Positions 1 through 64,000 of a stretch of 64,000 nt of DNA are shown in pieces; position 1 is the stretch's first letter; the number at the start of each line of letters is the position of its first letter. The position numbers and the translations under genes are program-made. The notes under the pieces are model-generated. The model did no database searches. It saw only the letters and a list, made by a program, of their open reading frames with translations, and was not told where the DNA came from. Source of the DNA: Spirosoma aerolatum (GTDB lineage Bacteria > Bacteroidota > Bacteroidia > Cytophagales > Spirosomataceae). The DNA is taken from assembly GCF_002056795.1 (NCBI RefSeq), contig NZ_CP020104.1, positions 248,001 through 312,000 on the forward strand, written 5' to 3'.

Positions 1-281
1 TGCCGGAGCGAAAAACGGGTTATATTTTTCATGCAAAGGATCGGTGCGTCAGGCAGATTAAATGAGCCAGAGTCAGGTTGTTTACGCATTCCTGACGACC
101 AATTGAAAAAGTGAATTTGGGTTTGTTTTTAACTTTCCGTAAGGGCAAAACTTTTGGAAAGCTGTTATCGATATCTAAACTTACGTCACGGTTTATTTAT
201 CAACCCTATGATGTATGTACCCCAATTGAGGAGGTAAGTCGAAGGCTACAGGGTTTTTCAAGTTTAATTCTGCCTGGTTAC
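1..281. other. Left-edge segment without a supportable gene
   Basis: Two forward frames are open from the window edge: one to a TGA at 112-114 and one to a TAA at 59-61. Either could be the tail of a gene that starts outside the window, but neither short peptide is recognisable. I see no RNA gene, repeat or clear promoter in the rest of the segment. Confidence 0.4.
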
Positions 282-569
282 TTATCGTTTACTGATTCGA
301 TTGTGCGTTATAGAGCGCTGTTGATCAGACTTGAAGCGTTCACCAACGCCTGCCGACAAAGCCGCGTGTTTGGTGGACCGCCCCTGCACGCGAGCCCGCC
401 ACCGACGCCAGGAAGCGGGTGTCAAATGTTCGCGCAATAATTTGATGACTGCTGACTCTGGTAAACCAAACTGGGCCTCTATTGCGTCAAAAGGAGTGCG
501 ATCTTCCCAGGCCATTTCAATCAATCGATCCAGGTCGTTTTCACTCAGTTCATGCGATTGCGGTTTCAT
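282..569 (-). CDS. DUF2805 / TIGR03643 family protein
   Basis: Small 95-residue basic protein. Residues 10-70 match the DUF2805 (TIGR03643) pattern I know from proteobacteria, cyanobacteria and Bacteroidetes: a helix-turn-helix-like segment containing DRLIEMAWEDRTPFDAIEAQ and then WRRWRARVQGR. The biochemical role of the family is unknown. The fold suggests nucleic-acid binding, but that is inference. The C-terminal 25 residues are polar and not part of the conserved core. It stands alone, and a longer opposite-strand reading frame over it is not convincing. Confidence 0.8.
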   Translation of the reverse strand: MKPQSHELSENDLDRLIEMAWEDRTPFDAIEAQFGLPESAVIKLLREHLTPASWRRWRARVQGRSTKHAALSAGVGERFKSDQQRSITHNRISKR

Positions 570-624
570 GTGCGTGTAATTCAGTTAACAAACGATAGAG
601 TACTCTACCGGCAGGTCAATTGTA

Positions 625-649
625 TATCTGGCAACGCAGTTGCCAGATA
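625..649. terminator. Short perfect hairpin, possible terminator
   Basis: Perfect inverted repeat with 11-bp arms (TATCTGGCAAC and its complement) around a 3-nt loop. It lies just past the stop codon of the leftward outer-membrane protein gene. No T-run follows on either strand, so termination is likely but not certain. Confidence 0.45.
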
Positions 650-665
650 AGAAGTCTCAAATTGC

Positions 666-1430
666 CTAAAGCGTTAGTAATAAGCCCACCGACGCATAGT
701 TGATCCAGGTAAAATTATACACTTCATCAACGTCTGCTCCGCCTTCGACCACGCGATAACCTGCCTTTATGCCAACTGTTCGATTAATGGCATAAGCGCT
801 ACCCAAAAAAATATCTTCTGCCCGGCCAAAGCGCGAGCCTAGTGCATCGCCTTCCAACCACAGGCGCCAATGCTCATCTGGCTTGTATACAACGTTGACA
901 TTAATAAGGGGTACAAATCCCAGATTAGGAAAATTTGTACGGACCGACTCGTTGGCAAACTGGACGTTCGCATCACGAATTTTGGCGGTTAGGCCCACGC
1001 CTGCCTGCCATTTCTCGCGATTGATAAATTCATAGCGATACGTCAGGCGGTAGGAGTTGAACGTATAATCAACATGTAGCGGTCGGTTGGCGGAAAAAAG
1101 CTGGTTGTTGAAATTTACATCCTGGCTTAATTCCCCGTTATAGTGCACGGTCAGGGGAGCGTATAACAGCGACAAGGTATGCCGATTCGCTATTGTATAA
1201 CTCAGTCGGGCCCTATAGAATACCGTTGGTTTTGCTGTTAGGTTGTCAGGCAGATTGACGTAAGTTCCACCCTGATTAGGAATTCTGATTTCATTGTAAG
1301 GAGTTCCCAAAACCAATCCTGATTCCAGATCGATCCGTAGTTGGGCCTGAGTTGAGTGTCCTGCAAGAAATAGTAGACTGGTGCAGAGCCCAATTAAAAT
1401 GACCTCAGGAAAATGTATTTTTCTTTGCAT
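666..1430 (-). CDS. Outer-membrane beta-barrel protein, uncharacterised
   Basis: The 254-residue product starts with a hydrophobic signal segment (about residues 10-30, cleavage near TQA-Q). The rest is alternating, aromatic-rich beta strands, e.g. RLSYTIANRHTLSLLYAPL and YRLTYRYEF, ending in a hydrophobic strand typical of Bacteroidetes barrel proteins. The composition suggests an 8-12 strand outer-membrane barrel. The substrate or partner cannot be told from the sequence. Single-gene unit, followed by a perfect hairpin. Confidence 0.65.
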   Translation of the reverse strand: MQRKIHFPEVILIGLCTSLLFLAGHSTQAQLRIDLESGLVLGTPYNEIRIPNQGGTYVNLPDNLTAKPTVFYRARLSYTIANRHTLSLLYAPLTVHYNGELSQDVNFNNQLFSANRPLHVDYTFNSYRLTYRYEFINREKWQAGVGLTAKIRDANVQFANESVRTNFPNLGFVPLINVNVVYKPDEHWRLWLEGDALGSRFGRAEDIFLGSAYAINRTVGIKAGYRVVEGGADVDEVYNFTWINYASVGLLLTL

Positions 1431-1594
1431 TATTCCTAAACGATCTTGCCAACAAATGGTTTTCCTCTAAACGCTTAGTAGATTGTGCCCGGCCTATCCG
1501 AAAAAAAGCTGGCTTACTGTAAATAAACGTCAGCGACTGGGCGATTTCTCCAGCATCACCATTCAGACCGATTCAGTTAACGTAATTAAGAACA

Positions 1595-2479
1595 ATGGCA
1601 TCTGGCATTTTTGCAGTTTTAGATGATATAGCCGCTTTAATGGACGACATGGCTTTAGCTACAAAAGTAGCAACGCGAAAGACGGCGGGCATACTGGGAG
1701 ACGATCTGGCTGTCAATGCGGAAAAGGCTACAGGATTCGTGGCAGACAGAGAGTTACCTATACTCTGGGCCATTACTAAAGGTTCTCTACTCAATAAGCT
1801 CATTATTGTTCCGATTGCGCTACTCCTGAACGCCTTCTTTCCGGTTGCCATTCCTATCGTTCTATTGCTGGGCGGCTGTTATCTGGCCTACGAGGGAGCC
1901 GAGAAAATACTAGAATCCATTAGTAAATCGAAAAAGAGTGTCCATCCTGCAACAACGGAAGGCGCTCAGCAACAGTCGGCCGCCGATAATGAAAAAACCA
2001 AAGTAAAAGCCGCTATTACCACCGACTTCATTCTGTCGGTTGAAATTGTCATTATTGCCTTGGGATCAGTAACCGATCAGCCATCACTAATTCAGATTAT
2101 GACGGTATCGGCAGTGGCCTTGCTCGCTACGGTTGGGGTGTATGGTCTGGTAGCCCTCCTCGTCCGAATGGATGATGCCGGACGCCAGTTGATCAGTTGG
2201 TCGGATGATAAAGGAATCTTGAGTAAGCTTGGTCATGGGCTGGTCGGAGCACTGCCTATTGTCATCAGGCTCTTAAGTGTGGTAGGTACCATTGCCCTTT
2301 TGCTGGTATCCGGTGGAATATTTGTGCATAACCTACACTTCCTGCATACGTTGTTGCCTAGTCTTCCTGCGTTCGTAAAGGAATTTGGTATTGGGCTAAT
2401 TGTTGGGTTGTTGATTGTCGGTCTTCTTACCCTGTTTAAGTTGATTACCCGGCCTTCTAAAACGCAAACAGCTCATTAG
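1595..2479 (+). CDS. DUF808 family inner-membrane protein (YedI-like)
   Basis: 294 residues. The N-terminus has the hallmark of DUF808/YedI: MASGIFAVLDDIAALMDDMA, then the KTAGILGDDLAVNAEKATGF segment. At least four or five hydrophobic helices follow (about residues 70-95, 145-165, 170-190, 220-245 and 265-285). Length agrees with the family (about 300). It sits in the cytoplasmic membrane, and no biochemical function is established for E. coli YedI. It is convergent with the esterase gene to its right, with a strong hairpin between. Confidence 0.85.
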   Translation: MASGIFAVLDDIAALMDDMALATKVATRKTAGILGDDLAVNAEKATGFVADRELPILWAITKGSLLNKLIIVPIALLLNAFFPVAIPIVLLLGGCYLAYEGAEKILESISKSKKSVHPATTEGAQQQSAADNEKTKVKAAITTDFILSVEIVIIALGSVTDQPSLIQIMTVSAVALLATVGVYGLVALLVRMDDAGRQLISWSDDKGILSKLGHGLVGALPIVIRLLSVVGTIALLLVSGGIFVHNLHFLHTLLPSLPAFVKEFGIGLIVGLLIVGLLTLFKLITRPSKTQTAH

Positions 2480-2559
2480 GGCGATCAAAATCACACGGCT
2501 ACTATGTATGGTGCATTTGCGTTAAGCATACCAGAGCAAGAACTATTCATAAAATACAG

Positions 2560-2603
2560 CGGTGGAGCAAACTCGGCTGTTTAATCGCGAATTTGCTCCA
2601 CCG
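2560..2603. terminator. Bidirectional terminator hairpin
   Basis: Perfect 12-bp inverted repeat (CGGTGGAGCAAA and its complement) with a 20-nt loop. It lies between the convergent DUF808 gene and the carboxylesterase gene, so it can serve transcripts from both sides. Confidence 0.6.
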
Positions 2604-2618
2604 TTATCAATTATAGAC

Positions 2619-4244
2619 CTACATCGACTTGCCGCTTGCAATTTCCAGCAGTTCTTTGTCGGGGTGATTTTTCACCTGGCAGGTATTATCAAACAGCATT
2701 GTAGCGCCGTTTTGGGCATTATACTGCGGCCAGTTGGGTAAGCTTTTATTGTTTGGATTTCCAGTGCGGGCGAAGGCGATCCAGGCGTTGCTCATTTTAT
2801 CGGCCAGCGCGTAGGCATCTTTGCCACCGCCGGTCATCTCTTCGCAACGGGCAATGTTGTTGAACGCAAACGGAATTTCCATGCAGTGCATTGATTTATA
2901 TAGTCCATCGTTTACGGGCGAATTCCAGGTGAAGAGGTACATATATACCGGAGCGGCACCTGCAACGGCTTTCTGGTTTGCCTGCCGGATAACACCCGCC
3001 CGGAAATTGATGTCGATGTTGATGTAATCGGCGGGGCTGGAGGTTTCAGGATAGGCTTTTTTTACGGCTGCCATGTAGGCATCAGTTTTGTCGCCAATTC
3101 GTTTCTGCATGGCTGCTTTGGCCGCTTCCATATCGGTTACGCGGTTGCCCGGATTGAAAGGGCCAAACTCGGTTTTGGTGGAACCAACCAGCAATGGGAC
3201 GTTTTTAGCCAACTCCATCGCTGCGGGTTCCGAAATCTGATAGGGGAGGAAATTGCCGTCGTGGATCGGTCCCCAGCCCAGGCCAAAACCGCCTTGATTT
3301 TGCCCTTTCAAACTTTCATTTACTTTGCGTAGGGCGCGTTTTCCGGCAGCGTTCAGGCGCTCGTAGGAGATTTTTTGCAGCGAATCGACCTGGTTAGGTT
3401 GAAAATGCAATTCTTCCAGCAACGCAGCACTGACTTTTCGGGCCAGATCGCTTTCGGTGAAGCTGGTTAGGTAGCTACCACTCTGTACAATGGCTTTGTG
3501 GAACAACCCTTTTGCCGAAGGCGCATTCATCAGGCTTGTGACTTTGCCGCCACCTCCCGACTGACCGAAAATGGTTACGTTGTTCGGATCGCCACCAAAC
3601 TGGGCAATGTTTTCTTTCACCCATTGCAGCGACGCGACCAGATCCATCAGGCCAGCGTTGGGCGAATTTTTGTATTTCTCACCATAGGCCGACAAATCGA
3701 GGAAACCCAGAATGTTCAGCCGGTGATTGATCGTTACTACCACCACGTCGCCCTTTTTCGACAGATTTTCCCCATCGTAGGAGGGCAGCTCAACCGACGA
3801 GCCCGCCGTGAATCCGCCCCCGTGAAACCATACCATTACCGGACGTTTCTTCGCTTCGGTCAGTTGGGGTGTCCAGACGTTCAGACTCAGGCAATTTTCG
3901 TTGGTGTAGCCCCAGTCGTGGTGAAATGGAAACTCGATTTCGTCGTAGGTAGATGTGGTTGGGTCCATTGGGCAAACCGGGCCGTAGGTCATCGACGAGC
4001 GCACACCTGTCCACGAATCGGGTTTAGAGGGGCCCATGAATCGCTCGGCTTTGGCATACGGAATGCCCTTAAACGTAAATGTGCCGTTGTGAATATAGCC
4101 ACGTACTTTACCGGATGCCGTAGGCGCCACGGCGATGTCTTTACCAGCCATGATTGGCGTGGGCGCTGCTTTTGGGGCTTGCGCTACGGTTAGCAACGGA
4201 AGGCTCAGCGCTGCTAACGCGAATAGAATTGTGTTGGTTTTCAT
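2619..4244 (-). CDS. Secreted type-B carboxylesterase
   Basis: Carboxylesterase/lipase of the alpha/beta-hydrolase type-B family, 541 residues from the chosen start. I start at the Met that opens a clear signal peptide (MKTNTILFALAALSLPLL...AQA); an upstream in-frame Met would add 23 polar residues in front of it. Seen: the oxyanion motif HGGG at 141-144, the nucleophile motif FGQSGGGG with Ser229, and the usual NHRLNILGF and GGDPNNVT blocks. The nucleophile elbow reads GQSGG rather than the usual GESAG/GQSAG. It is likely periplasmic or extracellular and hydrolyses acyl esters; substrate unknown. It is the last gene of the leftward esterase cluster, separated from the next by a large inverted repeat, so it may be transcribed separately. 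Confidence 0.88.
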   Translation of the reverse strand: MKTNTILFALAALSLPLLTVAQAPKAAPTPIMAGKDIAVAPTASGKVRGYIHNGTFTFKGIPYAKAERFMGPSKPDSWTGVRSSMTYGPVCPMDPTTSTYDEIEFPFHHDWGYTNENCLSLNVWTPQLTEAKKRPVMVWFHGGGFTAGSSVELPSYDGENLSKKGDVVVVTINHRLNILGFLDLSAYGEKYKNSPNAGLMDLVASLQWVKENIAQFGGDPNNVTIFGQSGGGGKVTSLMNAPSAKGLFHKAIVQSGSYLTSFTESDLARKVSAALLEELHFQPNQVDSLQKISYERLNAAGKRALRKVNESLKGQNQGGFGLGWGPIHDGNFLPYQISEPAAMELAKNVPLLVGSTKTEFGPFNPGNRVTDMEAAKAAMQKRIGDKTDAYMAAVKKAYPETSSPADYINIDINFRAGVIRQANQKAVAGAAPVYMYLFTWNSPVNDGLYKSMHCMEIPFAFNNIARCEEMTGGGKDAYALADKMSNAWIAFARTGNPNNKSLPNWPQYNAQNGATMLFDNTCQVKNHPDKELLEIASGKSM

Positions 4245-4304
4245 TGGAGTTTGGGTACTTGTAGGTTGGTTAATTGTTTGATTTTCAATAGAGAGTTGGC
4301 CTGA

Positions 4305-4387
4305 CATTGTCATTCCGACGATAGGAGGAATCTCAAACGTGACTATTACTCAGGCTTGAGATTCCTCCTATCGTCGGAATGACAATG
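4305..4387. repeat. Perfect 32-bp inverted repeat, dispersed element copy 1
   Basis: Two perfectly complementary 32-bp arms (4305-4336 and 4356-4387) flank a 19-nt loop in the gap between two esterase genes. The core TCATTCCGAC...AGGAGGAATC is shared with the element at 28168-28239. That points to a dispersed palindromic (REP/MITE-like) family rather than a local terminator. No coding capacity. Confidence 0.8.
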
Positions 4388-4442
4388 CCACAACTCAATC
4401 TACAGCGAGGTTCGTGCTTTCGGGAGCTTGTTTATTGATGAA

Positions 4443-5984
4443 TTATCGCTTGCTAATGGTCGAAAACAGAAAGTCGAGGGCTGGTCCGTCGGGTAGTTGT
4501 GCAGCCACAGTTTTATCGCCAAAGACCATAACCTGTTTTTCTTTTATTGAATAGGAAGGCCACTGCGGAAGCCCTTTGCCATTTGGGTTGCCCGTTTTGA
4601 TGAAATTGGCAATAAAGCCTGACATATTTCGGGCCAGTTCACTATCGGTCGGTTCTAGTGGACGGAGCTTACGGTCGATGAATTTTAAGTTGTCGTAGAT
4701 GTAGGCAACTTCTCCGGTATGGAAGGCACCATAGCGGGCATATTCGCCCGTTGCCGGAATCTTTCGCATAAATCGGTAAACGTAAACGGGCTTCCCCTGT
4801 TTGCTGGCAATGTTGGCCCAGGTGTAGTTCTGCGCCCCAAAAATCATGTCTCTGGAGATTTTCATCTGTGAACTGGCCGCTTCCGCATCGGTTCCGCCCG
4901 GATAGTATTTCAGAAACTGCTCTGCTTTATCACCATATTGTTGCTCAATCTGCTTTCGATAGGCTTCTGCATTTTTCGGCGGTCCAAACGACATGCCTTC
5001 GTCTTCGTTCCAGCCTGTTAGCAAGGCCACATTGTTTTCTTTACCAGCCGCAAAAATGGCCGGAATGGACGCTGGCAATACATAACCGTCGATGATTGGG
5101 CCGCGACCCTGGGCTTTTTTCAGGATTTCTTCAGCTGGTTTGGCGCGCAACTCTGCCAATGAGGATGCCCCCAATGCCTGAGCCATTTTCAGACCAGCTT
5201 CTTCGCCCTGTTGAAGCGTTGGGTGAGGGTTTGCAAAGCTGGCTCCACTTTCGGCAATGGCTTTTGTGAACAACCCTTTTGCGAGTGGCGTGGCTACCAT
5301 GCAGTTGACACTCATGGACCCGGCCGACTGTCCGGCAAGGGTTACATTATTCGGATCGCCCCCAAATTGAGCGATGTTTTTCCGGACCCACTGCAAAGCC
5401 GCTACCTGGTCCATCAGCCCATAATTGCCCGATGCCTGATGCGGAGATTCTTTCGTCAGTTCAGGGTGGGCAAAGAAACCAAATGGCCCAACGCGGTAGT
5501 TGGCACTGACGAAAATGATGCCTTTTTTAGCCGTGGCCTCACCGTCGTAAATAGCACAGCCAGCACCACCGCTGTTAAATCCTCCGCCATAGATCCAGAC
5601 CAGCACAGGCCGTTTTTCGCTAGACGATTTAGCCCCCGACCATACATTTAGATATAGGCAATCTTCACTGATCGGCTCTTTCGGAATCAGGAATTCAGCA
5701 CTCCACGGCCCAAACGGATTGGGCGTACCCTGCATTGGACTTGGGCCAAAGGCATCGCACTTACGAACGCCCGACCAGGGTTTTACGGGCTGGGGTGCTT
5801 TCCAGCGTAGGTCACCAACGGGTGGTGCGGCAAACGGAATGCCCCGAAAAATATGGATATCGCCATCCTGATTGAGTGTCCCGGAAATCATACCGCCTTC
5901 TACCTTCACCGTATCGAAATCCTTTGTAGCAATAGTAAAGGCGACTGGTAAAGCCAGACAGAGTAAAAAGAGAGTCGTTTTCAT
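4443..5984 (-). CDS. Secreted type-B carboxylesterase (second copy)
   Basis: 513 residues from the Met that begins a signal peptide (MKTTLFLLCLALPVAF). A longer reading frame upstream overlaps the neighbouring gene and lacks a signal, so it is rejected. Seen: FRGIPFAAPPVG block, oxyanion motif YGGG near 132-135, nucleophile GQSAG with Ser220, and GGDPNNVT before it. Known type-B carboxylesterases cleave carboxylic esters; this one is probably exported and may act on acylated sugars or plant-wall esters given its neighbours. It lies about 20 bp downstream of a CE1-like esterase gene, suggesting one operon. It is clearly a diverged paralogue of the esterase to its left. Confidence 0.88.
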   Translation of the reverse strand: MKTTLFLLCLALPVAFTIATKDFDTVKVEGGMISGTLNQDGDIHIFRGIPFAAPPVGDLRWKAPQPVKPWSGVRKCDAFGPSPMQGTPNPFGPWSAEFLIPKEPISEDCLYLNVWSGAKSSSEKRPVLVWIYGGGFNSGGAGCAIYDGEATAKKGIIFVSANYRVGPFGFFAHPELTKESPHQASGNYGLMDQVAALQWVRKNIAQFGGDPNNVTLAGQSAGSMSVNCMVATPLAKGLFTKAIAESGASFANPHPTLQQGEEAGLKMAQALGASSLAELRAKPAEEILKKAQGRGPIIDGYVLPASIPAIFAAGKENNVALLTGWNEDEGMSFGPPKNAEAYRKQIEQQYGDKAEQFLKYYPGGTDAEAASSQMKISRDMIFGAQNYTWANIASKQGKPVYVYRFMRKIPATGEYARYGAFHTGEVAYIYDNLKFIDRKLRPLEPTDSELARNMSGFIANFIKTGNPNGKGLPQWPSYSIKEKQVMVFGDKTVAAQLPDGPALDFLFSTISKR

Positions 5985-6003
5985 ATAATAAATCTGCGTT
6001 CTA

Positions 6004-6888
6004 TCATGGAATAGCAACCTGATTCGCTTTGAGGACTTTACTGAAAAACAATACCTGATAGGGTAGGGCATTCTCCCAGTACTCCCAGGTATGGGCACCG
6101 GGCCGTTCGGTATAATCGTGTGGTGTTTTGTTTTCCATAAGTTGACGGTGTAAATCCCGGTTGCCCACAATCAGAAAATCATCCACACCAATATCGAAAA
6201 TGAGTGGTAACCCATTTTTCTTGAGCTGATCAGCCAGTGTAACCATCGTGTAGCCCGGATAAGGTGTGTCGCCTTCCTTCGGTGGGCCCAGTAACTTGGC
6301 AAAGTTTTCGGAGCGAGACTTAGCAAAATCAGCTTCAACTTTCCAGGTAGCCGTATTAATGTTCATGACCCCGCTCATGCTACCCGCAGCCGAATACAGA
6401 TCAGGGTGGCGGCTGGATATGAACATGGCTCCGTGGCCACCCATGCTTAGGCCCGCAATAACCCGACCTTTGCGGTCGCGGATGGTGCGGTAGGTATTGT
6501 CGATCCGGTCGATCAGCTCTTTGGAAATGAAGGTCTCGAACTGGCTGGTTTTGACGAGTGGGCTATCGAAATAGTAGCTGCCAGGGTCGCCATCGGGTGT
6601 AACAATGATTAGGTTGTACTGGTCAGCTAGCCTTTGTAATAGTTCTTTATCTGCCGGTTTGGTTAGCCAGTCGCGAAAACTGCCTTTACCCCCATGAAGC
6701 AGGTAAAGTACTGGAAAAGGTGTTGTATCGCGTTTCTTTGCGTGTATGTACCGTTCTGGTAGTACGACGGCTGCCCGAAGAGTTCGGTTCATGCTGGCGC
6801 TGGGAACATCCAAGGTATCGACCCTGGCGGCTCGAACCTGCATAGCCAGAAGGCAACCCAATGCGCTGATAAGAATTTTATTGTACAT
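6004..6888 (-). CDS. CE1/FrmB-like secreted esterase, tandem paralogue 1
   Basis: Alpha/beta hydrolase of the esterase D / feruloyl-esterase-like group (294 residues). The start is placed at the Met opening the signal peptide (MYNKILISALGCLLAMQVRA); the longer frame overlaps the upstream gene. Motifs seen: LYLLHGG oxyanion region at 61-67, GLSMGGHGA nucleophile elbow with Ser148, VDDFLI acid region, and GAHTWEYW with the catalytic His near the C-terminus. Family members hydrolyse aromatic-acid, acetyl or thiol esters; the substrate here is unknown. It is 11 bp from the next gene upstream, which encodes a close paralogue, so cotranscription is likely. Confidence 0.88.
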   Translation of the reverse strand: MYNKILISALGCLLAMQVRAARVDTLDVPSASMNRTLRAAVVLPERYIHAKKRDTTPFPVLYLLHGGKGSFRDWLTKPADKELLQRLADQYNLIIVTPDGDPGSYYFDSPLVKTSQFETFISKELIDRIDNTYRTIRDRKGRVIAGLSMGGHGAMFISSRHPDLYSAAGSMSGVMNINTATWKVEADFAKSRSENFAKLLGPPKEGDTPYPGYTMVTLADQLKKNGLPLIFDIGVDDFLIVGNRDLHRQLMENKTPHDYTERPGAHTWEYWENALPYQVLFFSKVLKANQVAIP

Positions 6889-6899
6889 GATAGGTTGGC

Positions 6900-7769
6900 T
6901 TATGGAGCTATCGATCCGTTTGCTTTCAATGCATTGCTGAAAAACAAGACGTGATTGGGTAATGAATTTTGCCAGTAGTCCCAACTATGGCCACCTGGGC
7001 GTTCGCTATAATCGTGGGGTGTCTGATTGAAAACCAGCCTTCGGTGAAGTTCCCGATTTGGCTCAATCAGGAAATCATCAACACCACAATCAACAATTAA
7101 TTTCTGATTATTGGCTTTTAGTTTGTCGGCCAGGTTAATGACCGAGAAAGCCGCGTAGGTTTGCGGCACCTGCTCAATAGGCCCTAGTATTTTCTCGAAT
7201 TCCAGTTTAATACCATTCATCATATCTGGGGGAAGTTTCCAGCTTTGCATATCGGGGTTGAGGGCGCCACTCATGCTACCGGCTGCACAGTAAAGGTCTG
7301 GATGACGGGCAGCCAGCAAAAGCGACCCGTAGCCCCCCATACTCAGGCCCGTAATGACCCGGCCTTTGCGGTCGCGGATGGTTCGATAGGTATTATCGAT
7401 CTTGCCAATTACCTCTTTAGTCAGATAGGTTTCGAACTGGCTGTCTTTTCGAACCGGGCTATCCAGATAGTAACTGAAAACTTCCCCTTCCGGCATCGCA
7501 ATGATGAGGTTATATTGATCGGCTAATCGCTGAATCAGATTCTTATCGGGCGTTTTGGTGAGCCAATCATTGAAATGACCATATCCGCCATGAAGCAGGT
7601 AAAGCACTGGATAATTCGCCTTGCTTTTCGCGTAGCTTTCGGGCAATACGACTACCGCCCGCATGGACTTTTGCATAACAGCACTCGGCACATCCAGCGA
7701 ATCGACTTTAGCCGCCCAGGCAGACAATGTTGCAAAAAGGCTAAGGCCGAAAAGAAGCGTTTTGATCAT
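6900..7769 (-). CDS. CE1/FrmB-like secreted esterase, tandem paralogue 2
   Basis: 289 residues with an N-terminal signal peptide (MIKTLLFGLSLFATLSAWA). It carries the same motif set as its two neighbours: LYLLHGG, GLSMGGYGS around the catalytic Ser, VDDFLIEPNRELHRRL, and GGHSWDYW with the catalytic His. The paralogues share long identical stretches such as NTYRTIRDRKGRVI, which indicates tandem duplication. Fifteen bases separate it from paralogue 3 and 11 from paralogue 1, so the three look like one transcript. Likely periplasmic or outer-membrane-associated acyl esterase; actual substrate not deducible. Confidence 0.87.
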   Translation of the reverse strand: MIKTLLFGLSLFATLSAWAAKVDSLDVPSAVMQKSMRAVVVLPESYAKSKANYPVLYLLHGGYGHFNDWLTKTPDKNLIQRLADQYNLIIAMPEGEVFSYYLDSPVRKDSQFETYLTKEVIGKIDNTYRTIRDRKGRVITGLSMGGYGSLLLAARHPDLYCAAGSMSGALNPDMQSWKLPPDMMNGIKLEFEKILGPIEQVPQTYAAFSVINLADKLKANNQKLIVDCGVDDFLIEPNRELHRRLVFNQTPHDYSERPGGHSWDYWQNSLPNHVLFFSNALKANGSIAP

Positions 7770-7784
7770 ATGTTTCCGTGAAAT

Positions 7785-8681
7785 TTACTGAGCTATTGTG
7801 CCATTCGCTTTCAAAACCTTCTGAAAAAACAGCAGATGATAAGGGAGCGAGTTTTGCCAGTACTCCCAGGTATGGCCGCCCGGATGCTCGGTATAATCGT
7901 GCTCTACTTTGCTGTAGACCAATCGACGGTGCAGTTCACGGTTTGGCTCGATCAAAAAATCATCGACACCACAGTCAATAATAATCTTCTGACCATTGGC
8001 TTTGATTTTATCGGTCATGTAAACGACTGAATTGGCTGCGTACTGGTCGGGTGTTGCCCCCAGCGGGCCTAAAATCCGGGTGAATCCTTCTTCTACCCGT
8101 TTCTCGAAAGTTGGATCGATGCGCCATGTTTTGTAATTCAGATCGACAGCACCACTCATGCTACCAGCCGCACAATATAATTCAGGGTGGCGCGTAGCTA
8201 AATACAATGCCCCATGTCCGCCCATACTCAGACCCGAAATGACCCGTCCTTTGCTATCGCGGATGGTTCGGTAGGTATTGTCAATTTTGCCGATTACTTC
8301 TTTGGTCAGGTAGGTTTCAAACAGGTTGTCTTTCTGGGTCGGACTGTCCAGATAACCACTGAGTCGATCACCTTCCGGCATTACAATAATGAGGTTATAC
8401 TGATCGGCCAGTTTGTGGATCAGCATTTTGTCGGGCGTTTGCTTGAGCCAGTCGCTAAACTGCCCACCTCCGCCATGCAATAGGTACAGAACTGGATACG
8501 GAGTTTTACTCTTCGCATATGATTCGGGAAGCACAACGGCTGCCCGCATGGCCCGATTCATAGCTGTGCTTGGTACCTCCAGCGTATCGACTTTAGCGCT
8601 GAAAGCCAGCCCTGGTAAGGCGAGTAGACTAAGATAAATGAAGAAATGAATTACGCGCATGGACATCATTTGATAGGACAC
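7785..8681 (-). CDS. CE1/FrmB-like secreted esterase, tandem paralogue 3
   Basis: 298 residues as drawn. The signal sequence begins at MRVIHFFIYLSLLALPG, so translation may start at one of the inner Met codons (residue 5, 6 or 8). Motifs: LYLLHGGGG, GLSMGGHGALY with the catalytic Ser, VDDFLIEPNRELHRRL, and GGHTWEYW. It is the first gene of the leftward esterase cluster and starts opposite a Nudix-type regulator gene. That layout suggests the regulator controls it. Known relatives include feruloyl and acetyl-xylan esterases and S-formylglutathione hydrolase; the signal peptide argues against the last. Confidence 0.87.
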   Translation of the reverse strand: MSYQMMSMRVIHFFIYLSLLALPGLAFSAKVDTLEVPSTAMNRAMRAAVVLPESYAKSKTPYPVLYLLHGGGGQFSDWLKQTPDKMLIHKLADQYNLIIVMPEGDRLSGYLDSPTQKDNLFETYLTKEVIGKIDNTYRTIRDSKGRVISGLSMGGHGALYLATRHPELYCAAGSMSGAVDLNYKTWRIDPTFEKRVEEGFTRILGPLGATPDQYAANSVVYMTDKIKANGQKIIIDCGVDDFLIEPNRELHRRLVYSKVEHDYTEHPGGHTWEYWQNSLPYHLLFFQKVLKANGTIAQ

Positions 8682-8686
8682 ATGGG

Positions 8687-8699
8687 TTCAATTTGAACA
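8687..8699. promoter_or_regulatory. Palindrome in the esterase/regulator divergent gap
   Basis: Perfect 6-bp arms around one central base (GTTCAA-T-TTGAAC), six bases upstream of the outermost esterase start on the leftward strand. The position fits an operator for the divergent NrtR-type regulator, but no family consensus was compared. Confidence 0.3.
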
Positions 8700-8798
8700 G
8701 GCTTTGAGGTAGGCTCGCAAATAATAGTATCTTTATGTCAAAAGTACGCAAAGATGGATTACATCAGCAGAGTAACTGTATTTTTGTTGTAAAATTTT

Positions 8799-9530
8799 AT
8801 GATCGATTATAACCATCCGGCGTTTCAGTATTATCAGAATGTATCGGAACAATGCATTCATTACCTGTCGATCGATGGGGTCATCTTTGGGTTTCACCAG
8901 AACCAGCTCAAGGTTTTGCTGTTACGTTGGAAAGGTACGGATGAGTGGAGCCTGCCGGGAGGCTTCATTCTGAAAGCGGAATCGGTCGATCTGGCTGCTC
9001 AGCGAATCATTCGCGAACGGACGGGTCTGCAGACACTTTATCTGCAACAGTTTCATGTGTTTGGCGAAACGATTCGGTATGATCAGGAGGAAACCTGGCG
9101 GAAAATAAATTTACCCGTTCAGGGCATCAACTGGTCAGAACGGACTATCTCTATCGGCTATTATGCCCTGGTTGAATACGCTGAGGTTGTTCCTACTCCC
9201 GACTTTCTGACCGAAGAATGCCGCTGGTGGAGTTTGGAGGCCATTCCGAATTTACTTTTTGACCACAACCATATTGTTGACGTGGCCTTGCAGTCGTTAC
9301 GAAAAAATGTAAGCGATCAACCCATTGGTCATCTATTGCCCGAAACATTTACTATTCCCGAACTCCAACGGTTGTACGAAACTATTCTGGGACATTCATT
9401 GGACGCCCGAAATTTTTACAAGAAAATTATGGCGCAGGACAATCTGGAACGCCTTGCCGAACGACGAGCCGGAACCCCGCATAAGGCACCATATCTATAT
9501 CGGTTTAAGCTGTCACCTTCTGGTGTATAA
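8799..9530 (+). CDS. Nudix-related transcriptional regulator (NrtR type)
   Basis: 243 residues. The N-terminal half is a Nudix fold (about 20-150); a C-terminal winged-helix region (about 160-235) contains FTIPELQRLYETILG and ends NFYKKI, as in NrtR regulators. The Nudix box at 55-77 is degenerate: GGFILKAE is kept, but the catalytic RExxEE glutamates read RIIRER. It is therefore probably a sensor, not a hydrolase. In Bacteroidetes such proteins (e.g. AraR of Bacteroides) control sugar use by binding sugars or nucleotides. It is divergent from the five-gene esterase cluster, its likely target. Confidence 0.83.
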   Translation: MIDYNHPAFQYYQNVSEQCIHYLSIDGVIFGFHQNQLKVLLLRWKGTDEWSLPGGFILKAESVDLAAQRIIRERTGLQTLYLQQFHVFGETIRYDQEETWRKINLPVQGINWSERTISIGYYALVEYAEVVPTPDFLTEECRWWSLEAIPNLLFDHNHIVDVALQSLRKNVSDQPIGHLLPETFTIPELQRLYETILGHSLDARNFYKKIMAQDNLERLAERRAGTPHKAPYLYRFKLSPSGV

Positions 9531-9709
9531 CCACATTCATTCCTACGCCTGAGCGCTCATCTATACGGTTCATTGACGGGTTTTCCAATTCAGCCAATTC
9601 CTGTATGGCTCACCCACTTTTTGAGGTAATTTTTGTGTCATCGACTAGGGTTTAGTTTAATACATAGAATCAGCTAGTTATCAATAAACGTATATAGATA
9701 GCGTTAGCG

Positions 9710-9974
9710 ATGAGAATTGCTCGACTCGAACTGGAAACGAATCAATTAGGTGCTAAAGATCAATTCTATTCCCAGCAATTGGGGGTACGGGCTGACTCAG
9801 TTTTCTAAAAGTAAATCAATGCCTGATTTCTCTGCTATTGGTAATGATTATGGTTTGCTCATTCTGGCTAAAACAGGACGACTGTGGCAGTTTACCGACC
9901 GTAAGGCGATGCCGTCTCGCTGGCGTATGGAATTTATCGACTCAAACGGAAATCTCATATGGATTAAGTCTTAG
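9710..9974 (+). pseudogene. Decayed VOC/glyoxalase-family gene
   Basis: A short frame from the ATG encodes MRIARLELETNQLGAKDQFY...LGV, the typical first strand and helix of a VOC-superfamily protein, and stops after 32 codons. A second frame continues with PDFSAIGNDYGLLILAKTGR and WQFTDRKAMP, which resembles the family's C-terminal strands. The VOC fold needs about 110-130 residues; here about 80 remain and the middle is missing. This indicates an internal deletion plus frame loss. The original substrate is unknown. Confidence 0.6.
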
Positions 9975-10198
9975 GTTAAATGATAATTTAACTGTTTGAT
10001 AGTTAGACGGTTGTCTTTTTATTTGGTGAGTAATTGATAATTTTCTTAACGTAGCTGATAGTTACATACTATTTTCCCTTATCCGCTTATGGATAAAAAT
10101 AACCTTTCGTCTGAATAGACGACTATTTGGCTTTAGGGTCTTGTCTTTTGGCTAAAAAACGGTTCTCAACCAGTCAGTTTACAACGCCAAATACTACT
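9975..10198. other. AT-rich intergenic stretch, nothing recognised
   Basis: The gap between the VOC remnant and the next gene is AT-rich. It contains no open frame with recognisable content, no tRNA and no strong palindrome. It presumably carries the promoter of the small secreted protein that follows. Confidence 0.4.
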
Positions 10199-10597
10199 AT
10201 GAACACGTTACTCAAGACCCTGCTTCTGACGTTTCTTGTCAGCTCTACTGCATTGGCCGATCCTGGCAAAACGTCCGGTAAAAAAGATCACCCTACCAAA
10301 CTGGCTCGCTATCAGGTTGGGACGTACATTACGGTTATGCAGAAGCTTCGCGTCAACATCGATAAGCAGTTGGGGGGCGAAGTATCCATCAAACTGACCG
10401 ACGCCAAAGGAACCCTGTATTACGCTCATACACTCACAGCTGTTGATACCATAGCCCGGCTGAGCCTGGATCTGAGCGATCTGAACGAAGGAGAGTACCA
10501 GCTAAAAATATCGAATGGGCTGGAAATGGAAGTCCGGGATATTAAAATCAGCGCAAAAGAGCCTGTGGTTCAGGCCCGCAAGTTAACCGTCTTATAA
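10199..10597 (+). CDS. Small secreted beta-sandwich-like protein
   Basis: 132 residues from the Met that opens a signal peptide (MNTLLKTLLLTFLVSSTALA); an upstream in-frame Met would add 24 residues before it. The mature part has a strand pattern with KLRVNIDKQLGGEVSIKLTDAKGTLYY and LNEGEYQLKISNG. This recalls the beta-sandwich modules (DUF3244 or T9SS sorting-domain-like) of secreted Bacteroidetes proteins. No catalytic motif is visible. It lies alone, followed by a perfect 20-bp inverted repeat. Function unknown. Confidence 0.65.
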   Translation: MNTLLKTLLLTFLVSSTALADPGKTSGKKDHPTKLARYQVGTYITVMQKLRVNIDKQLGGEVSIKLTDAKGTLYYAHTLTAVDTIARLSLDLSDLNEGEYQLKISNGLEMEVRDIKISAKEPVVQARKLTVL

Positions 10598-10629
10598 AAT
10601 TCTCTGCTTAACCAACGTCAGGAAGCAGC

Positions 10630-10683
10630 CCATGCTGATTGCGGTATACTAGGCATGTAACCTGTATACCGCAATCAGCATGG
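10630..10683. terminator. Perfect 20-bp inverted repeat, terminator-like
   Basis: Arms 10630-10649 and 10664-10683 are perfectly complementary around a 14-nt loop. They sit downstream of the small secreted protein gene and upstream of the AraC-type gene. There is no T-run after the stem, so it may end transcription only weakly or act as an RNA structure. Confidence 0.5.
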
Positions 10684-10750
10684 TTGCCAGTCTTCTTCTC
10701 ATCCGTATTTCCGGTTTAGTCTATCATCGGTTAATCAGTTACTATTTCTA

Positions 10751-11917
10751 ATGAAAGAACCAAATCTTGATCATTGGACAACTGCGTTTGCTGTTATTGC
10801 TTTTCTGGGCTTGTTTGTAGCGCCTTTGCTACTGATTCAGGCTGGACAGCGTAAGAGTCAGGTTCAGTATATTGTGGGTATTGTTGTCCTGTTTTCGATC
10901 ATGCTGATTTACTACGTTCTGTTCTGGAGTGAGTATATCCGTCTATTCCCCTACCTGATCGGCACGGTTGATCTATTCTTTTTCCTGTTTGGGCCTTTAT
11001 TCTACCTATATCTTAAAGACTTGGTGAACCAGCCCATAACAGGTCGAAAGCGGATGCTTCATTTTTTGCCGTTTTTCATTGGGCTAGCCGCCGACCTGAC
11101 CGTGCTGGTGGCTCGTATGCAGTATCCGGAATTGTGGGGTCGCCCTGCCCGAATACCTGTCTGGGGAGCTTATTTTAAAGTACTGCCCTGGTTGTATTTA
11201 GTTCAACTGGGTTTGTATGCTATGGCTATCCTACGACTACAGCAATCGTTCAGTAGTTTACAAAAAGTGGGTCGATGGGCGTTGTGGGTAAGCTTGTGTT
11301 ATCTGGGGTTTGTATTGGCGAACTGGTCTTATTTCTTACTAGTCAGACTTCCATTCTTTAACCGGGCCTGGGATTATGGGATCTCGTTCAGTATGTCGGG
11401 GTTTATTGCCCTGGTTGTTGTGCTGGCCTATGTGCAGCCGCATATCTTTCAGACCAATGAATTCCCGGTTTTTGAAGCAGAGCCTAAAGAAGAACCCGAC
11501 GCCCGATACCGTCATTCTGGATTGCCGCCCCATCTGGCCCGTCATTTTGCCAATCAGCTTCAATTGCTGATGCATACCGAAAAGCTATATCAACAGAATG
11601 AGTTACGTCTGGATACGCTGGCCGATCGACTATCCATCAGTCGCCATCATTTATCGCAGGTAATCAACGAGCAACTGGGTATGAGTTTTTTTGAGTACGT
11701 CAATTCGTTGCGGGTCGAAGAGGCAAAAACGTTGCTGGCTCAGGTATCACGACGGGAATTGAACGTGATTGAAGTGGCCTATCAGGTTGGTTTTAACAAT
11801 AAAGTATCGTTTAACAAAGCCTTCAAACGGGCTACTGGCCGAACACCCAGCGAATTTCGACAAACGATGCAGGCGAAGCCTAGATGCGATCCGCACGACC
11901 AGCTTGAGGATGCCTAA
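10751..11917 (+). CDS. Membrane-anchored AraC-family transcriptional regulator
   Basis: 388 residues. The N-terminal half (about 15-245) has seven or so hydrophobic helices and no enzymatic motif. The C-terminal about 100 residues form a double helix-turn-helix of the AraC family: LADRLSISRHHLSQVINEQLG and VIEVAYQVGFNNKVSFNKAFKRATGRTPSEFR. This 7TM-plus-AraC layout is common in Bacteroidetes and is assumed to couple a membrane-perceived signal to transcription. It lies 158 bp upstream of the cas operon on the same strand, so it could regulate that operon; this is inference only. Confidence 0.85.
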   Translation: MKEPNLDHWTTAFAVIAFLGLFVAPLLLIQAGQRKSQVQYIVGIVVLFSIMLIYYVLFWSEYIRLFPYLIGTVDLFFFLFGPLFYLYLKDLVNQPITGRKRMLHFLPFFIGLAADLTVLVARMQYPELWGRPARIPVWGAYFKVLPWLYLVQLGLYAMAILRLQQSFSSLQKVGRWALWVSLCYLGFVLANWSYFLLVRLPFFNRAWDYGISFSMSGFIALVVVLAYVQPHIFQTNEFPVFEAEPKEEPDARYRHSGLPPHLARHFANQLQLLMHTEKLYQQNELRLDTLADRLSISRHHLSQVINEQLGMSFFEYVNSLRVEEAKTLLAQVSRRELNVIEVAYQVGFNNKVSFNKAFKRATGRTPSEFRQTMQAKPRCDPHDQLEDA

Positions 11918-11994
11918 ATGTGGTAATGTTTATCAGAGTTACCGTTTACTACTCCATAATTCGGTTGATTTAGCAAGGTTTTATAGCCTATAGG

Positions 11995-12050
11995 TTGTTA
12001 TGATTCATAGGGTTTACACCGATCTTAACCAATCATACGGATCATAACAA
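11995..12050. promoter_or_regulatory. Inverted repeat upstream of the cas operon
   Basis: Perfect 10-bp arms TTGTTATGAT (11995-12004) and ATCATAACAA (12041-12050), 36 nt apart, ending 25 bp before the cas8b start. The spacing suits either a looped regulator site pair or an mRNA leader structure. No TAnnTTTG element was found in this gap. Confidence 0.3.
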
Positions 12051-12075
12051 TCCGCGTTCTATCGCTTGAGACAGT

Positions 12076-13938
12076 ATGATTAAATCATTGTACATAGCCG
12101 GAAAATTGCTTGCTCAGTTGGACGATTATAAAGACTATTTTCGACCCTGGGCCAATCCATTTCCGACCTGGCAAGGCGTCGCGCAGGTGATTGTTGCTGA
12201 TATTCACGATGGTCAGTTACTGCCCGAATTGTCGGTAGAAGCGTTTAATCCTGACTGGGTTGATCGGTATCTGTTCCGGGAAGCAAAAGCCAATGCGACA
12301 AACCTGGTTCCGACCTTGTACCTGCATACGCAACCAACTACGGAGAAGCAATTGGAAAGCATCCGTACGATGGTAAAAAAAATCCGGCAATCTGTTAAAA
12401 ACTATCAGCACGATTTTATCCGTGAAAGTCAGATTGACGACATTGAACAGAGGCTACGGTTGCTTCCATTCGATGATACAGTTAAATATCTATTTACGAT
12501 CCGGCTCAACGGGCGCTACTTTGGAGATGATGAAAAATACCGGGCTCTTTTTTTGAACGACCGGATGCCCTATGCTACCTACTGGCGGAAGTCGAGGGCT
12601 AACAACAAGGTATGTGCCGTTAGCTACGAACCGGTTTCCGAAGTGTGGGGGCGGGTAAATACGTTGGGGTTTACGGTCGAAAAACCTGCATTTTCACGGA
12701 ACGGATTCGATGGCGAATATTCGTATAAGATGTTTCCGGTATCGCCCGATGCGGTGAAACGGCTGGAAGGGGCTAAACGACTGATACTTGAACGACTGGC
12801 CCGCCCCTTTTTCGGCATGAAGTATCTGATCATGCCCCGCTTTTTCGATTCCGTTCCCGATGAACAGGCATCGCAGTTTTTAGCCAGTTTCCTGCGGTCG
12901 TCAGGTACCGTAACAGCCAGCGTTCAGTCGATGTATGCCTTTATCGACCAGGTAGAGTTAGCCGATACTCACACAGTCACTCGTTTCGTCGATAATGAGC
13001 CGGTATATTATGACATTTTCTTTTACGAGGAGAAACAGGCTCAGTTCGCAATCAAATTGCAGGTGGCGAATATTCTGCCCGCCCGTTTCAGACAGATCAT
13101 TGCCGTCAAAAATTCTGTTGAACTAAGTTATCAAGGCTTAACAGGGCCAGTTAGTCTGATGCAGGCAAACCCTGAACCGCTCAGGATTTCCCTGGCTTCG
13201 ATCAAGGATTATTTTGCCGAACAGGTTAAGGTAAAAGGAAAAGACAAATGGCTCTTTCACTCGGGCTTTTTTCACGTCGTTGACGCTATTTTCTACAACC
13301 AACCGCTAAACCGGGAGCAGCTTCTTCGCGCTTTTATGACTCCGATTCGGGCAGCTTTCAAGGGCAATGATGCCAGTGCTTATCTGGTTAATCGACAGAT
13401 CCGGCATTCGTTTGTATTGCTTCAATTTTTCTATCAACTCAATCTTTTTTCTTTTTCTAACATGAAACCTGCTATGCCACAATCCGTTGGGCTGATTCCC
13501 GAAACGTTCGAACGTCAACACCCCGATCTGCTGGCTCATCCCCTTCGGCGAGCAGCTTTTTACCTGGGTTGTGAGGTTGAGCTACTGCTGGCCAAGCAAA
13601 AAAGCTTTTACCGAAATCAGCCGTTTCGCCAGTATCTGAATGGACTGAATCTGGACGTTGACCAACTTCGAAAAATTCACCTCAAACTGACGGCTAAAAT
13701 TGGGGAGTATATGAATACAGGAATAAACGATAAGCGACATTTCTATCCAGCCGAACTAGCCCGGCTGGCCGAGTTGGATACACATATTGGCCCTGCGCTT
13801 CTGCTAGCCGATAACAGCCTGTCGAAAACCGAAATATCGTATTCGTTTGCGGTGGGTATGGCAATGCAAAAAGCATTTACAATAGAGCAGATTCGGAGTA
13901 ATCGACTGAAAAAGACAGTGTCTGGGCCAACGGCATAA
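12076..13938 (+). CDS. cas8b: Type I-B Cascade large subunit, Cas8b (Csh1/TM1802-like)
   Basis: 620-residue cytoplasmic protein. The assignment rests on position directly before cas7 and cas5, on length (family about 500-650) and on an N-terminus (IKSLYIAGKLLAQLDDY) resembling Csh1/TM1802 proteins. In type I-B the large subunit recognises the PAM and helps recruit Cas3. I see no nuclease motif (no HD, HNH or DEAD-box) and no membrane segment. Four bases separate its stop from cas7, so the genes are cotranscribed. Cas8 proteins diverge strongly, so subtype is less certain than role. Confidence 0.75.
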   Translation: MIKSLYIAGKLLAQLDDYKDYFRPWANPFPTWQGVAQVIVADIHDGQLLPELSVEAFNPDWVDRYLFREAKANATNLVPTLYLHTQPTTEKQLESIRTMVKKIRQSVKNYQHDFIRESQIDDIEQRLRLLPFDDTVKYLFTIRLNGRYFGDDEKYRALFLNDRMPYATYWRKSRANNKVCAVSYEPVSEVWGRVNTLGFTVEKPAFSRNGFDGEYSYKMFPVSPDAVKRLEGAKRLILERLARPFFGMKYLIMPRFFDSVPDEQASQFLASFLRSSGTVTASVQSMYAFIDQVELADTHTVTRFVDNEPVYYDIFFYEEKQAQFAIKLQVANILPARFRQIIAVKNSVELSYQGLTGPVSLMQANPEPLRISLASIKDYFAEQVKVKGKDKWLFHSGFFHVVDAIFYNQPLNREQLLRAFMTPIRAAFKGNDASAYLVNRQIRHSFVLLQFFYQLNLFSFSNMKPAMPQSVGLIPETFERQHPDLLAHPLRRAAFYLGCEVELLLAKQKSFYRNQPFRQYLNGLNLDVDQLRKIHLKLTAKIGEYMNTGINDKRHFYPAELARLAELDTHIGPALLLADNSLSKTEISYSFAVGMAMQKAFTIEQIRSNRLKKTVSGPTA

Positions 13939-13941
13939 GGT

Positions 13942-14910
13942 ATGAGTACAATTCAAAATCGCAGTGAGATTCTGTTTTTATATGATGCCAAACGCTGTAA
14001 CCCGAACGGCGATCCGCTGGATGCTAACCGCCCTCGTATCGACGAAGAGTCGGGCTGTTGTCTGGTGACCGATGTACGGCTAAAACGCACCATTCGTGAT
14101 TACCTGCTCGATCATGGTTTTGATGGCGAAGCAGGCAGCAAAGGTGATATTTTTGTGCGGTCGGTGGGGGGGAAGGCGGTAACAGGGACCGAGCGGGCAA
14201 AGTCGTATAGTAACCGGGAAGAATATCTGCAAAAGTTCATTGATGTCCGGTTGTTTGGCGGAGTATCGGCACCGAAGGCCAGCCCGAAAGTTGGGAAGCA
14301 GGTCAGGGAAGTGTTTCTGGCTGAAGCAGGCATCGACCCGGAAGGCGGGGAGCCCGAAGAACCTGTCGACGCACACAAACTGTTTCATTTTACCGGCCCG
14401 GTGCAGTTTGGTATGGGGCGGTCGCTGAATCGCGTTCAGGAAACGTTTATGAAAGGGACCGGAGCGTTTGCTACCAAGGAAGAGTCGATCCAGAAAACGT
14501 TTCGGGAGGAATACATCATCACCTATGGCCTGATTGCCTTTCATGGGGTGATCAATGAACAGGCTGCCAAATATGTCGGAACTACAGATGAGGATGTTGC
14601 TCAATTAACCGAGGCCATCTGGTACGGCACTAAAAGTCTGCTTACACGTTCTAAAAAAGGACATATGCCCCGCTTGCTGGTCAAGATCGATTATAAAGGC
14701 GGCTTCTTTATCGGGGACCTTATTGAACGACTCCAACTGATTCCTAAAGCCGGTAAACGGGAGGATTCCTATGGTGATATTACCGATTTTACAGTCGATA
14801 GCTCACAGCTAGTGGCCGTTCTGACAAAATATGCCGACCGGATCGAACGCATATCCGTGTTGCAGGACGACCGTATTCAACTCTCCGACCCAATTCTGAC
14901 CAAACCATGA
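13942..14910 (+). CDS. cas7: Type I-B Cascade backbone subunit Cas7 (Csh2)
   Basis: 322 residues, usual for Csh2/Cas7 of type I-B. The diagnostic N-terminal motif is clear: LFLYDAKRCNPNGDPLDANRPRID at about 11-34, then TDVRLKRTIRDYL. Also FHFTGPVQFGMGRSLNRV, as in Cas7 family proteins. Several Cas7 copies polymerise along the crRNA and form the backbone of the interference complex. The stop overlaps the cas5 start (ATGATGA), indicating translational coupling. Confidence 0.92.
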   Translation: MSTIQNRSEILFLYDAKRCNPNGDPLDANRPRIDEESGCCLVTDVRLKRTIRDYLLDHGFDGEAGSKGDIFVRSVGGKAVTGTERAKSYSNREEYLQKFIDVRLFGGVSAPKASPKVGKQVREVFLAEAGIDPEGGEPEEPVDAHKLFHFTGPVQFGMGRSLNRVQETFMKGTGAFATKEESIQKTFREEYIITYGLIAFHGVINEQAAKYVGTTDEDVAQLTEAIWYGTKSLLTRSKKGHMPRLLVKIDYKGGFFIGDLIERLQLIPKAGKREDSYGDITDFTVDSSQLVAVLTKYADRIERISVLQDDRIQLSDPILTKP

Positions 14911-15623
14911 TGAGTCGGCAAATCCTGATTTTTGACATTTGGGGTGATTACGCTCATTTTAAGAAAATTTACGCGACTACCTCCGCTGTTTCCTATGCCA
15001 TTCCGCCAAAAACGTCTCTGTATGGCTATCTGGGGGCTGTGCTCGGATTATCAAAAATTGACAGCGCCTACCTGAATACATTTGCCAATAAGCAATGCCT
15101 GCTGGGCATTTCAGTACGTAATCCAATCGTGATGAAGCGGTTAGGCGTCAACTTGAGATCGACGCTCAAACGCGTCGACGATAGTGCCAAGCCTTCGCTG
15201 GTCGAATATGTGTATAAGCCCCGTTATCGGTTGTTCGTATGGCATCAGGACGAAACCGTTCTGCAGACATTGAAAAAGGCAATCAAATCCCATACTTGTG
15301 TCTATACGCCTTCGCTTGGTCTGGCGGATTTGCCGTCCAATTTCGAATGGATAGGAGAGGTCACGGTAAAGGCGCACCGATCGGCAGACACCGTTGCGAT
15401 TCATTCAGTCATTCCACGGAAATATCTGCTGGGTCTGGAGGAAACCGCTTTGCTGGAAGGCAGGAATGAACTCATTGAACAGAGCTTGTTTGCCATCGAA
15501 ATGAATACCGATCGGGAGGTTACCGAACGCGACGATATACTGCTGGATCGTAAAGGAAGGCCGATTTGGGCGCGGGTTACCGAGTATTATCCGGTTAAGG
15601 AAGCTAATGTTATTCTTTTCTGA
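14907..15623 (+). CDS. cas5: Type I-B Cascade subunit Cas5
   Basis: 238 residues with the conserved Cas5 N-terminus: ILIFDIWGDYAHFKKIYATT and the SYAIPPKTSLYGYLGAVLGL block at about residues 29-48. Cas5 is a RAMP protein that caps the 5' handle of the crRNA and links Cas8 to the Cas7 backbone. It overlaps cas7 by four bases; an alternative start is the second ATG three bases on. In complete type I-B loci cas3 usually follows cas5; here cas6 follows instead. Confidence 0.9.
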   Translation: MMSRQILIFDIWGDYAHFKKIYATTSAVSYAIPPKTSLYGYLGAVLGLSKIDSAYLNTFANKQCLLGISVRNPIVMKRLGVNLRSTLKRVDDSAKPSLVEYVYKPRYRLFVWHQDETVLQTLKKAIKSHTCVYTPSLGLADLPSNFEWIGEVTVKAHRSADTVAIHSVIPRKYLLGLEETALLEGRNELIEQSLFAIEMNTDREVTERDDILLDRKGRPIWARVTEYYPVKEANVILF

Positions 15624-15634
15624 CTTCGCTGATT

Positions 15635-16399
15635 ATGGCCACCCAGACATTGATTCCGCAAACGACAATCACCTTCCCGGAAATTACGCTCCATACACAT
15701 GATGCCCATAAACTGCGTGGGTATTTCGGGGAACTGTTTCGAGACTATTCGCCCCTGCTGCATAATCATCTTCAGACCGATGATGAGTCAGCAACAGATG
15801 CCATTCGGTTTCGCTATGCGTATCCATTGGTTCAGTACAAGGTGTTGAGACATATACCGACACTGGTTGGATTTGGGGAGGGGGCTAAGTTACTTGCCCA
15901 GCTTTTTCTTCAGGTTTCTACATTGTCGATCAATGGCAAACTTATCCCGGTTCATACCAGGCATATCCGTTGCGAACAGGTTCCCATCGGTATGGCCGAT
16001 GAGTTGCTTGAATACAACTTTGTAACGTTGTGGATGGCACTCAACCAGGCGAATTACCGCGATTATCGACGATATTCGGATGCTGGCCGGGCGGCACAGC
16101 TAAAGCGCGTCTTTACCAGTCAGATACTGGCCACCTTTCGGACATTTGGGTTATGGCTATCCCTCCACGAGCGATTGAGGGTGCATTTGTCGCTGGACGA
16201 GCGGGCCACTCAATTTAAAAACCAGCGTATGGTAGCCTTTTCCGGCCGTTTTCTAGCCAATGTTGTCCTACCCAATGGACTTGGCTTAGGCAAAGGCGTG
16301 TCTCGTGGCTTCGGTAGTGTAGAACGGTATGTACATAGTGATCAGCCAAATCGGCTTGTCACCCGCATGCATGACACATCCTGGCAACCACGCTCATAA
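15635..16399 (+). CDS. cas6: CRISPR-associated endoribonuclease Cas6
   Basis: 254 residues. The pattern matches the Cas6 form found with type I-B loci in Bacteroidetes: HKLRGYFGELF near residues 26-36, SPLLHNHL, FRYAYPLVQYKVL, and the glycine-rich RNA-binding loop GLGLGKGVSRGFGSVERY near the C-terminus. Cas6 cleaves precursor crRNA within repeats and often stays bound to the 3' hairpin. His residues in LLHNHL are candidate catalytic residues, by analogy. It is eleven bases behind cas5 and the last gene of the operon. Its presence implies that a CRISPR transcript exists, or existed, in this genome. Confidence 0.85.
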   Translation: MATQTLIPQTTITFPEITLHTHDAHKLRGYFGELFRDYSPLLHNHLQTDDESATDAIRFRYAYPLVQYKVLRHIPTLVGFGEGAKLLAQLFLQVSTLSINGKLIPVHTRHIRCEQVPIGMADELLEYNFVTLWMALNQANYRDYRRYSDAGRAAQLKRVFTSQILATFRTFGLWLSLHERLRVHLSLDERATQFKNQRMVAFSGRFLANVVLPNGLGLGKGVSRGFGSVERYVHSDQPNRLVTRMHDTSWQPRS

Positions 16400-16623
16400 A
16401 CTATACATGGATATAGAACGGTAGAGGGGAATGTGGTGTCGGTTACTAATAACCGAACCAGACAAACCGTTCGGTTTTGAGAAACCTTACCAAGGCCAGA
16501 TTTGAGCATCTAGCCACACCTCACTCTAACTGGACAAAACGCTGTCATTGAACTAACTCAAACAACGTCTAAAACTTGACAAACCTAACGTTGTCAGATG
16601 CTCACATCCGACACCACAAAGCA

Positions 16624-16717
16624 GCATCCATTCAAAAGCAGGATTGAAGCATATCCATTTAATCTCTTAAAAAGAGTGATTTTTTAGAGGTATCCCCGTT
16701 GAAGTAGGGTTGAAAAA
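16624..16717. repeat. Possible degenerate CRISPR repeat pair
   Basis: Two 28-nt segments starting at 16624 and 16690 agree at 18 positions without gaps. They begin gcATCC/gtATCC and end GGATTGAAGC/GGGTTGAAAA. That end resembles the ATTGAAAC-type handle of many type I-B repeats, and the 66-bp period equals a usual repeat plus spacer. No third unit is in register on either side. The match was found by eye and may be chance. Confidence 0.25.
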
Positions 16718-16728
16718 TGGAATTAGGT

Positions 16729-16786
16729 GGAGGGTTATTTTCGAAACAGCAGTGGCTGGTTTGGAAATAGCCCTCCTTGGTTTTTT
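16729..16786 (+). terminator. Terminator-like hairpin behind the cas operon
   Basis: A 14-nt arm (GGAGGGTTATTTTC) pairs at 12 positions with 16763-16776 around a 20-nt loop, followed after four bases by six T. It fits factor-independent termination of the rightward cas transcript or an attenuator ahead of the SusC gene. Confidence 0.45.
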
Positions 16787-16987
16787 GCACAAACGGTCAG
16801 TCAATCATAAAAGCGATAACCTTTATCGGGATTACCCTGGGCCACCTGCTTACGCGCGTCCTTTGGATGGATTGTAGGGCTGCTGTCCGACGCATGGGTT
16901 CAGAGATTTACCTACGGATTCGTGAGCTTCCCGTTCGGATAGCCGCCATTTTATTGATTTTTCTATGTTTCAATCTTTACTCAAAAC

Positions 16988-19900
16988 ATGAAGTTCACGT
17001 TCATCACAAGCTGGTTGCTGGTCCTGTTCGTTTGTTGTACAGTATCAGCGCAGGATGTTAACGTCAGTGGTCGTGTTACGTCATCCGACGATGGCCAAAC
17101 GCTGCCCGGTGTAAGCATTCAGGTAAAAGGAACCACAAAAGGTACTACCACAGATGCCAATGGTCAGTATCAGATCAGTGCGCCAGCCAATGGTCGGCTG
17201 ATTTTTAGCTTTATCGGCTATGCTAGTCAGGAAGTTGCCGTTGGCAATCAATCGACCATTAATATCGCTTTAGTCACTGGCGCGCAAAGCCTGGACGAAA
17301 TTGTCGTAACAGCTCAGGGGATTGAGCGCGACAAGCGTTCGCTGGGATACGCAACTCAGGAGGTTAGTGGTAATATTCTGGCGCAGCGATCGGAGCCAAA
17401 CCTGCTCAATGCCTTACAGGGCAAGCTGGCGGGGGTTAACATAACCGCAGCCAGTGGCGCACCCGGAGCCTCGACCAACATCAACATTCGGGGTATTACC
17501 TCATTTACGGGAAGCAACCAGCCACTCATTGTTGTGGATGGAATTATCTTCAGCAACGATGTTAACCTGACCCAGAACACGCTGTTCGGTACGCAGCCTG
17601 CCAATCGGCTGGCCGATATTAACCCCGAAAGTATTGAGTCGGTCAACGTGCTGAAAGGTCCGGCGGCTGCGGTTCTATACGGTTCGCGTGCATCGGCCGG
17701 AGCAATTGTGATTACGACCAAATCGGGCCGAAACCAGAATAACAAGACGGAGGTGACCGTCAACTCATCGTTCAATGTGCAGAATGTATATGGCCTGCCT
17801 CGTTTCCAGAACGAGTACGGTCAGGGGGCCAATAACCTGTTTGTGTCGAATTCGACCAACTCCTGGGGACTACCGTTTGCGGGTGGGCCTACGTCGGTAA
17901 CCAATACGCAGGGCAATACAGTGCCGTATCAGGCATATCCCAACAACGTAAAGGATTTTTATCGGCAGGGAAGCATCCTTCAGAATTCGGTCAACATTGC
18001 CTCGGGCGACGCTAACCGAAATTACATTATTGCCATTGGTAATACTTTACAGAACGGTATCATCCAGAATTCAAAGTTTAATCGAACCAATGTGCAGCTA
18101 GGTGGGGAATCAAAGCTGCAAAACGGGCTACGCATTAGCGGGACCGGAACCTATGTACAGACGGTATCGACCGGGATTCCAGGTGGGAATGGAGCCAGCG
18201 CTTTTGGGCAAATAACCCGGATACCACGTAGTTACGATCTGGCGAATGAGCCCTATCAGGATGCTAATGGCCGGAGTATTTATTATTCTACGACCAACAA
18301 TAACCCGCAATGGAGCGTAAATAATGAAAAGCTGGATAGTCAGGTAGACCGTTTCTTTGGCAATTTTCAGATTGGTTATGACATCACAAGCTGGCTGAAT
18401 GTAGCCTACCGCGTAACGGGCGACACGTATACCGACCGACGTAAACTCACCCTGCCCATTGGGGCCGGACGTTCGCCAGCCGGAGAAATTCAGCAGGACA
18501 ACTTCTTCCGCAATGAACTCAACGGCGATCTATTGATATCGGCCCGTAAAGACAATCTGTTTGTGGAAGGACTGAATGCGAATCTGTTGTTAGGGAACAA
18601 TGTTAACCAGCGCAAAACGCAGGAAGTACTGGTCGATGCCTCGTCGCTGACCATTCCCGGTTTCTACAATGTGGGCAACGGTACTGTATTTACGGCTGGG
18701 ACTGGCACGGGTGAGTTTAGTACCGCCCGTCGGCTCATAGGGTACTATGGGCAGTTATCGCTGAATTATAACAATTACCTCTTCCTCGAACTATCGGGCC
18801 GGGCTGATAAATCGTCGACATTACCACAGGCCAATAACACGTACTTCTATCCATCGGTAGCCCTCAGCTTTGTGCCAACGGATGCGTTTAAGCTCAATTC
18901 GGATATTCTCTCCTACGCGAAAGTTCGGGCTAGTATCGCTCGCGTAGGTCGCGATGCCGATCCGTATTTGCTTACATCAGTATATACCGGAGCTGCCTAT
19001 GGAAACAACACAGCGAATATTACTTTCCCGCTTCAGGTCAGTAACGGGAGTATTCCGGGTTTTGTGGTAAGCGGCCGAATCGGGAACAATAACCTGACGC
19101 CCGAGTTTGTCACGTCGTATGAAGTGGGTCTGAATCTGGGTTTATTCAAGAATCGGTTTAGCATTGATGCATCCTACTTCGATACCCGGAGTACTAACCA
19201 GATTTTTAACGTAGCGATTGCGAATACAACGGGCTTCGATACGCGTACTACCAACGTCGGTGAGCTACGGAATCAAGGAGTTGAGGTTGTTCTGAATGCT
19301 ACACCCGTGCGGTTCAGTGGTTTTAAATGGGATCTTTCGCTCAACTACACCTTAATCCGCAATAAAGTCATCTCGATTGCGCCGGGTGTTAAATCTTCGT
19401 CGGTGGGTAGCTCAGCCACCAACCTGGTTGGGTCGGGGGCCAATGCGTTTACAGGTATTACCCCTTCTATCTACGAAGGCTATCCGTATGGTGTCGTTGT
19501 CGGTACAGCCAATGCCCGTGTACAGAATACCGATCCGAACGGCTTGTATTATGACCCAACCGGGCAATACGTAGGTCAATATGTGGTCAATGGCACCTCG
19601 GGTCAGTTTGCCCCCGGTATTGCCAATTCGGTCATTTCCAATCCGCAACCAAACTACATCGCCGGTCTGACCAACACGTTTTCGTATAAGGGAATAGCAC
19701 TGTCGGTGCTGATCGATACGCGTCAGGGGGGCCAACTGTACTCATTCCCGATGGTCGATCTACGGGGTAATGGTTCGCTGTACGTGACTGGGCAGGATCG
19801 GGATCAACCCCGCATTTTACCCGGTGTGATTCAGAATGCCGACGGGACTTTCCGACCCAACAACATTCAGCTGAGTTCACAGGCGTACTGGGGCGGAACG

Positions 19901-20191
19901 GGCTTTACTGGATTGGGTGGACTGGCTTCCGAAGCAGCCGTCTTCGATGCTACAGTATATCGTCTGCGTGAAGTGGCCTTGAATTACACCTTACCAAAAG
20001 GCTTGTTAGGGAAAACACCCTTCGGCTCGATCTCGGTGGGTGTCAGTGGTCGGAACCTGTATTTCTATGCGCCGAATTTCCCGGCCGATCCTGAAATCAA
20101 CACGCAGGGAGCCGGTAACATTCAAGGCCTTGATCTGAACGGTCCACCAAACACCCGCAATTTCGGTGGCAATATCCGACTAACGTTCTAA
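16988..20191 (+). CDS. SusC/RagA-family TonB-dependent outer-membrane receptor
   Basis: 1067 residues. Signal peptide at 1-21, a carboxypeptidase-regulatory-like domain at about 24-105 (VNVSGRVTSSDDGQTLPGVSIQVKGTTKGTTTD is its start), a plug domain at about 110-240 with the SusC signature VLKGPAAAVLYGSRASAGAIVITTK, then a long barrel ending in RLTF. SusC proteins import glycans or other large nutrients with the paired SusD lipoprotein, powered by TonB. The SusD gene follows 24 bp on. No polysaccharide-degrading enzyme or sigma/anti-sigma pair is adjacent, so the cargo is open. Confidence 0.95.
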   Translation: MKFTFITSWLLVLFVCCTVSAQDVNVSGRVTSSDDGQTLPGVSIQVKGTTKGTTTDANGQYQISAPANGRLIFSFIGYASQEVAVGNQSTINIALVTGAQSLDEIVVTAQGIERDKRSLGYATQEVSGNILAQRSEPNLLNALQGKLAGVNITAASGAPGASTNINIRGITSFTGSNQPLIVVDGIIFSNDVNLTQNTLFGTQPANRLADINPESIESVNVLKGPAAAVLYGSRASAGAIVITTKSGRNQNNKTEVTVNSSFNVQNVYGLPRFQNEYGQGANNLFVSNSTNSWGLPFAGGPTSVTNTQGNTVPYQAYPNNVKDFYRQGSILQNSVNIASGDANRNYIIAIGNTLQNGIIQNSKFNRTNVQLGGESKLQNGLRISGTGTYVQTVSTGIPGGNGASAFGQITRIPRSYDLANEPYQDANGRSIYYSTTNNNPQWSVNNEKLDSQVDRFFGNFQIGYDITSWLNVAYRVTGDTYTDRRKLTLPIGAGRSPAGEIQQDNFFRNELNGDLLISARKDNLFVEGLNANLLLGNNVNQRKTQEVLVDASSLTIPGFYNVGNGTVFTAGTGTGEFSTARRLIGYYGQLSLNYNNYLFLELSGRADKSSTLPQANNTYFYPSVALSFVPTDAFKLNSDILSYAKVRASIARVGRDADPYLLTSVYTGAAYGNNTANITFPLQVSNGSIPGFVVSGRIGNNNLTPEFVTSYEVGLNLGLFKNRFSIDASYFDTRSTNQIFNVAIANTTGFDTRTTNVGELRNQGVEVVLNATPVRFSGFKWDLSLNYTLIRNKVISIAPGVKSSSVGSSATNLVGSGANAFTGITPSIYEGYPYGVVVGTANARVQNTDPNGLYYDPTGQYVGQYVVNGTSGQFAPGIANSVISNPQPNYIAGLTNTFSYKGIALSVLIDTRQGGQLYSFPMVDLRGNGSLYVTGQDRDQPRILPGVIQNADGTFRPNNIQLSSQAYWGGTGFTGLGGLASEAAVFDATVYRLREVALNYTLPKGLLGKTPFGSISVGVSGRNLYFYAPNFPADPEINTQGAGNIQGLDLNGPPNTRNFGGNIRLTF

Positions 20192-20215
20192 TTATTCTAT
20201 TCAACAAAGAAGCTC

Positions 20216-21679
20216 ATGAACTCACTGAATTATAGACGCTACCTGTTGCTGCCCCTATTTCTGGGAATGGGTGCCTGTAGCAATTTTCTGGATATAAATG
20301 TTACGCCCAACAACCCAACAGCCGTAACACCCGCTGTATTGTTGCCGGGAGCGCAGGCGGGTACGGCCTTCGCGGAATCCAACGAGATCAATCGGTTTGC
20401 CGAAACACTGGTTCAGCATCTGGCCGGAGCGAACAATAGCCCTGCCAATTATGATGTGTTTCAGACAAATGGAGCCGATATGGAAAACCAGTGGCGTTTT
20501 GAAATTTATAACGGTGGCCTTATCAATTTCCAGAAGCTGATCGAACTGGGCGATGCGACTAACTCAAAGGCTTATACGGGTATTGCCAAAATCATGAAGG
20601 CGTATACCTTCTCGATTGCGACAAATATGTGGGGTGATGTCCCATATTCGCAGGCACTACAGGGCGAAGCGTTCACGGCTCCCCGTATCGATAAGCAGGA
20701 GGATATCTATAAAGGGAACTCATCGCAGGGTATTCAGAGCCTGTTCGATTTGGTACGCGAAGGCATCAAAGACCTGGATGCGCCTTCGGCGTTAAAACCC
20801 GGTGGTGAAGATTTGATTTATGGAGGTGATCTGGCAAAGTGGAAGCGGGCTGGCAATAACCTACTCCTCAAGTTTGCGACCGTAATCAGCCGTAAAGAAC
20901 CGGCACTAGCCACCAGCGTCATTAACGAGGTACTGGCGGGTAATAACTACATTACGACCAACGCCAACGACATGAACTTTACGTTTGGATCGACAGTCGG
21001 TAGCCAGGACCCGCGTTACAGCTACACCAATGTCAGCACGTTTAAAGACGATATTATTCTCAGTACGCGGTACCTGAACCTGCTGAAAAGCCTGAACGAC
21101 CCTCGGTTGCCGATCTTCTTCACCAAGCCCGGTGCCGACTACGTAACCATCGACAATGGGTTTCGGGGGACATTGCCCGCGCCCGTAACCAACTGGTCGC
21201 GATATAATAAGTTCATTACGGGCAATTCGGGTGAAGGCCCCGTACGGATGACCACCAATTTTGAACGGGCGTTCATCCTGGCTGAAGCGGCCCTGCGTTT
21301 AGGCACACCCGGCGATCCACAGGCTCTCTATACTGAAGGCATCACCGCATCCTTGTCGTTGGCTGGCCTGTCTGCCGATCAGATCACTACCTATTTGGCT
21401 GCCAACCCAACTGTAGCGACTCTTTCGGGTACCAACGAACAGAAAATCGCCCAGATCATCACCCAGAAGTACATCGCCTGGACCGGAAATGGACTCGAAG
21501 CCTGGAATGATTACCGTCGGACTGGATACCCCGTTCTGCAACCTTCCCAGAATGCGGCCGGTATCGATGGTACCCGACCCGTTCGGGCCGTGTATATCAA
21601 TACCGAAATTCAACGGAATCCTAATTTCCCGAACCCCGCTCCCCAGTCGAACGTACGGGTGTGGTGGGATGTGGATTAA
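20216..21679 (+). CDS. SusD/RagB-family nutrient-binding lipoprotein
   Basis: 487 residues. The signal peptide ends in a lipobox (FLGMGAC, Cys near residue 21), so the mature protein should be lipidated and surface-exposed. The N-terminus CSNFLDINVTPNNPTAVTP and the C-terminal block WTGNGLEAWNDYRRTGYPVL are typical of the SusD-like group with TPR-like helices. It caps the SusC barrel encoded just upstream and binds the imported substrate. Cotranscription with its neighbours is likely from the short gaps (24 and 29 bp). Confidence 0.93.
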   Translation: MNSLNYRRYLLLPLFLGMGACSNFLDINVTPNNPTAVTPAVLLPGAQAGTAFAESNEINRFAETLVQHLAGANNSPANYDVFQTNGADMENQWRFEIYNGGLINFQKLIELGDATNSKAYTGIAKIMKAYTFSIATNMWGDVPYSQALQGEAFTAPRIDKQEDIYKGNSSQGIQSLFDLVREGIKDLDAPSALKPGGEDLIYGGDLAKWKRAGNNLLLKFATVISRKEPALATSVINEVLAGNNYITTNANDMNFTFGSTVGSQDPRYSYTNVSTFKDDIILSTRYLNLLKSLNDPRLPIFFTKPGADYVTIDNGFRGTLPAPVTNWSRYNKFITGNSGEGPVRMTTNFERAFILAEAALRLGTPGDPQALYTEGITASLSLAGLSADQITTYLAANPTVATLSGTNEQKIAQIITQKYIAWTGNGLEAWNDYRRTGYPVLQPSQNAAGIDGTRPVRAVYINTEIQRNPNFPNPAPQSNVRVWWDVD

Positions 21680-21708
21680 TGGTTAACTGAACTGACATAC
21701 GCATTTTC

Positions 21709-22227
21709 ATGAAAAAGATACTTTTAAACCTGTTGTTGCTGGCCGTAGTGGCTGGTGGCAGCTTCTCCTGCAAAGACGATCTGGTCTACAGCGATCTGGT
21801 GCGGGACAATCGTCCGGCCATTCCCGTAACGTTTCCAGGAACGACCACCTATGGTTTTAATCCCTTCATCATCAGTTCGCTGGCAGCGGGTGGGCCCATT
21901 CAATTTACCTTGTCGATTCCGGCCAGCAGTGGTCGTACCATCAAGGAGATCACCAAGGTACTGGGTGGTGGTACGGGCATCACTATCGGCAACCTGAATT
22001 CAGGAACGTACGCGACTACCCTGCTGAACTCGGCCCCAATTGCAGGCAGTGGGACTACAGCCGTATTTACGACGACAATCGCCGATTTTAAGAAGAAATA
22101 TCCGAGTGTAGCTACCGCTCCGGTTGCGTTGCCTAACTACACCGAGATACAATTTCTGTTTCTGATAACGCTGGACGATGGCACACAGATTATTCCCGAA
22201 CCTGTTCGCGTTCGGATCGTAAATTGA
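21709..22227 (+). CDS. Surface lipoprotein of the SusC/D operon, uncharacterised
   Basis: 172 residues with a lipoprotein signal (MKKILLNLLLLAVVAGGSFSC). The mature part is rich in Gly, Thr and Ser, with beta-type segments (IQFTLSIPASSGRTIKEITKV, YTEIQFLFLITLDDGTQI). It occupies the position where SusE/SusF-like binding lipoproteins are often encoded, but I do not recognise a known domain. A substrate-binding accessory role is inferred from position. A strong hairpin follows. Confidence 0.65.
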   Translation: MKKILLNLLLLAVVAGGSFSCKDDLVYSDLVRDNRPAIPVTFPGTTTYGFNPFIISSLAAGGPIQFTLSIPASSGRTIKEITKVLGGGTGITIGNLNSGTYATTLLNSAPIAGSGTTAVFTTTIADFKKKYPSVATAPVALPNYTEIQFLFLITLDDGTQIIPEPVRVRIVN

Positions 22228-22254
22228 TTAATAATGCCTGACAACTAACGTAAA

Positions 22255-22292
22255 GAAAGCCTGCTTGCTGTTGTGAGTAGGCTTTCGCTTTT
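22255..22292 (+). terminator. Terminator of the SusC/D operon
   Basis: Arms GAAAGCCTGCT and AGTAGGCTTTC pair at 10 of 11 positions and are followed by GCTTTT on the forward strand. It lies between the SusC/D operon and the convergent ABC permease gene. Confidence 0.6.
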
Positions 22293-23957
22293 CTAGCTCA
22301 TGTCAACCGACTCCCAACCGGTCTTTTTATATTGTTGGAGCAGGTACCAGCAAAGGATTATCGAAAACGGTAGGGCTATCCAGACGCCGAACGGAATGCG
22401 TGTCAGACCGTAATGTGAAAAACCAACCAGTGCCAGCACCAGGCTGATGAGTAGTCCACGAGCCGTATTGTTTTGCTTCATGGCATCCTGCTCAATTGAA
22501 AAGGGCATAGAGCGTGTCGAAAGCAGGGCCGCACTCAAGAGCATGACCAGCGAATTACTGAATGCCAGCAGGACATCGCTGATTTTGTCAAGTCCGTATC
22601 GGAACAGGACATAGGACGATAGCAACGTGTAAAAAGGTACCAGCAGTTTTATAATAATGGCTTTCAGTGACCCCGACAAGATCCTACCTGGCTCCTGAAT
22701 AGGCGCACTGCCATATACCCATGACGCCCGATAATTGTCTGAAACGCGGAGCTGGTATTGGGCAACCATCACATATATACCGCCGAAATAAAGCGCGAAC
22801 AGATAAAAGAAACTTCCCGAACTAAAGCTCCCGCTCTGAAACGATATGGCGATGACATAGGCTAACCCAAAGCCCAACTGAGGATAGGTTTTGAGCTTGA
22901 ATTTTCGATCCCGGCTGGTTATTCGCCAGGTGAAAGCAAAAGCCGCCCGTTCAAGTGAGTTGCTGGTAAACCAATCAGCTACTTGCTCCATCCAGCTTTG
23001 CCGATGGGTCGATGTAGTTGCAACTGGAACGGGTGTTGTTCGCCCGTCCTGATCGATACTACTGATTTTCTGGGTAAAATCGGTAGTTAAAAACCGATTC
23101 ATAAACCACAAACCGGTAAATGGGGTAAGCAGTGCCAGCGCCAGAAAAATCAGATGCGTTTGGTCGAATACAGGTTGAATAAAACTTTCAGTCGCTCCCG
23201 CCATCCACATCGGTGGTACCAGGTAATGCCAGCTTTGATGGGCCAGTGGCTCCTGTAACATTCGTTCGGAACCGATGAGCCGGGGCAAAACCTGGTAGCT
23301 TCCGTAAAACAGAATCGCCATCACGATCTGAAAGTAATTGATCACTTCCCGAAGCTTTTCCTCACTGGTAAATTTCATCAGCACCAGATAGAAAATGTTC
23401 GTCAGAAACACCATCAGGATGGCCGAAAGCAGACTCAGTACTAGAAACAACAGGCCCGAAGCCGCGCCAAATCGACTTGCCAGAATGAAAATGCTGACCA
23501 CCGTTAGCGATAGCGTAATGGCAAACAAATAGCTGGTGATATGCACCACACGAGCCAGCCATAGAGTTCGGCTACTGACAGGCCGGGGCAGAATAATCTG
23601 ATTGTCGGATGAGTCGAGAATAACCGATGAAAAATCGGAGATGAGCGTCATGGCGCAAAGGGCCATGATGTAGCTAAACTGTAAGGTTAACGGAAGAAAC
23701 AGATTTTCTTTGGGCGCAATACCCAGCATAGCGAAGCTAATTAGCCCGCCGATCAAGGCATAAATGGCTAGAATCCGGATGAAATTACTATTGCTTTCAC
23801 CCGATTGCTTTCCGTAACGCCCCAAACTGACGAAGCTTCGTCGGCTGTCCATTGTAAGTTTGACCTGTACAATGGCTCGTAATTGGCCGTAGTCGGCATC
23901 CAATGCTTTGAAAAGCGGTTTCAGCCGGTCGAGAATCCACACTATAATGGTAACCAT
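22293..23957 (-). CDS. ABC-2 type transporter permease
   Basis: 554 residues with roughly 12 hydrophobic segments spread over the whole protein and no ATPase motif. The next gene upstream, only 5 bp away, is an ABC ATPase of the ABC-2 exporter group, so the two form one transporter. N-terminal residues 1-60 are cytoplasmic and basic. ABC-2 permeases export drugs, lipids or polysaccharide, or act in gliding systems; nothing in the sequence fixes the substrate. Confidence 0.82.
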   Translation of the reverse strand: MVTIIVWILDRLKPLFKALDADYGQLRAIVQVKLTMDSRRSFVSLGRYGKQSGESNSNFIRILAIYALIGGLISFAMLGIAPKENLFLPLTLQFSYIMALCAMTLISDFSSVILDSSDNQIILPRPVSSRTLWLARVVHITSYLFAITLSLTVVSIFILASRFGAASGLLFLVLSLLSAILMVFLTNIFYLVLMKFTSEEKLREVINYFQIVMAILFYGSYQVLPRLIGSERMLQEPLAHQSWHYLVPPMWMAGATESFIQPVFDQTHLIFLALALLTPFTGLWFMNRFLTTDFTQKISSIDQDGRTTPVPVATTSTHRQSWMEQVADWFTSNSLERAAFAFTWRITSRDRKFKLKTYPQLGFGLAYVIAISFQSGSFSSGSFFYLFALYFGGIYVMVAQYQLRVSDNYRASWVYGSAPIQEPGRILSGSLKAIIIKLLVPFYTLLSSYVLFRYGLDKISDVLLAFSNSLVMLLSAALLSTRSMPFSIEQDAMKQNNTARGLLISLVLALVGFSHYGLTRIPFGVWIALPFSIILCWYLLQQYKKTGWESVDMS

Positions 23958-23962
23958 GCCGA

Positions 23963-24739
23963 TTAGTTTTTCAGGGTATGAATAAACTCCTCAGCCACGC
24001 TCGTTTGTCCTTCATTGCCTGTCAACTGAGAAAAGAGCTGCTCCAGCGATTCAGGGCGTTGGTGCTGAAGCTCGGCAAACGTACCGTCGGCAATCACCTG
24101 TCCCTGATTAATGATAATGATGCGATCCGAAATCTTTTCAACCACATCCATCAGGTGCGAACTGTAGAAAATCGTTTTGCCATCGTTGGCCAATTGCCGA
24201 ATAATTTCCTTCACCAGTACCACGGCATTCGCATCCAGACCCGACAGCGGTTCATCCAGAAAAATAACATCCGGGTTATGCAGCAGCCCCGAAATGAGTA
24301 GTACTTTCTGACGCATTCCCTTAGAAAAAGTCGTCATGCGGGCGTTGGTGTGGTCACTCAGTTGAAAGAGTCGGAGCAGATCGAGGGCTTTACGTTCAAT
24401 ATGGGTAGGTTCTAGTTCATAAAGCTGGCCGATGAACTGCAAATATTCCATGGGTGTCAGCGTATCATACAGTGCCGCGTTTTCAGGCACGTAGCCAACC
24501 CGCCGTTTGATAGCGAGCGAATTGGTTTTGACATCCATATCCAATACAGTCGCTTCACCCGAATAATCGGGTAGCATACCCATCAGAATTTTAATGGTGG
24601 TTGACTTCCCGGCTCCGTTGGGGCCAATATAGCCGACTACCTGACCAGCCGATACGCTGAGGTTGATGCCTTTGAGAACGAGGGACGAACCATACGACTT
24701 TTGCAGGTTCTGTAGCTGGATAACTGGCGTTGGATTCAC
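23963..24739 (-). CDS. ABC transporter ATP-binding protein (ABC-2 type)
   Basis: 258 residues. Walker A GPNGAGKSTT (about 39-48), Q-loop region, signature TFSKGMRQKVLLISGLL, Walker B DVIFLDEPLSGLD and a switch His (YSSHLMD) are all present, so the ATPase should be active. The layout matches the CcmA/NatA-like group that pairs with ABC-2 permeases. It is encoded immediately before the permease on the same strand. Cargo unknown. Confidence 0.92.
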   Translation of the reverse strand: MNPTPVIQLQNLQKSYGSSLVLKGINLSVSAGQVVGYIGPNGAGKSTTIKILMGMLPDYSGEATVLDMDVKTNSLAIKRRVGYVPENAALYDTLTPMEYLQFIGQLYELEPTHIERKALDLLRLFQLSDHTNARMTTFSKGMRQKVLLISGLLHNPDVIFLDEPLSGLDANAVVLVKEIIRQLANDGKTIFYSSHLMDVVEKISDRIIIINQGQVIADGTFAELQHQRPESLEQLFSQLTGNEGQTSVAEEFIHTLKN

Positions 24740-24772
24740 GAAAAAAGGATTCGGTGTATCCGAAAGTACAGA

Positions 24773-24805
24773 AAATCCCGCCCAGCTACAAGCCGAACGG
24801 GATTT
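24773..24805 (-). terminator. Terminator-like hairpin behind asd
   Basis: AAATCCCG (24773-24780) pairs with CGGGATTT (24798-24805) around a 17-nt loop. It is located 3' of asd on its strand and upstream of the ABC ATPase gene. Confidence 0.5.
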
Positions 24806-24829
24806 ATTACATTAATCACTAAAAAACGG

Positions 24830-25843
24830 TTACGCCACAGTTGCTTCGGCTTCAACCAGGTTGTGTTTTACCAGATACTCGGCAATCTGTACAGCGTTGG
24901 TAGCCGCCCCTTTACGGAGGTTATCGGCTACAATCCACATATTCAGCGTTTTAGGCTGGCTTTCGTCGCGACGAATCCGACCTACGAACACTTCATCTTT
25001 ACCATGTGCCGTCAGCGGCATTGGGTACACTTTGTTTTGTGGATCGTCCTGAACGATAACCCCTTCGGTATTGCTCAGAATATCAACTACATCGCTTACC
25101 TCGAATTCGTTTTCAAATTCGATGTTGACCGCTTCGGAGTGGCCGCCAATCGTTGGGATTCGAACGGTGGTAGCCGTCACCTTGATAGAATCGTCACCCA
25201 TGATTTTCTTGGTTTCGTTCACCATCTTCATTTCCTCTTTGGTATAGCCATTGTCGAGGAACACATCGATGTGCGGGAGTACGTTCAGGTCAATCGGATG
25301 CGGGTATACTTTGGGTGATTCGTGGTCACCTTTACGCTCGGCAAACAACTGATCGACAGCCGCTTTGCCCGTTCCCGTTACCGATTGATAGGTTGAAACG
25401 ACCACCCGTTTGATTTTATAACGATCATGCAGGGGTTTCAATGCTACGACCATCTGGATGGTCGAACAGTTTGGATTGGCAATGATTTTATCTTCTGGGG
25501 TCAGTACATCGGCGTTGACTTCTGGAACAACCAGTTTTTTGGTAGGGTCCATCCGCCAGGCTGACGAGTTGTCGACAACAACAATACCCGCTTCAGCAAA
25601 TTTGGGAGCTAGGGCCAGCGACGTACCGCCACCCGCCGAGAAAATCGCAATGGCAGGTTTGGCAGCGATGGCATCTTCGAAACTAACCACCGTGTAGGGT
25701 TTACCCTTAAACTCAACCTGTTTACCAACCGAGCGCTCGGAGGCAACGGGAATAAGTTCAGACACAGGGAAGTTACGTTCTTCCAGCACTTTCAGGATTT
25801 CGCTACCGACTAAGCCAGTAGCTCCAACGACTGCGATTTTCAT
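24830..25843 (-). CDS. asd: Aspartate-semialdehyde dehydrogenase
   Basis: 337 residues. It makes aspartate 4-semialdehyde from aspartyl phosphate with NADPH, the branch point to lysine/diaminopimelate, threonine and methionine. Seen: nucleotide-binding GATGLVG at 7-13, active-site NPNCST with Cys126, and the STYQSVTGTGKAAV block. The start is at MKIAVVGATG; a longer frame adds 14 residues read from a palindrome and is rejected. The mRNA leader between a TAnnTTTG element and the start codon is almost entirely one long inverted repeat. Single gene. Confidence 0.96.
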   Translation of the reverse strand: MKIAVVGATGLVGSEILKVLEERNFPVSELIPVASERSVGKQVEFKGKPYTVVSFEDAIAAKPAIAIFSAGGGTSLALAPKFAEAGIVVVDNSSAWRMDPTKKLVVPEVNADVLTPEDKIIANPNCSTIQMVVALKPLHDRYKIKRVVVSTYQSVTGTGKAAVDQLFAERKGDHESPKVYPHPIDLNVLPHIDVFLDNGYTKEEMKMVNETKKIMGDDSIKVTATTVRIPTIGGHSEAVNIEFENEFEVSDVVDILSNTEGVIVQDDPQNKVYPMPLTAHGKDEVFVGRIRRDESQPKTLNMWIVADNLRKGAATNAVQIAEYLVKHNLVEAEATVA

Positions 25844-25847
25844 TGTA

Positions 25848-25908
25848 GTAATGCGGGTGGAAACCCGCAGTTGATTAGTTAACAAAAGCGGGCTTCCACC
25901 CGCATTAC
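25848..25908. repeat. Inverted repeat in the asd leader
   Basis: Arms of 21 bp (25848-25868 and 25888-25908) match at 20 positions; the inner part GCGGGTGGAAACCCGC can itself fold with a GGAA loop. It ends four bases before the asd start codon. Similar GGAA-loop hairpins occur at 47936-47951, which suggests a dispersed element. Confidence 0.7.
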
Positions 25909-25920
25909 AAATTTGGAGTG

Positions 25921-25928
25921 CAAAATTA
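25921..25928 (-). promoter_or_regulatory. Candidate asd -7 promoter element
   Basis: TAATTTTG on the minus strand fits the Bacteroidetes consensus TAnnTTTG. No TTTG lies 19-21 bp upstream. The predicted transcript would start about 70 nt before asd. Confidence 0.45.
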
Positions 25929-25957
25929 CGCCAAAACTTTGACGCACAGGAGAATTA

Positions 25958-26545
25958 TTACGAAAAAAAACAGATACCCGACGGGGTGATGCAAGCGTTC
26001 AGTGGAACGTCGGTTCGTTCTACATCATCAATCTGTTCCAGGCTTTCGAACAAGGACAGGCCAACTTTCTGACAATCGGGTCGACAGTTGGCCAGAAAAC
26101 GATCATAAAATCCTTTTCCGTAGCCTATTCGGTTGCCATTCCGATCAAAGGCCAGTAATGGCACCAACACCAGGTCGAATCGGTTGCTCTCGATGGCTGA
26201 CTGATCGGAACCAATGGGTTCTGGAATCCCCCAGCGATTTTGCTGCAACGGTGTCGTTGGCCATAAGGGATAATGCCGAAGTTGATGAGTGGCTACGTCT
26301 GTCACAGAAGCAGCCAATTCAATAGCTGGATACAACGCCCAAATCCGTTGAAGAATCAGCCAGGTATCCACTTCATTCTGGCGCTGAATTGGAAGAAAGC
26401 AATGAATGGAGGAAGGTGTTTCTTCGAGTTGCGATAGAAAGTCGAGAAATAGCCGGGCTATGGCCTGACTCCGATGATTAACTTCATCCGCAGTCAGGCT
26501 CTTTCGTTCGGCCAGATACTGGCGACGTAGCTCGGCTTTGGTCAT
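25958..26545 (-). CDS. 5-formyltetrahydrofolate cyclo-ligase
   Basis: 195 residues. It converts 5-formyl-THF to 5,10-methenyl-THF using ATP. Seen: the basic N-terminus TKAELRRQYLAERKSL and the C-terminal substrate/ATP block LLAFDRNGNRIGYGKGFYDRFL, typical of the family; length is normal (about 180-200). It starts four bases after the bshC stop, so the two are probably cotranscribed. The link to bacillithiol synthesis is positional only. Confidence 0.92.
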   Translation of the reverse strand: MTKAELRRQYLAERKSLTADEVNHRSQAIARLFLDFLSQLEETPSSIHCFLPIQRQNEVDTWLILQRIWALYPAIELAASVTDVATHQLRHYPLWPTTPLQQNRWGIPEPIGSDQSAIESNRFDLVLVPLLAFDRNGNRIGYGKGFYDRFLANCRPDCQKVGLSLFESLEQIDDVERTDVPLNACITPSGICFFS

Positions 26546-26549
26546 TCGG

Positions 26550-28097
26550 CTATTCCATACAAAGCTGCATCCGATAATCGAATGGATCGAAAACGGAGAG
26601 CATTTTCCGTAAAAACGATTTGTCGTTCAGGTAGAATGTCAGGAAGTTTTCACTCCTTTCCTGTAGCCCATCATTAGGAAATAATTCTGCTTTGACAGCC
26701 AATAGCTGCCGAACGCCCGTTTCCTGATTTCGTTCTTCGGCCCGTCGCATTTTCTTTTCCAGCCGGGCAATGGCGTTGGCGAACCGCTTGGTTTCGGCCA
26801 GAACGGCTTTTTCAAGCGTAGGATCAACCATCTGTGCTTTGTGCAGAATAGCATCCAGCGCTTTATTGACGACTTTGTTTTCGTTGTCGAACTTAAGGGT
26901 ATGCCGGGCGTGGTGTTCGATATACTCGTGCTTGAGTTTCAGCGTGTCCTGAAATAATTCTTCAGGAGTCAGGCCCAGTTTACAAATGCGTTTGTTTGCC
27001 ACGGATGGAACATACAGCGCAAAATTCCGGGGCATCAGAATCGGGAAAGTCGTCTGGAAGTGATCGAAAACTCCTTTAAGCTGCAACCAGTAAGGTACTT
27101 CGGACGGGCCGCCGATATAAGCCAGGTTAGGTAGAATGGTTTCCTGATACAGTGGTCGCAACACCACATTTGGACTGAACTGCTCCGGGTGCTCGTCCAA
27201 TAGGCTAAGAAGTTCGGTTTCCGAAAAACTTAGTTTGGTATGGACAACCCGATAGCTGCCATCTTCTTTGCGCTCGATGCGTTCGCGAAGTTGATCGTCC
27301 AGATAGAACAGATTAATGTCGCGGGGGGCAATAACCGTTTTATAGCCTAATTCTTCCAGTTGCTCAGTGCGTTGCTGTACCAGTTCGCCGGAGTGCTGAT
27401 GCAGCAGTTCGTCCCGCATGATAGGAGCAAAAATGCGTTTGAGTGCAGCGTCGTCGGCATCCAAGCAAATTAACCCTTCGGCCCCAAACAGTTCGTTGAC
27501 ATAATAGCGAGCAGCATTGGCAAGCGTATCGTGCTTCAGATAGGCTTCTTCAAACAGCGCTAGTTTTTCGGGGATTTGTTTGAAAAGGGTCGCTAATTCC
27601 TGGGGATTCATCCGCCCAACGGCACCACGCTGTTCGGTTTGCCAGGTATAACTTCGCCCAAACATCGAAAAATGGTTGATTTCGGCAAAGTCGTGGTCTT
27701 CGGTAGCCATCCAGTACACCGGCACGAAGTTGTAATCAGGATAGGTCTCCTTAAGCTTTCGGGCCAGATTAATGGTCGTGATTAGCTTATAGATAATGTA
27801 CAGTGGACCCGTAAAAATGTTTAGCTGGTGGCCAGTCGTTACTGTGTAGGTATTCGGCTGAAGCAGTACCGAAAAGTCAGGCTTGTGAGCAAGTGAGCTG
27901 TACTGCCGTTCCAGTGCATCGACCAGAACCCGTCGTTTTTCTTCATCGAACGATTTCTCGTTAAGCTGATCGCTAAAGGCATCCAGTTCCGGAAAGCGAT
28001 TATAAAAAGGGGCTAGAGTAGCAGTTTTAGTAATGTAATCGAGAAATAGTGACGAAAACTGGCCGGTAGAGCTAAGCGGCAGGTACTGACAGTCCAT
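26550..28097 (-). CDS. bshC: Bacillithiol biosynthesis cysteine-adding enzyme BshC
   Basis: 515 residues, the normal size for BshC (about 520-540). It adds cysteine to GlcN-malate, the last step of bacillithiol synthesis. Seen: YTVTTGHQLNIFTGPLYIIYK near 85-105 and PVYWMATEDHDFAEINHF, the family's nucleotide-binding region, plus a C-terminal coiled-coil stretch (about 410-480, rich in Lys/Glu/Ala). No bshA or bshB is in the window. Probably first gene of a two-gene unit with the folate cyclo-ligase. Confidence 0.94.
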   Translation of the reverse strand: MDCQYLPLSSTGQFSSLFLDYITKTATLAPFYNRFPELDAFSDQLNEKSFDEEKRRVLVDALERQYSSLAHKPDFSVLLQPNTYTVTTGHQLNIFTGPLYIIYKLITTINLARKLKETYPDYNFVPVYWMATEDHDFAEINHFSMFGRSYTWQTEQRGAVGRMNPQELATLFKQIPEKLALFEEAYLKHDTLANAARYYVNELFGAEGLICLDADDAALKRIFAPIMRDELLHQHSGELVQQRTEQLEELGYKTVIAPRDINLFYLDDQLRERIERKEDGSYRVVHTKLSFSETELLSLLDEHPEQFSPNVVLRPLYQETILPNLAYIGGPSEVPYWLQLKGVFDHFQTTFPILMPRNFALYVPSVANKRICKLGLTPEELFQDTLKLKHEYIEHHARHTLKFDNENKVVNKALDAILHKAQMVDPTLEKAVLAETKRFANAIARLEKKMRRAEERNQETGVRQLLAVKAELFPNDGLQERSENFLTFYLNDKSFLRKMLSVFDPFDYRMQLCME

Positions 28098-28167
28098 TCG
28101 GAGCAGGGTTGGGATTTTATCGGCTCAACAACAGAAGGCCCCGCAAGGTTCGACTGAATGCTTGTGG

Positions 28168-28239
28168 CATTCCGACAAAAGAGGAATCGCAGATTTGATT
28201 ACTGCGAAAGTTCGAGATTCCTCCTTTGTCGGAATGACA
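28168..28239. repeat. Dispersed palindromic element, copy 2
   Basis: Arms TGGCATTCCGACAAAAGAGG... and its imperfect complement (22 of 24 paired) flank a centre that also resembles the element at 4305-4387. It lies in the gap between rimO and bshC, on no coding sequence. Confidence 0.7.
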
Positions 28240-28263
28240 AAAACGGAGCCATTTTGTAGTATC

Positions 28264-29571
28264 TTATATTACCGTACCGTATAAATCAAAATCTTCGGCC
28301 CGGTCGATACGGACGCTGGCAAAGTCGCCGATACGGACATATTGGCTCGCCGGAACTAATACTTCGTTATCCACCTCTGGGGAGTCGGCTTCGGTACGGC
28401 CAATGAAATAGCCACCCTCTTTCCGGTCGAATAATACTTTATATGTTTTTCCTACTTTTTGCTGGTTCAACTCCTGCGAAATGCCCTGCTGAAGTTCCAT
28501 CAGCTCGTCGGCACGCTCTTGCTTTATCTCGGCCGGAACATCGTCGGGCATAGAGTAGGAATGCGTATTTTCTTCATGTGAATAGGTAAACACGCCCATT
28601 CGGTCGAAGCGCATCCGTTCTACGAAATCATAGGTCTCGGCAAACATAGCCTCCGTTTCGCCCGGATGCCCCACAATCAGCGTAGTCCGAAGGGTAATGT
28701 CGGGAACTTTGGCCCGGATGGTTTCAATCAGAGCTTCGGTTTTTTCACGGGTAATACCCCGACGCATCAATTTCAGCAACTCGGTTGAGCCGGTTTGCAA
28801 TGGCATATCGAGGTAATTGCAGACGTTCGGCCGGTCACGCATCACATCAAGCACTTCGAGTGGAAAACCCGATGGATAGGCATATTGCAGTCGTAACCAG
28901 TCTATGCCTTCTACATCTGCCAGTCGGTTGATCAGGTCAGCCAGATTGCGCTTTTTGTATAGGTCCAGCCCATAATAGGTTAAGTCCTGAGCAATCAGAA
29001 CCAGTTCTTTTGTGCCCCGTCGAGCCAATGAACGGGCTTCGGTCACCAGTTCATCTATCGAGCGGGATACGTGTCCGCCACGCATGAGCGGGATAGCGCA
29101 GAACGAGCAGGGGCGGTCGCAGCCTTCGGCAATTTTCAGATAGGCAAAATGAGCTGGTGTGGTCAGCAGTCGTTCACCAACGAGTTCATGTTTATAATCG
29201 GCGCGGAGGGTTTTCAGCAACCGGGGCATCTCGTTGGTACCAAACCAGGCATCGACATCGGGAATTTCGACTTCAAGCTCGTCTTTATATCGATGCGACA
29301 GGCAGCCCGTTACATACACTTTATCGACCATGCCTGCATCTTTCGCATCGACGTAGCGAAGAATAGTATTAACAGATTCTTCTTTTGCATTATCGATAAA
29401 CCCACAGGTGTTGATGACGACGATGTTGGCGTCGTCTTTTTTCGATTCGTGGGTTACGTCCATGCCGTTGCCCTTCAGTTGCGTAAACAGCACTTCCGAA
29501 TCCACAAGATTCTTCGAGCAACCCAGCGTGACGATATTGATTTTATTGGTACGTGATCCTTTGGTTTTCAT
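28264..29571 (-). CDS. rimO: Ribosomal protein S12 methylthiotransferase RimO
   Basis: 435 residues, normal for RimO. This radical-SAM enzyme adds a methylthio group to an Asp of ribosomal protein S12. Seen: N-terminal MTTase domain (VTLGCSKNLVDSEVL, NTCGFIDNAKEES, VTGCLSHRY) whose three Cys hold one 4Fe-4S cluster; the radical-SAM motif CDRPCSFCAIP near 153-163; and a C-terminal TRAM domain. The start at MKTKGSRTNKINIV is preferred over an upstream Met that adds 21 hydrophobic, non-conserved residues. Confidence 0.95.
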   Translation of the reverse strand: MKTKGSRTNKINIVTLGCSKNLVDSEVLFTQLKGNGMDVTHESKKDDANIVVINTCGFIDNAKEESVNTILRYVDAKDAGMVDKVYVTGCLSHRYKDELEVEIPDVDAWFGTNEMPRLLKTLRADYKHELVGERLLTTPAHFAYLKIAEGCDRPCSFCAIPLMRGGHVSRSIDELVTEARSLARRGTKELVLIAQDLTYYGLDLYKKRNLADLINRLADVEGIDWLRLQYAYPSGFPLEVLDVMRDRPNVCNYLDMPLQTGSTELLKLMRRGITREKTEALIETIRAKVPDITLRTTLIVGHPGETEAMFAETYDFVERMRFDRMGVFTYSHEENTHSYSMPDDVPAEIKQERADELMELQQGISQELNQQKVGKTYKVLFDRKEGGYFIGRTEADSPEVDNEVLVPASQYVRIGDFASVRIDRAEDFDLYGTVI

Positions 29572-29728
29572 TTGTAACGCGGAAATCAATAAAGATTTTG
29601 CAACAATAGAGTAGTTTGAAATACATCTAATCAACCCTAGTGAAAAATTTAGTAGATATTTAACTCGTTTCTTTATCGTTGCTAAATTCTTTTTAAGAAT
29701 CCTTTTGGTTGGTAAATTGACAATTCTA

Positions 29729-30892
29729 TTAAAAACCAGAAAAATAATGACTTATTTTTCTGTATGGGAATCCGCCATATCCAGCTTCTGCCAACTGAAC
29801 AATAATCGTATTTGTTTTAGGGTTTATATAAAGCCGTTGCCCTCTTAGACCATCGGCATAATAATCGCCTTCTTTAGCGCTATCTTGTGGGATCCACCAG
29901 TAGTTTTGATGAGTAGCTTTTTGCCAACCTTTAGCTGTATTGTTTTTATTTGACGGTGAAACAAGTAGGCTTTCATTTATCCACTTCTCAGGCACTATTG
30001 AAACGGTATCTCTTTTTCCTTTCATTAGATAGAGCCTTCCGACTTTTGCCAAATCAATTGCTGTACATTGAAAACTACTAGGTGAATTTTCTAAGCCTCC
30101 AATCTTGTCAACACCCCAACTACATGGGTATTGCGCGCCAATTTTTTCCCAGATTTCTTCTCCAAAATAGTCGGAGACATATTTTTTTGAAGCCCTTTCA
30201 ATTACCCAAGTTAGAAGCAGCACATCAACATTGCTGTAATGCCATTTCGTGCCATTAACAGTATCTGGTATAACGTTTGCTAAATCCCGTTTCAAATCAT
30301 CAGAATAATAAAATTTTGCTTCATCACTGAATAAGTCAGATAATATCCCGTCTCCAGTTCGTTTGAACCGAAAGCCAGATTTCATTTCTAATAAGTTTTT
30401 AATGGATATGTTTTTAAAATTTTCTTTTTCTTTTAGCTCTGGTATGAAATCCGTAATTTTTTGATTTATAGTTTTTATATACCCATCTTCCAGTGCTTTC
30501 CCTAATAAAATTGATATTATTGTTTTACCTACCGAAAAGGTATTACTAATAGTAGATTCTTGAAACCCTCCCTTATATTTTTGATAAACTATTGAGTCAT
30601 CCCGAATCACGATAAAGGCTAGTAGTTTTCCTTTGTCAAAATACTCTGAAAAAGGTATAGAACCTTGATCTTTATAATCAACTTTTAGTGTATCAAGATT
30701 CTTTAGGTTTTTCGGACTTTGGGGAAAATGAATAGGTTGCTTACTTGCTGCTGTTTTTCTAATGGGAAAGTCTTTGAAAGTTTGTGTAGTAGGTTTTTTA
30801 TATATTAATATTTTGAATAGTTGATTGTTGCAAAGATAGGCAGTTAGTATTGTTAATATCAGTGCTATTGAAATAAGTTTAATGTATTTCAT
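29729..30892 (-). CDS. AT-rich serine hydrolase (beta-lactamase class C family)
   Basis: 387 residues with an N-terminal membrane anchor (about 4-21). Seen: the SxxK catalytic motif FSVGK with Ser120 and Lys123, and a YxN-type motif (WHYSNVD) near 220, which define the serine beta-lactamase/PBP-like fold. Members act as D-amino-acid peptidases, esterases or beta-lactamases; sequence alone does not choose. Base composition is strikingly AT-rich compared with both neighbours (some 60-base stretches are about 22% GC), a sign of recent acquisition. The AT-rich character extends through its flanks. Confidence 0.85.
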   Translation of the reverse strand: MKYIKLISIALILTILTAYLCNNQLFKILIYKKPTTQTFKDFPIRKTAASKQPIHFPQSPKNLKNLDTLKVDYKDQGSIPFSEYFDKGKLLAFIVIRDDSIVYQKYKGGFQESTISNTFSVGKTIISILLGKALEDGYIKTINQKITDFIPELKEKENFKNISIKNLLEMKSGFRFKRTGDGILSDLFSDEAKFYYSDDLKRDLANVIPDTVNGTKWHYSNVDVLLLTWVIERASKKYVSDYFGEEIWEKIGAQYPCSWGVDKIGGLENSPSSFQCTAIDLAKVGRLYLMKGKRDTVSIVPEKWINESLLVSPSNKNNTAKGWQKATHQNYWWIPQDSAKEGDYYADGLRGQRLYINPKTNTIIVQLAEAGYGGFPYRKISHYFSGF

Positions 30893-30974
30893 GGGTCTAA
30901 GTATAAAGAAAAGGGAATTGGCCTTTACTTATTTCGCTTCACTACATGTTGGCTACTATCCTGCCCATGTTACA

Positions 30975-31466
30975 TTAAAACACAGCTTGATGTGTAATAT
31001 CAACCTTCACATCCGTACGTTTCTGCTTCCGAACATTAACCGGAAAAATATTATTGTGAGCATCGGACAGATTGGCGTAGAGCCCCTTAGGCTCACGTAT
31101 CACTACCGAATAGTGACCGACAGGCAGGCTAACACAAAACTTGCCTAACTTATCTGATCGAACCGTTTTTACTGGTTTTATATTCCCCACGGAATCAATA
31201 AACCCATTATCGCCCATTTTAACCTGATTCATATTGATCAAGGGAAAAATAAGGACTTCGCGTTCAACAGGTGTTCCCGGAGAAGTAGACTTGCCTGGGC
31301 CTGGCATCTGATTGCCTTTTTTAATCAGAACGATTCCACAGATTCCCTGAAAGGCGGAATGTTTCGACCATTTTTTCTGGGCGACAGTTGGATTTGCAGC
31401 CAGTAATGTTAAACCTATAAAAAGAATCAGCGCTGAGTTTGTCAAGAAAGAATAAAGAGATGTCAT
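30975..31466 (-). CDS. Secreted protein, carboxypeptidase-regulatory-like
   Basis: 163 residues with a signal peptide (about 1-29, cleavage near TVAQ). The mature part has the pattern of a prealbumin-like domain: ICGIVLIKKGNQMPG, then KTVRSDKLGKFCVSLPVGHYSVVIREPKGLYAN. Such domains are common in secreted Bacteroidetes proteins and are not catalytic. Its start codon overlaps the stop of the upstream Phd-like gene by ATGA, so translation is coupled. Function unknown. Confidence 0.65.
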   Translation of the reverse strand: MTSLYSFLTNSALILFIGLTLLAANPTVAQKKWSKHSAFQGICGIVLIKKGNQMPGPGKSTSPGTPVEREVLIFPLINMNQVKMGDNGFIDSVGNIKPVKTVRSDKLGKFCVSLPVGHYSVVIREPKGLYANLSDAHNNIFPVNVRKQKRTDVKVDITHQAVF

Positions 31467-31669
31467 AAGCGCAGTTCTTTTTTAACAGTGTCCAGCGAAT
31501 GCCAGATAGTTGTTTCATTCTTTACATTTAGAGCATGGACATAATGTACAAAGTCTTCAAGGCTATCAAAAGAAGCCAGGCTTTGCCGAATTGTCTCATA
31601 TTCCTCATAAGGAAGAACTGCAAAAGCAGGTTTGCCACCTGATTGAATTATTAGAGCGTTCAGAGTCAT
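31463..31669 (-). CDS. Small Phd/YefM-like protein
   Basis: 68 residues. The N-terminal half (LNALIIQSGGKPAFAVLPYEEYETI) has the beta-hairpin and helix look of Phd/YefM antitoxins, which carry a KPVAVLVPLEEYE-like stretch. The C-terminal half is helical and acidic. No RelE/Doc-type toxin gene is beside it. It is locked between ftsY and a secreted-protein gene by ATGA overlaps on both sides. It may be an antitoxin relic or a regulator; the family call is by eye. Confidence 0.6.
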   Translation of the reverse strand: MTLNALIIQSGGKPAFAVLPYEEYETIRQSLASFDSLEDFVHYVHALNVKNETTIWHSLDTVKKELRL

Positions 31670-32622
31670 TTCTTGAAAAACGAATCGACAAACTCCATCT
31701 TGTTGAAGGTTTGCAGGTCCTCTATCTTTTCGCCAACGCCAATGTATTTGACCGGAATTTTGAATTGATCGGAGATGCCAATAACTACGCCACCTTTCGC
31801 GGTTCCATCCAGCTTTGTAATAGCGAGTGCCGTAACTTCAGTGGCTTTTGTAAACTCGGTAGCCTGGATAAATGCATTCTGACCGGTTGAACCGTCGAGA
31901 ACCAGCAGTACCTCATGCGGGGCATCGGGCGTAACTTTCTGCATAACCCGTTTAATTTTGGTCAGTTCGTTCATCAGGTTGACTTTGGTGTGCAACCGAC
32001 CAGCCGTGTCGATAATGACGACATCAGCGTTCATATCCGTTGCTTTTTTCACGGCATCGTAGGCTACTGCCGATGGGTCGGTGTTCATACCATGCGAAAT
32101 AACTGGCACACCTACCCGGTCGCCCCAGAGTTTGAGCTGGTCGACAGCAGCTGCCCGGAACGTGTCGCCAGCGCCTAGTACAACCTGTTTGCCTCGTTTA
32201 TGAAATTGGGCGGCCAGTTTGCCAATGGTTGTCGTTTTACCAACACCATTGACGCCCACCACCATAATAACATACGGTTTTTTGTTGGCAGGTAATTCAA
32301 AGTCATCCGAAACCTCGCCTGTGCTATTGTCAGAAAGCAGGGATGCAATTTCTTCGCGAAGTATTCGGTCGAGTTCGTCGGTACCCAGGTATTTGTCACG
32401 AGCGACCCGCTCTTCAATCCGGCGGATGATTTTCACAGTGGTTTCAACCCCTACATCCGATGAGATCAAAACACTTTCCAATTCGTCCAGTACTTCTTCG
32501 TCAACGGTTGATTTCCCGACAACAGCCCGCCCTAGTTTCGAGAAGAAGCTGTCTTTCGTTTTCTCTAAGCCTTTGTCGAGGGTTTCTTTCTTTTCTTTCG
32601 AGAATAAGCCGAATAGAGCCAT
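31666..32622 (-). CDS. ftsY: Signal recognition particle receptor FtsY
   Basis: 318 residues. GTPase that docks SRP-ribosome complexes to the membrane for co-translational insertion. Seen: short N-terminal helical N domain, G1 motif GVNGVGKTT at 123-131, [12 protein letters not shown]3 DTAGR, G4 [10 protein letters not shown], and the C-terminal [13 protein letters not shown] block. The acidic A domain of E. coli FtsY is lacking, as is usual in Bacteroidetes. Its stop overlaps the next start (ATGA), coupling it to a Phd-like protein. Confidence 0.97.
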
Positions 32623-32690
32623 AAAAAATAATCGTTAGTCGATGCCGGGTCGCCGGTGCGGTCGTCACATTTAGTCGGTAATAATAGGTA

Positions 32691-32698
32691 CAAAAGTA
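32691..32698 (-). promoter_or_regulatory. Candidate ftsY -7 promoter element
   Basis: TACTTTTG on the minus strand is a full match to TAnnTTTG, about 69 bp before the ftsY start. No good TTTG lies at the usual distance upstream. Confidence 0.45.
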
Positions 32699-32750
32699 AC
32701 GTAAAGGTTAGCGACTACTAACTGACGACTCTTTTCAACAAAACTCTAAC

Positions 32751-32788
32751 AAAAAAAGTCCCACAGAGCCTGGTAGAGGCTGTGGGAC
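32751..32788 (-). terminator. Terminator of the rpmG-DUF4295 unit
   Basis: GTCCCACAG and CTGTGGGAC form a perfect 9-bp outer stem with further inner pairing; on the minus strand it is followed by seven T. This is a canonical factor-independent terminator between DUF4295 and ftsY. Confidence 0.8.
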
Positions 32789-32836
32789 GAGCATCTTTTC
32801 TGGAAACGTTCCGCCGTATCGGTTGAAGGTATCAAA

Positions 32837-32992
32837 CTAGCTTTTCAGCGCAGCCTGTACATCATCGATAGGGACCATTTCTTCTTTGAAGGTGTAAGCG
32901 CCGGTTTTTGGCGATTTGACGGCTTTGATGATTTTGGCAAATGCCTTACCGTTATCCTTCGTCTTCAGGGTTGCAACTACCTTTTTTGCCAT
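32837..32992 (-). CDS. DUF4295 family small basic protein
   Basis: 51 residues: MAKKVVATLKTKDNGKAFAKI, then VKSPKTGAYTFKEEMVP. It is recognised as the Bacteroidetes-specific DUF4295 protein that is regularly encoded right behind rpmG. It is Lys-rich and probably ribosome-associated; function is not established. It follows rpmG by about 100 bp on the same strand and ends before a strong terminator. Confidence 0.88.
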   Translation of the reverse strand: MAKKVVATLKTKDNGKAFAKIIKAVKSPKTGAYTFKEEMVPIDDVQAALKS

Positions 32993-33094
32993 GTCTTTTT
33001 ATGGTTTACGGTTTACCATTTTGGGATTACTATGGCTGACATATGATAAGAAGCATACGTCAGCTATAATAATCTGAAACTGTAAACGTCAAAC

Positions 33095-33280
33095 TTATTT
33101 AATTTCTTTATGCAGCGTTACTTTTTTCAGGAACGGATTGTATTTCTTCCGCTCAATACGAGCCGGCGTATTTTTCCGGTTTTTCGTGGTGATGTACCGG
33201 GACATGCCGGGTACACCGCTGTCTTTCTGCTCGGTGCATTCCAGAATAACCTGGATTCTATTGGCGCCTTTCTTTGCCAT
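33095..33280 (-). CDS. rpmG: 50S ribosomal protein L33
   Basis: 61 residues from [18 protein letters not shown]; the upstream Met would add 11 residues that overlap the promoter. The [26 protein letters not shown] tail is typical L33. The zinc-binding Cys pairs of the C+ form are missing (one Cys only), so it is the zinc-independent type. rpmB, which often precedes rpmG in this phylum, is not present upstream. Confidence 0.93.
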
Positions 33281-33310
33281 TGCTAACGTTCGTTTTCTCG
33301 ATAAGGAGCG

Positions 33311-33342
33311 CAAAGGTACGGAATTACTTTTACTTTGCCAAT
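33311..33342 (-). promoter_or_regulatory. rpmG promoter
   Basis: On the minus strand, ATTG, a 20-bp spacer and TACCTTTG. The -7 box is a full TAnnTTTG match and the -33 box has three of four bases. It lies about 30 bp before the rpmG start. Confidence 0.6.
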
Positions 33343-33527
33343 AGGTTTTTCAGAAAAACAGATGATTTGTAATGAATTAAGTCGGAATTTTTGTTCCGGT
33401 TTGACTTTCGGTCGTTGGCTGGCGACCTTTGAGGAAATACGGGCCTCCTAAATGTAGAATCGGGCAATGGCAGATTTAGTTAGGAAGCTGTTCTTACATG
33501 CTTCGCCTTGGGTGTTTTGAGCCAGAC

Positions 33528-34748
33528 ATGATAACAACAACAATTCAATACGAGTATGCACCGGGCCATTTTCGGGCTTCTGAGCCAAATGTATATCGGT
33601 CAGATATGCTCGGCGAAGGTGAGATGGTGCTTAATATGGGACCGCAGCACCCATCAACGCATGGCGTTTTGCGGCTCGAAGTAGTAACCGATGGCGAAAT
33701 CATCAGGGATGTTGTACCGCATCTGGGTTATCTGCACCGTTGTTTTGAGAAACATGCCCAATCGTTGCCCTTTAATCAGGCTATCCCGTTCGTTGACCGA
33801 CTCGATTATCTGGCCGCTATGAACTGCGAACATGCTTTTGTAATGGGTGTTGAGCGGATGCTGGGTATTCAGAATGATATTCCGAAGCGTACAGAATACA
33901 TACGGGTGCTGGTGGCGGAACTGAATCGGATTGCCGCTCATATGGTTGGTATTGGGACTTATGCGCTGGATATTGGGGCCTATACGCCTTTTCTCTGGCT
34001 CATGCGCGATCGGGAGCATATTCTGCGGATGCTGGAGTGGGTAAGCGGGGCGCGTATGCTCTACAACTACATTTGGGTAGGCGGCTTATTTTACGATTTG
34101 CCCGTCGGATTTGAGGAGCGTTGCCGGGAATTTGTGACCTACCTGAAACCGAAACTGCTAGAACTGCAACAACTGGTTATCGAAAATGAAATTTTTATAA
34201 AGCGGACAGCTAACGTAGGTGTTTTGCCCTTGCCAGTCGCTATTAATTACGGCTGTACAGGGCCTATGCTACGTGGCTCAGGCCTTCGCTATGATCTACG
34301 TCGGGTCGATGGTTATTCGATCTACCCCGAACTAGACTTTGCTATTCCAACTGGTGAAGGCAAAATGGGAACGGTGGGCGACTGCTGGGACCGCAACTAC
34401 GTTCGCGTACAGGAGTGCTATGAATCCATCCGAATCATTGAGCAATGCCTTGATAAACTAACCTCCGATCTCCGGCGCACTCGTGATTATGACCCACAGG
34501 CAGTGGTTCCGAAGAAGATCCGCCCCAAAGCGATGGACTTTTACGTTCGAGGTGAGAGTGCCAAAGGGGAACTGGGATTTTTCTTCCGAACGGACGGTAA
34601 ATCAGACATACCCGTTCGCTGTAAGGCCAGGTCGTGTTGTTACCACAACCTCTCTGTTATCAGCGAAATCAGTCGGGGAGCCATGCTGGCCGATTTAGTC
34701 GCTATTATTGGGTCGATTGATGTGGTGATGGGCGAAGTGGATAGATAA
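33528..34748 (+). CDS. nuoD: NADH-quinone oxidoreductase subunit D (isolated)
   Basis: 406 residues from [10 protein letters not shown]. Peripheral-arm 49-kDa-type subunit of complex I, which lies at the quinone site. Seen: [32 protein letters not shown], and the C-terminus [13 protein letters not shown], so it is full length. The segment usually like RIRSPSFVNL reads [11 protein letters not shown] here. No other nuo gene is near; the neighbours are rpmG and hpt. It could be a second, diverged nuoD or part of a split complex I gene set. Confidence 0.92.
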
Positions 34749-34843
34749 GAATTTAGGAGTGAGAATGCTGGCGAAAGCCAAAGAGAGTATCCGTCCGCTA
34801 TTCTTACCGTACCGGCGGCCCGGTCCTAACTCCTCGCTCCTTA

Positions 34844-35368
34844 TTACTCTATTACTAAAATATCTGCGCTATTTCGGCCCAGGCCGTCGTAATCGAGGCC
34901 GTAGCCCAATACAAAGCGATTCTCGATTTCGAAACCTACATAGTCCAGCTTCATTGGCTTCAGTAATGCTTCTGGTTTAAAGAGGAGTGTAGCAATGGCG
35001 AGTGACGAAGGTTGCAAAGCGCGGAGTTGCTCACAAATATCATTGAGGGTCCGGCCAGTATCGACAATATCTTCAATGACAATAAGGTCTCTGTTGGCAA
35101 TAGGCTCGGTAAGGCCCAGAATTTCTTTTAGTTGCCCGGTCGATGACGTGCCTTTGTAAGACGATACTCGCAGAAACGTTATTTCGCAAGGTATTGTCAG
35201 GTTTTTCATCAGATCAGCAGCGAACAGAAAGGCACCGTTCAGAATGACCACCAGAAGGGGCTTTTTGTCGGCATAATCCTGATTGATCTGGCTGGCTAAT
35301 TCCTGAATCCGGCTCTGAATCGATTCGGCAGTGATAAACGGGACAAACGTTTTATCGTTAACGGTCAT
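34844..35368 (-). CDS. hpt: Hypoxanthine phosphoribosyltransferase
   Basis: 174 residues from MTVNDKTF; the longer frame adds 28 hydrophobic residues read through the promoter region and is rejected. It salvages hypoxanthine or guanine to IMP or GMP with PRPP. Seen: LNGAFLFAADL, SSYKGTSSTG flexible loop, and the PRPP-binding motif VIEDIVDTGRTL. C-terminal FEIENRFVLGYGLDYDGLGRN is typical. It is a single gene with its own well-formed promoter. Confidence 0.94.
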   Translation of the reverse strand: MTVNDKTFVPFITAESIQSRIQELASQINQDYADKKPLLVVILNGAFLFAADLMKNLTIPCEITFLRVSSYKGTSSTGQLKEILGLTEPIANRDLIVIEDIVDTGRTLNDICEQLRALQPSSLAIATLLFKPEALLKPMKLDYVGFEIENRFVLGYGLDYDGLGRNSADILVIE

Positions 35369-35391
35369 TGCATTGGCGTCTGTAAGGGCCG

Positions 35392-35424
35392 CAAAGATAC
35401 GGTCATACGCTGGTAGCAGACAAA
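35392..35424 (-). promoter_or_regulatory. hpt promoter
   Basis: On the minus strand: TTTG, 21-bp spacer, TATCTTTG. Both boxes match the Bacteroidetes sigma consensus exactly, and the predicted start is about 17 nt before the hpt start codon. Confidence 0.7.
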
Positions 35425-35600
35425 AAATGCAGGTAAAAATAACAGTTTGCAAACGGACTCATCCTGGATTACGTTCATATAGGGAGAATAGATGCGCAGG
35501 CTTTTTCGATGCTATGAACGTTTTTAGGATTTCTTACAACAGAATAATCCGGTAGGATCGTTAAGGACTGGTAATCAATACCAAACAATAAAGAAGGCTA

Positions 35601-36815
35601 ATGAAAAAACTCCTGTTGACGGTATGGCTGACGAGCGTGGCGCTTCTGGTTCAGGCTCAGCTTTACGATCCGTCGGCTTTTGATAAAAAATATGATGGCC
35701 TGTTGAAGCATCCTGGCGTGCAGATTGAGTCGGCAGAGGCTATCAATCAGATGTACAACTACAAGTTCTACGAGGCTGATAAAGAATTTAAGTGGTTGCG
35801 TATCCGCTATCCGAACCACCCCATGCCAACTTTCCTGATGGGGCTGGCCGAATGGTGGAAAATTGTGCCAAATACGGATGTAACAGACTACGACGATCGC
35901 TGCCTGATGTATATGGATTCGACCATTACGCTGGCTGAGAAGTTGTACGATGAGAGTGACAATAAGCTCGAACCCGCGTTTTTTCTGGCTGCATCCTACG
36001 CCTTTAAAAGTCGCCTTTATTCCGAGCGGAAGAAATGGGCAAAGGCGACTTTTGCGGGGAAGAATGCGCTGAAATACTTCGAAAAATGTAAGGGAAATGC
36101 CGATTTTAGCCCTGAACTCCTATTTGGCGATGGGATGTATAACTATTATGCCCAGTGGATTCCTGAAAACTATCCGTTATTAAAACCGATTCTGATCTTC
36201 TTCCCGAAGGGTAACAAGGCTAGTGGGATCAAAGAGTTGGAGAAAACGGCCAATACCGCTTTTTATACGCGCGTCGAGGCTCGCTATTTTCTGGTTCAGA
36301 TTTACAGCATGGAGAACCAGTACGATAAGGCATACGAGTTGTCGAAGTACATGAACGAGCAGTATCCCGACAATCCTTTTTTCGAACGCTACTACGCGCG
36401 GTCGGCTTTTGTAACGGGCCGGTTGAACGAAGCGGAACGTATTTCAAAGGATATGCTGGAGAAAATCAGCCGATCGCAGTCGGGTTACGAGGCTGTGGGT
36501 GGACGAACGGCAGCCTATATTTTAGCCTATATCAACCACCTGTTTTATAAAAATACGTCGGAGGCTAAGAAGTACTACCAGCAGGCGATTGATTTTGCAA
36601 AGCAGACAAACGCAACCAATGCGGGCTATTATTGGTCGTCAGTACTGGGGCTGGCCAAAATTGCCACGGACGAGAAAGATTACGACCTGGCCCAGACTTA
36701 TTTTAAAGAAGTATTAGACAAAGCCGACCGAAAGTCAAGTCAACACAAAGAAGCGAAAAAAGCGCTGGACGACGCCAAAAAGGCCAGACGAGAAGAGCGG
36801 AGAAAACGCGGGTGA
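35601..36815 (+). CDS. Secreted TPR-repeat protein
   Basis: 404 residues with a signal peptide (MKKLLLTVWLTSVALLVQAQ). The mature protein is all-helical, with repeat units such as YNYKFYEADKEFKWLRIRYPNHPMP, ARYFLVQIYSMENQYDKAYELSKYM and ALAKIATDEKDYDLAQTYFKEVLDKA, i.e. tetratricopeptide repeats. The C-terminal 25 residues are very basic (KKARREERRKRG). It is probably a periplasmic scaffold; no enzymatic motif. Convergent with an Lrp gene across a perfect inverted repeat. Confidence 0.8.
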   Translation: MKKLLLTVWLTSVALLVQAQLYDPSAFDKKYDGLLKHPGVQIESAEAINQMYNYKFYEADKEFKWLRIRYPNHPMPTFLMGLAEWWKIVPNTDVTDYDDRCLMYMDSTITLAEKLYDESDNKLEPAFFLAASYAFKSRLYSERKKWAKATFAGKNALKYFEKCKGNADFSPELLFGDGMYNYYAQWIPENYPLLKPILIFFPKGNKASGIKELEKTANTAFYTRVEARYFLVQIYSMENQYDKAYELSKYMNEQYPDNPFFERYYARSAFVTGRLNEAERISKDMLEKISRSQSGYEAVGGRTAAYILAYINHLFYKNTSEAKKYYQQAIDFAKQTNATNAGYYWSSVLGLAKIATDEKDYDLAQTYFKEVLDKADRKSSQHKEAKKALDDAKKARREERRKRG

Positions 36816-36824
36816 GTAGTAGGT

Positions 36825-36883
36825 ATGATATAGGATGTATGATGTATATCGTTGATTTTCATACATCATACATCCTATATCAT
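36825..36883. repeat. Perfect 23-bp inverted repeat
   Basis: Arms 36825-36847 and 36861-36883 (ATGATATAGGATGTATGATG... and its complement) are perfectly paired with a 13-nt loop. It lies between the convergent TPR and Lrp genes and may terminate both. A partial, related sequence occurs at 49207-49233. Confidence 0.7.
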
Positions 36884-36886
36884 CCA

Positions 36887-37357
36887 TCAAGGGATAGGGA
36901 GTACCTTGCTTTCTTTGAAAGTCGACATGATAACCATGGTTTGCGTGCTGGCTACCTCGTCAATTTCATTGATCACATCGAGCATCAGAGCCTGATACGA
37001 TGAAATGTCTTTGGCGATCACTTTCAGCAGGAAGTCGCCCGATCCGGTGATGTGATGGCATTCGATGATTTCGGGAATCTGATTGACCCGTTCAACAAAC
37101 GACATGGTGGTATCTTTTTTATGACCAACCAGCGTAACCATAACGAATGTGGTAACGCCAAGACCGATCTTATCCCGATTCAACTGGGCATGGTAACTCT
37201 GAATAATTCCTGAGGTTTCCAGCTTTTTAACGCGCTCAAGGGTAGGAGCGGGCGAAAGGCCAATTTCCTTCGAGAGTTGTGCGTTTGTAATTTTAGCGTT
37301 TGCTTGTAGTATTTCTAATACGTGACGATCTATCTGATCTAATTTCTGTGCCGACAT
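36887..37357 (-). CDS. Lrp/AsnC-family transcriptional regulator
   Basis: 156 residues from MSAQKLDQIDRHVLEIL; the longer frame adds 14 residues. N-terminal winged helix (about 5-60: ITNAQLSKEIGLSPAPTLERVKKLETSGII) and C-terminal RAM ligand-binding domain (VTGSGDFLL-type motif seen as HHITGSGDFLLKV). Such regulators sense amino acids and act on metabolism genes, usually including their own. Target not evident. Confidence 0.93.
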   Translation of the reverse strand: MSAQKLDQIDRHVLEILQANAKITNAQLSKEIGLSPAPTLERVKKLETSGIIQSYHAQLNRDKIGLGVTTFVMVTLVGHKKDTTMSFVERVNQIPEIIECHHITGSGDFLLKVIAKDISSYQALMLDVINEIDEVASTQTMVIMSTFKESKVLPIP

Positions 37358-37396
37358 AAATAGTGTAGTCTGTTGAAACTTGTTGACAAGACGGTG

Positions 37397-37404
37397 CAAA
37401 GCTA
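37397..37404 (-). promoter_or_regulatory. Candidate lrp -7 promoter element
   Basis: TAGCTTTG on the minus strand matches TAnnTTTG and lies 39 bp before the Lrp-family start. No clear -33 box. Confidence 0.4.
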
Positions 37405-37703
37405 CCTCTTTTGCAATAGAAAATTCTTAAAACATACTGAATTTTTCCAAAAAGCGAAACAAATATAGTGTATTGACTTGATAAGCGGCACAAAATTTAG
37501 TGAATCGGCCTGGTTGCCAAATGCCCTTTTTATTATGTGGTGATTTTCTGGTAAGTATTTAAAAAAGAACGCCTTTATGTATCGACTTCCGTAAAGTTTA
37601 CCGTTAGTAGTAATGACAGGTCAGATGTTTATCAAAAAGGCTGTTTTATAAGTCTGAGTATAGTTGACTATGGCTATTTTTGCTGGTTAATCCACTATTC
37701 CGA

Positions 37704-39398
37704 ATGCGTTCGCTTGCTTTATTAACCCTATTCCTCGCGATTCTTGTCTGGATAAGTTGCCGTCAGGCAAAACCCGTTCCAGTGGCGACCAGAAGGCCAT
37801 CTGTTCGGGTGCCCCAGCCAACGCCACGTCCACCTGCTCAGCAACCTGTACCTGCCAAAACTACGACGCCCAAGCCAACTACGGCCGTAATAACGACCCC
37901 AGTCGATACGCTCGGATATGATGAAGTAACGTTCCAAACACCTGCCCCACCCAAACGGGAGTTTCGAGCTGTATGGATCGCAACGGTCGATAATATTGAC
38001 TGGCCCAGTAAAAAAGGACTGCCTGTGGCTGACCAGCAACGTGAGATCGTGGAAATGTTCGACATGTATCAGCAACTGGGACTAAATGCTGTAATTGTTC
38101 AGGTACGGTCGGCGGCTGATGCCTTTTATGCTAAAAGTTCAGAACCGTGGTCGGAGTGGTTAACGGGCCAGCAGGGCCTGGCGCCTAACCCGTTTTATGA
38201 TCCCATGGAATTCATGATCGAACAGGCGCATCAGCGTGGACTTGAATTTCATGCGTGGTTTAATCTTGATCGGGCGTCATTCAGCAAATACTCCAGTATT
38301 GCCCCATCCAATATTATGCATCGGAAACCCGAATGGCTCCTGAGCTACGGCGGCAAGAAGCTGTTTAACCTGGGTATACCGGCCGTTCGAACCTACATTG
38401 CTGGCATTGTGGCCAATGTGGTGCGTGAATACGATGTTGATGGGATTCATTTTGACGATTACTTTTATCCGTATGCTGAACCTGGGCAGGTTATTCGCGA
38501 TGATGCTACTTATCAGGCCAATAACAATGGTCAGACAAAAGCAGATTGGCGACGCGATAACGTCAACAAATTAATTGTTGAGCTACGGGATTCAATTCGG
38601 GAGAATAAGCCCTGGATAAAATTTGGCGTGAGTCCATTCGGTATCTGGAAAAATCAGGCTAGCGATCCTGAAGGTTCAGCTACGAACGGAGGGCAGGCCT
38701 ATTATGATCAGTATGCCGACACCCGTAAATGGGTGCGCGAAGGGCTGATCGACTACATCGTGCCGCAGGTCTATTTCAGTTCAGAATTTGGGCGGGTTCC
38801 TTACAAAACATTGGTTGACTGGTGGTGCCGGAATGCGGGCAAAGTTCATCTCTATATTGGCCACGGAGCCTATCGGGTTGGGCGCGGTTCAGAACGCGAT
38901 CCGGGCTGGTGGCGGCCAACCGAATTTCCGAATCAGTTTCGGTACAATCGGCAGCAGAAGGCCGTTCAGGGGAGTGTTCTCTTTAGTGCCAAGAACCTGA
39001 AGCTTAATCCGCTGGCCATTCGCGATTCACTACAAACTAACTTTTATCGGCATCTGGCTCTAGTACCGCCCATGCCTTGGCTCGATAGTATTCCGCCGTT
39101 GCCCCCCCGCGATCTGAAAGCAGCTATTACGCCAGAGGGCGTCGAACTTTTTTGGGAGCAATCGCCCGAAGCCAGTGATGGCGATGGAGCCGAAGCTTAC
39201 TTAGTGTATCGCTTTGAAGGACGACGACCCCGCTTACGGCTGGATGATCCTCGATACATTGTCGCTCATTGTATTGGTGAAGGCACGACCCGGTTTGTCG
39301 ATAAAACCGCCGATCCGAAGAAGAAATATTTGTATGCTATTACGGCGCTGGATCGACTGCGGAATGAAAGCCGGGAAATGGTCATAAAAGTGCAGTAG
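37704..39398 (+). CDS. GHL10/DUF187 glycoside-hydrolase-like lipoprotein
   Basis: 564 residues. The start at MRSLALLTLFLAILVWISC gives a lipoprotein signal with Cys near residue 19. A Pro/Thr-rich linker (about 25-75) leads to the GHL10 (YngK-like) domain: EFRAVWIATVDNIDWPSKKGLP, LNAVIVQVRSAADAFY, GLEFHAWFNLDRAS and DGIHFDDYFYPY with candidate acidic residues. A C-terminal Fn3-like part (about 465-564) follows. The family resembles (beta/alpha)8 glycosidases; the substrate is not established, possibly cell-wall glycans. Likely outer-membrane anchored. Confidence 0.9.
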   Translation: MRSLALLTLFLAILVWISCRQAKPVPVATRRPSVRVPQPTPRPPAQQPVPAKTTTPKPTTAVITTPVDTLGYDEVTFQTPAPPKREFRAVWIATVDNIDWPSKKGLPVADQQREIVEMFDMYQQLGLNAVIVQVRSAADAFYAKSSEPWSEWLTGQQGLAPNPFYDPMEFMIEQAHQRGLEFHAWFNLDRASFSKYSSIAPSNIMHRKPEWLLSYGGKKLFNLGIPAVRTYIAGIVANVVREYDVDGIHFDDYFYPYAEPGQVIRDDATYQANNNGQTKADWRRDNVNKLIVELRDSIRENKPWIKFGVSPFGIWKNQASDPEGSATNGGQAYYDQYADTRKWVREGLIDYIVPQVYFSSEFGRVPYKTLVDWWCRNAGKVHLYIGHGAYRVGRGSERDPGWWRPTEFPNQFRYNRQQKAVQGSVLFSAKNLKLNPLAIRDSLQTNFYRHLALVPPMPWLDSIPPLPPRDLKAAITPEGVELFWEQSPEASDGDGAEAYLVYRFEGRRPRLRLDDPRYIVAHCIGEGTTRFVDKTADPKKKYLYAITALDRLRNESREMVIKVQ

Positions 39399-39420
39399 CC
39401 AGAGGCTGATAAATGGCTCA

Positions 39421-40650
39421 CTACTGCATGATAGTTTCCAGTACCTCATCAATCGATTTACTGTCTGGGAAAAAGCTAGCCAGTTTCAGTAAAATGCCTT
39501 CGACAACAGCGTCCGGGCACGAGGCTCCGCAGGTTAGCAAAACCGTAACGGGGCGATGCACTGGGATAAAGTTTTCGGTGGTTATCTCCTGCTTGGTATG
39601 ATGATCGAAATGGTAAATCAGCTTGTCGGATAAGATTTTTTGCTCCGATTCAATAAAGTAGGTTGGCAGTTTGGCTTCGCACAACTCCACAATGTGGGAA
39701 GTATTGGACGAATTATAGCCACCAGCTACTACGGCAAAATCAGCCGGATTAGTCAGCAATGCATACGTAGCATCCTGATTATCATTGGTGGCGTAGCAGA
39801 GTGTGTCGCGGGTGTTGGCGAAGTGCGCGTCCACTGAGTCGTCCGTCAAGCCGTAATGCTGAATCATGACCTGCTTCAGATAATCGGCTATACTTTGCGT
39901 ATCGGAGGCCAGCATGGTTGTCTGGTTGACTACGCCAATCCGTTGTAGATCGCGGGTAGGGTCGAAGCCTAGGGAATACTGCCCGGCAAATTCTTCGTAA
40001 AAGCGTTCGGCAGGTTGTTCTCCGGTAATATACTGGGCCAGACGCTGGGTTTGAGCCATGTCTTTTACCACAACCGTTGGGGCCATTTCTTTACTGTGCG
40101 AAAAGGTGGCTCGTGTTTCTTCGTGGCTGGGTTTGCCATGAACAATAACCGAATAGTTTTTCTGGCCAATTTGCCCGGCTTTGTTCCAGACCTTTTCGAC
40201 AAAAGGGCAGGTGGTGTCGTATTTAACTACGTCCAGCCCAAGTGAGGACAACTGCTGCTGGGTTTCCAGAGTAGTGCCAAAAGCTGGGATAATGACCACA
40301 TCGTCTGGATGCAATTCCGAGAAAGGAATAAGCTGATGCCCTTTGGTATCCATCAGAAAACGCACTCCACGGCTTTGTAAATCTCCATTTACATCGGGAT
40401 TATGGATCATCTCGCTCAGCAGAAAAATGCGTTTGCCCGGATTTTCGGCAATGGCTTTATAGGCGATTTCAACGGCGTTTTCGACCCCGTAGCAAAAGCC
40501 GAAATGGCGGGCAAGTAATACCCGGATGGGGCCAAAATCGAGCAAAGTAGGGGTAAAGTCACGTTTAAGTTTATCTCGCTTCCGACGAAATTCTTTGAGA
40601 GGAGTAATGATTCGGCTGCGGTAGTATTCAGGGATGTCGAAAGATTTCAT
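39421..40650 (-). CDS. ispH: 4-hydroxy-3-methylbut-2-enyl diphosphate reductase
   Basis: 409 residues from MKSFDIPEYYR; longer than E. coli IspH (about 316) by an N-terminal 40-residue extension and internal inserts, as in the long bacterial form. It makes IPP and DMAPP in the last step of the MEP pathway. The three 4Fe-4S Cys are visible: HFGFCYGVENA (Cys53), DTTCPFVEKVW, and LTCGASCPDAVVEGIL. Convergent with the GHL10 gene. Confidence 0.94.
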   Translation of the reverse strand: MKSFDIPEYYRSRIITPLKEFRRKRDKLKRDFTPTLLDFGPIRVLLARHFGFCYGVENAVEIAYKAIAENPGKRIFLLSEMIHNPDVNGDLQSRGVRFLMDTKGHQLIPFSELHPDDVVIIPAFGTTLETQQQLSSLGLDVVKYDTTCPFVEKVWNKAGQIGQKNYSVIVHGKPSHEETRATFSHSKEMAPTVVVKDMAQTQRLAQYITGEQPAERFYEEFAGQYSLGFDPTRDLQRIGVVNQTTMLASDTQSIADYLKQVMIQHYGLTDDSVDAHFANTRDTLCYATNDNQDATYALLTNPADFAVVAGGYNSSNTSHIVELCEAKLPTYFIESEQKILSDKLIYHFDHHTKQEITTENFIPVHRPVTVLLTCGASCPDAVVEGILLKLASFFPDSKSIDEVLETIMQ

Positions 40651-40758
40651 GGAGCGAAAATAGCTAAGCAACGGCAATGCGAGTGCATCCAAAAGCTCGT
40701 CACTTGTCCGTAAGCGTTGTTTAATGTAAAACAGTGGAGCCCGAAGCTTCGTTCAGGG

Positions 40759-40766
40759 CAAAGGTA
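40759..40766 (-). promoter_or_regulatory. Candidate ispH -7 promoter element
   Basis: TACCTTTG on the minus strand, full TAnnTTTG match, about 109 bp before the ispH start in the divergent gap with the DoxX-like gene. Confidence 0.4.
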
Positions 40767-40810
40767 ACCAGGAATGATAGACTTAGCCGCTTACGGTCAG
40801 GAGCTTTTGT

Positions 40811-40818
40811 TATATTTG
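40811..40818 (+). promoter_or_regulatory. Candidate promoter element of the DoxX-like gene
   Basis: TATATTTG, full match to TAnnTTTG, 37 bp before the start codon. No good -33 box at the usual spacing. Confidence 0.45.
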
Positions 40819-40854
40819 ATTACAGTTCAACTCCGTTTGTAAACGTAATCATTT

Positions 40855-42126
40855 ATGACAACAATGACTTTGCAAGCTACCAACCACTGGGCTTGGTGGC
40901 GTAAAGTTCTCTTTCGATTTAGCTGTATTTATCTACTGTTGTATATGTCGCCCCTAAGTTGGCTGGGTGGCATTCCGGTTCTCAGCTGGTTCAGTGATTA
41001 TTATGGGGAAGCAGAGAATTGGCTAGTGAATTTAGCCAACGCTAATCTCTTTCATATTAAAGATGTTTTGGTCCCCTTGAATGGCAGTGGCGATACCTCC
41101 TACGGCTATGCACAACTATGCTTTTTTTTGCTGACAGCACTGGTTGGAGCAGTTGTCTGGACGATCTTCGATAAGCGGGCCAATTATGCAATTGCCTATT
41201 ACTGGCTACTGGTTGCTGTTCGCTACTATGTGGCTATGGTGGCCTTACGCTATGGAATCATCAAGTTGTTTGGCCAGCAAATGATTTTTCCGCCACTGAG
41301 TGCACTGGCTACGCCTTTAGGCGATTTATTGCCTATGCGGTTTTCCTGGTATTTTATTGGTTATTCTACTCCTTATCAGTTTTTTTCGGGTGCTGTAGAG
41401 GCCGTGGCTGGTGTTCTGCTCATCTTTCGACGAACCAGCACATTAGGTGCTTTTGTGGCAGCCAGCGTTTTTCTCAACGTGATGATGATGAACCTGTGCT
41501 ACGATATTCCGGTCAAGCTATTTTCAATTCATCTGTTCCTGTTTAGTACTTTTTTATTGCTGGGCGATGCCAAACGACTGCTCAATTTCTTCGTGTTTAA
41601 CCGACCTACACAACCAGCCGTTCGCTATACCTTGCCGGGAACATGGTCGAAGCGAGGTCAGCTAGCCTTAAAAGCCGCTTTCGTACTGCTCTTTCTGGTC
41701 ATACCTGTTTATGAATTCGCAGTGAGTTCAACTCAGGGGTCGAAACCAAAAACGCTGGCCACAGGCTTCTTCTCGGTCGAGCAGTTTCGAGGAAGTTCTG
41801 TTGATAGTTTGCGCTGGAAAGATGTCGTATTTGAGCCTAGTACATCAGGCAGTATTTTAACGTCAGATACCCTATTTCGGCAGCGATACCGGCGAGGGTA
41901 TTTCAACTATAAGCTTGACTCGCTAACGAATACCATTACGTTCAGGAAAAATTCGTTTGATACTACAGCATTATTTACCATGCACTATACCATGCCGGAT
42001 ACGAATCATATTCTGTTGCGAGGGAAAATCCGGACTGATTCAGTGATTGTTGGCCTCAAACGCCAGAATCGTCATTTTCAGTTGGCAGAGCGCCAATTTC
42101 ACTGGCTTTCAGAAGCTAATCGCTAA
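40855..42126 (+). CDS. DoxX-like integral membrane protein
   Basis: 423 residues; a second Met three codons on is an alternative start. Residues 15-285 hold about six to seven transmembrane helices, with conserved-looking FRFSCIYLLLYMSPL, ALRYGIIKLFGQQM and VEAVAGVLLIFRRTSTLGAF, which recall DoxX/TQO-small-subunit-like proteins. The C-terminal about 140 residues are soluble and probably periplasmic. Function unknown. Divergent from ispH. Confidence 0.7.
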   Translation: MTTMTLQATNHWAWWRKVLFRFSCIYLLLYMSPLSWLGGIPVLSWFSDYYGEAENWLVNLANANLFHIKDVLVPLNGSGDTSYGYAQLCFFLLTALVGAVVWTIFDKRANYAIAYYWLLVAVRYYVAMVALRYGIIKLFGQQMIFPPLSALATPLGDLLPMRFSWYFIGYSTPYQFFSGAVEAVAGVLLIFRRTSTLGAFVAASVFLNVMMMNLCYDIPVKLFSIHLFLFSTFLLLGDAKRLLNFFVFNRPTQPAVRYTLPGTWSKRGQLALKAAFVLLFLVIPVYEFAVSSTQGSKPKTLATGFFSVEQFRGSSVDSLRWKDVVFEPSTSGSILTSDTLFRQRYRRGYFNYKLDSLTNTITFRKNSFDTTALFTMHYTMPDTNHILLRGKIRTDSVIVGLKRQNRHFQLAERQFHWLSEANR

Positions 42127-42137
42127 TGTGGGCAGAG

Positions 42138-43661
42138 CTATAATTCAAGAACCTGGCCCAGAATGTCGTCCAGATACTCGCGGGAATTGGCTAGCCGGGG
42201 TACTTTATGCTGACCGCCTAATTTGCCGCGTTGTTTCATCCAGGCATAAAATGTGCCCGGTGGAACAACGTGGATACGCGGACGTTTGAGCACCATATCG
42301 TTGTAGCGCTTGGCATCGTAGTCTGAATTGATTTGTCGTAGCGTTTCGTCAAGGATTTGCTCAAACGTTTGCTGGCTATTGGGCTCATGCGTAAACTCAA
42401 TGACCCACTCATGGCACCCATTGCTACCGTTACCCATGTAAACCGGACCAGCCGTATAATCGGATAGTACGGCTCCCGTCGCTTCACAGGCTTTGGTAAT
42501 GGCTGTTTCAGCATTTTCGACAATTACTTCCTCACCAAAGGCATTGATAAAATGCTTTGTTCGGCCGCTTACTTTCAGTCGATGGGGACAGAGTGAGGTA
42601 AACCGAACCGTATCGCCAACCTTATAGCGCCACAAACCCCCATTAGTCGATACGATCAGCGCGTAATTTTTATCCAGTTCGACTTCCTCAATGGTCAATG
42701 CTTTTGGGAAAGGCTGGTCGGCTTCGTGAACGGGCATGAACTCGTAAAAAATGCCATAATCCAGCATCAGAAGCATTTCTCCTACACGGCTTAAGTCGTC
42801 CTGAATAGCAAAAAAGCCTTCGGAAGCGTTGTAAATTTCCTGATACCGAACCTGGGCTGAAGGGAAAACCTGCTGCTGGAACAACTCCCGATAAGGCTGG
42901 AAGTTAACAGCTCCGTGCATCATCACTTCAAAGTTGGGCCATACTTCCAGGATATTCGATTTTCCCGTTCGGGCCAGCACTTTATCGATTAGCACCATCC
43001 CCCAGGTAGGTACGCCCAGCATACTGGTTACGTTTTCGGTGGCTGTTATTTCGGCCATTCGCTCCAGTTTGGACTCCCACTCATCCATCAGCGCAATGGA
43101 GAGGGATGGTGTACGAATGTACTGTGCCCAACTGGGAAGATTCTTCATTACAACAGCCGATACGTCGCCTACCGCGCTGTTAGTGCTGTATGGGTTTGGG
43201 TGAAGACTGCCGCCTATGGATAACCCCTTTCCTTCAAAAGCCCGGCTACTCGGATTATTGGCGATATACATAGCCATCATATCCTTACCCCCCTTAAAGT
43301 GGCTTTCGTCCAGCGATTCCATCGTTACGGGAATGAATTTACTACGGGCATTGGTCGTACCGGACGATTTCGAGAACCAACGAACCGGCGAAGGCCAGAG
43401 CACTTTATTTTCACCCTTTAGCACCCGTTCGATATAGGGAAACAAATCTTCGTAGCTGGAAACCGGAACCTGCCGCTGAAAGTCCTGTATGGTTTGGATC
43501 GACTTGTAGTGATGCTTTTTACCCCATTCGGTCCGGCGACCGGCACGGATGAGTTGCCGAAATACCTGCTGCTGAACCACGCCGGGCTGTTGCATCATTG
43601 CTTCAATACGCGGAATGCGCCGTTGAAGAAGCCATTTAAGCGTGGTATTGAGTAAAGTCAT
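42138..43661 (-). CDS. GH3-family acyl-adenylate protein
   Basis: 507 residues, normal for the bacterial GH3 auxin-responsive-promoter family. Seen: FSKSSGTTNARSKFIPVT near 95-110 (ATP/AMP-binding loop), YNASEGFFAIQDD, and LKVSGRTKHFINAFGEEVIVENAE. Plant relatives conjugate amino acids to jasmonate or auxin through acyl-adenylates; the bacterial substrate is unknown. Convergent with the DoxX-like gene, 11 bp apart. Confidence 0.9.
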   Translation of the reverse strand: MTLLNTTLKWLLQRRIPRIEAMMQQPGVVQQQVFRQLIRAGRRTEWGKKHHYKSIQTIQDFQRQVPVSSYEDLFPYIERVLKGENKVLWPSPVRWFSKSSGTTNARSKFIPVTMESLDESHFKGGKDMMAMYIANNPSSRAFEGKGLSIGGSLHPNPYSTNSAVGDVSAVVMKNLPSWAQYIRTPSLSIALMDEWESKLERMAEITATENVTSMLGVPTWGMVLIDKVLARTGKSNILEVWPNFEVMMHGAVNFQPYRELFQQQVFPSAQVRYQEIYNASEGFFAIQDDLSRVGEMLLMLDYGIFYEFMPVHEADQPFPKALTIEEVELDKNYALIVSTNGGLWRYKVGDTVRFTSLCPHRLKVSGRTKHFINAFGEEVIVENAETAITKACEATGAVLSDYTAGPVYMGNGSNGCHEWVIEFTHEPNSQQTFEQILDETLRQINSDYDAKRYNDMVLKRPRIHVVPPGTFYAWMKQRGKLGGQHKVPRLANSREYLDDILGQVLEL

Positions 43662-43706
43662 GGGGCTAAAATAAGCAATACAACTTTAGTGAATAGGCTA
43701 AGGTGT

Positions 43707-43714
43707 CAAATATA
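43707..43714 (-). promoter_or_regulatory. Candidate GH3 gene -7 promoter element
   Basis: TATATTTG on the minus strand, full TAnnTTTG match, 46 bp before the GH3 start. The region upstream is the end of the next gene. Confidence 0.4.
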
Positions 43715-43731
43715 TAACTATTCTGCTTGAT

Positions 43732-44625
43732 TTATAATCCTTTGGCCCGATCGGGATAGTCTGTGATAAGTCCATCAACCCCCCATTCTTTCAGCCGAAT
43801 CATATCGGCCCGTTGATTTACCGTCCAGGGAATGACCCGAATGCCCTGATCGTGCATCCGGGCAATTTTATCCTGATTGATAAGCCGGAAATAAGGGCTA
43901 TAAATATCTGGTTTAAAGCCCAGTTCCTCGATATTTTTCTCCGGGCTTCGGAGATTCTCGACTAGCGCCGATAATTTTACTTTAGGATACTTTCCGGCAT
44001 CGGCCCCCCGTTTCCACTGTCGTAATATGGCAAAGTCAAAACTTTGTATAGTTACTCGATCTGGCGTAAGGCCTTGTTTGAGAACGGCCTGAACAAGTTC
44101 GCAAAAGGCGGCTGGTTCGGGCTGGCTTATGTTATATTCCGACGATTCGCTTTTGAGTTCGATGTTGTAGGCGAATGGAGCGAGATTTTTTGCTTTCCGA
44201 TGCGCTTCCGCTTCATCAATAACTTCACTCAACAGGGGTTTGTAGGTTTTTAGTTTTTGCTGTTCAGGAAAGGCCGGATTTCCATTGGAGCCAACGTCGT
44301 ATTGCTGAATGTCGGCATAATTGAGCTGATACAGCAGTATACTTTTCTGATTCCGCTTATTAACGGGTTTGCCATCAGGTGTGATACTAAAATCGGCGTT
44401 GAAATACGGATCATGGGAAACCACTACCTGCTTATCTTTACTAATAACCACATCCATTTCCAGCGTCGTAACTCCCAGATCCAATGCTTTCAGAAAAGCT
44501 GGTACCGTGTTTTCAGGCATTAGTCCACGGCAGCCCCGGTGCCCCTGCACATCGAAAGGGGAAGGAGCAGGGACCACCATAGCAATCAATAGAGTGACGA
44601 ATAGCAAATTGGCAGGTGTATTCAT
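43732..44625 (-). CDS. Glycerophosphodiester phosphodiesterase
   Basis: 297 residues from MNTPANLLFVTLLIAMVV, which opens a signal peptide; the longer frame adds 24 residues and is rejected. GDPD (PI-PLC-like TIM barrel) motifs: HRGCRGLMPENTVPAFLKAL with the catalytic His, LEMDVVISKDKQVVVSHD with metal ligands, and the C-terminal VNQRADMIRLKEWGVDGLITDYPD. It releases glycerol-3-phosphate from deacylated phospholipids, probably in the periplasm. Confidence 0.94.
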   Translation of the reverse strand: MNTPANLLFVTLLIAMVVPAPSPFDVQGHRGCRGLMPENTVPAFLKALDLGVTTLEMDVVISKDKQVVVSHDPYFNADFSITPDGKPVNKRNQKSILLYQLNYADIQQYDVGSNGNPAFPEQQKLKTYKPLLSEVIDEAEAHRKAKNLAPFAYNIELKSESSEYNISQPEPAAFCELVQAVLKQGLTPDRVTIQSFDFAILRQWKRGADAGKYPKVKLSALVENLRSPEKNIEELGFKPDIYSPYFRLINQDKIARMHDQGIRVIPWTVNQRADMIRLKEWGVDGLITDYPDRAKGL

Positions 44626-44803
44626 AACTGCTCTTAGAACGACTATAAGGGTGGTTTGTTCAGTTAACCAGTGGCCACATAAGTAAAGCGCCCACAACTA
44701 GCAGGCGCTCAGTAATAAAGTAACAAGGAAAACAAGTTAGAAAGACAGCAGAGCCTTAATGCCCAACGATTGACGCAGCGGTTGGTAAAGGCGGAGCCGT
44801 AAA

Positions 44804-45330
44804 TTAATTACAGAAGGTGGTCATAACGACTAGCATGGCTTTTACACCCGCATGCTGGCGCAGATAGTCGCGCAGAAACCGGCAGGCATTGTAATATTGT
44901 GTCTTTACCAGGCTAACCGGAATCTGGAGCTTTTCGGCCACCTCTTCATTGGAGAGCCCTTGCTCTGACCGTAAGGTAAATACTAACCGACGCTGAACGG
45001 AAAGCTGACGTAACCCGTCACGAACTACTGAGCTATACTCACTCAGGGCAAGCGGTTCTTCGGTGGCTAAAAGCTCCCGGTTGTCGTTGCTGATGGTGTC
45101 TACTACCTGATACATGGCTGTTGCTTAATAGTTGTTAACGGATTATTTATATGGAACCTGCTGTGTATGCTCACGTCCATTACGTGTAAACACATCTGCG
45201 GAAATGTGTAGTTGGCCTGGAAGAGGTCGTCTGCATATGAGTGCTGATGACTCCGAAACAGGGTATCGAACGCCGTTGTGTCTTCTTTTTGTAAACGATG
45301 CGTTACTGCTGTATCGGTCTGATCCATACG
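44804..45330 (-). pseudogene. Broken ECF sigma factor gene
   Basis: An N-terminal fragment (MDQTDTAVTHRLQKEDTTAFDTLFRSH) matches the start of ECF sigma region 2 but then runs into unrelated sequence. A second, overlapping frame 103 codons long holds a full region 4 (LRQLSVQRRLVFTLRSEQGLSNEEVAEKL, then SLVKTQYYNACRFLRDYLRQ). Total span equals a normal ECF gene, but the core-binding and -10-binding region 2 is not readable and at least one frameshift separates the parts. No FecR-type anti-sigma or SusC gene is adjacent. Confidence 0.7.
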
Positions 45331-45495
45331 TTTTGTCACCAGATGAGTGGAAACAATGGTCGTTAAAATGGGTGTTCGAGGCCTTGTAGTGTACAAATAT
45401 AAACCTTTTAATCTGGTAAAGAAAAGAATACTTTTTATTTGTTGAGTGCAATAGTAAACTTGCAGAAAAACAGGCCCACGCTCCTTAACTTACCT

Positions 45496-47933
45496 ATGCG
45501 CTATATAAAAGCTATTGTTGTTTCTATACTAACTGTTCTGCTGATTTGGGGATTAAACCGGCCATGGGGAAGTATTCCGGCGTTTGGCCCATTATTAAGT
45601 CCGTTTGTGGGATTTTGGCAAAATGCAGAATCCGCAAACGTTTCCGATGAAGAGTTAGCCATACAGGGAACCCAGGCTCCTGTAACTGTTCTGATTGATG
45701 ATAAAGGGGTTCCGCACGTGTTCGCCCAGAATGATCATGACCTGTTTTTTGCTCAGGGTTACCTGACAGCCCGTGACCGGCTCTGGCAAATGGAGTTTCA
45801 GACACATGCAGCCGCTGGGCGGGTATCCGAGTTAGTTGGTGATCGGGCACTTGAGCTGGATCGTTACAATCGGCATATGGGTATGGGCTATGGAGCCGAG
45901 CAGACGTTGAAAGGAATGCAGGCCGACCCGGCTTCGAAGGTCGCTCTTGAGGCCTATACGGCTGGCGTTAATGCCTGGATTGATCAGTTGTCGCCCGCGA
46001 AATACCCCATTGAGTATAAGCTTCTCGGTTACGCTCCCGAATCTTGGACACCGCTTAAATGTGCGCTACTTTTGAAGCAGATGACCAGCACCCTCGCTAG
46101 TGGAGCTGATGATTTGTTGATGACCAATATATTACGGAAATATGGCTCAATCGTTACCGCCGATCTGTTCCCAGATTATCCAACCCTTGAGGACCCCATC
46201 ATTCCCCCGGTACTCCCTGGGATTTTAAACCAGTATCTTCCCGGCCATCCCCTCCGAATGATACCACCATCAACGACATAATTGCCTGGTTTGATACCGG
46301 CTTTCGACGGCCTAACCCTGAAATCGGGTCGAATAACTGGGCGGTTGGTCCGTCAAAATCGGCAACCGGCCATCCTATCTTGGCCAATGATCCACACCTT
46401 ACCTTGAGTTTACCGTCGATCTGGTATCAGATGCAGTTGGTTTCACCGACAGTTAATGTGTATGGGGCTACCCTGCCGGGCGCACCTAATGTAATTATCG
46501 GCTTCAACAAGGATGTAGCCTGGGGTGTAACAAATGTAGGGGCTGACGTGCTGGATTTTTATACGGTAAAATTTAAGGACGCTACCCACCGGGAATATTG
46601 GCATGATAATAAATGGAAGCCCACCCGCGCCCGCATCGAAGTCATTAAAGTGAAAGGGAAGCCTGATGTAGTCGATACAGTATTCTATACCCATCATGGT
46701 CCGGTTGTTTACATGCCCGGTGCAAAAGCGTTTCGGAAAAATATTCCGATTGGTTACGCTGCTCGCTGGATTGCGCATGAACCATCGAATGACCTGGCCT
46801 GTTTTTACGGGTTGAATCGGGCTAAAAATTTTGATGATTACCGGAAGGCACTCGCTCTCTACGTTGCGCCAGCCCAGAATTTTATCTTTGCCAGTAATCA
46901 AAATGACATTGCCATATCACCGAATGGGCGTTTTCCGCTGAAATGGATGGACCAGGGTAAGTTTCTGCTGGATGGCACCGACCCGGCTGATGACTGGCAT
47001 GGTTTTATTCCAGCCGATCAGAACCCATTGGTCAAGAATCCGCCCAGAGGGTTTGTGAGTTCGGCCAACCAATTTTCAACCGACCGTACTTATCCGTATT
47101 ATCTAAACTGGCAGTTTGCACCTGCCGAGCGTGGACGGCGTATCAACCAACGGCTGACGGCTATGCAGCATGCTACAATTGATAGCCTTCGGATGCTGCA
47201 AAACGACAATTTTAATCTACGAGCCGCCGACGCGTTGCCAGTCATGTTAACGAACATTGATGCCAGCCGATTAAATGCCGATCAGAAAAAAGCGTTGGCT
47301 TCGCTGAAAGCATGGAAAAAGAATAACGATGTGGCCGAAACGGGGGCAACAGTCTTTACGGAATGGACCCAGCGATTACTCGAAGCAATTTGGGCTGATG
47401 AATTCGATATGGGCGATTCGTTGCCCATGCGTAACCCTACTTTTGACCGTACGTTGACCATGATGCAGCGCGACCCAGAAGCTCGTTGGTTCGATAATGT
47501 AAAAACACCCGCTCACGAACGCATGACCGATGTGTTGACGCAAAGTTTTCAGGCAGCCTGTGATACACTGGCTAAAAAGCATGGAGCCTTTGGGTCGTCG
47601 TGGGCTTGGGGGCCGCACAAAAGCACATCCATTCGACATTTGTTACCCGGTGTCGATGCGTTTAGTGCGCTGAATGTACAGATTGGTGGTGGCAGTGGTA
47701 TTGTCAACGCAACCAGCGAGCGAGCAGGACCTTCCTGGCGAATGGTTGTTGCACTCGGCGACCAGCCGAAAGCCTATGGCGTTTTCCCAGGTGGGCAGTC
47801 AGGTAACCCCGGTAGTCCGCATTATCAGGATCTGCTGGAAACCTGGCGAACCGGCCAACTTAACGAGTTGCTCTATCTGCAAACCGCTCACGACAAAAGC
47901 CTTCGTATTAAGCAGAAACTTGTTTTGAAGTAA
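45496..47933 (+). pseudogene. Penicillin acylase family gene with one frameshift
   Basis: Two frames together encode an about 810-residue N-terminal-nucleophile hydrolase. The first (to 46281) has a membrane/signal helix at the N-terminus, then PVTVLIDDKGVPHVFAQNDHDLFFAQGYLTARDRLWQMEF and the alpha chain. The second frame is open from about 46240 to the end and starts with NDIIAWFD, then EIGSNNWAVGPSKSATGHPILANDPH. The Gly-Ser (Ser codon 46329-46331) is the self-processing site and nucleophile. Shifting the frame by one base near 46240-46262 restores the protein. It may be a true inactivating mutation or a sequence error; the rest is intact. Acylases of this family cleave amides such as acyl-homoserine lactones or beta-lactam side chains. 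Confidence 0.8.
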
Positions 47934-47935
47934 AG

Positions 47936-47987
47936 CGGCTGGAAAGCCGCCAATTAAAGCACATAAAAGCGGCTTATCAGCCGTCCT
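47936..47987. repeat. Tandem GC-rich hairpins with GGAA loop
   Basis: GCGGCT-GGAA-AGCCGC (47936-47951) is a perfect 6-bp stem, and a second hairpin of the same stem type (CGGCT...AGCCG) lies about 25 bp further on. Layout resembles the asd-leader element (GCGGGT-GGAA-ACCCGC). Confidence 0.5.
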
Positions 47988-47993
47988 ACTACC

Positions 47994-48353
47994 ATGATTC
48001 AAATTATTCTTATTGCTATTTTGAGTTTGCTGGCTCAGCTTATATTGCCCTGGTGGAGTTTGGCTGTCGTTGCCTTCCTAGTTTGTTTATGGCGTAGCCC
48101 AAGCGCAGGACAGGCGTTTTTTGCTGGATTTTATGGCGTAGCATTCGTGTGGCTGGCGTATGCCGTTATGCTCCATTTGCGTACCGATGGCATATTTACT
48201 GGGCGCATGGGAGAATTACTCTTCAAAACAAATAGCCCTATTCTTCCCGGATTAGTGACGGCGATTATTGGTGGATTGGTTGGTGGGCTAGCTGGTCTGT
48301 CAGGGTATTTCGTTCGTCAGGCTACTCAAAATCAAATCACGGCCCGTAGCTAG
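47994..48353 (+). CDS. Small integral membrane protein, unknown
   Basis: 119 residues with four predicted transmembrane helices (about 2-20, 22-35, 40-58 and 80-105) and a basic C-terminus. No motif recognised. It follows the penicillin acylase gene by 60 bp on the same strand, so they may share a transcript. Function unknown. Confidence 0.7.
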   Translation: MIQIILIAILSLLAQLILPWWSLAVVAFLVCLWRSPSAGQAFFAGFYGVAFVWLAYAVMLHLRTDGIFTGRMGELLFKTNSPILPGLVTAIIGGLVGGLAGLSGYFVRQATQNQITARS

Positions 48354-48371
48354 TAAAATCGTAAATCCCTC

Positions 48372-48379
48372 TACCTTTG
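48372..48379 (+). promoter_or_regulatory. Candidate promoter element of the OmpH-like gene
   Basis: TACCTTTG, full match to TAnnTTTG, 35 bp before the GTG start. No clear -33 box. Confidence 0.45.
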
Positions 48380-48413
48380 TAGAATAAACTGATAACTAAC
48401 TGAATTATTTCCT

Positions 48414-49010
48414 GTGAAGAATGCCTCGTTAATTCTAAACGTCGTTTTGACGATTGCCGTAGCTGTATTGTACTACTTGCATTTTAAAGGCCCCCAGTCC
48501 GAAAGTACCCCGGCTATTTCTACTCCTGCTGAAGCCAAAGGCAAAGCCATCGTATATGTCAATGTTGATTCACTATTGAATAAATACGATTTCTTTAAAG
48601 ACACCCAGAAAGTGCTGGAAAGTAAGCGCTTTCAGTTGGAAAATGACATAGCCTCCAAAGGCAGGAACCTGCAAAACAAAGTTGCTTTCTTCCAGCAGCG
48701 AGCTGCCACCATGACGCAGGAGCAAGGTCGGGCAACAGAAGCCTCTTTGCAGAAAGAACAGCAGGATATTCTGGCTTACCGCGATCGTGCTGCGCAAAAT
48801 CTTGCGCTTGAAGAGCAAACTAAAAACAAAGAGCTTTACGACGAAATTTACAATTACCTTAAAAAGATAAATGCTCAGAACAAATACGAATTTGTTCTTG
48901 GCTATACAAAAGGGGGCGGTATCCTGTTTGCTAATCCTGAGGCTGATCAGACCAAAGCCATTCTGGACGGTCTGAACAAAGAATATCAGGCAAGACAGAC
49001 AAAGAAGTAA
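48414..49010 (+). CDS. OmpH/Skp-like periplasmic chaperone
   Basis: 198 residues with a GTG start and an N-terminal membrane anchor (about 5-23). A short Pro/Ser linker is followed by the OmpH-family pattern: IVYVNVDSLLNKYDFFKD, a long charged coiled coil (about 60-145), then VLGYTKGGGILFANPEADQTKAILDGLNKEY at the C-terminus. The family holds unfolded outer-membrane proteins in the periplasm. Monocistronic, ending at a very strong hairpin. Confidence 0.88.
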   Translation: MKNASLILNVVLTIAVAVLYYLHFKGPQSESTPAISTPAEAKGKAIVYVNVDSLLNKYDFFKDTQKVLESKRFQLENDIASKGRNLQNKVAFFQQRAATMTQEQGRATEASLQKEQQDILAYRDRAAQNLALEEQTKNKELYDEIYNYLKKINAQNKYEFVLGYTKGGGILFANPEADQTKAILDGLNKEYQARQTKK

Positions 49011-49031
49011 GATTTAGTGCTTTTGTGGCTA

Positions 49032-49074
49032 TAAACCCGGCTTACTGGACATGTGCATCAGTAAGCCGGGTTTA
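49032..49074 (+). terminator. Strong terminator behind the OmpH-like gene
   Basis: Perfect 16-bp arms (TAAACCCGGCTTACTG and its complement) with an 11-nt loop, ending in TTTATTTG. Located 22 bp after the stop codon. Confidence 0.8.
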
Positions 49075-49238
49075 TTTGCATATAAATCTGAAATTTTCTG
49101 CGTGTGTAAACCTCTCGCGGAATTTCAACGTTGTTGCTCTTACCCGGTTAAGTAATAATCTGGTAAACTAGAGTCATTTTGAGGCAGTGCGCTCATTAGC
49201 AGGCTCATGCATCATATATCCTACATCCTATATCAATA

Positions 49239-49700
49239 ATGGCATCTGCTTCAATTGTTAAACAGGTTGATATCCGAAACCGTCGGGCTTCGTTCGAGTA
49301 TTCGTTTTTAGAAACCTATACGGCGGGTATTGTCCTGACAGGTACCGAGATAAAATCCATTCGACAGGGCAAGGTCAATTTGCAGGACGCCTATTGCCTG
49401 ATTCATAACGACGAGCTGTTTATCCGGCAGATGAGCATTTCGGTCTACACAGAAGGTACATACTATAACCATGAACCCCTCCGTGACCGTAAATTATTAC
49501 TAACAAAGCGGGAAATAAAACGGCTTACCGAAAAACTGAAAGATCAGGGACTGACTATCGTGCCGGTTCGTTTGTTCACCAATGAGCGGGGGTTTGCTAA
49601 GGTCGAAATCGCTCTAGCGAAGGGTAAAAAACTTTTCGATAAACGTGAAAGTATCAAAGAACGCGACGTAACGCGGGATTTGCAGCAGGAGCGGTATTGA
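49239..49700 (+). CDS. smpB: SsrA-binding protein SmpB
   Basis: 153 residues, the usual size. It brings tmRNA to stalled ribosomes for trans-translation. Seen: RRASFEYSFLETYTAGIVLTGTEIKSIRQGKVNLQDAYC and the C-terminal KGKKLFDKRESIKERDVTRDLQQER tail that reads the empty mRNA channel. No ssrA gene was found in the window. The upstream gap contains an AT-rich sequence related to the arm of the 36825-36883 repeat. Confidence 0.97.
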   Translation: MASASIVKQVDIRNRRASFEYSFLETYTAGIVLTGTEIKSIRQGKVNLQDAYCLIHNDELFIRQMSISVYTEGTYYNHEPLRDRKLLLTKREIKRLTEKLKDQGLTIVPVRLFTNERGFAKVEIALAKGKKLFDKRESIKERDVTRDLQQERY

Positions 49701-49854
49701 GCATAGCCATTCGTCAGGCAATTGCGTACCTTTCCAGCTATTAGTTTGGACGGGTGACTGATGATAACCTACTGTTAACTAAATTTTTCTAAACTCTTGT
49801 CGTTATGTAGATAACTCTGTAACTTGCTACCGTACAGAGGCATCTAAACGCGAT

Positions 49855-50370
49855 ATGGGTAGGAAAGTATTAGTCTTAAATCAAGATTACAGTGCTCTCA
49901 GCATTTGCTCCGTTCCCAAGGCATTTTTGCTGGTTTATTTAGACAAAGCTGAACTTGTTGCCGAATCTGAGCAGTTCACCCTGCGAACTGTCTCCGCTGA
50001 GTTCCCAATGCCGTCCGTTATCCGGCTTCACCGATATGTCAATCTGCCTTACAAAGGCGTCATGCTCACCCGCCAGAATATCTTCAAGCGAGATGGCAAT
50101 CATTGTCAGTACTGCGGTACCACTGAAGACCTGACGCTGGATCATGTAATGCCTAAGTCGAGGGGAGGGAAAACGAGTTGGGACAACCTCACTACCGCCT
50201 GTAAACGTTGTAACTCGAGGAAAGGTGACTACACGCCTGATGAAGCTAACATGAAACTGCGCCAGAAACCGTTCAAACCTACGTTTCTGGTTTTTTTACG
50301 CGAATTTTCTGGCTCTATTGAACAAAGTTGGATGCCTTTCTTAGCGAAAAAAGAGAAGGCGTTCCAATAA
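49855..50370 (+). CDS. HNH endonuclease-fold protein
   Basis: 171 residues. Residues 1-75 are a conserved N-terminal domain (VLNQDYSALSICSVPKAFLLVYLDKAELV) of the single-gene bacterial HNH family. Residues 80-125 are the HNH motif: Cys84-x2-Cys87, LDHVMPKSRGG with His97, WDNLTTACKRCNSRKGD with Asn111 and Cys116/Cys119 as zinc ligands. Predicted metal-dependent nuclease; the physiological substrate is unknown. It is not next to phage or toxin genes. Confidence 0.9.
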   Translation: MGRKVLVLNQDYSALSICSVPKAFLLVYLDKAELVAESEQFTLRTVSAEFPMPSVIRLHRYVNLPYKGVMLTRQNIFKRDGNHCQYCGTTEDLTLDHVMPKSRGGKTSWDNLTTACKRCNSRKGDYTPDEANMKLRQKPFKPTFLVFLREFSGSIEQSWMPFLAKKEKAFQ

Positions 50371-50372
50371 TC

Positions 50373-50462
50373 GAGGAGAGAAAAGCAGAAAGGGACGAAC
50401 AGAATAACGGATTTGCCAAAGCATTTCCCACATTCTGTTCGTCCCTTTCTGCTTTTCTCCTC
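50373..50462 (+). terminator. Long stem-loop behind the HNH gene
   Basis: Arms of 33 and 31 nt (50373-50405 and 50432-50462) pair over 31 bp with a single 2-nt bulge, loop 26 nt, followed by five T. It may be a terminator, but the stem is much longer than needed. Confidence 0.65.
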
Positions 50463-50512
50463 TTTTTCAAAGAGTTTTGCGCCTTCCGAAACTTTTTTCT
50501 AAAAGCAATTGC

Positions 50513-50520
50513 TATCTTTG
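50513..50520 (+). promoter_or_regulatory. Candidate rpsA promoter element
   Basis: TATCTTTG, full match to TAnnTTTG, 95 bp before the rpsA start; a TTTTTT run rather than TTTG lies upstream. The leader would be about 90 nt, long enough for S1 autoregulation as known in E. coli, though no specific site is visible. Confidence 0.5.
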
Positions 50521-50615
50521 CAGGCCTTTTTTACAGGTAATCAACTTATAACCAAAAGTCAGCTCGCCATTGACCTACGGGCTGATGTACTGAGTGGGTC
50601 AGGAAAACATTTTTT

Positions 50616-52400
50616 ATGAGCAAAACGCAGCAACGCGAACTGCCGGCATTTGATTGGGACCGCGCAGACAACAAAGGGTTTGGGAGTGGCTATTCGGATG
50701 CCGAGCGCAACCGGATGATGGAACTGTACGACAATACCCTGTCGGAAGTTAAAGAAAAAGAAGTAGTAATGGGAACCGTCGTTGGGATAACGGACCGGGA
50801 AGTATTACTCAACATTGGATTTAAGTCGGATGGCTTGGTGCCTGCTTCAGAATTCCGGGATATGCCCGACCTGAAGATGGGTGATGAAATTGAAGTTTAC
50901 GTAGAAAATCAGGAAGACCCGAATGGCCAGTTGGTACTCTCGCGCAAGAAAGCGAAAGTCATTACCGCATGGCAGAAAATTCAGCGTGCGCTCGACGAAG
51001 ACCTCGTAATCGATGGTTTCGTAAAACGCCGGACCAAAGGTGGTCTGATTGTCGATATTTATAGTGTAGAAGCGTTCTTGCCAGGTTCGCAAATCGATGT
51101 GAAGCCAATTCGTGACTTCGACATCTTTGTGGGCAAGAAAATGGAGGTTAAAGTTGTTAAGATCAACTATGCAAACGATAACGTAGTCGTTTCGCACAAA
51201 GTCCTGATCGAAAAAGACCTCGAAGCACAACGTGCTCAAATCCTGAACAACCTCGAAAAAGGTCAGGTACTCGAAGGCGTTATCAAGAACATGACCAACT
51301 TCGGTGTATTCATCGATCTGGGTGGCGTCGATGGTCTGTTGCACATCACAGATATTTCTTGGGGCCGCATCAGCCATCCATCGGAAGTACTTCACCTCGA
51401 CCAGAAAGTCAACGTGGTGGTTCTGGACTTCGACGAAGACAAAAAGCGGATTTCGCTGGGTATGAAGCAACTTCAGGCTCACCCATGGGACGCTCTGGCC
51501 GAAGATATCCAGGTTGGCTCGAAAGTAAAAGGCAAAATCGTGAATGTCGCCGATTACGGTGCATTCCTCGAAATCATGCCAGGTGTAGAAGGTCTGATCC
51601 ACGTATCGGAAATGTCATGGTCGCAGCACCTGCGTAACCCACAGGAGTTCCTGAAAGTGGGCGACGAAGTAGAGGCTGTTGTACTGACGCTCGATCGGGC
51701 TGATCGCAAAATGTCGTTAGGCATTAAACAACTGACCGAAGATCCCTGGACTCGTCCAGAATTGCGTACAAAATACGCCGTCGGAACGAAGCACAAAGGG
51801 GTGGTCCGTAACCTAACTAATTTCGGTCTATTCCTTGAACTAGAAGAAGGTATCGATGGTCTGGTCCACGTATCTGACCTGTCGTGGACGAAGAAGATCA
51901 AACATCCTTCAGACTTCATCAAGGTTGGTGACGAACTCGAAGTAGTGGTACTGGAACTGGATGTTGATAACCGTCGTCTGGCCCTGGGTCACAAGCAACT
52001 TGAAGAGAACCCATGGGATACGTTCGAAACCGTATTTGCAGTAGGTACGATTCATCGTTGCACCATCCTGAGCAAAAACGATAAGATGGCCACTCTTGAA
52101 CTGCCATACGGTATCGAAGGCTTCTCATCGCTGAAGAATCTGGCGAAAGAAGATGGAACGTTTGCTGAAGTTGGTGAAACGCTCGATTTCAAAGTAACCG
52201 AATTCTCGAAAGAAGAGAAGCGTATCATGCTGTCGCACACGAAAGCATGGCAGGAGAAAAACGAGCCTGTTAAAGAACCAAAAGCACCAAAAGCTTCTGC
52301 TTCGAAAGCAGGTTCAACGTCAGCTCCTGAGCGTGGTGCTACCCTGGGCGACCTTGATGCACTGGCAGCGCTGAAAGAACAAATGGAAGGCCGTAACTAA
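50616..52400 (+). CDS. rpsA: 30S ribosomal protein S1
   Basis: 594 residues. Successive S1 (OB-fold) repeats start near 50, 135, 220, 305, 390 and 475, visible in blocks such as GQVLEGVIKNMTNFGVFIDLGGVDGLLHITDISW and GSKVKGKIVNVADYGAFLEIMPGVEGLIHVSEMSW. S1 binds mRNA at the ribosome. The N-terminal 40 residues and an Ala/Ser/Lys-rich C-terminal tail (about 540-594) are typical of the Bacteroidetes form. Single gene ending in a strong terminator. It is noteworthy because this phylum seldom uses Shine-Dalgarno pairing. Confidence 0.97.
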   Translation: MSKTQQRELPAFDWDRADNKGFGSGYSDAERNRMMELYDNTLSEVKEKEVVMGTVVGITDREVLLNIGFKSDGLVPASEFRDMPDLKMGDEIEVYVENQEDPNGQLVLSRKKAKVITAWQKIQRALDEDLVIDGFVKRRTKGGLIVDIYSVEAFLPGSQIDVKPIRDFDIFVGKKMEVKVVKINYANDNVVVSHKVLIEKDLEAQRAQILNNLEKGQVLEGVIKNMTNFGVFIDLGGVDGLLHITDISWGRISHPSEVLHLDQKVNVVVLDFDEDKKRISLGMKQLQAHPWDALAEDIQVGSKVKGKIVNVADYGAFLEIMPGVEGLIHVSEMSWSQHLRNPQEFLKVGDEVEAVVLTLDRADRKMSLGIKQLTEDPWTRPELRTKYAVGTKHKGVVRNLTNFGLFLELEEGIDGLVHVSDLSWTKKIKHPSDFIKVGDELEVVVLELDVDNRRLALGHKQLEENPWDTFETVFAVGTIHRCTILSKNDKMATLELPYGIEGFSSLKNLAKEDGTFAEVGETLDFKVTEFSKEEKRIMLSHTKAWQEKNEPVKEPKAPKASASKAGSTSAPERGATLGDLDALAALKEQMEGRN

Positions 52401-52420
52401 TACGGATTAATTTTGGTTTA

Positions 52421-52458
52421 AAAAATACTCCTGTCTGTTATGGTCAGGAGTATTTTTT
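52421..52458 (+). terminator. rpsA terminator
   Basis: AAAAATACTCCTG pairs perfectly over 13 bp with CAGGAGTATTTTT around an 11-nt loop; the T-run is part of the descending arm. It lies 20 bp past the stop codon. Confidence 0.8.
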
Positions 52459-52467
52459 TAGAGTCGC

Positions 52468-52499
52468 TTTTCACAAAACGAGATAAAATCGTATATTTG
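52468..52499 (+). promoter_or_regulatory. tRNA-Cys promoter
   Basis: TTTT, 20-bp spacer, TATATTTG. The -7 box is an exact TAnnTTTG match, and the -33 box has three of four bases. It lies 40 bp before the tRNA 5' end. Confidence 0.6.
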
Positions 52500-52539
52500 C
52501 AGTCCCGAAAGCATGGCTCTTCAAGTGAAAGGGAAATAA

Positions 52540-52610
52540 GGTTCCGTGGCCGAGTGGCTAGGCAGTGGTCTGCAAAACCTCGTACAGCGGTTCGAATCCG
52601 CTCGGAACCT
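52540..52610 (+). tRNA. tRNA-Cys (anticodon GCA)
   Basis: 71 nt cloverleaf: 7-bp acceptor stem GGTTCCG/CGGAACC, discriminator T, D-arm with AGTGGCTAGGC, anticodon loop CTGCAAA giving GCA, and T-arm GCGGTTCGAATCCGC. No CCA is encoded. The 71-nt length is normal for tRNA-Cys. Confidence 0.95.
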
Positions 52611-52640
52611 CTTCAAAATCAGTAAGCAAATTGCCAACTT

Positions 52641-52692
52641 TACCATCTTGTCCGACTTCAATTGAACTCGTGCGGGATGGTATTTTTTATTT
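52641..52692 (+). terminator. Terminator-like structure behind tRNA-Cys
   Basis: TACCATC pairs with GATGGTA, with weaker inner pairing, followed by a T-rich run (ATTTTTTATTTT). Confidence 0.5.
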
Positions 52693-52800
52693 TCTCCCAA
52701 CCAAGTAAGAATTAGTTAAACGGGCGTAGGAGTTGATAAAAGGCTCTTAATTAGAAAGAATATAAATAAAAAAGAGTGCTCAAATAACTAAACACCAACT

Positions 52801-52832
52801 TTTGCCTATCCAGCAATCGTGTCGTACTTTTG
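52801..52832 (+). promoter_or_regulatory. Promoter of the ACIII-oxidase operon
   Basis: TTTG, exactly 20 bp, TACTTTTG: both boxes match the Bacteroidetes consensus perfectly. The predicted start is about 55 nt before actA. It is the best promoter in the window and fits an abundant respiratory operon. Confidence 0.8.
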
Positions 52833-52892
52833 GGCGCTAAATAAAAAGCGGTAGTGATTATGTTGATTCACTCAATTAATATAGTTCATAAA

Positions 52893-54140
52893 ATGAGTCG
52901 TTTATACAAGCTTGGCGGGGCCCTGATCCTAACGCTCATGCTATTGGTTTCCAATAGTCAGTTGAGAGCACAGGACGCTGCACCTGCTGGTGGTGCTGAT
53001 GTTGAAAAAGGGAAGACCTTATTTACAAACAACTGCGCTCAGTGTCACGCGGTGACAGACGAGAAAGTTGTAGGCCCTGGTCTTAAAGGTGTAGAGTCTC
53101 GTACCCCTGGTAAAGATTGGTTACACAAGTGGATTCGGAATTCATCAGCTCTGATTGCTTCGGGTGACCAGTATGCCAATCAGGTCTTCAACGCCAATGG
53201 TAAAGTGCAGATGTCGAGCTTCCCCAGCTTAACCGATGCCGATATCGATGGTATCTTAGCCTACATTGATCAGGCTAACACAGCTCCTGAAGGTCAAACA
53301 GCAAAGCCAGGCGAAAATCCAGTAGGTCAGCAGGGAGGTGGTACAACAAGTGGCCCCTCAGAACTATTCACGTTTGTACTGGTTGCCTTGTTGATCGTTA
53401 TGCTCCTTGTGCTTGGTGTTCTGCTGGCCATTGTAAGCATTCTGTCGAAAGCAGTAGCACCAGCTACAGTTGAAGGGGTAGAAGTGCCTTCGAACTTCGG
53501 CCAACGGTTGAAGACAGGTCTGTCGAACGCGTTCAACAATCCTACGCTTCGTACAATCGTCATCTGGTTGTTTTTGTTAGTGGTTGCTAAAGAAACCATC
53601 GATGGTGCTTATGGCGTAGGTATTCAGCAAGGTTATGCGCCGAAACAACCTATTGCGTATTCGCATAAACTGCACGCTGGTCAGTACAAAATTGATTGTA
53701 ACTACTGCCACACGGGTGCACAAAAAGGTAAGAACGCTACCATTCCGGCCGCCAACATCTGTATGAACTGCCACGGCGTTATCAAAAAAGAGTCGCCCGA
53801 AATTCAGAAGATTTATACGGCTATTGAAGAAAATCGGCCAATTGAATGGGTTCGGGTTCATAACCTGCCTGATCTGGCTTACTTCAACCACGCACAGCAC
53901 GTAAACGTTGGGAATGTAGCCTGTCAGACCTGCCACGGTGAAATTGAGAAGATGGAAGTGGTTGAAGCTCGTTCATCACTGACCATGGGCTGGTGTATTG
54001 ATTGTCACCGCCGGACGGATGTGAACACGAAAGACAACGCTTACTACGACAAGCTGGTGGCGTTGCACCGGAAAGAAAGCAAAGAGCCGCTCAAAGTAGC
54101 TAACATTGGCGGCCTTGAATGTTCAAAATGTCACTATTAA
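52893..54140 (+). CDS. actA: ACIII subunit ActA, multiheme cytochrome c with extra monoheme domain
   Basis: 415 residues from MSRLYKLGGALIL; the longer frame adds 13 residues. Signal peptide 1-26, then a mono-heme cytochrome c domain (CAQCH at 48-52) not part of the pentaheme ActA I know from Rhodothermus. It is followed by two membrane helices (about 150-173 and 210-228) and five CxxCH motifs (CNYCH, CMNCH, CQTCH, CIDCH, CSKCH), six hemes in total. ActA passes electrons from ActB to the acceptor. First gene of the operon. Confidence 0.9.
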   Translation: MSRLYKLGGALILTLMLLVSNSQLRAQDAAPAGGADVEKGKTLFTNNCAQCHAVTDEKVVGPGLKGVESRTPGKDWLHKWIRNSSALIASGDQYANQVFNANGKVQMSSFPSLTDADIDGILAYIDQANTAPEGQTAKPGENPVGQQGGGTTSGPSELFTFVLVALLIVMLLVLGVLLAIVSILSKAVAPATVEGVEVPSNFGQRLKTGLSNAFNNPTLRTIVIWLFLLVVAKETIDGAYGVGIQQGYAPKQPIAYSHKLHAGQYKIDCNYCHTGAQKGKNATIPAANICMNCHGVIKKESPEIQKIYTAIEENRPIEWVRVHNLPDLAYFNHAQHVNVGNVACQTCHGEIEKMEVVEARSSLTMGWCIDCHRRTDVNTKDNAYYDKLVALHRKESKEPLKVANIGGLECSKCHY

Positions 54141-54197
54141 TCCACCGGGCCGTGTAGGCCAGCTCAACCAATAGGGTACTTACCGCATACAACACGC

Positions 54198-57100
54198 ATG
54201 GAAAATACATCTAAACGGTATTGGAAAGGGCTCGAGGAGTTACGCAACGACGCTACATTTGTTAAGAATGCCAACAGCGAATTTGCTAACCCCGACCTGA
54301 GCGAATCGTCGAATGACCTGGAAGAAGGTTTGCTCGGTGGCTCAAACACCCAACGCCGTGACTTTCTGAAAGTAATGGGATTTGGTATGGCTGCTGTGTC
54401 GCTGGCCGCCTGTGAAACGCCGGTTCATAAAGCCATCCCGTATATCAACAAACCGGAATTTACCTTCCCTTCAATTTCTGACTATTACGCATCCACCTTC
54501 GTAGAGGGTGGCGATTATGTTTCTGTTCTAGTAGAAACACGTGAAGGTCGGCCTATCAAAATAGAAGGTAATCCATCATCAACTATATCGAAAGGGAGGA
54601 CAACTGCACGGGCTCAGGCTTCGGTGCTTTCGCTCTACGATATTGATAAACTAAAAGGTCCCAAACGTGGCGACGCTGATATCGACTGGGATACAGCCGA
54701 CCGCGAAATCCTTAGTCAACTGAGTTCAGTAGCTGCGAAAGGTGGTGCTATTCGGATTGTTTCGTCTACGATTCTTAGCCCGGCTACCAAAGCCGTTATC
54801 GCTGATTTCGTAGCGAAATACCCAACCGCTCGTCATATCATGTACGATGCAAACTCAGTATTCGGAATCAAACAGGCTAATCAGGCTTCGTTTGGTAAGG
54901 CCGTTATTCCATCGTATGATTTCAGTAAGGCGCAAACCATCGTTAGCGTCGGTGCGGATTTCTTAGGAACATGGATTGCGCCTATCGAATACATGGGGGC
55001 TTATGCAAAAGGTCGTCAGGTTGGTGCTATGGCAGGTGGAAAGAAAACCATGTCGCGCCATTATCAATTTGAGACCGGCCTTTCGATGACGGGGGCTAAT
55101 GCGGACTATCGTACAGCTATTAAGCCATCGCAGGAAGGGTTAGTTGTTGCAGCACTTTATAATAAGGTTGCGGCCAAAGTAGGCGGGGGGGCATTGAGCA
55201 CACCATCAGTTGATGTCGCTCATCTGGACAAAGCCGCTACGGATCTGGCCAATTCACGTGGTAAAGCATTGGTTGTTTCAGGTTCGAACGATCCGAACGT
55301 TCAGACCATTGTCAATGCGCTGAATAATCTGTTGGGCAGCTATGGCACAACGATTGACATCAATACGCCGGTAAATTATCGCCAGGGTGACGATCAGCAG
55401 ATGAATGCATTCATCGATGAAATCAAAGGTGGACGGGTTGGTGCAGCGTTCTTCATTGCTGCTAACCCTGTTTACGATCATCCTCGTGGTGCTGAATTGG
55501 CTGAAGCGTTACCCAAAGTTCAACTGTCTGTATCATTTGCTGACCGGGCCGACGAAACTGCATCATTAGCCAAATACATTACCCCTGCTCCACACTATCT
55601 GGAATGCTGGGGCGATGCTGAGCCAAAACAAGGCTACTTTAGCCTGATGCAGCCAGCGATCACACTAATCTTCAAAACTCGTCAGTATCAGTCAAGCCTA
55701 TTGAAATGGGCGGGCAAATCAGCCGATTATCAGGCTTACCTGAAAAATTACTGGCGTGCTAATCACTATTCTCAGGCATCGGGCTTTAGTTCGTTCGACG
55801 CATTCTGGGTAAAATGTCTGAACGACGGTGTGTTGGAGCCAAATGCTGGAGCCGCTTCAGCAGGTGGTGCCTCCTTCACGGGAAACATAGCCCAAGCTGC
55901 AGCTGCCATTGCACAACGGTATAAGCCAACTACAGGTATGGAGCTGTCTCTCTACGAGAAAGTTGGTGTAGGTTCCGGCGCTATGGCTAACAACCCTTGG
56001 CTACAGGAGTTACCAGATCCCGTTTCGAAAGCTTGTTGGGATAACTACGCATGCCTTTCACAGAAAACGGCGAAAGAAATAGGCGTTGCTCAAAATGACA
56101 TGGTAACCGTAACGGTTAACGGTAAGTCGGTCGAATTGCCTGTACTGGTGCAACCCGGACAAGCCGACAATACAGTGTCGATTGCGATTGGGTATGGTCG
56201 TGAGAAAGCTGGTAAATCAGCCAATGGCGTTGGTAAAAATGCTTTCCCATTGGTTAGCCTGACTGGCGGTTATGCTACCTATGCGTCTTTCAGCGCGAAA
56301 GTAGAAAAAGCCAGCGGTTCGCATGAAATTGCCCAAACGCAGACGCACGAGACTGTGATGGGTCGTAAGGCTGTTTTGCAGGAGACTGTTTTAGCGGCTT
56401 ACCAAAAAAATCCGAAAGCTGGCCGGTACGAGCCCAAAGTACAAACCTCCGAAGGTCCGGTTAATCCAACCGACATTACTCTTTGGAATGGATATGGTAA
56501 GCCGAACCATTCATGGGGTATGGTTATTGACCTGAACTCCTGTATTGGTTGCGGCACTTGCGTAGTTGCTTGCAATGCTGAAAATAATATTCAGGTAGTT
56601 GGCCGGAAAGAAGTACTCCGTCGTCGTGAAATGCACTGGATGCGGATCGACCGATACTACAGTAGCGATGCTGATGTTGAAGACTACACTGCTTTGGAAG
56701 TGGCTTCGGCTAACCCGGAAGTAACCTTTCAGCCAATGCTTTGCCAGCACTGTAGCAATGCTCCCTGTGAAACGGTATGTCCAGTATTGGCAACGACGCA
56801 CAGTACGGAAGGTCTGAACCAGATGACGTACAACCGTTGTATCGGTACTCGTTACTGTGCGAACAACTGTCCTTACAAAGTGCGACGGTTCAACTGGTTC
56901 AAGTACTTCGATAACGATAATTTCGATTATCATTTTAACAATGATCTGGGCAAAATGGTCATTAACCCAGACGTAACGGTTCGTTCGCGGGGGGTTATCG
57001 AGAAGTGTTCATTCTGCGTACAACGGATTCAGGAAGGTAAACTGACTGCTAAAAAAGAGCGTCGTCGGTTAGCGCCGGATGAAATTCAGACCGCTTGTGC

Positions 57101-57314
57101 ACAGTCTTGCCCAACCAACGCTATTATCTTCGGTGATTTGAATAACCCAGAAAGTACCGTTTCGAAAGTGGTTATGGCCGAGCAGGAAGGACGAGCTTTC
57201 CACGTATTGGAAGAAATTAACGTGCGGCCGCAAATTTCGTACTTGACGAAAATTCGGAATAAGGACGAAGAGGCAAAAGATAACAAAAACGCGAAGCAGG
57301 AAACGCCTGCATAA
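54198..57314 (+). CDS. actB: ACIII subunit ActB, Fe-S/molybdopterin-oxidoreductase-like
   Basis: 1038 residues. Tat-type signal RRDFLKVMGFGMAAVSLAAC with a lipobox Cys at its end (about residue 73). A large molybdopterin-oxidoreductase-like part (about 80-740) carries no visible Mo-ligand motif. A ferredoxin-like C-terminal part has Cys groups CIGCGTCVVAC, CQHCSNAPCETVCP, CIGTRYCANNCP, CSFC and CAQSCP, fitting three 4Fe-4S and one 3Fe-4S clusters. In ACIII it moves electrons from the quinol site in ActC to ActA. Preceded by a 57-bp gap after actA. Confidence 0.93.
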   Translation: MENTSKRYWKGLEELRNDATFVKNANSEFANPDLSESSNDLEEGLLGGSNTQRRDFLKVMGFGMAAVSLAACETPVHKAIPYINKPEFTFPSISDYYASTFVEGGDYVSVLVETREGRPIKIEGNPSSTISKGRTTARAQASVLSLYDIDKLKGPKRGDADIDWDTADREILSQLSSVAAKGGAIRIVSSTILSPATKAVIADFVAKYPTARHIMYDANSVFGIKQANQASFGKAVIPSYDFSKAQTIVSVGADFLGTWIAPIEYMGAYAKGRQVGAMAGGKKTMSRHYQFETGLSMTGANADYRTAIKPSQEGLVVAALYNKVAAKVGGGALSTPSVDVAHLDKAATDLANSRGKALVVSGSNDPNVQTIVNALNNLLGSYGTTIDINTPVNYRQGDDQQMNAFIDEIKGGRVGAAFFIAANPVYDHPRGAELAEALPKVQLSVSFADRADETASLAKYITPAPHYLECWGDAEPKQGYFSLMQPAITLIFKTRQYQSSLLKWAGKSADYQAYLKNYWRANHYSQASGFSSFDAFWVKCLNDGVLEPNAGAASAGGASFTGNIAQAAAAIAQRYKPTTGMELSLYEKVGVGSGAMANNPWLQELPDPVSKACWDNYACLSQKTAKEIGVAQNDMVTVTVNGKSVELPVLVQPGQADNTVSIAIGYGREKAGKSANGVGKNAFPLVSLTGGYATYASFSAKVEKASGSHEIAQTQTHETVMGRKAVLQETVLAAYQKNPKAGRYEPKVQTSEGPVNPTDITLWNGYGKPNHSWGMVIDLNSCIGCGTCVVACNAENNIQVVGRKEVLRRREMHWMRIDRYYSSDADVEDYTALEVASANPEVTFQPMLCQHCSNAPCETVCPVLATTHSTEGLNQMTYNRCIGTRYCANNCPYKVRRFNWFKYFDNDNFDYHFNNDLGKMVINPDVTVRSRGVIEKCSFCVQRIQEGKLTAKKERRRLAPDEIQTACAQSCPTNAIIFGDLNNPESTVSKVVMAEQEGRAFHVLEEINVRPQISYLTKIRNKDEEAKDNKNAKQETPA

Positions 57315-57396
57315 ACTCAATTACGACTTACGATGGATAAGTTCAACGTCTGATATCGTAATTCGTACATCGTAAATCGTAAATACAGTAAGTATT

Positions 57397-58827
57397 ATGT
57401 CGCATGTTACATCAGCTGTAAGAACCCCTCTCGTTACCGGTGGCAAAACCTACGCCGACGTAACGGAGGATATTAGTAAGCAGGTTGAGGGCAATCCGAC
57501 CCGTGAATGGACCATTGCCTTCACGATTGCGGTGATTGTTCTCACTTACGGAACAGCCTGTCTGTTCTGGACGTGGTGGGAAGGTCTGGGCGTTTGGGGG
57601 CTGAACAAAACCGTCGGCTGGGCCTGGGATATTACCAACTTCGTATGGTGGGTAGGTATCGGTCACGCAGGTACGCTGATCTCGGCTATTTTGTTACTGT
57701 TCCGTCAGAAGTGGCGGACGGCGGTAAACCGGGCGGCTGAAGCCATGACGATCTTCGCCGTTATTTGTGCGGCCAGCTTTATCATGATGCACGCTGGTCG
57801 GCCCTGGGTAGCTTACTGGTGTTTGCCACTGCCTAACACACTGGGTTCTCTCTGGGTTAACTTCAAATCACCGCTAGTTTGGGACGTATTTGCTATCAGT
57901 ACCTACTTTACTGTATCGCTGGTATTCTGGTATATGGGTCTTATTCCTGATCTGGCTACCATTCGCGACCGCGCAAAAAGCAAAGTATCGCGCTATATCT
58001 ACGGTGCTTTCGCGATGGGCTGGAATGGTTCAGCAAAAACCTGGGCTCGTTATGAATACATGAGCTTGATTCTGGCTGGTCTGTCTACACCCCTTGTACT
58101 GTCTGTACACACAATTGTAAGTATGGACTTTGCTACCTCGGTAATTCCAGGCTGGCACACAACTATCTTCCCGCCATACTTCGTTGCTGGTGCTATCTTC
58201 TCAGGCTTTGCCATGGTACAGAACCTGGTGCTTATCATCCGGGTTGTATTTAAACTGGAAGATTACATTACAGTTGAGCACATCGAATCAATGAATAAGG
58301 TCATTACCCTGACCGGTTCAATTGTAGGGGTAGCCTATCTGACAGAGTTCTTCATCGCCTGGTATTCGGGTGTTGAATTTGAAGCATATGCATTTATCAA
58401 CCGGGCAACGGGGCCTTATTGGTGGGCTTATTGGGCCATGATGACATGTAACGTAATTACTCCCCAACTGTTCTGGTCGCGGGCTATTCGTCGGAGCATT
58501 GTCTGGACCTTTGTTCTGTCGGTTGTCGTAAACATTGGTATGTGGTTTGAGCGATTTGTAATTATCGTTACCTCGTTGCACCGCGATTACCTGCCATCAA
58601 GCTGGGCCATGTTCCACCCAACCTTGTTTGACATTAGTGATTACATTTTCTCGTTTGGTCTTTTCTTTACCTTATTCCTACTGTTCTCGAAATTCCTGCC
58701 AGTAGTAAACATGGCCGAAGTTAAAACCATTATCAAATCGTCGTCTGAGAAATTGCCGGTTTCGGTATCGGGCGTTGCGAAAGGTGAGCGCGTTGCAAAT
58801 CCAACATTTAACAAAAACGTAGAGTAA
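57397..58827 (+). CDS. actC: ACIII subunit ActC, NrfD/PsrC-like quinol-binding
   Basis: 476 residues with ten transmembrane helices and short loops, the NrfD/PsrC fold that binds quinol in ACIII. Seen: a cytoplasmic N-terminus of about 40 residues, [32 protein letters not shown], then [18 protein letters not shown] and [14 protein letters not shown]. The gap to actB is short and carries a palindrome-like AT-rich repeat. Confidence 0.94.
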
Positions 58828-58838
58828 TAACCTATTCG

Positions 58839-58878
58839 GTTTGCGGTTTCCGGTATTATGTTGCCGAAAACCGCAAAC
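58839..58878. repeat. Inverted repeat between actC and actD
   Basis: GTTTGCGGTTTCCGG and CCGAAAACCGCAAAC pair at 14 of 15 positions around a 10-nt loop, in the short gap inside the operon. It is one of several intergenic repeats here built on heptamer-like units (GGTTTRC). It may tune mRNA stability or partial termination within the operon. Confidence 0.6.
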
Positions 58879-58895
58879 TGTAAACCGGATAAAGT

Positions 58896-59429
58896 ATGTC
58901 AGACGCACACGATAACGGTAAATTCCTAGTCGGCATCTTCGACGATGATGATGTGGTTTTACAGGCCGTTAAAGAAGTTAAAAAAGCAGGTGTTCGGATT
59001 CATGAAGTCTATTCACCTTTCCCAATTCACGGATTAGACGTTGCGTTGGGTCACCCACGTACGCGCCTGGGTATTGCCGCCTTTTTGTTTGGTATGACCG
59101 GTACCCTCTGTGCGCTAGCCCTGACGTTTTATACTGAAGGTTTCGATTGGCCAATGATTGTCGGTGGGAAAGATTCGTACTCACCAATTATTTATGTACC
59201 AATCTTTTTTGAGTTAACAGTACTTATTTGTGCCTTGGGCATGGTAGGCACCTTCCTGATATCAAATGGAATGGGCCCAACGGTAAAGCCTCTTATGTTT
59301 GACCTTCGGACGACCGATAATAAATTTGCGATGGCAATCGACCTGAACCAAAATAATATCGGTGAAAGTGATATTGAGCAGATTCTGAAAAAATCAGGCG
59401 CTGCTGAAGTAAATGTTAAGCAGTTCTAA
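58896..59429 (+). CDS. actD: ACIII subunit ActD (DUF3341)
   Basis: 177 residues. DUF3341 pattern: KFLVGIFDDDDVVLQAVKEVKKAGVRIHEVYSPFPIHGLDVALG in the N-terminal part, then two membrane helices (about 60-80 and 100-125) and a soluble tail with VNVKQF at the end. Membrane subunit of ACIII; no cofactor. Adjacent actE begins eight bases after its stop, so the genes are likely cotranscribed. Confidence 0.92.
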   Translation: MSDAHDNGKFLVGIFDDDDVVLQAVKEVKKAGVRIHEVYSPFPIHGLDVALGHPRTRLGIAAFLFGMTGTLCALALTFYTEGFDWPMIVGGKDSYSPIIYVPIFFELTVLICALGMVGTFLISNGMGPTVKPLMFDLRTTDNKFAMAIDLNQNNIGESDIEQILKKSGAAEVNVKQF

Positions 59430-59437
59430 TATTCAGA

Positions 59438-60049
59438 ATGGGAATGATTACTAAACATACAAGTGTAACCGCGCTGGCTATTATTGGACTGATCATTACA
59501 GGGACGTCCTGTAAAAGAGGCCACGATAATACAGGCGTTGAATATGCACCTCAAATGTATGAAGCGGTAGGTTATGAACCTTACCGTCAGATTCGGCCAA
59601 ATACCATTAACCCTCAGGGACTGAACATGCGTCTGCCTGCTCGAGGAACAGTGGCTCGACCAAACTATCATACAAAATTTGGAGAAGGTGCTGAGGCCAA
59701 AACTGATTTAATGATTTATAATATTCCGGCTGACAGCATTGAGATTGCAGAGCGGGTACTGACCAACCCGATTCCGGAAACCGAACAGTCATTGGCCGAA
59801 GGCAAAACGTTATATACTCGTTACTGCAGCCACTGCCATGGTGAAACAGGAAAAGGTGATGGACTGGTCGGTAAAGAATATAAAGGGGTGCCAAACTATT
59901 CTTCAGATGCATTGAAGACACTGAATGATGGACACATCTTTCACGTAATTACAAACGGGAAAGGCCGTATGTGGCCGCATGGGTCGCAGATTACACCTGA
60001 AGATCGGTGGAAAATTGTACAATATGTACACAAATTACAACAAGGATAA
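59438..60049 (+). CDS. actE: ACIII subunit ActE, monoheme cytochrome c lipoprotein
   Basis: 203 residues. Lipoprotein signal with LIITGTSC (Cys near residue 25), then a single CxxCH heme motif (YCSHCHGETGKGDG) near residue 130 and a downstream Met region (GRMWPHG) that could supply the axial ligand. In ACIII ActE is a peripheral cytochrome subunit. Located between actD and actF as in other Bacteroidetes. Confidence 0.93.
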   Translation: MGMITKHTSVTALAIIGLIITGTSCKRGHDNTGVEYAPQMYEAVGYEPYRQIRPNTINPQGLNMRLPARGTVARPNYHTKFGEGAEAKTDLMIYNIPADSIEIAERVLTNPIPETEQSLAEGKTLYTRYCSHCHGETGKGDGLVGKEYKGVPNYSSDALKTLNDGHIFHVITNGKGRMWPHGSQITPEDRWKIVQYVHKLQQG

Positions 60050-60095
60050 TTTTGAGCTCATAGGATAGGAGTTAACAATACACCTTTTCTAATGA

Positions 60096-60119
60096 CTGAA
60101 AACTGAAAACTGAAAACTG
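60096..60119. repeat. Tandem heptamer in the actE-actF gap
   Basis: Three full CTGAAAA units and a CTG start of a fourth, uninterrupted. It lies six bases before the actF start codon. Confidence 0.75.
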
Positions 60120-60125
60120 TTAAGA

Positions 60126-61436
60126 ATGGCATCGGCTCACGCAATACCGTCCTTAGACGAAGAATTTGAATTTACCGCAGAGTCCAAGCGTCGAATAATG
60201 ATTGGCCTTGGTGTAGGAGTAGTGCTGGTTGCGATCGGCGCATATCTTCTGGCATCAGGGGCTGGTTCGCACGAAACCCACGTGGCAGCTCATACCGCCG
60301 GTGGGCATGAGGCTCATGAAGGAGCTCATCATGCCTACAAATGGACTAATCGCTTATGGGCTAATGTTTGGCTGAACGCTATTTATTTTACAGGCGCTTC
60401 AGTCATTGGCATGTTTTTTATGTCTTATAACTACCTGGCACAAGCAGGTTGGTCGGTTGCGTTCAAGCGTATTCCTGAAGCTATGCCAGCCTATTTGCCA
60501 TTTATGGGGATAGCCGTATTAGCTGTATTTTTCATTGCTGGTCACGATCTGTTTCACTGGACTCACCCAGGTCTATTTGATAAGTCGAGCCCGGAATTTG
60601 ATCCGATTATCAATGGAAAAAAAGGATTCCTTAATACCCCTTTCTATTTGACTCGGGTTATCCTGTATTTTGTCTTATGGTACGGCTTATGGCGAATGCT
60701 GCGTAATTTCTCACTTCAGGAAGACTTGTATGGTGGTACTGATTACTACGAAAAGAGTATCAAGTTTGGAACAGCTTTCCTGCTTGTCTTTGGAGTAACA
60801 TCATCGACATCAGCCTGGGATTTTGTCATGTCGATCGATACGCACTGGTTCAGTACCATGTTCGGTTGGTATACACTGGCAAGCTGGCACGTAACTGGAT
60901 TGGCTATTATTACACTGACAGTTGTAACGTTACGTGAGCGAGGATACATGCAATGGATTAATGAAAGCCATCTGCACGATTTAGGCAAATTTATGTTTGC
61001 TTTTACAATCTTCTGGGCATACGTATGGTTCGCACAGTTTATGCTGATCTACTATGCTAACCTGCCTGAGGAAACCATCTATTATCGTGAACGTTTTAGC
61101 GGATATGGTGGAATCTATAAAGTCCCATTTATCGTTAATATCTTCTTGTGCTTCGTTTTCCCCTTCCTGATCCTGATGACTAGGGATGCCAAACGGACGA
61201 ATATTATTCTGAAATTGGCAGCCTGGTGTATTATTGTAGGCCACTACTTCGACTTCTATAATAATATTATGCCGGGAACCGTAGGAGAACATGGTGGATT
61301 CGGACCTATGGAGTTTGGGATGATCTTGATTTTTGCCTCTGGTTTTGTTTGGTCGCTTTATTCTCAACTAGCAAAGGCAAACCTGATTCCAAAGAATCAC
61401 CCTATGCTAGAAGAAACGCTGCATCACGATATTTAA
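60126..61436 (+). CDS. actF: ACIII subunit ActF, NrfD-like membrane protein
   Basis: 436 residues with about ten transmembrane helices, paralogous in layout to ActC. N-terminal 30 residues soluble and acidic; a His-rich stretch (about 48-70: HETHVAAHTAGGHEAHEGAHH) lies between helix 1 and 2. In known ACIII structures ActF is a second NrfD-like subunit, possibly with proton-pathway residues. It ends 19 bp before coxB. Confidence 0.92.
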   Translation: MASAHAIPSLDEEFEFTAESKRRIMIGLGVGVVLVAIGAYLLASGAGSHETHVAAHTAGGHEAHEGAHHAYKWTNRLWANVWLNAIYFTGASVIGMFFMSYNYLAQAGWSVAFKRIPEAMPAYLPFMGIAVLAVFFIAGHDLFHWTHPGLFDKSSPEFDPIINGKKGFLNTPFYLTRVILYFVLWYGLWRMLRNFSLQEDLYGGTDYYEKSIKFGTAFLLVFGVTSSTSAWDFVMSIDTHWFSTMFGWYTLASWHVTGLAIITLTVVTLRERGYMQWINESHLHDLGKFMFAFTIFWAYVWFAQFMLIYYANLPEETIYYRERFSGYGGIYKVPFIVNIFLCFVFPFLILMTRDAKRTNIILKLAAWCIIVGHYFDFYNNIMPGTVGEHGGFGPMEFGMILIFASGFVWSLYSQLAKANLIPKNHPMLEETLHHDI

Positions 61437-61455
61437 TTAATAACTGTACAGAACA

Positions 61456-62574
61456 ATGGTTTATATAATCGCTATATTATCGGTAATCTTTCTGGGACTG
61501 GCAGTGATGGTCATTTCTCGGATGGCTGCCGTAGTACAGACTGCCAGAGGTCCCGTCGATGAAGATCGGATTGGCATGAGTAATCGCTTAAATGCAGCAT
61601 TGATGGTTGTTTTCTTTGTTGTAGGTCTGATTGCGGCAATCTGGTCATTTCTTCATGCCCGGCAATTTTTCCTGCCCGAAGCTGCTAGTCCTCATGGTCG
61701 CCATACAGATTTTCTTTTCTGGCTGTCGATGAGCATTATTACTGTTGCGTTTATCGTAACAAACGCCTTATTATTTTTCTTTGCCTGGCGTTATCAGTAT
61801 CGACCAGGACACAAAGCTTCTTACTATCCAGAAAACCATAAACTGGAATTGATCTGGACGGTAATTCCGGCTGTTGTTATGGCGCTGCTTGTATTTACAG
61901 GATGGCGGGCATGGCGCGATATTATGGCCGAAGCTCCTGAAAATGCACAAGTCTTTGAATTGGTAGGTAAGCAGTTCAACTGGATTGCTCGCTATCCTGG
62001 CGTTGACAATAATAAACTGGGTGCGTTTAACTACAAACTGATTGATAGCAACAACGAAACAGGTATCGATTATACAGACGAATCATCGTTCGATGATTTC
62101 GTTTCGACTTCGGAACTGCACATTCCAGTTAATAAGCCTATTCTTCTGAAAATCCGCGCTCGTGACGTTTTGCATAGTGTATTCATTCCTCACCTGCGGG
62201 TAAAAATGGATGCTGTGCCTGGTATGCCAACCCGTTTCCAGTTCACCGCCGACAAAACGACGGATGAAATGAAGAATATAACGGGTAATCCGAACTTTAC
62301 GTATGAAATTGCTTGTACGGAAGTTTGTGGTCAGGGACACTTCTCTATGCGAATTCGTTTAGTTGTTGAGGATGAAGCTTCTTGGCAGGCATGGTGCAAA
62401 GAACAAAAGCCTTTGCTGACTTCATCACCCGAACTGGCATCACGTATACCAGCTAACCTGAAAGCAAAAGCGGCTAAATATCTGTCAGCCCCAGAAACGG
62501 CTGCTCCTGCAGATACAACCACGGCATCAATTGTTAAAACTGGAGAGACTGTAGCCAGCGCTGCAGTCCGTTAA
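61456..62574 (+). CDS. coxB: Cytochrome c oxidase subunit II
   Basis: 372 residues. Three hydrophobic segments: 1-20, about 48-72 and about 88-112. The periplasmic CuA domain carries the complete motif CTEVCGQGHFSM near residue 283 with both Cys, the His and the Met ligand, plus HSVFIPHLRVKMDAVPG. C-terminal extension (about 320-372) is Ala/Thr-rich with no heme motif, so it is not the heme-c-fused form. It is probably cotranscribed with coxA. Confidence 0.95.
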   Translation: MVYIIAILSVIFLGLAVMVISRMAAVVQTARGPVDEDRIGMSNRLNAALMVVFFVVGLIAAIWSFLHARQFFLPEAASPHGRHTDFLFWLSMSIITVAFIVTNALLFFFAWRYQYRPGHKASYYPENHKLELIWTVIPAVVMALLVFTGWRAWRDIMAEAPENAQVFELVGKQFNWIARYPGVDNNKLGAFNYKLIDSNNETGIDYTDESSFDDFVSTSELHIPVNKPILLKIRARDVLHSVFIPHLRVKMDAVPGMPTRFQFTADKTTDEMKNITGNPNFTYEIACTEVCGQGHFSMRIRLVVEDEASWQAWCKEQKPLLTSSPELASRIPANLKAKAAKYLSAPETAAPADTTTASIVKTGETVASAAVR

Positions 62575-62602
62575 TTTCTAAACTTACAAGAAACCAAATA
62601 CT

Positions 62603-64000
<1,398 letters not shown>

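Follow-up and report, generated by a model that had tools for sequence, protein, structure and literature searches.

Three described systems come closest to the locus studied here. CreA, from the haloarchaeal type I-B CreTA modules, is a crRNA-like unit with two degenerate repeats. In the available parts of PMC8501985 and PMC9458426, it uses Cascade without Cas3 cleavage and pairs through nt 1–5 and 7–11 (the rule given in PMC8501985) beside a PAM at a promoter; it makes use of a complete defence system and keeps a toxin repressed. CreR is likewise a crRNA-like RNA with Cascade as the repressor, acting on the cas promoter according to excerpts of PMC12737573. TldRs are nuclease-dead, TnpB-like RNA-guided repressors. 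The portion of PMC13418256 consulted places their guide beside an alternative surface-protein gene and has it repress the promoter of a homologous gene.

We analyzed a window of 64,000 nt from Spirosoma aerolatum (GCF_002056795.1, NZ_CP020104.1, positions 248,001–312,000, forward strand); coordinates below are positions within this window. Like the CreA system, the locus combines a type I-B Cascade with a two-repeat guide unit. It differs from CreA, as excerpted in PMC8501985 and PMC9458426, in lacking cas3 and cas1 at the locus and in having genes for outer-membrane nutrient receptors as predicted targets. It differs from CreR, as partly described in PMC12737573, in that its guide has no full-seed match upstream of cas8b. 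It resembles TldR in its predicted lack of nuclease activity, in a guide adjoining a surface-protein gene and in the predicted repression of homologues of that gene through their promoters. TldRs, however, belong to an unrelated TnpB-like family and are prophage-borne in the flagellin clade (PMC13418256, in part), whereas this is a chromosomal four-protein Cascade whose effector genes are cas8b-cas7-cas5-cas6 and encode no TnpB-like protein. Among the matches listed in a search of open-licence PMC literature, none reported a Cas3-less Cascade regulator, a Spirosoma CRISPR system or Cascade together with SusC.

The orphan operon and its full-system relatives

The operon comprises four genes on the + strand: cas8b (TM1802/Csh1 family, 620 aa, 12076..13938; PF09484, 1.2e-62; PADLOC Cas8b, 1.8e-59), cas7 (Csh2, 322 aa, 13942..14910; TIGR02590, 5e-75), cas5 (238 aa, 14907..15623; TIGR02592, 1.2e-27) and cas6b (254 aa, 15635..16399; PF17262, 1.7e-31; PF17955, 1.6e-22). 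All four frames were open with no inactivating mutation, and Pfam and PADLOC assigned every gene, in agreement with the preliminary description of four intact, tightly packed genes. It had given the gaps as 4, −4 and 11 bases; the last two were reproduced, and the first measured 3. In NCBIfam, cas7 and cas5 scored above the cut-offs, cas8b fell under its cut-offs, and cas6 had no match.

Cas8b had 43 invariant columns in an alignment of 12 and no match in a sequence search of the PDB. Its structural model (mean pLDDT 64.5) matched a chain of 582 aa in a type I-C Cascade entry (E 2.7e-7, TM 0.43); the size of this chain suggests that it is Cas8. A PDB relative of Cas7 was 7xz3 Csh2 (2.9e-37). 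A Cas7 insertion was rejected as a hallmark of the orphan, being present in 97 of 120 listed proteins, the query included.

The effector genes of a type I-B defence system were present, and cas3 and the adaptation gene cas1 were absent from the locus. A Pfam search of ten neighbouring ORFs (4443–25885) revealed neither cas nor transposition domains. No tnsABC or tniQ, expected for a type I-B CAST, was found among these ORFs, the AraC gene and susCD. The earlier statement that the window holds no cas3, cas1, cas2, cas4, tnsABCD or tniQ was borne out for cas1, for any cas3 above cut-off and across the ten ORFs. The sole Cas1 of the genome lies outside the window at 2.527 Mb, and its only Cas3 above cut-off lies about 2.3 Mb away. 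A whole-genome search for cas3, cas1 and arrays, as had been proposed, therefore finds all three, but they belong to a complete, different CRISPR system of another branch, 2.3 Mb from the operon. The array repeat of that system differs from that of the orphan, and its Cas6 belongs to another Pfam family.

Of the 36 Spirosoma genomes searched, four had an operon without cas3 or cas1, followed by a guide unit: S. aerolatum, G161 (locus L027), G176 (L028) and G121 (L034). A susCD receptor pair adjoined it in all four. Operon copies were not found on viral contigs, and plasmids gave a single match at 21% identity. S. gilvum, S. harenae and S. areae have close homologues of Cas7 and are candidates for further carriers. 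Every related locus that we read in another genome had cas3 (8/8). Seven of the eight had the order cas8b-cas7-cas5-cas3-cas6, so that for these relatives the view that cas6 normally lies at the other end of the operon does not hold, and cas1 came next in six. Because of this gene order, the S. aerolatum operon equals that of its relatives minus cas3 and minus the part after cas6. The type I-B CRISPR-Cas loci of Rhabdobacter, Dyadobacter and Arcicella (L030–L033) had homologous cas8b-cas7-cas5 and cas6 genes in the same order. They differed in having cas3 between cas5 and cas6 (4/4), a recognised cas1 (3/4) and an array (3/4).

The dN/dS values of the four cas genes were 0.045–0.139 across three species, indicating at the sequence level that all four are under purifying selection. 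Cas3 was present elsewhere in the S. aerolatum, G161 and G176 genomes, and the 99% complete genome G121 had no Cas3 match at E ≤ 1e-20 (TIGR01587). Together with retention in four species, these observations argue for selection on a binding-only complex that may block transcription, as the preliminary description had proposed.

Several features would fit a formerly full system that is decaying and retains some residual conservation. The cas dN/dS values were several-fold above that of the neighbouring susC, the repeats described below are degenerate, and all four orphans differ at 140 Cas8b residues that are invariant among four full-system relatives. Yet the frames were open in four species despite saturated dS between S. 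aerolatum and G121, and spacer nt 1–20 were conserved. Five full-system relatives were used to define invariant Cas6 residues: 75 of these are present in every one of the four orphans and none is missing from all of them, in a tally that leaves out residues kept in some orphans only. Relatives with standard operons, which had been named as possible counterevidence together with a complete locus nearby or a decayed copy, do exist, but the complete system is distant and of another branch, and the copy here is not inactivated. We regard decay as quite unlikely.

The putative guide unit downstream of cas6

A degenerate repeat-spacer-repeat unit, overlooked by the preliminary description and by repeat finders, lies 3′ of cas6 at about 16620–16716 on the + strand. 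Repeat 1 (16626..16650), a 25-nt core with the 3′ end ATTGAAGC, matched at 19 of 20 scored positions, and repeat 2 (16692..16716), also a 25-nt core, at 16 of 20. The spacer-like guide of about 30 nt (16651..16680) has the seed ATATC-C-ATTTA. No regular array was found in the window, also by tandem-repeat search, so the label "without array" holds for regular arrays and fails for this unit. Instead of near-identical repeats with variable spacers, two degenerate repeats enclose a conserved spacer. As in CreA and CreR, two degenerate repeats flank a single spacer, and the unit is not part of a CRISPR array; G121 has one extra repeat core upstream.

The repeat-to-repeat offset was 66 nt in S. aerolatum, L027 and L034 and 65 nt in L028. 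The S. aerolatum guide was identical to that of L027 at 30/30 positions and to that of L028 at 29/30. Between S. aerolatum and L034, two distant carriers, nt 1–20 were identical at 17/20 positions, whereas the flanks were near chance in the same ungapped comparison (14/60 upstream, 22/60 downstream). RNAalifold proposed that repeat 1 pairs with the spacer, but this pairing was broken in L034 and was set aside. Further downstream, a terminator-like hairpin (16729..16776, + strand, −31.8 kcal/mol, z −6.3) is followed by a T-rich tail to about 16787. Hairpins occupied the corresponding position in L027, L028 and L034 (z −7.7 to −7.8), that is, in all four carriers, and that of L034 was unrelated in sequence to the others. 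A strict scan for terminators returned no call for the hairpin.

The unit bears on whether the operon works as an immune complex in trans, relying on the complete, distant system (2.3 Mb) for its Cas3 and crRNAs. Three carriers do possess a Cas3 elsewhere, but G121 gave no match at the above threshold. The other array has a different repeat, its Cas6 is from another family, and the orphan unit retains its own repeat core and a nearly fixed spacer at nt 1–20. A search of the S. aerolatum genome for the core (≤2 mismatches) returned the single copy downstream of cas6. The suggestion of crRNAs from an array elsewhere thus gives way to a mini-array of the operon's own, and help in trans is very unlikely.

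A CreTA-like addiction module, in which the guide represses a nearby toxic RNA or small toxin, would share the two-degenerate-repeat architecture of CreA (PMC8501985, in part). But the stretch between cas6 and the repeat core is about 36 nt long in L028, leaving little room for a toxin gene, and the adjacent intergenic regions had no full-seed match, with one 9/10 match (S. aerolatum, 16414). This alternative appears highly improbable.

Seed matches upstream of susC genes

We searched the four carrier genomes with guide nt 1–5 and 7–11 and examined 116 seed matches outside the units; four further seed sites were left out. TTA preceded 8 of the 116. TTA is the PAM of another type I-B1 system and fits the YYD of T. 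maritima, according to the accessible text of PMC13199841. Five of the eight TTA sites, at least one per genome, lay upstream of a susC start at a distance of no more than 75 bases, compared with 0 of the 108 other matches (Fisher p 3.5e-7). Among non-coding sites the counts were 5/7 and 0/23 (p 1.5e-4), and for the YYD class 5/28 and 0/88 (p 6e-4). Requiring YYD and, at seed position 3, the base of the genome's own guide gave 5/15 and 0/101 (p 1.9e-5); at all five susC sites the seed base was that of the same genome's guide. These p-values are optimistic because the matches had already been viewed when the susC class and TTA were singled out and because the G161/G176 pair is orthologous.

As in CreA and CreR, a PAM with a match at nt 1–5/7–11 thus lies at a promoter or leader, at five susC-upstream sites in four genomes, the 10-nt match itself being set by the search design. 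Promoter boxes at these five sites are putative, following a presumed promoter motif. The predicted targets occupied one syntenic locus in three species. The reading frame of the targeted susC was broken in S. aerolatum, and pairing past nt 11 was weak in G161 and G176.

Seed matches overall did not exceed the reversed-pattern control (31 vs 57 and 93 vs 101). The seed with C at position 6 had 31 matches. Outside the units, its groups common to several genomes were one coding group (three genomes) and one pair shared by S. aerolatum and G176, located some 670 nt ahead of a susC start; this version of the seed was set aside. A search of the four genomes for a near-complete protospacer (nt 1–20, ≤2 mismatches) returned the units and control-level matches only. 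A viral search returned two IMG/VR contigs, estimated at about chance level. A composition null for susC leaders had 9 regions only and was not relied on.

The guide could instead steer Cascade to the cas operon itself and limit only its own expression, as CreR does in type I systems (PMC12737573, in part). An exact seed match lies inside cas8b at 12486 in S. aerolatum, L027 and L028 (3/4 carriers), and a 9/10 match after TCT, within YYD, lies on the − strand just 3′ of cas6 in S. aerolatum (16414) and L027. However, the cas8b site is mid-gene, follows TAA, which is outside YYD, and has no counterpart at the homologous position in G121. Upstream of cas8b, where CreR would bind, none of the four carriers had a full-seed or a 9/10 match. 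A stand-alone complex that represses only itself would also bring no benefit. We consider this reading unlikely.

A candidate receptor switch

The operator-like motif GRTAAY-N10-RTTAYC matched exactly upstream of cas8b (11922..11943, + strand) and upstream of the adjacent susC (16815..16836, + strand). All four carriers retain the pair, and in G121 one of the two sites has a single mismatch. The susC gene (16988..20191, + strand) encodes a TonB-dependent receptor with Pfam plug and barrel domains and is followed by susD (20216..21679, + strand; PF12771, 5.4e-70). An AraC-type regulator gene (10751..11917, + strand; HTH_18, 6.9e-24) adjoined the operon in three carriers and lay ≤8 kb away in the fourth. 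Its product is a candidate binder of the shared motif.

Our preferred explanation, which we think probable though far from certain, is that the operon and unit form a Cas3-less type I-B Cascade with one hard-wired crRNA, repressing other susC promoters or leaders and co-regulated with the adjacent susCD. Transcription would run as one unit from upstream of cas8b through cas6 and the guide unit to the hairpin; the short cas6-to-repeat distance in L028 suggests such read-through. The operon's own Cas6 would cut both degenerate repeats, releasing a crRNA whose spacer measures about 30 nt. Cascade would then recognise TTA and seed nt 1–5/7–11 upstream of susC genes. With partial pairing and no Cas3 in the locus, RNA polymerase may be blocked without cleavage, by analogy with CreA. 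The unknown effector suggested earlier is not needed. The common motif may switch on the cas operon and the adjacent susCD together; if so, one receptor would be made and the others silenced.

Taken further, a whole type I Cascade may have become a dedicated RNA-guided transcription factor, a Cascade counterpart of TldR. Proteins, guide and terminator would form a single unit that lacks both nuclease and memory, is induced together with one SusCD nutrient receptor and silences rival SusC receptors, with guide and targets co-varying across species. We give this wider view an even chance. If true, a multi-protein CRISPR effector would have left immunity fully to regulate host genes through a fixed guide, and it would offer a compact natural Cascade repressor; the proposal is directly testable. 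Bacteroidota could then use CRISPR interference as a natural means to swap their surface receptors. Receptors of the SusC type import nutrients and probably also give phages entry, so such a switch could matter for both diet and phage escape.

The Cas3-less operon and its relatives

The S. aerolatum genome is a single contig of 7.96 Mb. In the window, cas8b, cas7, cas5 and cas6 all lie on the + strand with open frames. Pfam, PADLOC and NCBIfam profiles assigned them to the I-B families TM1802/Csh1, Csh2, Cas5b and Cas6b, with the NCBIfam scores of cas8b under the cut-off. The gaps between them were 3, −4 and 11 nt; the preliminary description had given 4 for the first and was right on the other two. 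No cas or transposition domain was found in the ten flanking ORFs (Pfam). The reported lack of cas3 and cas1 in the window held: the genome's single Cas1 and single above-cut-off Cas3 are both outside it. In the whole-genome search that had been proposed, Cas1 and Cas3 profiles placed both in a complete, different locus at 2.52–2.53 Mb, consisting of cas6, an ORF of 476 aa where cas8 would be expected (no Pfam match), a DevR-type cas7, cas5 (below the Pfam cut-off), cas3, cas4, a 209-aa ORF, cas1 and cas2. At ≥60% identity the repeat was counted 54 times in the array there, and 52 copies matched exactly across 30 nt. This system belongs to a different branch from the orphan operon. Its 209-aa ORF (L009:12493–13122), between cas4 and cas1 and overlapping cas4, had no Pfam match; by eye it is presumably kinase-like, with an HRDLK-type motif.

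Cas8b matches (E ≤ 1e-3) occurred in 17 of 200 family genomes and 6 of 36 genus genomes. Twelve of the 17 neighborhoods were read (S. aerolatum and 11 others, leaving out G002, G029, G031, G045 and G078). Four were orphan operons: S. aerolatum, G161 (locus L027), S. panaciterrae G176 (L028) and G121 (L034), the last three with Cas8b 92%, 86% and 62% identical to that of S. aerolatum. All eight others (L029–L033 and L035–L037) contained cas3. Seven had the order cas8b-cas7-cas5-cas3-cas6, six had cas1 next, and six (L030–L032 and L035–L037) had a visible array; the L029 contig stops directly after cas3. Judged by this gene order, the orphan looks like a full operon minus cas3 and everything behind cas6. 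The suggested comparison thus found standard cas3-bearing operons in relatives and open frames in the orphans. In S. aerolatum, L027 and L028, the operon is flanked by the same two genes, AraC and susC, and in L034 it is divergent and adjoins the susC orthologue.

Cas6 (window 15635–16399) was 69% identical to that of G004 (locus L036), a full I-B system of another branch, whereas Cas8b was only 23% identical, suggesting a mosaic origin. Cas7 (window 13942–14910) has a ~33-aa insertion after RLFGGVSA that is absent from Dyadobacter-type Cas7; among 120 listed homologues, 97 have it. A Cas7 protein search gave many homologues at 60–94% identity, including S. gilvum, S. harenae, S. areae and many further contigs.

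Among S. aerolatum, L027 and L028, dN/dS was 0.095–0.139 for cas8b, 0.052–0.063 for cas7, 0.045–0.097 for cas5 and 0.093–0.107 for cas6, in line with the selection supposed earlier (0.045–0.139 overall). Neighboring genes were lower (susC 0.007–0.014, susD 0.020–0.033, araC 0.028–0.043, nudix 0.035–0.056). Between S. aerolatum and L034, all four cas genes had saturated dS. We also scored positions invariant in full-system relatives (three to six each) as kept or lost in all four orphans; positions retained by just a subset of the orphans did not enter the counts. These were 75/0 for Cas6, 98/6 for Cas7, 88/24 for Cas5 and 130/140 for Cas8b, although Cas8b may be fast-evolving for other reasons. 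Cas3 (TIGR01587, E ≤ 1e-20) was present in 23 of 36 genus genomes, with one match in S. aerolatum, one in G161 and two in G176. G121 (99% complete) had no match to this profile at that threshold, so one carrier keeps the orphan operon without a Cas3 match.

A guide-like unit behind cas6 and a shared motif

All four carriers have a repeat core, a spacer, a second repeat core and a hairpin 3′ of cas6 (window ~16620–16787). The earlier "no array" therefore stands for a regular array, none of which was found in the window, but misses this unit. Its core, ATCC...AAAGCAGGATTGAARC, is similar to the repeat in the array of the G004 system. At up to 2 mismatches, the core had one copy in S. aerolatum and one extra match elsewhere in G161 and in G176. 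In ungapped comparison of S. aerolatum with G121, repeats 1 and 2 agreed at 17/25 and 20/25 positions, spacer nt 1–20 at 17/20 and nt 21–41 at 6/21, and the flanks at 14/60 (60 nt upstream) and 22/60 (downstream). The repeats recur every 66 nt (65 in L028), whereas related arrays, with 37-nt repeats, mostly have a period of 72–76 nt; this implies a spacer of ~30 nt rather than ~36. In a Haloarcula I-B study, reducing spacer length from 36 to 28 bp lowered interference, and a 24-bp spacer gave repression without interference (PMC10989794).

The four hairpins had z of −6.28 to −7.82, and a strict scan called no terminator at them. In L028, only ~36 nt separate cas6 from the core, which suggests that unit and operon are co-transcribed. 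G121 may carry a second guide because an extra repeat core lies at L034:16331–16355, 141 nt before repeat 1.

Exact copies of the motif GRTAAYNTTTATNRGNRTTAYC in S. aerolatum, G161 and G176 were confined to two places, upstream of cas8b and upstream of the adjacent susC; G121 had both copies too, one exact and the other with 1 mismatch. The motif was defined from these same sites, with the G121 copies in view, so its count in the window is no independent evidence. When 2 mismatches were allowed, the further sites (4, 3, 3 and 4 in S. aerolatum, G161, G176 and G121) were near control counts. A one-mismatch copy conserved in two genomes (L129/L130; G000:C1:908964 and G176:C5:8049) precedes a short stretch with two terminator-like hairpins by eye and no called ORF, possibly a small RNA. 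The genes ahead of the operon (window 4443–11917) encode a carboxylesterase, three esterases that share a Pfam family, and two regulators, one of NrtR/NUDIX type and the AraC one; because of these, the neighboring susCD may serve a polysaccharide-ester uptake locus. Window 9531–10126 is a degenerate remnant where L027 and L028 hold an intact 215–216-aa ORF.

Seed matches upstream of susC

Published CreA guides require pairing of nt 1–5 and 7–11 plus a PAM (PMC8501985). In the four carrier genomes, the pattern ATRTC-N-ATTTA gave 31 matches when position 6 was C, against 57 for the reversed control, and 93 when it was any other base, against 101, so there was no overall enrichment. We examined 120 of the 124 (leaving out G121:C44:154899, G161:C86:343938, G161:C89:17317 and the site inside cas8b, G176:C14:116378). 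The units themselves accounted for four, leaving 116.

TTA preceded eight of the 116, and five of these lay 22–72 nt ahead of a same-strand susC start: S. aerolatum C1:3226682, G161 C10:167611, G176 C4:111835, and G121 C66:307452 and C77:268318. The other three were in coding sequence in G176, ~238 nt upstream of an opposite-strand susC in S. aerolatum, and upstream of an unrelated ORF in G176. Among the 108 non-TTA matches, none was within 100 nt of a susC start, as identified via an N-terminal sequence motif (p = 3.5e-7). For non-coding sites alone, the ratio was 5/7 versus 0/23 (p = 1.5e-4). Both tests were framed after the matches were seen, and the G161 and G176 sites are orthologous. Position 3 also agreed, three A-guides having A-targets and the G121 G-guide two G-targets. 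YYD is the published PAM class of the T. maritima I-B1 system, and TTA is tabulated as the Parageobacillus I-B1 PAM (PMC13199841). The T. maritima Cas8b would, from its name, be of the TM1802 family. With this externally defined class, susC-upstream sites still made up 5/28 of YYD matches versus 0/88 of others (p = 6e-4), 5/15 versus 0/101 with YYD plus the own-genome base at position 3 (p = 1.9e-5), and 5/59 versus 0/57 with that base alone (p = 0.03). In the units, the spacers are adjoined by AGC and AAC, neither of which fits YYD, and the complex would accordingly spare its own unit.

The results leave room for autoregulation of the cas operon by its own guide: a full-seed match follows TAA inside cas8b in three carriers (12486 in S. 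aerolatum), and a 9-of-10 match follows TCT on the − strand directly behind cas6 in S. aerolatum (16414) and L027. Neither was found in G121.

A predicted repressor of susC promoters

The predicted target susCD occupies a single syntenic locus in S. aerolatum, G161 and G176, with flanking genes 97–99% identical and a gyrB-like gene upstream. The S. aerolatum pair is a different allele (SusC 45–51%, SusD 51%), and the site is present nonetheless. In G161 and G176, the site falls within the 19-nt interval that separates TTG from TATTTTTG, a spacing we take to be the Bacteroidota promoter layout. In S. aerolatum it lies 6 nt after a TAACTTTG box. The G121 C66 site follows a TATCTTTG box and extends over the leader as far as the start codon; the SusC encoded there shares 71% identity with the one in the window. 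No such box was found near the C77 site. At the 15 non-flipped positions of nt 1–17, 10 of them fixed by search design, guide and target agreed at 13 in S. aerolatum, 14 and 13 in G121, and 11 in G161 and G176. The S. aerolatum target susC (L233:6705–9880) is split into two frames, with intact alleles there in G161 and G176; because of the broken frame, the predicted target may be obsolete in this strain.

The operon, the unit, their conservation, the sites and the shared motif were read directly from the genomes. From these sequences we predict that the Cas3-less Cascade and its one fixed guide form an RNA-guided repressor aimed at susC promoters. Unlike a defence CRISPR–Cas system, the locus has no cas3, cas1 or regular array. 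It would work like CreA and like TldR, differing from the latter in having no TnpB. Operon and unit would be transcribed, Cas6 would process the guide, and Cascade would bind at the susC sites and repress them. The cells would thereby switch among SusC receptors.
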